Positions 1 through 20,003 of a stretch of DNA of 20,003 bases are shown here, piece after piece. The notes beneath the pieces are model-generated. The model did no database searches. It was not told the DNA's origin and saw nothing but the letters and a program-made list of their open reading frames with translations. Position 1 is the stretch's first letter; each line of letters opens with the position of its first letter. The DNA comes from a virus, in IMG/VR virus record IMGVR_UViG_3300027857_000069, positions 1 to 20,003 of that record; one strand, 5' to 3'. Position numbers and translations under genes: made by a program.

Positions 1-69
1 TCCGGCCTTCCGTGCTCTCTTCAGACATTGCTGTCTCCTATGTTGCCGCCGAAGCGGGCTGGCGTACTA

Positions 70-105
70 CCCCTGTTCGGGGAACGAGGCGACCCTACGC
101 GGGTC
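70..105 (-). terminator. Tandem hairpins ending the leftward transcription unit
   Basis: Two inverted repeats follow the last leftward gene: GACCC/GGGTC (91-95 and 101-105, overlapping its stop codon) and CCCC/GGGG (70-73 and 79-82). No T-run follows, so intrinsic termination is uncertain. They could instead be a processing or Rho-linked end. Positions 1-69 show nothing recognisable. Confidence 0.35.
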
Positions 106-625
106 AGGCGGCCTTGTCAAGCTCCAGCCCGGCGGCCCGCAGGCCGTCGATCAGAGCCGTCGTGGCGGGCAGGTTGGCGACCTTGGCTTCGCTGCCGTCC
201 GGGAGGAACCGCGCCAGTTCTGGCCACCGCTCCACGAAGGCCTCGTGCGTGTTGACGCTGGCGAGGTTGTTCCGCAGCTCGCGGTCGAGGGTTGTGAACT
301 TGTCCTCCTGCTCCTCGTGCAGGCGGCACAGCTCGACGATCTCGGGGTCCCTCTTGATGGCGTCGTGGCGGCTCTCGAAGCCGGGAATGCTGACGCTCGC
401 CGCGTAGCTCCGCCGGTTCGTGTCGTAGTTGAAGTAGATCGAGTGGGTGTCCAGCAGGCCGCGCGTGGTCGTGTCCTCCCACAGCCGCTTGGCGGCAGCG
501 GGCAGCTCGAAGACGGCGAGCTTTAAAGCTGCCTTCCTAATCTGCTCCACGTAGTCGGTCTTCGGAACCTCGGCGAGGATCGCTCTCCTGATCTGGTTCC
601 GCTGCTCGTTCACAAGACGGGTCAT
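104..625 (-). CDS. Nmad5-like putative nucleotide-modification-associated protein
   Basis: This 173-residue protein is the last gene of the leftward replication block. Its start overlaps the stop of the DUF2800 nuclease by 4 nt (ATGA), so the two are probably translationally coupled. The N-terminal region is helical and basic (MTRLVNEQRNQIRRAILAEV). A mid segment reads THSIYFNYDTNRRSYAASV, and near the C-terminus comes THEAFVERWPELARFLPDG. This layout resembles phage proteins labelled Nmad5, a family named for its association with nucleotide-modification genes. The family's biochemistry is not established, and no catalytic residues can be pointed out. One CTTTAAAG copy (522) encodes Leu-Lys in AALKLAV. 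The assignment is from recalled family resemblance only; otherwise it is a hypothetical phage protein. Confidence 0.55.
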   Translation of the reverse strand: MTRLVNEQRNQIRRAILAEVPKTDYVEQIRKAALKLAVFELPAAAKRLWEDTTTRGLLDTHSIYFNYDTNRRSYAASVSIPGFESRHDAIKRDPEIVELCRLHEEQEDKFTTLDRELRNNLASVNTHEAFVERWPELARFLPDGSEAKVANLPATTALIDGLRAAGLELDKAA

Positions 626-1863
626 TCGCTCGCTCCTTCTGCAAGGCCTAGGGCTTCCACTACAGAGCCGAAGGCTTCCTCGGTTGTCTCCACCCGCACG
701 CCGGGCTTGGGGTCATCCCATGGGGCCACGGTGAGGCCGGTGGAGGGCATGTACGCGTACTCCTTCACGAACTCCTTGGCGTCCGGGCCGAGCTTCTCCA
801 GTTCCGCCGGGCTCTTCAGCTCCGGCTTGGTGAAGGCGTCGCCCCCGAACTTCTTCTTCGCCAGCTCGGGGGCCTCGGGCTTGAACACCCGGTTCGCCCG
901 CTTCGGCACCAGCTTCGCCACGTCCTCGAACGTGTGGCCGTGGTTGAGCCGCCGGAAGATTTCCGCGTCCAGCGCGCCCAGGTAGAACTTGACGGCCTCG
1001 CGGTAGCGCCAGCTCCGGCCCAGGCTCTCGTCCGAGTAGTTGACGATCTCGGCTGGGTTGGCCACCGCTGCGGCTTTAAAGAGCCCAGTCAGCAGCGGGC
1101 AGACCAGCTTCGCCGGGCAGAAGCGGCACCAGGGGCCAGCGTCAAGGGTGTTGTCGATCTCGGCGTTCGCCATGGCGGGCACGAGGACCGAGTGTACCCA
1201 CTCCTTCAGCTCGCCGACCGTGGTCCACCATTCGCGGATCGGCCCGGCCAGATGGAAGGCGCGCGGCTGCACGATGCGGATGCAGACCCGGAGGTCGTCG
1301 CGGAAGACGATGGCGCTCGACCGTTCGATCTGGTCGATCACGCCGAAGGCGTAGTACATGCCCTGCGGGTTCTCTTCCGGCTCGACGATGATCCCCTCGC
1401 CGCCCTTCAGATCGGTGACGAGCAGGTACTCGCTGGGGTCCTTCCCCATGTCGGCCATGAGCAGGCGGTTGCGGATCGGGATGAGCGCGGCGAGGTCAGC
1501 GGACCCGTAGAAGTCGGGGTGGACCGGCGAGCTGATGCGGTACTCGACTTGCCACCAGGACGCCTTGTCGATGTCCTTCCGCACGCTGTCGAGATAGACC
1601 TGGATCGCGTCCGCCATGGGCGCGTCGATCTTCGTCTCGTTGAAGGTCTCGCCCACGATCTCCCAGGTGTCGAGCCCGCCCTTAAGGCAATGCTCGGCGG
1701 CCTCGTGCATGGCCGTGCCCTCGCGGCGGTAGTCCGGCTCGTCGCTCTCCGGGAGCTTCAGCTCGCGCAGGAGGGACACGCTGCCGGGGCAGTTCATCCA
1801 GCGTTCCGCACCCGAGGCCCCGAGGGGCGAGTGCTCGCGCTTGCTGTGATCTGGTTGGTCCAT
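622..1863 (-). CDS. DUF2800 family RecB/Cas4-like PD-(D/E)XK nuclease
   Basis: A 413-residue nuclease-like protein, probably acting in phage recombination or DNA end processing. The N-terminus has the family signature SGAERWMNCPGS (residues about 17-28). PD-(D/E)XK features follow in order: His53 in AMHEAAEHC, Asp123 in GSADL, the catalytic D-x-K in TDLKGG (Asp151, Lys153), and Gln167 in ENPQGMYYAFG. Cys25 with Cys246, Cys249 and Cys255 (PWCRFCPAKLVCP) matches the four-cysteine Fe-S arrangement of Cas4/AddB-type nucleases. Length is normal. The start is ATG after an AAGGA ribosome site and a CCCAGGCA leader box. The last about 20 residues (TTEEAFGSVVEALGLAE) match a linker peptide in the primase-helicase. 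DUF2800 genes usually sit beside replication genes, as here. Confidence 0.85.
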   Translation of the reverse strand: MDQPDHSKREHSPLGASGAERWMNCPGSVSLLRELKLPESDEPDYRREGTAMHEAAEHCLKGGLDTWEIVGETFNETKIDAPMADAIQVYLDSVRKDIDKASWWQVEYRISSPVHPDFYGSADLAALIPIRNRLLMADMGKDPSEYLLVTDLKGGEGIIVEPEENPQGMYYAFGVIDQIERSSAIVFRDDLRVCIRIVQPRAFHLAGPIREWWTTVGELKEWVHSVLVPAMANAEIDNTLDAGPWCRFCPAKLVCPLLTGLFKAAAVANPAEIVNYSDESLGRSWRYREAVKFYLGALDAEIFRRLNHGHTFEDVAKLVPKRANRVFKPEAPELAKKKFGGDAFTKPELKSPAELEKLGPDAKEFVKEYAYMPSTGLTVAPWDDPKPGVRVETTEEAFGSVVEALGLAEGASE

Positions 1864-2015
1864 TGCCTGGGTCCTTCTTTAAAGCGTCGGGGCCGCGTCC
1901 GCCCCAACTCGTCTCTCGTCTCTCCGCCCGATATGTTCACCTCAACGTCTGCGAGGAGGTGGGAGACTTTGCCCTCGGGCCTAGCGGGGCACTGGCTGTT
2001 CCTCGGGAGGTCCAT
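1794..2015 (-). CDS. Candidate small protein overlapping the nuclease start
   Basis: A 73-codon frame starting MDLPRNSQCPARPEGKV, between the acidic protein gene and the nuclease gene, overlapping the latter by 70 nt in another frame. The main support is a very strong ribosome site (GGAGGAGG) a few bases before its ATG, plus GC-rich third positions. A CTTTAAAG copy (1878) reads Phe-Lys in this frame, as in accepted genes. No family is recognised. It may instead be a leader region whose translation reaches the nuclease start. Without homologues it stays tentative. Confidence 0.4.
   Translation of the reverse strand: MDLPRNSQCPARPEGKVSHLLADVEVNISGGETRDELGRTRPRRFKEGPRQWTNQITASASTRPSGPRVRNAG
1864..1871 (-). 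promoter_or_regulatory. CCCAGGCA leader box, copy 1
   Basis: Read leftward, CCCAGGCA lies directly against the ATG of the nuclease gene. The same octamer occurs just before the starts at 2817 (2833-2840) and 4849 (4860-4867). Role unknown; it lies in the 5' leader, so an RNA-level or translational role is possible. Confidence 0.45.
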
Positions 2016-2060
2016 GACCCTCCTCCGGTTTACGCTTCCAATCGGTTGCCCGGCCTGGGT

Positions 2061-2126
2061 GCCCCACCCCCTCCTTCGTCGGCTGCAATAGCCTCTAGAC
2101 GGGGTGGGGCCGCTGGGTGCCCAGCG
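2061..2126 (-). terminator. Inverted repeat plus hairpin after the acidic protein gene
   Basis: A perfect 10-bp inverted repeat, GCCCCACCCC (2061-2070) and GGGGTGGGGC (2101-2110), encloses a 30-nt loop. Next to it is CGCTGG-GTGC-CCAGCG (2111-2126). Both lie just downstream of the leftward gene ending at 2149. No U-tract follows, so they may terminate, attenuate or protect mRNA. The DNA between 1864 and 2148 otherwise holds the candidate small gene, a leader box and one CTTTAAAG. Confidence 0.4.
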
Positions 2127-2148
2127 ATCTCCCAGGCAAGGGAGGGTG

Positions 2149-2817
2149 TCAGGCGGCCTTCGTCAGGCCGCCGAGCTTGGTGATGAAGTCCGCCCGCTTC
2201 TCCGGGGGGATTTCCCGGAGCTGGAAGGCCTTCGTCGGGTCGGGGTTGTACTTCTTGATGAGGCCCCGGATCAGCTCCGGGTCGCTCAGCTCCGCATTCT
2301 TCCGCTGGACGGCGGCGTTCAGTGCGGCGTCGGTGATCTCCTCGACTTCGCCTTCGACCGCGAAGTCCTCGCTGCCGGGGGTCTCGCCGTCCACCGTGAA
2401 GTCGTCCACGGCGTTGGCCGGGTCGTCCTCAGGGGCGTCGGGTTCGTCCTCAACGATGGCCGCCGGGTCCACCTCGCCCTTCGGATGGGCGGCCTTGGCG
2501 AGCGCAGCGTCAGCCGCGATCTCAGCGGCGGTGCGGCGCTTCCGGCGGGCCGGGGGAGTAGCTTCACCTTCCACCGCAGCCGGGTCCGGCGCGTGGAGAG
2601 CGCCCGTGGGCTCGGGGATTTCGATAGCGGTCTTGCCGCGCAGCGCCGCGTCACCGGCCCGGCGAATGCGGGTCAGGGTGTCGAGGAGCACGCTGTCCGC
2701 GTGGTCGTCATCGTTGAGGGTGACGTTCGCCGTGATGTCGTAGAGGCGGGGAGGCGCATAGTCCGCCGTCTTGATCCCGTCCGAGAAGCGGACGGTAAGT
2801 CCGTTGATCTGTCCCAT
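2149..2817 (-). CDS. Hypothetical acidic, low-complexity protein in the replication block
   Basis: A 222-residue protein starting MGQINGLTVRFSDGIKTADY. The first about 80 residues look folded, with alternating beta-like segments. Residues about 85-170 are rich in Ala, Pro, Asp and Glu and include a basic patch (ARRKRR). A charged C-terminal segment follows (NPDPTKAFQLREIPPEKRADF). ATG 2817 was chosen because AAAGGAGG precedes it and a promoter (2851-2879) with leader box sits just upstream. The frame stays open to GTG 2949, so a longer form is possible. In other phages the partner of a DUF2800 nuclease is often a single-stranded-DNA-binding protein (DUF2815). That role would fit the position, but no such signature is visible. 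Confidence 0.75.
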   Translation of the reverse strand: MGQINGLTVRFSDGIKTADYAPPRLYDITANVTLNDDDHADSVLLDTLTRIRRAGDAALRGKTAIEIPEPTGALHAPDPAAVEGEATPPARRKRRTAAEIAADAALAKAAHPKGEVDPAAIVEDEPDAPEDDPANAVDDFTVDGETPGSEDFAVEGEVEEITDAALNAAVQRKNAELSDPELIRGLIKKYNPDPTKAFQLREIPPEKRADFITKLGGLTKAA

Positions 2818-2832
2818 GCTTTGGTCCTCCTT

Positions 2833-2840
2833 TGCCTGGG
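2833..2840 (-). promoter_or_regulatory. CCCAGGCA leader box, copy 2
   Basis: Second copy, between the predicted transcription start (about 2844) and the AAAGGAGG ribosome site of the gene starting at 2817. It would therefore be at the extreme 5' end of that mRNA. Confidence 0.45.
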
Positions 2841-2850
2841 GTGAGATGCT

Positions 2851-2879
2851 GCAATAGCGGCGCATTTCGATCTTGTCAA
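2851..2879 (-). promoter_or_regulatory. Leftward sigma70-like promoter
   Basis: Read leftward: TTGACA (2874-2879), 17-bp spacer, TATTGC (2851-2856). Predicted start is near 2844, giving a leader of about 27 nt. It lies inside the in-frame extension of the gene it would drive, which supports ATG 2817 as the main start. Confidence 0.6.
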
Positions 2880-2950
2880 GCAGTTCGTGAGCTTTCTGTA
2901 GCTGGTAGATCAGTTCATCGTACTGCCAATCGTCCAGCGTTACTGTCACT

Positions 2951-4591
2951 TTAAAGCCTCCGGTCCAGAGACTTGTGGGTATTCTGGTGCTTCCTCAGTG
3001 CAGACGCGAGGATGCGTTCGATGAAGGAACCGGGCGCGACGAGGAAGTCGGCCTGGACCTGGGCTTGCTGGCCGCCGCGATCCAAGCGATCCACCGCTTG
3101 CTGGTTCACGCCGGGCACCCAGTCGGGTTCGGCGAAGACCGCTCGGTGCGCTACCTCCTGGAGCCCGTCCGTGCCCGTCCCCATGCTCATCATGTTCCCC
3201 ACCAGCACTTGGATGCGGGGGTTCGAGATGAAGGCGTTGACGTTGCGCTGCTTCCCGGCCTGCGACGTGTTGCCGTCGATCCGCAGCACGCCCCAAGGGG
3301 CCAGCTCCTTGCACAGAATGTCGAGCACCTGATGGTGGTGGGCGAACAGGACGATCTTCTCCTCGCCCCCGTCGAGCAGCATGTCCACGTACTCGGCAGC
3401 GAGCGGGGCCATGGCGACGCCCATCAGGCGGCGCACCGTGGCGACCTGACCGAGGCATTCCGCGTCGGCCCCCTCCAGCTCTTCCGGGTCGATGTCGAGC
3501 AGGCGCTCAGCCTGGAGGGCGCGCTTGATCGCGGCGTTCTCCTCGACCTGGATCACCTCGAATTGGGGCATCTGGAGCATGCCGAGCTGGTAGCCCACGC
3601 CGTTGGGGCCGTACTTCTCCCGGCGCACCATGAAGTTGGACCGCAGCCGGGCTTGCAGCTCGCCGTGGCGGCCAGCTCGCTCGTCGATGAAGACCTTCCC
3701 CTTCTCCGTCGTGATCCGGCGGGAGGGGTTGAAGCGGGATTTAAAGGTGTCCTCGCTCATCCAGTCGATGCTGTCGAAGCAGAGGCCTCGCGCTAGCGTA
3801 TAAGCCTCTCTCGGGCGGTTCGGCAGGGGAGTACCCGTAAGAGCAAGGATCGCATCAGCCCGTGTGAAGAGGGCCTCGGCGACCGGGTGCATGCCTCCCC
3901 CGAAAACTGCCCTAGTGCGCTTTGTATCCACCGTTTTGAGGTAGTGCCCTTCGTCGATGATGAGGACGTCGTAGGTTCCCTTGGCGAGCGCCTTCCAGAT
4001 CGCGGGCGAGCTGGCGAGGTCGTAACTTACAACTGTAAAATTCGCAGAGGGGTGGACGCCGTGCCGCCCGTGGACGATGGGATACACCGTGTAGGGGAAC
4101 TTTAAAGTCGTCCACCGCCGGATCACCTTGACCCACTGGAGGCGAATGTTCGCCGGGCAGATGACCAGCACGCGCTTCGCCCCGATCTCGTTGCAGAACG
4201 CGATGGCCTCCGGGCTCTTCCCGAGGCCGGGCACGTCGCCGAACAGGGTGCATTGGCGTTGCAGGGCGTACTCGACGCCCGCGATCTGGAAGGGGGCAAG
4301 CTCCTCGTCGTCGGGGACCTTGATATGCCCCTGGCTTTCCTTCGCCCAGCTCGCGTCGATCTGGCCCTGGAGCCCGATGAGCTGCGCCTGTGCGCGCTCG
4401 GTCGCGTACTGATAGAAGGCCACCGCAGCGTAGGGCTGCTTGGTGAACAGCACGGCCTCCCCCGGCCTGGAGGCGGACGCGGAGAAGTCCAGACCGTGTT
4501 CGGTCATGAGCGACTTCACGTCCGGTGCGCCCGCAGTACGGGGCACCCGGAGGAGGAAAGTGCGGGAGCTGGGGTTGTAGTCTAGCTGCAC
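2951..4591 (-). CDS. SNF2-type (DEAD/DEAH superfamily 2) helicase
   Basis: A 546-residue DNA-dependent ATPase/helicase of the SNF2/SMARCAL1-like type found in many phages. Motifs run in order: Walker A GDVPGLGKS (residues about 118-126), VLVICPA (141-147), DEGH (213-216), LTGTP (251-255), and in the second lobe SMGTGTDGLQ and QAVDRLDRGGQ (motifs V and VI). Canonical SNF2 proteins read GLGKT and RxxRxGQ, so these are mild variants. Likely role: remodelling forks or recombination intermediates with the nearby nuclease and primase. The start appears to be GTG 4591, six bases after the stop of the 83-aa gene, with no good ribosome site, so translation is probably coupled. Its stop lies in a CTTTAAAG. 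A 12-bp operator-like palindrome sits inside the gene at 4027. Confidence 0.88.
   Translation of the reverse strand: MQLDYNPSSRTFLLRVPRTAGAPDVKSLMTEHGLDFSASASRPGEAVLFTKQPYAAVAFYQYATERAQAQLIGLQGQIDASWAKESQGHIKVPDDEELAPFQIAGVEYALQRQCTLFGDVPGLGKSPEAIAFCNEIGAKRVLVICPANIRLQWVKVIRRWTTLKFPYTVYPIVHGRHGVHPSANFTVVSYDLASSPAIWKALAKGTYDVLIIDEGHYLKTVDTKRTRAVFGGGMHPVAEALFTRADAILALTGTPLPNRPREAYTLARGLCFDSIDWMSEDTFKSRFNPSRRITTEKGKVFIDERAGRHGELQARLRSNFMVRREKYGPNGVGYQLGMLQMPQFEVIQVEENAAIKRALQAERLLDIDPEELEGADAECLGQVATVRRLMGVAMAPLAAEYVDMLLDGGEEKIVLFAHHHQVLDILCKELAPWGVLRIDGNTSQAGKQRNVNAFISNPRIQVLVGNMMSMGTGTDGLQEVAHRAVFAEPDWVPGVNQQAVDRLDRGGQQAQVQADFLVAPGSFIERILASALRKHQNTHKSLDRRL
4027..4038. promoter_or_regulatory. 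TTACAACTGTAA operator-like palindrome inside the helicase gene
   Basis: This 12-mer is identical to the site at 12389-12400 and is the reverse complement of the one at 12437-12448 in the main regulatory region 8 kb away. It is encoded by AT-rich, otherwise uncommon codons. It may be a distal binding site of the same regulator. Confidence 0.5.
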
Positions 4592-4597
4592 TGGGCT

Positions 4598-4849
4598 TTA
4601 AAGGCCCAAGCTGTATTCGCCGTCGTGCAGGCTCTCGGGCCGGAAGAACCGGTAGAGGGCCATCCAGCGGGCGCGTGCCTTGCTCTCCTGGCGGTCCCGC
4701 TTATGTCGGCGGGCGGGGGTCGCGAGGAGGCGGAAGCCGCCGGGGCTGAAGTGCTGGCTGACGGTGTGCCCCGCCATGGCCTCGGCTTGCCTCACGGCCC
4801 GCAGGGCGTAGCCGCTCTTGATCTGCTGCTTCAGGGTGTTCTTCGTCAT
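4598..4849 (-). CDS. Small basic protein of unknown function
   Basis: An 83-residue, strongly basic protein (MTKNTLKQQIKSGYALRAVR; later TPARRHKRDRQESKARARW). The cluster of Arg and Lys in residues about 46-60 suggests nucleic-acid binding, but no family is recognised. ATG 4849 was chosen because AGGAGA precedes it at good spacing and a promoter with leader box lies just upstream; a longer frame reaches into the divergent primase gene and is unlikely. It is the first gene of the unit that includes the SNF2 helicase, and its stop codon is the TAA of a CTTTAAAG (4597), six bases before the helicase start. It could be a helicase or replication accessory factor. Confidence 0.7.
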   Translation of the reverse strand: MTKNTLKQQIKSGYALRAVRQAEAMAGHTVSQHFSPGGFRLLATPARRHKRDRQESKARARWMALYRFFRPESLHDGEYSLGL

Positions 4850-4859
4850 CGTGGTCTCC

Positions 4860-4867
4860 TGCCTGGG
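4860..4867 (-). promoter_or_regulatory. CCCAGGCA leader box, copy 3
   Basis: Third copy, immediately before the AGGAGA ribosome site of the gene starting at 4849. It overlaps the left edge of the rightward promoter's -35 region (4869-4874). Confidence 0.45.
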
Positions 4868-4868
4868 G

Positions 4869-4898
4869 TTGACAACGTGTGGTGAAGGGTGCTTTCTA
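4869..4898 (+). promoter_or_regulatory. Candidate rightward promoter for the primase-helicase
   Basis: TTGACA (4869-4874), 18-bp spacer, weak -10 TTTCTA (4893-4898). The same six bases on the other strand form the -10 of the leftward promoter. Predicted start is near 4905, about 25 nt before the primase ATG. Confidence 0.45.
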
Positions 4899-4921
4899 AG
4901 GCGGTCTAGGACACCCGTCAA
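4893..4921 (-). promoter_or_regulatory. Leftward promoter for the small basic protein and SNF2 helicase
   Basis: Read leftward: TTGACG (4916-4921), 17-bp spacer, TAGAAA (4893-4898). Predicted start is near 4886. It shares its -10 with the rightward promoter, so polymerase could occupy only one at a time. Confidence 0.55.
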
Positions 4922-4929
4922 GCGGAAAC

Positions 4930-6804
4930 ATGCAGCCACTATCAGACCTCCACGCCGAAGCACGCCGTCTCGCCAGCAATGGCGTCCCCGTGTTCCCGTG
5001 TAAGGTGGATTTAAAGCAGCCTGCGACCGAGAACGGATTTCACGATGCTTCGACTGATCTTGCGGTTATTGATCGCTGGTGGTCGGAGAACCCGCGCTAT
5101 AATATCGCGTTCTCTCCCCATACTGTAGGCCTAGGGATCATCGACCTCGACGGCCAAGAGGGGATGGACGCGTGGGAGAAGTGGCAAGATGACCATGTTC
5201 GGATGGCCAAGACCTACACAGTACGCACTCCGCGAGGTGGGGTCCACCTTTACTATCGTGGTATCCTCCCAGCTACTCAAAGCAAGCTTGGAGTACACAT
5301 TGATACACGAGGGGTCGGTTCTTACGCCCTTGTACCCCCTTCCGTCGTCAACGGCTCACCTTATACTGTACTCGATAGCCGAGATGCTGTGGAACTTGAC
5401 CCACAAGTGGGGGCGTTCCTTGAAGCTTTAAAGCGCGAGCATGCCAAGTCTGTCGGCCACGATCTGGACCAGCCGCAGAATGTCGCACGCGCCCGGAAGT
5501 TCCTGCTCGATAGCGTTGCCCGTGGCGACGTGGCGGTCGAGGGGCACATGGGCGACCAATTTACGTTTGTAATTTCCTGCAAGGTCATGAACCTGGGGGT
5601 CTCCGAAGAGACGACCGCCGCGCTCCTGACCGAGCTTTGGAACCCCCATTGCGTACCGCCATGGGACGAAGATGAGCTGGCGTGCAAGGTCGAAAACGCA
5701 GCTCGCTACGCCCAGAACGAGGCGGGCGCATGGGCCGCAGGCTCCTCAGAGGAGGCGTTCGGATCAGTCCTAGACACGCTTGATCTGGGCGAAGAAGAAC
5801 CTCCCGAGGAGGAGCCTGCGGCCCGCCCCAAACGCGAGCGGTTCAAGCTGTGGACGCCGGGCGAGCTGCGGAAGCGGCCCCCGCCCTCCTGGCTCATCCC
5901 CGACCTCTTCCCGTCCGGCGGGATCAGCGTGCTCTTCGGCCCTCCGGGCTCTTTAAAGTCCTACCTCGCCATCCGCTGGGCCGCCGAGCTGGCCGCGCTT
6001 GGGACCGGCGTCGTGTACGTCGCGGGCGAGGGTGCCAATGGGATCGCGCAACGCCTCTTCGCGTGGCAACAGGCCAACGGAGTGGGCGATGATCTGCCCC
6101 TCTGGATCATGGACGAAGCGCCGTGGGCCGCCGACGACGAGGCCAAGCTAGCGTTCTGCAAGAAGCTGGAGACCGTCAAGCCGCAGCTCGTGGTCATCGA
6201 CACCCTGGCGCGGACGGCGGTGGGCCTGAACGAGAACGACGCGCGGGACATGGGGATGATGGTCTCCTTCCTCGACGCCATCAAGACCAAGATCGGATGC
6301 GCGGTGCTGGTCATCCACCACACCGGCAAGGAAGAGGGGCGCGGCATGCGCGGCTCCAACGCCCTTGAGGGTGCGTGCGACGCGGCGTTCCAGGTCTCCC
6401 GCAACAAGGGCCTGCGCGCGGTGAGCGTGCGGTGCGTCAGGCAGAAGGACGCCCCCGAGCGTGAGGAGCCGTGGTGCTTCGAGGGTCGGGACATTGGCGG
6501 GCAGATGGTCCTCCAGCCTGTGACCTTTAAAGACTACAGCGACCTGACCCGCGTCCAGGACACACTCCAGCCCGTCGAGATTGGGCGCATCCTCCGGGAG
6601 CTGTCGGCGGTGGGAGTGGAGAACGGGGTCTCGACCAACGTCCTGGCCTACGACATGGTGAACCGGGCGAACCCGGAGCTGACCGAAGAGGCACGGGCGA
6701 CCCTGGTCGGGCGTCAGGAGAAGGTGCTAGCGAAGCTCAGCCGGACGAAGCTGGAGGCCTATTGCACGGGCGTTGGCCCGAGCCTCCTGTGGTTCCTGCC
6801 CTAG
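4930..6804 (+). CDS. Primase-polymerase/AAA helicase fusion (replication protein)
   Basis: A 624-residue replication protein with two domains. Residues about 1-180 are a bifunctional primase-polymerase (Prim-Pol): FPCKVDLKQP, GIIDLDG with catalytic Asp72 and Asp74, and TPRGGVHLYYRG with His106. Residues about 325-600 form an AAA_25/RepA-like helicase: Walker A GPPGSLKS (337-344), VVYVAGEG, Walker B VVIDT (421-425), and VLVIHHTGKEEGRGMRGSNA. An acidic linker (about 272-300) carries SSEEAFGSVLDTLDLGEEE, which resembles the nuclease C-terminus. It probably primes and unwinds DNA at the phage origin. ATG 4930 has only a weak ribosome site (GGAAA). The Prim-Pol half, to about 5430, is AT-richer than the rest. 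Walker A has Leu where Gly is commoner; that codon lies in a CTTTAAAG (5952). The stop codon overlaps the convergent gene's stop. Confidence 0.88.
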   Translation: MQPLSDLHAEARRLASNGVPVFPCKVDLKQPATENGFHDASTDLAVIDRWWSENPRYNIAFSPHTVGLGIIDLDGQEGMDAWEKWQDDHVRMAKTYTVRTPRGGVHLYYRGILPATQSKLGVHIDTRGVGSYALVPPSVVNGSPYTVLDSRDAVELDPQVGAFLEALKREHAKSVGHDLDQPQNVARARKFLLDSVARGDVAVEGHMGDQFTFVISCKVMNLGVSEETTAALLTELWNPHCVPPWDEDELACKVENAARYAQNEAGAWAAGSSEEAFGSVLDTLDLGEEEPPEEEPAARPKRERFKLWTPGELRKRPPPSWLIPDLFPSGGISVLFGPPGSLKSYLAIRWAAELAALGTGVVYVAGEGANGIAQRLFAWQQANGVGDDLPLWIMDEAPWAADDEAKLAFCKKLETVKPQLVVIDTLARTAVGLNENDARDMGMMVSFLDAIKTKIGCAVLVIHHTGKEEGRGMRGSNALEGACDAAFQVSRNKGLRAVSVRCVRQKDAPEREEPWCFEGRDIGGQMVLQPVTFKDYSDLTRVQDTLQPVEIGRILRELSAVGVENGVSTNVLAYDMVNRANPELTEEARATLVGRQEKVLAKLSRTKLEAYCTGVGPSLLWFLP

Positions 6805-7193
6805 TGGAGGGTCTGACCGGCTGTTGCCATTTCGGTGTGGTCGGCGCGGAGGTCCACGGCAACCCACTTGCGAAGCTCGGTGAACAGCTCGATGCGCTCG
6901 TCATCCGCGAGCTTTAAATGATCCGCGAGCCTGCGGAATTCGTCCACGATCTCGTGTAGGTAGCCCAGGCACACGATGCCCTCGGCAACTTCCAGGCCGT
7001 GCTGCTTGCGGAGGATGGTCCAGAGCGCCCCGTCCTCGTCCACGCTGGCCGTCCCCACGATCTGCGGCGGGTGCTTGGCCGACTTCCCGATGATCTGAAG
7101 GAAGATCGCGCCGAGCATGGTCTGATTGCCGCGCGTGGCGACAATGGCCTTGTACTGCCAGGACGCTTGCTCGTCGGTCGGGGTGTCGAACAT
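6801..7193 (-). CDS. Hypothetical phage protein
   Basis: A 130-residue soluble protein (MFDTPTDEQASWQYKAIVAT) with a beta-rich first half and a helical, acidic second half (RLADHLKLADDERIELFTEL). No family recognised. ATG 7193 follows AGGAG at good spacing. Its stop overlaps the primase-helicase stop tail to tail through a shared CTAG, so transcripts from both sides converge here. A structured leader of about 100 nt precedes it. The CTTTAAAT variant at 6913 encodes Leu-Lys. Confidence 0.72.
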   Translation of the reverse strand: MFDTPTDEQASWQYKAIVATRGNQTMLGAIFLQIIGKSAKHPPQIVGTASVDEDGALWTILRKQHGLEVAEGIVCLGYLHEIVDEFRRLADHLKLADDERIELFTELRKWVAVDLRADHTEMATAGQTLH

Positions 7194-7210
7194 GGGGGCT
7201 CCTAAAAAGA

Positions 7211-7265
7211 GGGCTCCCCTACGCCGCCTAGTCCTTGCGGGACCGGTCTTGACGCGGGGGAGCCC
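7211..7265 (-). terminator. Nested hairpin with U-tract; possible attenuator
   Basis: Read leftward, GGGCTCCCC (7257-7265) pairs with GGGGAGCCC (7211-7219) around an inner GTCC/GGAC hairpin (7231-7243). The outer 3' arm is followed at once by TCTTTTT and then by the AGGAG of the next gene. This is terminator-like, placed in the leader of the gene at 6801-7193, so it may end the upstream unit or act as an attenuator. Confidence 0.5.
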
Positions 7266-7293
7266 AAGTCATGCACACGTCGAAGGGGGTAGC

Positions 7294-7653
7294 CTAGGCC
7301 GCCGCGCGCTCGCTGTCAAGGGCCAGACGGTGGGCCTTGCGGACGGCGGCGCGGACCTCCTTGATCGTCCGCTCCGGCTTGTCATTCCAGTTGGCGATGG
7401 AGACCGCTTCCGGGCGCTCCCCAGGCTTGGCGAGAGCCTGACAGATGAACCGCTCGGCGAGGTCGATGGAAGCCCAGCCGCCAGACGGGCCGACCGCGCG
7501 TTGCACCGCGCCGCGCAGGCAGAAACATGAGGCGTCGGGGTGGCTGGCGCTGATGCGGTCGCCCCTCTTGTTGAAGGCATAGAACCCCTTCGCCCAGCGG
7601 TCGGCGCGCTTGAACAGCGCCAGCACGCCCTTTAAAGTATCAGATGCGCTCAT
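7294..7653 (-). CDS. DUF6197-like hypothetical protein
   Basis: A 119-residue protein. Its pattern resembles DUF6197 proteins of phages and actinobacteria: an N-terminal helix, W-x-KGFYAFNKRGD, a Cys-containing segment CFCLRGAVQRA, and the closing AIANWNDKPERTIKEVR-type motif (here SIANWNDKPERTIKEV). The family's function is unknown. ATG 7653 directly follows the stop of the upstream gene, and AGAGGAGA lies inside that gene's end, so translation is coupled. The CTTTAAAG at 7631 falls in codons 6-8 (TLK). Confidence 0.65.
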   Translation of the reverse strand: MSASDTLKGVLALFKRADRWAKGFYAFNKRGDRISASHPDASCFCLRGAVQRAVGPSGGWASIDLAERFICQALAKPGERPEAVSIANWNDKPERTIKEVRAAVRKAHRLALDSERAAA

Positions 7654-8355
7654 CTATCCATCTCCTCTGTTGACGCCCGCTCGCACGGAGCCGGGCAGGT
7701 AGTTGCGGTTGAGGGGCGCGGTGTAGCTCAGCCGGGCCTTGTCCTCGTGGTTGCCCCAGTCCCGCAGGAAGAACAGCCGGGCCGCCTCCTGATAGGCGTA
7801 GAGCTGGGGGTCGGGCGCGAGGTCCGCGACCCGCTCCAGGCTGTCGGCCTGACGGCGGAGCTGCGCGGCGCGCTCACGATTGCGATGGGCGATGCCGACT
7901 TTAAAGCCACGGTTGTAGCCCTTCCGGTCGGCTTCGTCGATCTCGTGGTCATAGGCGCGTTGCGTGAGCTGCACGATCTGGTCACCCGGAACCTCGGGCA
8001 TATCCCGCCAGTCGGTACGGTCACGCGGCGAGAGGTAGCCCGTCCGCGCCCACTCCGGCGCATAGGCCCCGCTCGGCCAGAGAAGGCCGGGCACGACGGT
8101 CTGCGGCTCGGGCACGGGATGATAGCCGGTCAGCACGTTGATATGCCCCGGCTCCGTCTCCGAAGGCAGGTAGGTGCGGACGAACCGCTCCTTGATGGGG
8201 CCGTAGCTGTCGGCGCGCAGGTAGGCCGCCACCAGTCCGGGGTGGCCCTTGAACTTGAAGTGGATGCGGGCCGCGTCCAGAGCCTTGGCGTAGGCGTGGA
8301 AGTCTCCCGCGTCCTCGGAGCGCCGACCGTCCGCATATTGATAGATCAGCTTCAT
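7654..8355 (-). CDS. Hypothetical phage protein
   Basis: A 233-residue protein (MKLIYQYADGRRSEDAGDFH) of unknown family. It has a probable long helix (residues about 155-190, rich in Arg, Gln and Glu) and many aromatic residues near the C-terminus. ATG 8355 is preferred over an upstream in-frame ATG because GAGGAG from the end of the upstream gene precedes it; CTTTAAAG (8359) fills the space between that ribosome site and the ATG. Its central basic-helical region reads GIAHRNRERAAQLRRQADSL. It is the third gene of the four-gene unit 8808-7294. Confidence 0.72.
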   Translation of the reverse strand: MKLIYQYADGRRSEDAGDFHAYAKALDAARIHFKFKGHPGLVAAYLRADSYGPIKERFVRTYLPSETEPGHINVLTGYHPVPEPQTVVPGLLWPSGAYAPEWARTGYLSPRDRTDWRDMPEVPGDQIVQLTQRAYDHEIDEADRKGYNRGFKVGIAHRNRERAAQLRRQADSLERVADLAPDPQLYAYQEAARLFFLRDWGNHEDKARLSYTAPLNRNYLPGSVRAGVNRGDG

Positions 8356-8359
8356 CGCT

Positions 8360-8614
8360 TTAAAGCTCCTCTCGCTTCTCCAGGCCGAAGCTGGCAACCT
8401 CATCGAAGGTCACGTCGGGCTGGGTGGGGTGGGCGGGGTTCTGCGCCGAATGACGCTCGATGACGCGGGCGCATCGGTTGTACTTCGGATGCTCCTTCAG
8501 CTCGGCAAAGAAGCGCAGGGCGCACGTCTCGGCGCTGAAGCCCATGAACGTGGTCTCGTGGGCTCCGCCGTCGCAGCGCAGCCAGGACACGATGAAATAG
8601 GGTGAGCTGCTCAT
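8360..8614 (-). CDS. Small hypothetical protein
   Basis: An 84-residue protein (MSSSPYFIVSWLRCDGGAHE) with two Cys in the N-terminal half and one in the middle. Its start overlaps the upstream gene's stop by 4 nt (ATGA), and GGAG lies 9 nt before it. Its stop codon is the TAA inside a CTTTAAAG. No family recognised; it is part of the unit driven by the promoter at 8831-8860. Confidence 0.68.
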   Translation of the reverse strand: MSSSPYFIVSWLRCDGGAHETTFMGFSAETCALRFFAELKEHPKYNRCARVIERHSAQNPAHPTQPDVTFDEVASFGLEKREEL

Positions 8615-8808
8615 GCGCGCGTGCTCCAGTAGCCGATCACGTCGAACAGGATCGGGCCGACGTTGGAGAAGAAGCCGGGATACTTCTTGGAGCCGACGCC
8701 GACGCCGAACTTCCAGGCTTTAAAGCTCTTGAAGCAGAGGAGATGGACGCGCCACTTGCCGACGCTGAAATGGAGGTCGAACAGCCCGCCTTGGTCTTGA
8801 ATGGTCAT
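8611..8808 (-). CDS. Small hypothetical protein
   Basis: A 65-residue protein (MTIQDQGGLFDLHFSVGKWR), beta-rich and aromatic (KWRVHLLCFKSFKAWKFGVG; KKYPGFFSNVGPILFDVIGYW). It begins the unit 8808-7294, directly after a good promoter, with AGAGGA before the ATG. Being first after a strong early promoter fits a host-takeover or regulatory role, but that is inference from position alone. The CTTTAAAG at 8719 encodes Phe-Lys. Confidence 0.68.
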   Translation of the reverse strand: MTIQDQGGLFDLHFSVGKWRVHLLCFKSFKAWKFGVGVGSKKYPGFFSNVGPILFDVIGYWSTRA

Positions 8809-8830
8809 CGCTCTATCCTCTTCCGTTGCT

Positions 8831-8860
8831 AGGGTACACTCGGGGAGCGGCGGTTGTCAA
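8831..8860 (-). promoter_or_regulatory. Leftward sigma70-like promoter
   Basis: Read leftward: TTGACA (8855-8860), 18-bp spacer, TACCCT (8831-8836), about 15-20 nt before the ribosome site of the gene starting at 8808. The -35 lies in a short symmetric element (CGGTTGTCAACCG, 8851-8863) that could be an operator. Confidence 0.55.
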
Positions 8861-8878
8861 CCGCTCCCCTGGTCTGCC

Positions 8879-9256
8879 CTAGACCTTGATCTCGAACCGG
8901 GCCGCGTGGCCGGGATCGCCGGTCGAAGCCGCCTCATAGACCCCCGAGCCGTGGGAGGCCGCCGCAGCGTCTTCAGCCGCCCACCGGGCCGCTAGATCGC
9001 GGAGCGGCGCGCAAGCCTCCATCAGCTCCTTGGCCCGCCCGTAGGCGGTCTCCAGCTCGCCCTTGATGTAGTTCTGGCCGCCGGTACGGTTGGCCGCGTT
9101 GGAGATGCGGTAGCCCGCCGCGTCCTTGCGGAGCGCACTCAGCGAGCTATCCAGCTCCCACGCCACGCCGTCAACGACGGTCACGATCTGCGTGAAGTCG
9201 TCGCTGTCGCTCAGCTCCTCGGCGGAAACTACCAGTGCTTTAAAGGTCCTGCTCAT
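8879..9256 (-). CDS. Hypothetical phage protein
   Basis: A 125-residue protein (MSRTFKALVVSAEELSDSDD) with a beta-strand N-terminal part, then helices rich in Ala, Arg and Glu. No family recognised. GGAGG in the last codons of the upstream gene serves as its ribosome site, and the genes are 5 nt apart. The CTTTAAAG at 9239 encodes Phe-Lys in codons 5-6. It is the last gene of the SprT unit. Confidence 0.7.
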   Translation of the reverse strand: MSRTFKALVVSAEELSDSDDFTQIVTVVDGVAWELDSSLSALRKDAAGYRISNAANRTGGQNYIKGELETAYGRAKELMEACAPLRDLAARWAAEDAAAASHGSGVYEAASTGDPGHAARFEIKV

Positions 9257-9261
9257 CGCTC

Positions 9262-9660
9262 TTAGTCCTCCAAAAATTCCGGCTCAGCCGGGATCGACCA
9301 TTCGTCCGCCTCCTCGTGTGCGGCGATCACGGCGCGGCGTCGCGCCAGCTCATCCGGGTCGAGGACTACCCGGCTCTTGGACGTGCGCTTGCCATGGTCC
9401 GGGAACCATTCCCGGCGCTTCATGGTGCGCCCGTACTTCTGAAAGGTCTCGCCGGTCTCCTTCGCCAGGGGGTGGCTTGGGGCCAGTTCGCCGATCAGTC
9501 GCGCGATTGCTCCGGTCTCCTTGGGCGTGCCAAGGATCACAGAGACGCGCTTCACTAGGTCGGAGGTGGAGGTAGGCCCTTCGATCTGCCGAAGGGCCGC
9601 TCCTAGAGCCTCTTGGACCTTGTGCCGCCTAAGGCGGGGGTGAAGGTCCGCGAGCGTCAT
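9262..9660 (-). CDS. Possible winged-helix DNA-binding protein
   Basis: A 132-residue protein. Residues about 18-90 read like a winged helix: a first helix (KVQEALGAALRQIEG), PTSTSDLVKRVSVIL as the second, KETGAIARLIGELA as a recognition helix, then a basic beta-hairpin (TFQKYGRTMKRREWF) as the wing. This is inferred from the pattern; no named family is matched. Its start overlaps the stop of the SprT gene (ATGA), so the two are coupled. It could be a phage transcription factor acting on the operator families seen elsewhere in the window. The C-terminus is acidic (EPEFLED). Confidence 0.65.
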   Translation of the reverse strand: MTLADLHPRLRRHKVQEALGAALRQIEGPTSTSDLVKRVSVILGTPKETGAIARLIGELAPSHPLAKETGETFQKYGRTMKRREWFPDHGKRTSKSRVVLDPDELARRRAVIAAHEEADEWSIPAEPEFLED

Positions 9661-10598
9661 TCTCCGTCACCCTCCCCTAGGTCTTCGGCTCCCTCGATAT
9701 CGAGCTTGCCGCCGCAGTCCGCATCAGGGCAGATGAGCCGCTTTCCGTTGGCGTGCTTTGCCGTGATCCGCAGCACCAGCTCGCAGGCGTCGCATGTGCC
9801 CTTGAGGAGGTACGTCTTCTTCTTGCCGCCCCTCAGGCCGGGGTTGATTTTGGCGTGAGGGATCGGCCCCAGCTCGGCGAGGATCGGCTCGGCCCATTCG
9901 CGCCAGCCGTCGCCCGCCGTGGTGGCGGTCATCTTGCCTTCGAGCCCGACCCCGGTTGCGACCTTGCGGAAGTCGCTCCCGTGGTTGTTGCCCTTGTCCT
10001 TGATGCCGACCGTCGCATGGACCAGCTCGTGCGTCACCACGTCCGCGATGCGGGCGCTGTCGTCGAGCGTCGGGATGACGAAGATTTCAAAGGTCCCGTC
10101 TTCGGACGCCTTGTCGCTCCAGCATTGCCCGATTGCCTTGCGCCCGCCCTTCATGAAGCCCACGGAGACGCGGACCTTTTCCGGGATGGTGAAGCCGCGC
10201 TCCGCGAAGATCGGGCGAGCCGCCTTCACGAAATCGTTCAGCCACTCCTCGCGCGTGCCCTCATAGACCGCATCGGCTTTAAAGGTGAACGTCTTGGAGC
10301 CCGTGGGCGGGACCGGCGCGGCCTTCGGCTCTTTGGGAGCCTTGGGCTTGCTGGGCTTCGCCTTAGGAGGCTGGGGAGCTTCCGGCGCATCGTCGAGGAA
10401 CACGGGCGGTTCGGCTTCCGCCGATCCCGTGTGCTCGTCGTTGAGCTTGCGAGCCGTCCGATAGGCGGTCTTGCCCAGCGGGTAGCTCTTGCCAGTCCTG
10501 GTCCCGTGCAGCGTCAAATAATAGAAGCTGTCCGCCTCGTCATGCTCGACGTTATAGGGGCCAGAGCCGACGTTTGGCTCTGTGAGATGAGTTGACAT
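9657..10598 (-). CDS. SprT-like zinc metalloprotease with C-terminal zinc ribbon
   Basis: A 313-residue protein. After an N-terminal region of about 60 residues and a Pro/Lys-rich linker (about 70-100) comes a SprT-like domain with HELVH (190-194) and a third zinc ligand, His206, in NNHGSDFRKVA. A zinc ribbon follows, with Cys269, Cys272, Cys290 and Cys295. SprT/Spartan relatives include proteases that cut DNA-bound proteins. In a phage the target could be host nucleoid or DNA-protein crosslinks, which is inference. ATG 10598 is preferred over the in-frame ATG five codons upstream because GGAGG lies 8-9 nt before it. It is the first gene after the strongest leftward promoter and its operators. 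The CTTTAAAG at 10278 encodes Phe-Lys. Confidence 0.82.
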   Translation of the reverse strand: MSTHLTEPNVGSGPYNVEHDEADSFYYLTLHGTRTGKSYPLGKTAYRTARKLNDEHTGSAEAEPPVFLDDAPEAPQPPKAKPSKPKAPKEPKAAPVPPTGSKTFTFKADAVYEGTREEWLNDFVKAARPIFAERGFTIPEKVRVSVGFMKGGRKAIGQCWSDKASEDGTFEIFVIPTLDDSARIADVVTHELVHATVGIKDKGNNHGSDFRKVATGVGLEGKMTATTAGDGWREWAEPILAELGPIPHAKINPGLRGGKKKTYLLKGTCDACELVLRITAKHANGKRLICPDADCGGKLDIEGAEDLGEGDGE

Positions 10599-10624
10599 AA
10601 GTGATACCTCCATTCCAACCGGGC

Positions 10625-10653
10625 TATATAGTCCGATTGGGTAAATCTGTCAA
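10625..10653 (-). promoter_or_regulatory. Strong leftward promoter for the SprT unit
   Basis: Read leftward: TTGACA (10648-10653), exactly 17 bp, TATATA (10625-10630). This is the most consensus-like promoter in the window. Its spacer holds an operator-like palindrome (10630-10643), and a second copy lies upstream (10684-10697), so it is very likely repressible. Confidence 0.75.
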
Positions 10654-10697
10654 ATCCGCTCTCTCTAGCCGTTTTGATAGACTTACCAAATCGGGCA
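10630..10697. promoter_or_regulatory. Two operator-like copies of TACCCGATCGGGTA
   Basis: Two inexact copies of a 14-bp palindrome: 10630-10643 (10/14 match, reversed, within the promoter spacer) and 10684-10697 (11/14, forward). They face each other 54 bp apart, and the 12 bases at 10633-10644 and 10683-10694 form an 11/12 inverted repeat. Three better copies lie at 12268-12333. Confidence 0.6.
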
Positions 10698-10754
10698 TAT
10701 GCTAGGTATCGAATGCCGCTAAGGCCCCGCTCCCTGCGGGTCGCCGTCCTGCGG

Positions 10755-10783
10755 ACGATACCATGGGAATTAGGGTTTGTCAA
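10755..10783 (-). promoter_or_regulatory. Second leftward promoter upstream of the SprT unit
   Basis: Read leftward: TTGACA (10778-10783), 17 bp, TATCGT (10755-10760). It would give a leader of about 150 nt running through the strong promoter and its operators. Confidence 0.5.
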
Positions 10784-10829
10784 GAGGGTAAACCACAGCT
10801 CCGCTCTTGCTGGCCGCAGGATACCGCGA

Positions 10830-10877
10830 GGGGCGAGCCCCGCAAAGCTTCAGCTCCCCCTAGTTTCCTAGAGGGAG
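10830..10877 (-). terminator. Hairpins after the small-gene unit
   Basis: GGGGC-GA-GCCCC (10830-10841) and CTCCCCCTAG/CTAGAGGGAG (10854-10863 and 10868-10877, 9 of 10 pairs) lie downstream of the leftward gene ending at 10914. No T-run follows, so they are weak terminator candidates. Confidence 0.35.
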
Positions 10878-10913
10878 CATCCGCTTTAAAGCTAGTCGCG
10901 GGCGAAACCGCTC

Positions 10914-11255
10914 CTAGGCCGCGTCAGCTTGCGCCGGGCGGTCGATGATCGAAGCCGGGCCAAGGTCAGCCATGAAGGCCGCTTCCTGATCCGGGAAGAG
11001 CTTCCAGAACTCCGCCAGGAGCAACCCGGCCACTCGGGACACACACGCGACCTGATAGACCGCGATAGTGTCCTTGTAGATGCGGGGCGAGCCCGGAGCC
11101 TTCCAGAAGCCCAAGGCGAAGCCGGGAAGGAGGGTATAGCCTCCCGCCAGCTCTAGCGCCTTGGCCGCCCAGTCATTGCGGGCCTTCTCGTAAGAGAGCC
11201 CCGCGTTAGTGTTCGTGGGCAGATTGAATTGATAGAGGTTCAGCTTAGTTTCCAT
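10914..11255 (-). CDS. Hypothetical phage protein
   Basis: A 113-residue protein (METKLNLYQFNLPTNTNAGL) with many aromatic residues, a Gly/Pro-rich middle (LLPGFALGFWKAPGSP) and a helical segment YQVACVSRVAGLLLAEFW. It probably folds as a small globular protein rather than a membrane one. ATG 11255 was chosen over an upstream in-frame ATG because AGGGA precedes it. It overlaps the end of the 43-aa gene by 11 nt. It closes the five-gene unit. No family recognised. Confidence 0.68.
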   Translation of the reverse strand: METKLNLYQFNLPTNTNAGLSYEKARNDWAAKALELAGGYTLLPGFALGFWKAPGSPRIYKDTIAVYQVACVSRVAGLLLAEFWKLFPDQEAAFMADLGPASIIDRPAQADAA

Positions 11256-11376
11256 CGTGCGGTTCCCTGTATTCGTGAGCATACATGACGCGCTCACATT
11301 CGACCTCGCAGGCTTCGTCGAGATAGAGTTCTATTTCGCTCTCTAGCTCTTCGATTTCATAAGGATTGGGGTCCAT
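11245..11376 (-). CDS. Very acidic 43-residue protein
   Basis: This protein (MDPNPYEIEELESEIELYLD) has 15 Asp/Glu and only two Arg in 43 residues, with two Cys (EACEVECE). It is probably mostly helical. GAAGAGG precedes the ATG, which lies two bases after the stop of the two-helix membrane protein gene. Small acidic phage proteins are sometimes DNA mimics or inhibitors of host enzymes; that is a possibility, not something the sequence shows. Confidence 0.62.
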   Translation of the reverse strand: MDPNPYEIEELESEIELYLDEACEVECERVMYAHEYREPHDGN

Positions 11377-11378
11377 TG

Positions 11379-11648
11379 CTAGACCTCTTCCTTGACGTGT
11401 TTCTTCAGCTCTTCGTCGTCGTATAGGTATTCGGCGACGCATGCGAAGAAAGCCGCGATTGCCACGCCCACCTTTTGCACGGGGCCTGACCACATTTGCC
11501 CGAAGGCTGGCCAGAGACACGCGAGCAGATCAGCGAAGAAGAGCACAAGCGCCGCATGGATCAGAGCCCATTTGACGAAGTGCTTTATCTTGCTCACCTG
11601 ATGGTGCGAGACGTGGATAGCGGGGATGGGCGGGAGAACCCGTCTCAT
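11379..11648 (-). CDS. Small two-helix membrane protein, possibly holin-like
   Basis: An 89-residue protein with two likely transmembrane helices, WALIHAALVLFFADLLACLW and VGVAIAAFFACVAEYLY, joined by a short loop (PAFGQMWSGPVQK), and a charged C-terminal tail (DDEELKKHVKEEV). This layout is compatible with a holin, but no endolysin gene is in the window and it sits with early-type genes. An inner-membrane superinfection or host-interaction protein is equally possible. Its start overlaps the upstream stop (ATGA). Confidence 0.68.
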   Translation of the reverse strand: MRRVLPPIPAIHVSHHQVSKIKHFVKWALIHAALVLFFADLLACLWPAFGQMWSGPVQKVGVAIAAFFACVAEYLYDDEELKKHVKEEV

Positions 11649-11836
11649 TCCGCCAGCTCCGCCTCTAGGGCGCGTTCGTTGGCCTCCGCTTGGTGAAGGG
11701 CTTCTAGAGCCTCATCGAACTTGCGATAGCCGCGCGGGCCAGGGTCCTTGCGCCACGCCGCTTTGTAGGCGGCATTGGCTTCGCGGGTGTTCTGGCGCGC
11801 ACGGTCAAGGGCCGCACGCAACTCTTGCTTGCTCAT
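11645..11836 (-). CDS. Small helical (coiled-coil-like) protein
   Basis: A 63-residue protein (MSKQELRAALDRARQNTREA) that is almost entirely helical, with heptad-like Ala/Leu spacing. ATG 11836 is preferred over an ATG two codons upstream because AGGA sits 6 nt before it. It overlaps the start of the membrane-protein gene by 4 nt. No family recognised; a dimeric regulator or scaffold-like protein is possible. Confidence 0.62.
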   Translation of the reverse strand: MSKQELRAALDRARQNTREANAAYKAAWRKDPGPRGYRKFDEALEALHQAEANERALEAELAE

Positions 11837-11890
11837 GTTCATTCCTAACGATGTCAAAGAGCGAGGCGCGGGATGCGCCCGCACGCCTTA

Positions 11891-11960
11891 TGCCCGGCCA
11901 GCGTTTCCGCCTCCGGGCATGGGAGCTTTAAAGCTCGCTATGGTGAGGGCCTACCTCACC
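11891..11960. terminator. Hairpin cluster between leftward small genes
   Basis: Three symmetric elements: TGCCCGG/CCGGGCA (11891-11897 and 11913-11919), the 14-bp palindrome GAGCTTTAAAGCTC (11923-11936) that contains a CTTTAAAG, and GGTGAGG/CCTCACC (11942-11948 and 11954-11960). They lie after the gene ending at 11973. Termination or mRNA processing is likely but there is no T-run. Confidence 0.4.
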
Positions 11961-11972
11961 TTGGCTTGTGGT

Positions 11973-12197
11973 CTAGCTGGGCCAGACGTGCGCCAGCCAA
12001 ACCACGAAGAGCCCGAGCGATGCCGCCAGGGCGAGAGCCGCAAAGCGCACTTGGCGCTTGCCCTCCGCCTCTTCCGCAGCGCACGCCCTATCGAAGGCCG
12101 CGCATTGCTCGCGAGGGTCGGGCAGATCGGCCCAAGCCTCAACGCCCTTGGGCCATCCCGGAACCATGTGGCCGGGCCGCGTAACTGAGGTGTTCAT
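11973..12197 (-). CDS. Small tail-anchored membrane protein
   Basis: A 74-residue protein (MNTSVTRPGHMVPGWPKGVE) with a soluble N-terminal part (including CAAFDRACAAEEAEGKR) and a single C-terminal hydrophobic helix, FAALALAASLGLFVVWLAHV, ending just before the C-terminus. This predicts a tail-anchored inner-membrane protein facing the cytoplasm. ATG 12197 was chosen because GGAG precedes it at 6 nt. It is the first leftward gene after the promoter at 12229-12257, so it is probably among the earliest products. Its function is unknown; superinfection exclusion is one possibility. Confidence 0.66.
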   Translation of the reverse strand: MNTSVTRPGHMVPGWPKGVEAWADLPDPREQCAAFDRACAAEEAEGKRQVRFAALALAASLGLFVVWLAHVWPS

Positions 12198-12228
12198 AGG
12201 TCGCTCCGTTGCTTGTGACAACGCCAGT

Positions 12229-12257
12229 ATCCTAGCAAATCCCTAACGAAACGTCAA
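12229..12257 (-). promoter_or_regulatory. Leftward promoter for the small early genes
   Basis: Read leftward: TTGACG (12252-12257), 17 bp, TAGGAT (12229-12234). The predicted start near 12222 gives a leader of about 25 nt to the ATG at 12197. Three operator-like palindromes lie directly upstream. Confidence 0.62.
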
Positions 12258-12267
12258 CGCCGCTATA

Positions 12268-12333
12268 TACCCGATTTGGCATATGCCGCCCCTGCTATAT
12301 CTACCCGATCCGCTAGACATACCCGAACGGGTA
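12268..12333. promoter_or_regulatory. Three operator-like copies of TACCCGATCGGGTA
   Basis: Copies at 12268-12281 (11/14), 12302-12315 (12/14) and 12320-12333 (13/14; TACCCG-AA-CGGGTA). They lie upstream of the leftward promoter, with spacings of 34 and 18 bp, compatible with cooperative binding. A TATATA (12264-12269) just left of the first copy lacks a good -35. Confidence 0.68.
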
Positions 12334-12388
12334 AGCGCCCACGCAATGCGCTCCTATCGGGAGCGATGGCACAGCGCATGCTCTGACC

Positions 12389-12473
12389 TTACAACTGTAA
12401 ACTCGCATTACAGGTGTAATCTACGCGTCCGTTGTCTTACAGTTGTAAAAGGCCCTCCAGTTTACAGGTGTAA
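12389..12473. promoter_or_regulatory. Four TTACA-N2-TGTAA operator-like palindromes
   Basis: Copies at 12389-12400 (TTACAACTGTAA), 12408-12419 (TTACAGGTGTAA), 12437-12448 (TTACAGTTGTAA) and 12462-12473 (TTACAGGTGTAA). Starts are 19, 29 and 25 bp apart. Such an array is typical of a dimeric repressor or activator. A fifth exact copy lies in the SNF2 helicase gene at 4027. Confidence 0.75.
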
Positions 12474-12552
12474 GACCGGTGGGGGTGCCGGGTGGGTCTT
12501 GGTTTGCGCGTCCGCGTGTGTATGCCTCCCAACGTCCTAGCACGCGGCGTCG

Positions 12553-12614
12553 GAAAAATTTCGGAAATCCGAGTAGACCAGGGTAGACCCACTGACAACA
12601 TTGAAAAATTTCGG
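12553..12614 (+). repeat. Direct repeats before the late promoter
   Basis: GAAAAATTTCGG occurs at 12553-12564 and 12603-12614, exactly 50 bp apart. Between them GTAGACC occurs at 12573-12579 and 12583-12589, 10 bp (one helical turn) apart. The second long copy ends one base before the -35 of the rightward promoter, so activator or repressor binding is likely. Confidence 0.6.
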
Positions 12615-12615
12615 C

Positions 12616-12643
12616 TTGACTTCTGGGAACGCCAGTCTATCTT
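12616..12643 (+). promoter_or_regulatory. Rightward promoter for the packaging module
   Basis: TTGACT (12616-12621), 16-bp spacer, TATCTT (12638-12643). The predicted start (12649-12651) coincides with the ATG at 12651, which implies a leaderless or nearly leaderless mRNA. Confidence 0.5.
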
Positions 12644-12650
12644 AGTCACC

Positions 12651-13283
12651 ATGGACACCGAAGCGCACCTCCCCGAGTTCTACCCGCCCATCCCGGACGA
12701 TCCGGGCATGACCCCGGCGTTCGCCAAGATTTCGCCAATCCAGCGGGCGTGGGTCATGGCGTACCTGGAGGCGGGAGATGAGAACGCCAGCGCCGCCGCG
12801 CGCCGCGCCGGGTACGGCCAGGGCAAGGGCGACCACGCCCACGCGTGCAAGCAGGCGGGCTATCGGAACGTCCACGATCCCGATGTCCAGGAGGCGATGC
12901 GTGAGCTGGCCCAAGAGCGGTTCAGGATCGCCGGATACAAGGCCGTGCAGCGGCTCATGCAGATCGTCGAGGACCCGACACACAAGGATCACTTTAAAGC
13001 CATCGAACGGGTGCTCGCCCAGAACGGGATGATCGCCGCGCTCCAGGTGGAGCACAACCACAAGGTCACGGTCACGGAGAGCGAACAGGTCAAGCAGGTT
13101 GTGGCGCTCGCCCGGCGGCTCGGTCTGGACCCGAAGACCCTCCTGGGGTCGGCGGGGGTCGAGTATGTGGATGCGGAGTTTGAGGACGTAACCTCCGCAG
13201 ATCATGCGGAGCAGATGGTCCCCGCCTTGACAGCCCCGGAGGAACCGGCTATGTCGTCTGCCGGATTGGAGGACTTGCTATGA
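12651..13283 (+). CDS. Terminase small subunit-like protein
   Basis: A 210-residue protein heading the packaging module, probably the DNA-recognition subunit of terminase. After a Pro-rich N-terminus comes QRAWVMAYLEAGDENASAAA, the usual helix-turn-helix opening of small terminases that detect a growing set of paired residues, then RRAGYGQG, NVHDPDVQEAMRELAQERF, and a helical oligomerisation region. ATG 12651 was chosen because conserved features begin shortly after it and the promoter lies directly upstream; no ribosome site precedes it. It overlaps the next gene (ATGA). The CTTTAAAG at 12993 encodes Phe-Lys. Assignment rests on position before the large terminase and on the helix-turn-helix pattern. 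Confidence 0.78.
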   Translation: MDTEAHLPEFYPPIPDDPGMTPAFAKISPIQRAWVMAYLEAGDENASAAARRAGYGQGKGDHAHACKQAGYRNVHDPDVQEAMRELAQERFRIAGYKAVQRLMQIVEDPTHKDHFKAIERVLAQNGMIAALQVEHNHKVTVTESEQVKQVVALARRLGLDPKTLLGSAGVEYVDAEFEDVTSADHAEQMVPALTAPEEPAMSSAGLEDLL

Positions 13284-13435
13284 GCGCACGCAAGAGCGAC
13301 TACCGCTCCACCTACGGGATCGACCCGAACGGCAAGCGCCGGTTCGCGGATGGGACCTACCACAAGCCGAGCCGGAGCGTCGGCAAACGGATGGCGAACT
13401 ACCCGCCGCCGCAGAAGGGAAAGGCTCACACATGA
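13280..13435 (+). CDS. Small basic protein
   Basis: A 51-residue protein (MSARKSDYRSTYGIDPNGKR) rich in Arg, Lys, Tyr and Gly, with a Pro-rich end. It starts inside the small terminase stop (ATGA) with GGAGG 8 nt upstream, and its stop overlaps the next start (ATGA). The tight coupling on both sides supports it strongly despite its size. No family recognised. Confidence 0.72.
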   Translation: MSARKSDYRSTYGIDPNGKRRFADGTYHKPSRSVGKRMANYPPPQKGKAHT

Positions 13436-13680
13436 CCGGACCATTCAAGGGGAAGACCCCCCAGACCAAGCTGGGCTCGGAGTGCCGGGCGCTGGCGAAG
13501 AAGATCGGCGAGGAGTTCGCCATCGAAGCCCATGAACTGGAGCGCGCTGCCGCGAACCTGGACATGGCGGCCATATCGCTCGGGGCGCGCGGCGACCGGG
13601 TGAAGACCCTCGGGTCCTACTATGCCGCGCACCAACTCTACCAGTCGGTCGCCGACCGCACTGGCAACCCGAAGCTTTAA
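13432..13680 (+). CDS. Small helical protein
   Basis: An 82-residue protein (MTGPFKGKTPQTKLGSECRA), mostly helical (EFAIEAHELERAAANLDMAA). AAAGG precedes the ATG. Its stop codon is the TAA of a CTTTAAAG (13676), whose AAAG also forms part of the next gene's AAAGGAG ribosome site. Function unknown; it sits between the terminase subunits. Confidence 0.72.
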   Translation: MTGPFKGKTPQTKLGSECRALAKKIGEEFAIEAHELERAAANLDMAAISLGARGDRVKTLGSYYAAHQLYQSVADRTGNPKL

Positions 13681-13690
13681 AGGAGATACC

Positions 13691-13963
13691 ATGACTGTTC
13701 AACTGATCGAGAAGCTGAAGAACTTCGCCATCGCCGCCGAGGGCACCATCTCGGAGAAGGCCAAGGAGCTGGCTCCGAAGCTGCACGCTGCGGCGGACGA
13801 CCTGGAGCACAAGCTCGAAGCCTGGACCTCCAGCGTGGACCACTGGGTCGAGACCCACTTCACGCCCGAGGCCGAGAAGCTGCGGCAGGAAGCCGGGGCC
13901 GAATACCGGGCCGCCGTCGCCGAAGCCCACAAGCTGGTGGACGAGGCGAAGACCCACCTCTAA
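13691..13963 (+). CDS. Amphipathic helical protein
   Basis: A 90-residue protein (MTVQLIEKLKNFAIAAEGTI) predicted almost wholly helical with regular Lys, Ala and Glu (KAKELAPKLHAAADDLEHKL). AAAGGAG lies at ideal spacing before ATG 13691, so an upstream in-frame ATG is rejected. It resembles no family I can name. Location between terminase genes suggests a packaging or head accessory role. Confidence 0.74.
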   Translation: MTVQLIEKLKNFAIAAEGTISEKAKELAPKLHAAADDLEHKLEAWTSSVDHWVETHFTPEAEKLRQEAGAEYRAAVAEAHKLVDEAKTHL

Positions 13964-13966
13964 GCC

Positions 13967-15424
13967 GTGGCCAGCTACAACCCGAAACTACAGGCCCTCA
14001 TCGACACCCTGGAGGTAGCGGCCAACCGCCGCTCCTTCAGGAAGTTCGAGTTCTGGCATCCCTACCCCAAGCAGATGGAGTTCATCGCGCTGGGCAAGAC
14101 CACGCGTGAGCGGCTGCTCATGGCGGGGAACCAGAACGGCAAGTCGGACACGGGTGGCTTCGAGAGCGCCATGCACCTGACCGGGCGCTACCCGGACTGG
14201 TGGCCGGGCCGCAAGTGGGACCGCCCCACCCGCGCCTGGGCTGACGGCGAGACCTCGCTCCTCGTGCGCGACGTGCAGCAGAAGAAGCTGTGCGGGCCGC
14301 CGGGCGTGGCGGAAGACTTTGGCACCGGCTTCATCCCGAAGGAGGACTTCGTGGACGTGTCGCTGGCCAGGGGCGTGACCGACGCCTACGACACGATCCA
14401 GGTCAAGCACTACCGCCCCGACTGCACACCGGACGGGGTGAGCACCATGACCTTTAAATCCTACGAGCAGGGCCAGAAGAAGCACCAGGGCGAGCCCATC
14501 GACTTCGACTGGTGCGACGAGGAGCCGCCCGCCGATGTCTACTCCGAGATCGTGACGCGGACCACCGCGACGAAGGGCATGGTCTTCACCACCTTCACCC
14601 CGCTCCAGGGCATGTCCGAGGTTGTCCGCAAGTTCCTACAGGAGCCGAGCGCGGCCCGCGCCCACGTCATCATGACCATCGACGACGCGGAGCATATCCC
14701 GCCGGAAGACCGGCAGGCCATCATCGACGCGTGGCCGGTCCACGAGCGCGACGCCCGCGCCAGGGGCATCCCCATGATGGGCTCGGGGCGCATCTTCCCC
14801 TACCCGCACGAGATGATGCTGGAGCCCGCGCTGTCGCATATCCCGGCCTACTGGACCAAGCTGTGGGGGATCGACTTTGGCATCGACCATCCCTTCGCCG
14901 CCGCGCTGATCGTGTGGGACAAGGACAACGACGTGATCCACCTCCACTTCACGCACCGGGTCGCCGGGGCGCTGCCGCTCCAGCACGCCTACCAGATGAA
15001 GCAGATCGGGCGCAACGTCCCCGTGGCTTGGCCGCAGGACGGCACCCAGCGGTCGAAGGACGGGACCGGCGACACGCTCGCCACCTCCTACCGCAAGCAG
15101 GGTGGCCTGCTCATGCTGCCCGAGCACGCGACGTGGCCGGAGGGCGGCGTGTCCACGGAGGCCGCGATCATGGAGATGCAGGAGCGGATCACCACCGGGC
15201 GCTTTAAAGCTCCAGCCCACCTGGGCGAGTTCTGGGAGGAGTTCGATCTCTACCACCGCAAGGACGGCCAGATCGTCAAGGTCAACGACGACATTCTGTC
15301 GGCACTCCAGAAGGCGATCATGATGAAGCGGTTCAGCCGCGCCGTGGCGCTGGGGCCGGGCGGCGGGATGGTGCGACCCAAGAACGGGGGCATCGCGCAG
15401 GGGGTTGACTTCGATCTGTTCTAG
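13967..15424 (+). CDS. Terminase large subunit (packaging ATPase and nuclease)
   Basis: A 485-residue protein, the motor that pumps and cuts phage DNA. ATPase domain: Walker A MAGNQNGKS (residues 52-60), Walker B IDFDWCDEE (178-186) with Glu185/186, and coupling motif TTFTP (208-212). Nuclease domain: WGIDFGIDHP, with Asp303 as probable first metal ligand, then conserved acidic positions. Length is normal. The start is GTG 13967, four bases after the previous stop, with no strong ribosome site, so coupling is likely. CTTTAAAT (14453) and CTTTAAAG (15203) both encode Phe-Lys. Confidence 0.93.
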   Translation: MASYNPKLQALIDTLEVAANRRSFRKFEFWHPYPKQMEFIALGKTTRERLLMAGNQNGKSDTGGFESAMHLTGRYPDWWPGRKWDRPTRAWADGETSLLVRDVQQKKLCGPPGVAEDFGTGFIPKEDFVDVSLARGVTDAYDTIQVKHYRPDCTPDGVSTMTFKSYEQGQKKHQGEPIDFDWCDEEPPADVYSEIVTRTTATKGMVFTTFTPLQGMSEVVRKFLQEPSAARAHVIMTIDDAEHIPPEDRQAIIDAWPVHERDARARGIPMMGSGRIFPYPHEMMLEPALSHIPAYWTKLWGIDFGIDHPFAAALIVWDKDNDVIHLHFTHRVAGALPLQHAYQMKQIGRNVPVAWPQDGTQRSKDGTGDTLATSYRKQGGLLMLPEHATWPEGGVSTEAAIMEMQERITTGRFKAPAHLGEFWEEFDLYHRKDGQIVKVNDDILSALQKAIMMKRFSRAVALGPGGGMVRPKNGGIAQGVDFDLF

Positions 15425-15457
15425 GTGCATGTGTCGATCTCAACACAGGAGCCCGCC

Positions 15458-15646
15458 ATGATCGTTCTGCTCGCCATCGTCACCTTCTTCTCGTCCGTGG
15501 ATCGGGAGCCGTTCTCGGCCCTGGTGCGAGCCCCGAGCATGGAGGCCTGCCAAGCCAAGGTGGCTGAGCAACGCGCCATCGCCGACAAGGACCCCGAGGT
15601 CCAGGGCTACGTGTTCCAGTGCATCACGGTCCCCACGAAGTCGTAA
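15458..15646 (+). CDS. Small exported or membrane protein in the packaging operon
   Basis: A 62-residue protein. The first 13 residues are hydrophobic (MIVLLAIVTFFSS), acting as a signal peptide or anchor, and the remaining about 45 form a small soluble domain with two Cys (EACQAKV and FQCITV) that could make a disulfide in the periplasm. AGGAG precedes ATG 15458. It looks like an added accessory gene (a moron) in the structural operon, perhaps acting on the host envelope or in lysis. No family recognised. Confidence 0.68.
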   Translation: MIVLLAIVTFFSSVDREPFSALVRAPSMEACQAKVAEQRAIADKDPEVQGYVFQCITVPTKS

Positions 15647-15647
15647 C

Positions 15648-15872
15648 ATGCCGCTCGACGCCAACTCCATGCTGGGCACCACCCAGCTCCAGATGCCGTC
15701 CGGCGTGGCGGCCAACGCCAGCCAGATGCTCGGTCTCCCCGGCCTGGGCAACAACCTCCAGGACGACGCGTCCGCCGAGGAGTTCGCCAAGCGCCGCAAG
15801 CTGATGGGCCTGACCGAGGGCAACGAAGCGCAGTACGGCGCGGCGGACATGCTGCTCGGGAAAGCGGTGTGA
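15648..15872 (+). CDS. Small hypothetical protein before the portal
   Basis: A 74-residue protein (MPLDANSMLGTTQLQMPSGV) with a flexible Gly/Asn/Met-rich first half and a short charged helix (AEEFAKRRKLMGL). It starts one base after the previous stop and overlaps the next start (GTGA). Function unknown; flexible small proteins here may be head accessory or minor virion proteins. Confidence 0.68.
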   Translation: MPLDANSMLGTTQLQMPSGVAANASQMLGLPGLGNNLQDDASAEEFAKRRKLMGLTEGNEAQYGAADMLLGKAV

Positions 15873-16057
15873 GCACCCACTACCTGCGGCCCGGCTTTCC
15901 CGAGACAGCCTGCGGGCTAGACAAGCGGACTGGCGGTGTGCTAGTGTCGAGCCCACATATCATGGCCGTGACGTGCCCGGACTGCAAAGCAACCCGAGAA
16001 GCCCTGACCGCCGTCCAACGTCTACCCATGGTCCAAGGAGGGCCGTATCGTGGCTGA
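15869..16057 (+). CDS. Small zinc-binding-type protein
   Basis: A 62-residue protein (MSTHYLRPGFPETACGLDKR). His4, Cys15, Cys36 and Cys39 (HYLRPG, ACGL, VTCPDCK) form the compact H-C-CxxC arrangement of small phage zinc proteins. It starts at GTG 15869 inside the preceding stop and overlaps the portal start by 8 nt. Role unknown. Confidence 0.68.
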   Translation: MSTHYLRPGFPETACGLDKRTGGVLVSSPHIMAVTCPDCKATREALTAVQRLPMVQGGPYRG

Positions 16058-17768
16058 GAACAACAACTACTCCATGAGCGATGAGGACAGCAAAATCCTC
16101 GCCGAGTGCATGCAGGAGTTCGGCCAGATGCAACTCTGGAGGAACACGTTCGCTGGCCAATGGGAAGAGGTCGCGGCGCTGATCCTCCCGAACTATCGCA
16201 ACACCTTCTTCTACGGGAACTTCAATTGGCCCGGTACGAAGCAGACCCAGCAGCAGATCGACGCGACCGGCATGGTCGCCCTGAACAGGTTCGGCGCGAT
16301 CTGCGACAGCCTGCTCACCCCGCGCAACATGGTGTGGCACGGCCTGGGCTCCGACAACGACGACGTGCAGAAGAACCGCGACGCCCGCCTCTGGTTCGAG
16401 CAGGGCACGCGCACGCTCTTTAAAGAGCGGTACGCTCCGCTCGCCAACTTCGCCTCCCAGAACCAGCAGCAGTTCCAGAGCCTCGGGGCCTTCGGGACCG
16501 GCGGCGTCCTGATCGACCAAGCCCGCGATGCGGGCGGCAACCTCGTGAAGGGCCTACGCTACAAGGCCATCCCGCTGGGCGAGCTGTTCCTGCGCGAGAA
16601 CCACCAGGGCCTCGTGGACGGCTTCATCCGGTGGTTCCGTCTGACGGCCCTCCAGGCGGTCCAGCAGTTCGGTCGGGACAAGCTCCCGGCGGCGCTGGAG
16701 CCCGCGCTCGAACAGCAGTCGCAGACCAAGTTCAACTTCCTGCACCGGGTCGCCCCGAACCAGGACTACGAGAAGAACTACCTCGGCCTCAAGGGCATGA
16801 AGTTCACCTCGTACTACGTCAGCATCGAAGGGCAGACGATCCTCGGCAAGGGTGGCTACCACAGCTTCCCGCTGGCGATCTCGCGCTACGAGCAGGCCCC
16901 GATGGAAGTCTATGGGCGCAGCCCGGCCATGATGGTCCTGCCCGCCCTGAAGACCCTGAACGCCGAGAAGCGCGTGTTCCTGAAGCAGGGCCACCGCGCC
17001 GGGGACCCCGTGCTCCTCACCGCCGACGATGGCCTGATCGACGTGAACATGACGCCCGGCGCGATGAACAAGGGCGGCATGACGGCGGACGGCAAGCCCC
17101 TGGTGGGCATCCTGCCGACCGGCTCGATCCAGGTCACGAAGGAGATGATGGATGAGGAGCGGAACCTCATCAACGACGTGTTCCTTGTGACGCTCTTCCA
17201 AATCCTGACCGAGAGCCCGCAGATGTCGGCGACCGAGGTGATCGAGCGCACGAACGAGAAGGGCATCCTGATCGCGCCGACGCTGGGCCGCCAGCAGTCC
17301 GAGTACCTTGGGCCGATGATTGACCGTGAGCTGGACCTCCTCGCCTACATGGGGATGCTGCCGCCCATGCCGCCGATCCTCCAGCAGATGCAGGGCGGCT
17401 ACAGCGTGAACTATACCAGCCCCCTGGCCCGCGCTCAGCGAGCCCAGGAAGCGGCGGGCTTCATGCGGGCGGTTGACATGGCGACGCAAATCGTCAATGT
17501 GACGCAAGACGTTTCGATCATGGACAACTTCGACTTCGACACCGCGATCCCGGACATCGGCTACATTCAGGCGGTGCCCGAGAGCTGGATGAGCGATCCG
17601 AAGGCGGTCGCGGCGAAGCGTCAGAACCGCGCCCAAGCGGCCCAGCAGCAGCAGCAAGTGCAGGCTGCTCCGGCAGCGGCGGCGCTGATGAAGGCACACG
17701 CGGCCCAGGCCCAGGCGGGCATCCCCGCCCAGCAAGGACCGCCCCAAGGAGCGCAGACCGGTCAATGA
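16050..17768 (+). CDS. Portal (head-to-tail connector) protein
   Basis: A 572-residue portal protein of the podovirus head-tail connector type. It forms the dodecameric ring at the head vertex through which DNA passes. Visible features are the opening helical region (QLWRNTFAGQWEEVAALILP), NRFGAICDSLLTPRN, a long central barrel region with YEKNYLGLKGMKFTSYYVS, MSATEVIERTNEKG before the stem-crown helices, and a Gln/Ala-rich C-terminus. GTG 16050 was chosen because AAGGAGG precedes it. Length is normal for the family. The CTTTAAAG at 16419 encodes Phe-Lys. Confidence 0.9.
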   Translation: MAENNNYSMSDEDSKILAECMQEFGQMQLWRNTFAGQWEEVAALILPNYRNTFFYGNFNWPGTKQTQQQIDATGMVALNRFGAICDSLLTPRNMVWHGLGSDNDDVQKNRDARLWFEQGTRTLFKERYAPLANFASQNQQQFQSLGAFGTGGVLIDQARDAGGNLVKGLRYKAIPLGELFLRENHQGLVDGFIRWFRLTALQAVQQFGRDKLPAALEPALEQQSQTKFNFLHRVAPNQDYEKNYLGLKGMKFTSYYVSIEGQTILGKGGYHSFPLAISRYEQAPMEVYGRSPAMMVLPALKTLNAEKRVFLKQGHRAGDPVLLTADDGLIDVNMTPGAMNKGGMTADGKPLVGILPTGSIQVTKEMMDEERNLINDVFLVTLFQILTESPQMSATEVIERTNEKGILIAPTLGRQQSEYLGPMIDRELDLLAYMGMLPPMPPILQQMQGGYSVNYTSPLARAQRAQEAAGFMRAVDMATQIVNVTQDVSIMDNFDFDTAIPDIGYIQAVPESWMSDPKAVAAKRQNRAQAAQQQQQVQAAPAAAALMKAHAAQAQAGIPAQQGPPQGAQTGQ

Positions 17769-17995
17769 CAGTTCTGGTAGCCCTCGACACGGAGACGGGC
17801 ATCATCCGTCGCTACGTCGGCAGCACGGCCACCCACGCGGGCGGCCTGACCCATGATCCCGAGGACGCGGACAAGACCCGCGAAGCCATCGAGACCTTTC
17901 GCCACACGCCCCCGGACGCTTTAAAGATCGGGAGCACAGGGCGACGCACCTTCGAGGACGCCCTGCGCGAGCAACGTCTGAGGCTCAACCCATGA
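17765..17995 (+). CDS. Small hypothetical protein
   Basis: A 76-residue protein (MTVLVALDTETGIIRRYVGS) with a beta-strand start and a helical, charged rest. It overlaps both neighbours by 4 nt (ATGA) and has AAGGAG upstream. The first residues LVALDTETG recall an exonuclease-like strand, but the protein is far too short for one. The CTTTAAAG at 17920 encodes Leu-Lys. Function unknown. Confidence 0.7.
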   Translation: MTVLVALDTETGIIRRYVGSTATHAGGLTHDPEDADKTREAIETFRHTPPDALKIGSTGRRTFEDALREQRLRLNP

Positions 17996-18282
17996 GCAAC
18001 CCCATCCGGGCGACCTGGGACTTCTTGCGCCGCCGCAAGATCGACTACCAGCTCGCGTTCACCAGCCCGGCTGGCCAGGGCGTCTTGCACGACCTCGCCA
18101 AGTTCTGCCGGGCCGACGAGAACACCTGGAACCCCGATCCCCGCCTGTCCGACGTTCTCGTCGGACGGCGCGAGGTGTGGCTTCGCATCCAGAAGCATCT
18201 CAACTTGACGCCCGACCAGCTCTATGAGATATACGCTGGGCGTCAACTCAACCCCGCCGATCTCGGCGATAAGGAGAACTGA
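17992..18282 (+). CDS. Bbp19-like phage protein
   Basis: A 96-residue protein resembling the family of Bordetella phage BPP-1 Bbp19: an aromatic-basic start (FLRRRKIDYQLAF), then SPAGQGVLHDLAKFCRADE, then a helical end (RIQKHLNLTPDQLYEIYAG). Family members sit beside the portal gene in similar phages, which matches here. Their role is not established; a head or connector accessory role is inferred. Confidence 0.72.
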   Translation: MSNPIRATWDFLRRRKIDYQLAFTSPAGQGVLHDLAKFCRADENTWNPDPRLSDVLVGRREVWLRIQKHLNLTPDQLYEIYAGRQLNPADLGDKEN

Positions 18283-18284
18283 AC

Positions 18285-19259
18285 ATGAGCGTACTCGATC
18301 TGATGACCCGTGGCAGCATGGTTGCCTTCGCCCCCGAGGGCGGCGATGGTGGGACCGGCGGTGGCACGGGAGGCGGCACTGGTGACGGTGGGACCGGCGG
18401 TGGCACGGGCGGCGGAACAGGCGACGGCGGCACGGGTGGTGGCGCGGACGCGTGGTACAAGGGCGCGGACGCCGAGCTGATCGGCCATATCCAGAACAAG
18501 GGCTGGCACGACAAGCCCGCCAACGAAGTGGCGCTCGCCGCCATCGCCGCGCATCGCGAGGCCGAGAAGTTCATCGGTGTCCCCGCCGACCGCGTGGTTC
18601 ACCTCCCGAAGGACGCCGCCGACGAGGCGGGGCTTCGCACCTTCCGCACCAAGATCGGCGTTCCCGACGCCCCGACCGGCTACCAGCTCCCCGAGCTGAA
18701 GTTCGCCGATGGCACCGAAGCCGGGCCGGAGTTCGGCAACTGGCTCCGCGAGGCCGCCTTTAAAGCAGGCATCCCGCAGGCCGCCGTCGCCCAGCTCGCC
18801 CCCGAGTTCATCAAGTACGTCGAGGGCGGCGCTGCCGCCGAGACCGCCGAACGCACCGCCAAGCTGGCGGAAGAGCACGCGGCGCTCGACAAGAACTGGG
18901 GGCAGAACAAGGCCATCAACCTCGCCATCGCCCAGCGCGGCGCGGCGGCCCTCGGCCTCACCCCCGAGGAGGTCCAAGGCCTGGAGAACCAAGTCGGCTA
19001 CGCCAAGGTCATGGAGGCCATGCGCCGCGTCGGTGAGCTGAACGGTGAGGCCAAGTTCGTCGGCAACGGCGGCAACGGTCCCGGTGGCCCCGGCGGCATC
19101 ATGACCCAGGAGCAGGCCGCCACGCGCAAGGCCGAGCTGATGAACGACAAGGGCTGGGTCGCCCGCTACATGAACGGCGACGTTCAGGCGAACCGGGAGA
19201 TGTCCGACCTCCTGAAGATCATGGTCGGCGACGACACCGAAGCGTCGAGGGCCGCATAA
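18285..19259 (+). CDS. Scaffold protein with Gly/Thr-rich segment
   Basis: A 324-residue protein placed between portal and coat genes, as scaffolds are. After 18 residues comes a Gly/Thr/Asp-rich tract (about 19-53), then WYKGADAELIGHIQNKGW, a conserved opening in podovirus scaffolds, an acidic helical centre, and a C-terminal helix-rich part (ARYMNGDVQANREMSDLLKI) expected to bind coat protein. AAGGAG precedes ATG 18285. CTTTAAAG (18759) encodes Phe-Lys. Confidence 0.84.
   Translation: MSVLDLMTRGSMVAFAPEGGDGGTGGGTGGGTGDGGTGGGTGGGTGDGGTGGGADAWYKGADAELIGHIQNKGWHDKPANEVALAAIAAHREAEKFIGVPADRVVHLPKDAADEAGLRTFRTKIGVPDAPTGYQLPELKFADGTEAGPEFGNWLREAAFKAGIPQAAVAQLAPEFIKYVEGGAAAETAERTAKLAEEHAALDKNWGQNKAINLAIAQRGAAALGLTPEEVQGLENQVGYAKVMEAMRRVGELNGEAKFVGNGGNGPGGPGGIMTQEQAATRKAELMNDKGWVARYMNGDVQANREMSDLLKIMVGDDTEASRAA
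18348..18443 (+). repeat. 39-nt in-frame tandem repeat in the scaffold gene
   Basis: Two full 39-nt units begin at 18348 and 18387, with a partial third at 18426, all in frame (13 residues each, GGTGGGTGGGTGD). Length can change by whole units without a frameshift. It encodes a flexible linker. Confidence 0.8.
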
Positions 19260-19263
19260 CGCC

Positions 19264-19518
19264 ATGCCGGGTTCATCGGGAAACAGCCTCCTGGACTACA
19301 TCAGGAACGGCATCAACAACAGCATCGCCTCATCCCCGATGAACCCGCTGGCACCTGCGACGCAGGCGCTCGCCAAGGCCAACGCCCAGATGAGCGCCGC
19401 CGAGCAGCTCGCCAAGCTCCAGAAGGACGGGCCGCCCAACGCCCTCCAGTACGGCGACTGGCAGAACAAGATGGATGCTTTAAAGAAGCAGATGCAGGCC
19501 ACAGGAGGCCAGAAGTGA
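19264..19518 (+). CDS. Small helical protein next to the scaffold
   Basis: An 84-residue protein (MPGSSGNSLLDYIRNGINNS) with a long helix rich in Ala, Gln and Lys (AQMSAAEQLAKLQ). It follows the scaffold by 4 nt with a weak ribosome site and overlaps the next gene's GTG start. The CTTTAAAG at 19479 encodes Leu-Lys. Probably a minor head or scaffold accessory protein; no family recognised. Confidence 0.68.
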   Translation: MPGSSGNSLLDYIRNGINNSIASSPMNPLAPATQALAKANAQMSAAEQLAKLQKDGPPNALQYGDWQNKMDALKKQMQATGGQK

Positions 19519-19685
19519 AGAAGCATTGGATCGCGGGAGCCATCAAGCACCCCGGCGCAATGACCGCCGCCGCAAAGCGCGAGGGCGTCTCCAACTCGAA
19601 GTACGAGCAGGAGCACAAGCACGACAGCGGAACCGCAGGCAAGCGCGCCCGTCTGGCCCTGACCCTAAAAAAGATGCACCACTGA
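19515..19685 (+). CDS. Small conserved-type phage protein (MKKHWIAGAIKHPGA)
   Basis: A 56-residue basic protein. The start MKKHWIAGAIKHPGAMTAAA is a pattern seen in small proteins near coat genes of many phages, and the end KRARLALTLKKMHH matches the usual Lys-rich close. GTG 19515 lies in the previous gene's stop, and AGGAGG is upstream. Its function is unknown. Confidence 0.76.
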   Translation: MKKHWIAGAIKHPGAMTAAAKREGVSNSKYEQEHKHDSGTAGKRARLALTLKKMHH

Positions 19686-19686
19686 G

Positions 19687-19715
19687 TTGACACCCGTAAT
19701 TCGAGGGTGTATCTA
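19687..19715 (+). promoter_or_regulatory. Strong promoter for the coat gene
   Basis: TTGACA (19687-19692), exactly 17 bp, TATCTA (19710-19715). It would give the coat mRNA a leader of about 215 nt, separate from the read-through late transcript. Confidence 0.7.
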
Positions 19716-19721
19716 GGACAG

Positions 19722-19938
19722 GCATCAGAGGCACCGGGCGCTCCCCGGCTGAACAAGCAGGCCCTCGGGCCGGGCGGAAGCAGGGAGCGGTTGTTCGGCC
19801 AGCAAGGATACCGCTGGACGCCCTAAGTCTCGGATGAAGGACACAAGCCCCTTTAAAGGGCCGCCCGCCGAAATGTTCGGCCCCCGCTTGGACAAGGCCA
19901 AAGAGTAGCGCCTTTAACCCCTAGCAGGAGACACGGCT
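19722..19938 (+). other. Structured leader of the coat mRNA
   Basis: Hairpins CCGGG/CCCGG (19734-19748), GGCCC/GGGCC (19760-19771) and CCAGC/GCTGG (19799-19817) and the palindrome CCCTTTAAAGGG (centre 19854) fall in a 217-nt leader. It may stabilise the very abundant coat mRNA or control its translation. It also holds a 24-codon frame (19834-19908). Confidence 0.45.
19834..19908 (+). CDS. Possible 24-residue leader peptide
   Basis: The frame MKDTSPFKGPPAEMFGPRLD ends at TAG 19906-19908, 30 nt before the coat ATG. A CTTTAAAG (19852) reads Phe-Lys here, as in accepted genes. No good ribosome site is seen. It may be chance. Confidence 0.25.
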   Translation: MKDTSPFKGPPAEMFGPRLDKAKE

Positions 19939-20003
19939 ATGTCCGAGAACCTCTTCAAACTCTTCACGACCCAGTTCTCCACCAACCTGGAGCTGCGTCT
20001 GCA
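19939..20003 (+). CDS. Major capsid (coat) protein, N-terminal part
   Basis: The first 21 codons (MSENLFKLFTTQFSTNLELR) are in the window and the gene runs off the right edge. The opening FTTQFSTNLEL is typical of P22-like/podovirus coat proteins, and the position after scaffold fits. AGGAG precedes ATG 19939 at good spacing. Confidence 0.8.
   Translation, partial: MSENLFKLFTTQFSTNLELRL

What the first reader, a model, noticed from the sequence alone, without database searches (positions are those of the whole stretch)
625..5796. Nuclease tail and primase-helicase linker share a peptide
The DUF2800 nuclease ends TTEEAFGSVVEALGLAE (residues 393-409); the primase-helicase linker reads SSEEAFGSVLDTLDLGEEE (272-290). 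The peptides match at most positions while their DNA differs, so the similarity looks kept at protein level. Short acidic tails such as that of SSB recruit partners; this could be a docking motif for a common replisome partner.
Basis: partly seen in the sequence, partly recalled or inferred. Interest (0 to 1): 0.62.

Follow-up and report, generated by a model that had tools for sequence, protein, structure and literature searches.

The report
Shared docking motif in phage replisome
Three replication proteins of this phage lineage (a nuclease, a primase-helicase and the single-strand DNA-binding protein) carry the same short peptide, which changes in step from phage to phage, so they probably plug into one shared socket on the replication machine.

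Summary
The DUF2800 nuclease tail (393-409) and the Prim-Pol/AAA_25 linker (272-288) match at 10 of 17 residues (score 51; 0 of 2000 shuffles reach it), and 7 of the 10 identical residues use different codons. In about 25 diverged relatives both peptides persist, and nuclease and primase peptides resemble each other within a phage more than across phages (p 5e-5; p 0.001 against the nearest relative). The phage's T7-type SSB (DUF2815/PF10991; in relative L003 it lies two genes past the nuclease, so just off this window) carries the same motif in its tail: SSEEAF (SSB), SSEEAF (primase), TTEEAF (nuclease). The tail aromatic is one of the SSB's most conserved residues (42 of 43 F, one Y). Isolated phages (Enc34, APSE-3, phiSa2wa, PaMx28, Gluttony) show phage-specific versions in the same proteins. 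Best reading: a docking motif for one shared site, most likely the SSB's own OB-fold groove, where crystals of DUF2815 proteins place a neighbour's tail; DNA polymerase is the main rival. No binding was tested. T7's gp2.5 and gp4 tails are the precedent, so this is a new variant of a known kind.

The parts
622..1863 (-). DUF2800 PD-(D/E)XK nuclease, 413 aa
   Evidence: PF10926 E 3.9e-45, residues 11-387; PHROG 69 exonuclease E 1.4e-71
637..687 (-). Motif copy 1: nuclease C-terminal tail TTEEAFGSVVEALGLAE (residues 393-409)
   Evidence: Read directly; kept as EAFGSVVEALGL in L002 and L003 and EAFGDAIAAL in L004; an aromatic at the anchor in 27 of 28 phages
4930..6804 (+). Primase-helicase: Prim-Pol (11-155), linker, AAA_25 (303-469), 624 aa
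   Evidence: PF09250 E 1.5e-29, PF13481 E 2.8e-34
5743..5793 (+). Motif copy 2: primase-helicase linker SSEEAFGSVLDTLDLGE (residues 272-288)
   Evidence: Read directly; AlphaFold2 puts an isolated helix at 273-283 in a low-confidence linker (284-299 below pLDDT 50) between two well-folded domains; F at the anchor in 25 of 28 phages
2149..2949 (-).
   Evidence: No Pfam hit; homologues only in part of the motif-bearing loci
2951..4591 (-). SNF2-type helicase of the same replication module, without the motif in this lineage
   Evidence: PF00176 E 5.9e-14; C-termini listed

Best explanation
The peptide is a docking motif, a short amphipathic stretch with an aromatic anchor in a flexible tail or linker, shared by the phage SSB, the DUF2800 nuclease and the primase-helicase. 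It takes each protein to one common binding site. The most likely site is the concave groove of the SSB's own OB fold: the SSB tail docks into the groove of a neighbouring SSB, and the nuclease and primase carry a mimic of that tail, so they are loaded onto SSB-coated single strands and exchange with SSB tails. Shown here: the motif, its conservation, its presence in three proteins and its co-variation. From the literature: tail-in-groove packing in DUF2815 and T7 gp2.5 crystals. Inferred: that nuclease and primase bind this groove.
For: (1) The same motif sits in the SSB tail: L003 (closest relative holding the SSB) SSEEAFKDYIG against primase SSEEAFGSVLD and nuclease TTEEAFGSVVE. (2) The SSB anchor F192 is F in 42 of 43 SSBs and aromatic in all, among the three most conserved positions, although the median column conservation is 37%. 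(3) Within-phage similarity exceeds swapped pairs for nuclease-primase, nuclease-SSB and SSB-primase (each p 5e-5, n 28-29); nuclease-primase also exceeds the nearest relative by PolA (p 0.001). (4) Residue -1 is identical in all three proteins in 7 of 25 phages, expected 1.2 (p 2e-4); R-R-R in L011, L018 and L031. (5) Isolated phages show phage-specific versions (nuclease/SSB/primase): APSE-3 NDFDDV/EEFDDL/DEFDDL; phiSa2wa DDFDKL/DDFDEL/QDFDEI; PaMx28 SDFDVV/NDFDSV/DDFDPW; Gluttony TDEDLSNE/SDEDLDND/TDADLDNE. (6) In crystals of Enc34 ORF6, 4JG2, 4KLK and T7 gp2.5 the C-terminus lies in the groove of a neighbour (842 square Angstrom in Enc34); the Enc34 chain is traceable to eleven residues from its end, i.e. 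to about motif Tyr188 (PMC5686142; sequence). (7) The modelled L003 SSB matches 4klk, 4jg2, 5odj and 1je5.
Against: No binding, complex model or mutation was available. Tail-in-groove contacts in crystals could be packing. Nuclease-SSB and SSB-primase similarity does not clearly exceed that with the nearest relative (p 0.15 and 0.20), so those two pairs may reflect shared descent. Nuclease and primase copies resemble each other at +2 and +3 more than either resembles the SSB copy, which could mean a partly different site. The search for SSB or PolA columns tracking the motif was inconclusive. PolA is as universal as the SSB in these loci.
Confidence: 0.55

Rival explanations
1. The shared socket is the phage family-A DNA polymerase: SSB tail, primase-helicase linker and nuclease tail compete for one patch on it, as T7 gp2.5 and gp4 tails do on gp5.
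For: PolA was found in nearly every locus with the motif and carries no recurrent copy of it. In T7 acidic gp4 tails bind basic patches of gp5 (PMC12593628), the gp2.5 tail is implicated in polymerase and primase-helicase contacts (PMC5686142), and the two T7 tails end alike, DEDGDF and NDTDF.
Against: The motif of this lineage is only mildly acidic and has a helical aromatic pattern unlike the T7 tails; crystals place the SSB tail in the SSB groove; no PolA column clearly tracked motif changes.
Confidence: 0.28
2. The shared socket is another protein: the SNF2 helicase, the acidic protein at 2149-2949, or a host factor.
For: The SNF2 helicase is common in these loci. The motif differs from phage to phage, as it would if it followed a fast-changing partner.
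Against: The acidic protein is missing by BLAST from many motif-bearing phages. In Enc34 the SNF2 helicase itself ends in a similar aromatic-acidic tail, VIWDDEED. No SNF2 column tracked the motif after allowing for multiple testing.
Confidence: 0.12
3. Chance or composition: acidic, alanine-rich tails and linkers look alike without function, and within-phage likeness reflects base composition.
For: Tails and linkers are of low complexity; the highest shuffled score reached 48.
Against: Observed means 24-26 against shuffled means of 16.5-16.8 (sd 0.6-0.7) in all three pairs; near-invariant anchor; different codons for the same residues; residue-specific co-variation.
Confidence: 0.05

Closest known systems
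T7 gp2.5 (SSB) and gp4 (primase-helicase) C-terminal tails
   Same: SSB and primase-helicase of one phage end in similar aromatic-anchored tails (DEDGDF and NDTDF) that contact replisome partners; the SSB here is of the same T7-type fold.
   Different: Here a nuclease carries the motif too; it lies inside a linker or tail rather than at the terminal Phe; it is only mildly charged in this lineage; and it varies strongly from phage to phage in step.
RPA70N-binding motifs (ATRIP, RAD9, MRE11, p53, PrimPol RBM-A/B)
   Same: Short helical motifs with an aromatic or hydrophobic anchor in disordered regions bring a Prim-Pol family primase and nucleases to an SSB's OB fold (PMC5457501).
   Different: Eukaryotic; a specialised OB domain is the receptor, and I know of no self-tail copy there. 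Analogy only, no homology claimed.
Bacterial SSB-Ct (DDDIPF) interactions
   Same: A conserved SSB tail peptide with a key Phe (from general knowledge). Several SSBs here also end DDEIPF.
   Different: In bacteria the partners bind the tail; here the partners carry a copy of the tail motif, and the shared motif is internal, separate from the DDEIPF end.
Enc34 ORF6 (DUF2815 SSB, 5ODJ/5ODK/5ODL)
   Same: Same SSB family; its tail, with SDAYDEDE at the motif position, packs in a neighbour's groove.
   Different: The paper relates the tail to oligomerisation and to ssDNA selectivity; the passages read here do not mention copies in the nuclease or primase.

Membership tests
T7-type SSB / DUF2815 (PF10991), for the SSB of relatives | Sequence match to the family profile | tested here: met
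   L004 E 1.5e-7, L014 E 4.3e-9, L047 E 4.2e-35, above the gathering score; L011 below it (18.2 against 26 bits)
T7-type SSB / DUF2815 (PF10991), for the SSB of relatives | OB fold like 4klk, 4jg2, 5odj and 1je5 | tested here: met
   Foldseek E 5.5e-13 to 2.2e-5, probability 1.00
T7-type SSB / DUF2815 (PF10991), for the SSB of relatives | ssDNA binding | not testable with these tools
   Shown for Enc34 ORF6 only (PMC5686142)
DUF2800 nuclease (PF10926) | Profile match across the domain | tested here: met
   E 3.9e-45, profile 1-368 of 368
T7 gp2.5/gp4-style shared replisome tail | Motif shared by SSB and primase-helicase of one phage | tested here: met
   seen in relatives, since the window itself does not reach the SSB gene
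T7 gp2.5/gp4-style shared replisome tail | Strongly acidic tail with C-terminal Phe | tested here: not met
   Nuclease and primase motifs of the window are not C-terminal-Phe tails; only the SSBs add a terminal DDEIPF
T7 gp2.5/gp4-style shared replisome tail | Tails bind the phage DNA polymerase | not testable with these tools

The most novel reading that the evidence does not exclude
Phages with the DUF2815/DUF2800/PolA replication module use a phage-specific docking code: SSB, recombination nuclease and primase(-helicase), and in some phages the SNF2 helicase, carry the same co-evolving tail motif for one groove on the SSB. The SSB tail thus acts as a placeholder that nuclease and primase displace by mimicry, and the private wording of the motif keeps each phage's replisome separate from those of co-infecting relatives.
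Probability: 0.4. Interest if true: 0.75.

Novelty: new variant of a known kind. Interest (0 to 1): 0.62.

Why it matters
DUF2800 relatives were found in 1610 of 50,697 phage records, in hosts including Staphylococcus, Streptococcus, Bacteroides, Salmonella, Escherichia and Klebsiella, yet how this replisome holds together is little studied. A motif shared by three enzymes and visible in sequence gives point mutants that can be tested at once, offers a way to find further replisome members (any protein of the phage with that phage's version of the motif), and may explain why replication genes of such phages do or do not mix.

Tried and rejected
Recent DNA duplication or gene conversion: rejected on codon differences. 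The acidic protein at 2149-2949 as general partner: rejected on distribution. PolA and SNF2 as further carriers: no recurrent motif in this lineage. Host sliding-clamp motif (QL[SD]LF type, from memory): the sequence does not resemble it. Finding the receptor from columns that track Arg at motif position -1: inconclusive. Loci without a detected DUF2815 SSB (L040, L063, L069-L071) as a natural control: their nuclease tails have no clear partner match, but their primases were not identified and their polymerases differ, so no conclusion. The automatic rank test in annotated phages often fails to rank the short acidic motifs first among 40-115 ORFs per locus; those examples rest on matching position and wording, not on rank. 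Complex prediction was not possible with the tools offered. Literature searches for a shared tail in these proteins gave nothing relevant, but the library lacks most subscription journals.

Full report
Observation. The window is a 20,003-base IMG/VR phage fragment holding a replication module: DUF2800 nuclease, an acidic-linker protein, SNF2 helicase and a divergently encoded Prim-Pol/AAA_25 primase-helicase. The two peptides are as described: nuclease 393-409 TTEEAFGSVVEALGLAE and primase-helicase 272-288 SSEEAFGSVLDTLDLGE, identical at 10 of 17 positions, with 31/51 DNA identity and different codons for 7 of 10 identical residues. The pair scores 51; none of 2000 shuffles reached that. The primase is the best match to the nuclease tail among the window's ORFs.

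Conservation. Close relatives keep the cores of both peptides unchanged (L002/L005, L003/L006). In L004 (nuclease 67% and primase 43-44% identical) both copies have changed the same way: EAFGDAIAAL in the nuclease and EVFGDALGKL in the primase. About twenty-five more diverged loci, found with the alignments, show the motif in both proteins with phage-specific wording: L014 GSEVFKAYLE and GSETFAAYLD; L013 QQAFGAAVNNL and EDVFGGAVHNL; L015, where the aromatic is lost in both, QERLDPAILAKL and TEAVPPAILDRL. The anchor is aromatic in 27 of 28 nuclease tails and F in 25 of 28 primase linkers, while the rest of the linker varies in length and sequence.

Third carrier. A scan of each locus with its own nuclease tail brought up a third protein, the gene soon after the nuclease. 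It is the T7-type SSB (DUF2815/PF10991); the model of the L003 protein (mean pLDDT 92) matches 4klk, 4jg2, 5odj (Enc34) and 1je5 (T7 gp2.5). The motif lies in its C-terminal tail. In L003 the three wordings are SSEEAFKDYIG (SSB), SSEEAFGSVLD (primase) and TTEEAFGSVVE (nuclease). Over 43 SSBs the tail anchor F192 is F in 42 and Y in one, among the three most conserved columns of the protein. In L003 the SSB lies at 9744, past one small gene after the nuclease, so the window's own SSB should lie just off its left end; it was not seen. Many of these SSBs also end in DDEIPF, the bacterial SSB-Ct pattern.

Statistics. Over 28-29 phages, within-phage similarity of the unregistered tail and linker regions exceeds that of swapped pairs for all three protein pairs (p 5e-5 each, the smallest value 20,000 permutations allow) and exceeds shuffles by more than ten standard deviations. 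With each phage's nearest relative by PolA as control, nuclease-primase stays significant (26.8 against 21.6, p 0.001); nuclease-SSB (p 0.15) and SSB-primase (p 0.20) do not. By position, -4 and -1 co-vary in all three pairs and +2 and +3 in nuclease-primase; -1 is the same in all three proteins in 7 of 25 phages against 1.2 expected (p 2e-4), with Arg in L011, L018 and L031, which have 44-57% PolA identity to one another. The register was set by eye on the anchor and the position test is not corrected for descent or for the number of positions, so it is supporting evidence.

Breadth. Annotated phages show the same thing. Enc34: nuclease GAYDDEDEDDDEV-end, SSB SDAYDEDEDEWDEDEV-end, primase DPFDDEDEV-end, SNF2 helicase VIWDDEED-end. 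APSE-3: NDFDDV, EEFDDL, VapE DEFDDL. phiSa2wa: DDFDKL, DDFDEL, VirE QDFDEI. PaMx28: SDFDVV, NDFDSV, DDFDPW. Bacteroides phage F2: DDFKNI, SDFGDI, VirE DDFGGV. RcRudolph SSB and primase both end DPLA. The Dhillonvirus Gluttony has an aromatic-free version in three proteins: TDEDLSNE, SDEDLDND, TDADLDNE. These were read by eye after the pattern was known, and not every phage shows it: no clear primase copy was seen in CL31 or Achromobacter phage kuwaak_TL2.

Mechanism. A flexible tail or linker (the primase motif is modelled as a lone helix, residues 273-283, in a low-confidence linker) with a fixed anchor and co-varying neighbours in three proteins of one machine points to one shared binding site. 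For the SSB copy there is a structural lead: in crystals of Enc34 ORF6, 4JG2, 4KLK and T7 gp2.5 the C-terminus lies in the concave beta-sheet groove of a neighbouring SSB, 842 square Angstrom in Enc34 (PMC5686142). The Enc34 model stops eleven residues from the end, which by the sequence is at about Tyr188 or Asp189, the motif aromatic; that the aromatic itself fills the groove is an inference. I therefore favour SSB-tail mimicry: nuclease and primase carry the SSB's self-docking motif and are thereby loaded on SSB-coated strands. The polymerase as socket is the main rival, by the T7 precedent (PMC12593628). I put the shared docking function at about 0.88 and the SSB groove as receptor at about 0.6 given that.

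Known or new. T7's gp2.5 and gp4 tails (DEDGDF, NDTDF) and the RPA70N motifs, including PrimPol RBM-A (PMC5457501), are functional parallels. Not found described: a motif common to SSB, DUF2800 nuclease and primase that changes in step from phage to phage. The literature library is open-access only, so this is weak evidence of novelty. Verdict: new variant of a known kind, of good interest because it is directly testable.

Noticed in passing
L003 9744-10388 and other SSB tails: Phage SSBs end in DDEIPF, the bacterial SSB-Ct consensus, separate from the internal motif; this may recruit host SSB partners.
   Followed up: partly
L110 (Escherichia phage Gluttony_ev152), nuclease 8965-10395, SSB 10721-11503, primase 4950-7214: Aromatic-free version of the motif (TDEDLSNE, SDEDLDND, TDADLDNE) in three replication proteins; the primase also ends ATDDDLKD.
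   Followed up: partly
L109 (Rhodobacter phage RcRudolph), SSB 10508-11077 and primase 5313-7826: SSB and primase share the C-terminal end DPLA; the SSB tail also has DDFGNAE and the primase end reads DEFDPLA.
   Followed up: no
window 2149-2949 (-): Protein with a conserved N-terminal domain, acidic linker and conserved C-terminal domain (IRxLI...IPQxxRxxFLxKL), between SNF2 helicase and nuclease in the closer relatives, no Pfam family.
   Followed up: partly
window 104-625 (-): Small protein whose C-terminal part matches Nmad5 (nucleotide modification associated), between the nuclease and the expected SSB.
   Followed up: no
L040, L063, L069, L070, L071: Related phages where a different ~255 aa protein ending in a conserved GQRRRPxA basic tail sits in the SSB position.
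   Followed up: no
L106 (Vibrio phage 1.055.O), nuclease end and P-loop protein 12375-14777: The nuclease ends AKFPPVQENK and the P-loop NTPase ends VKFAPVEKAVN, a further co-worded pair.
   Followed up: no
window 9657-10613 (-): SprT-like protein gene (PF10263 E 8e-7) in the phage.
   Followed up: no
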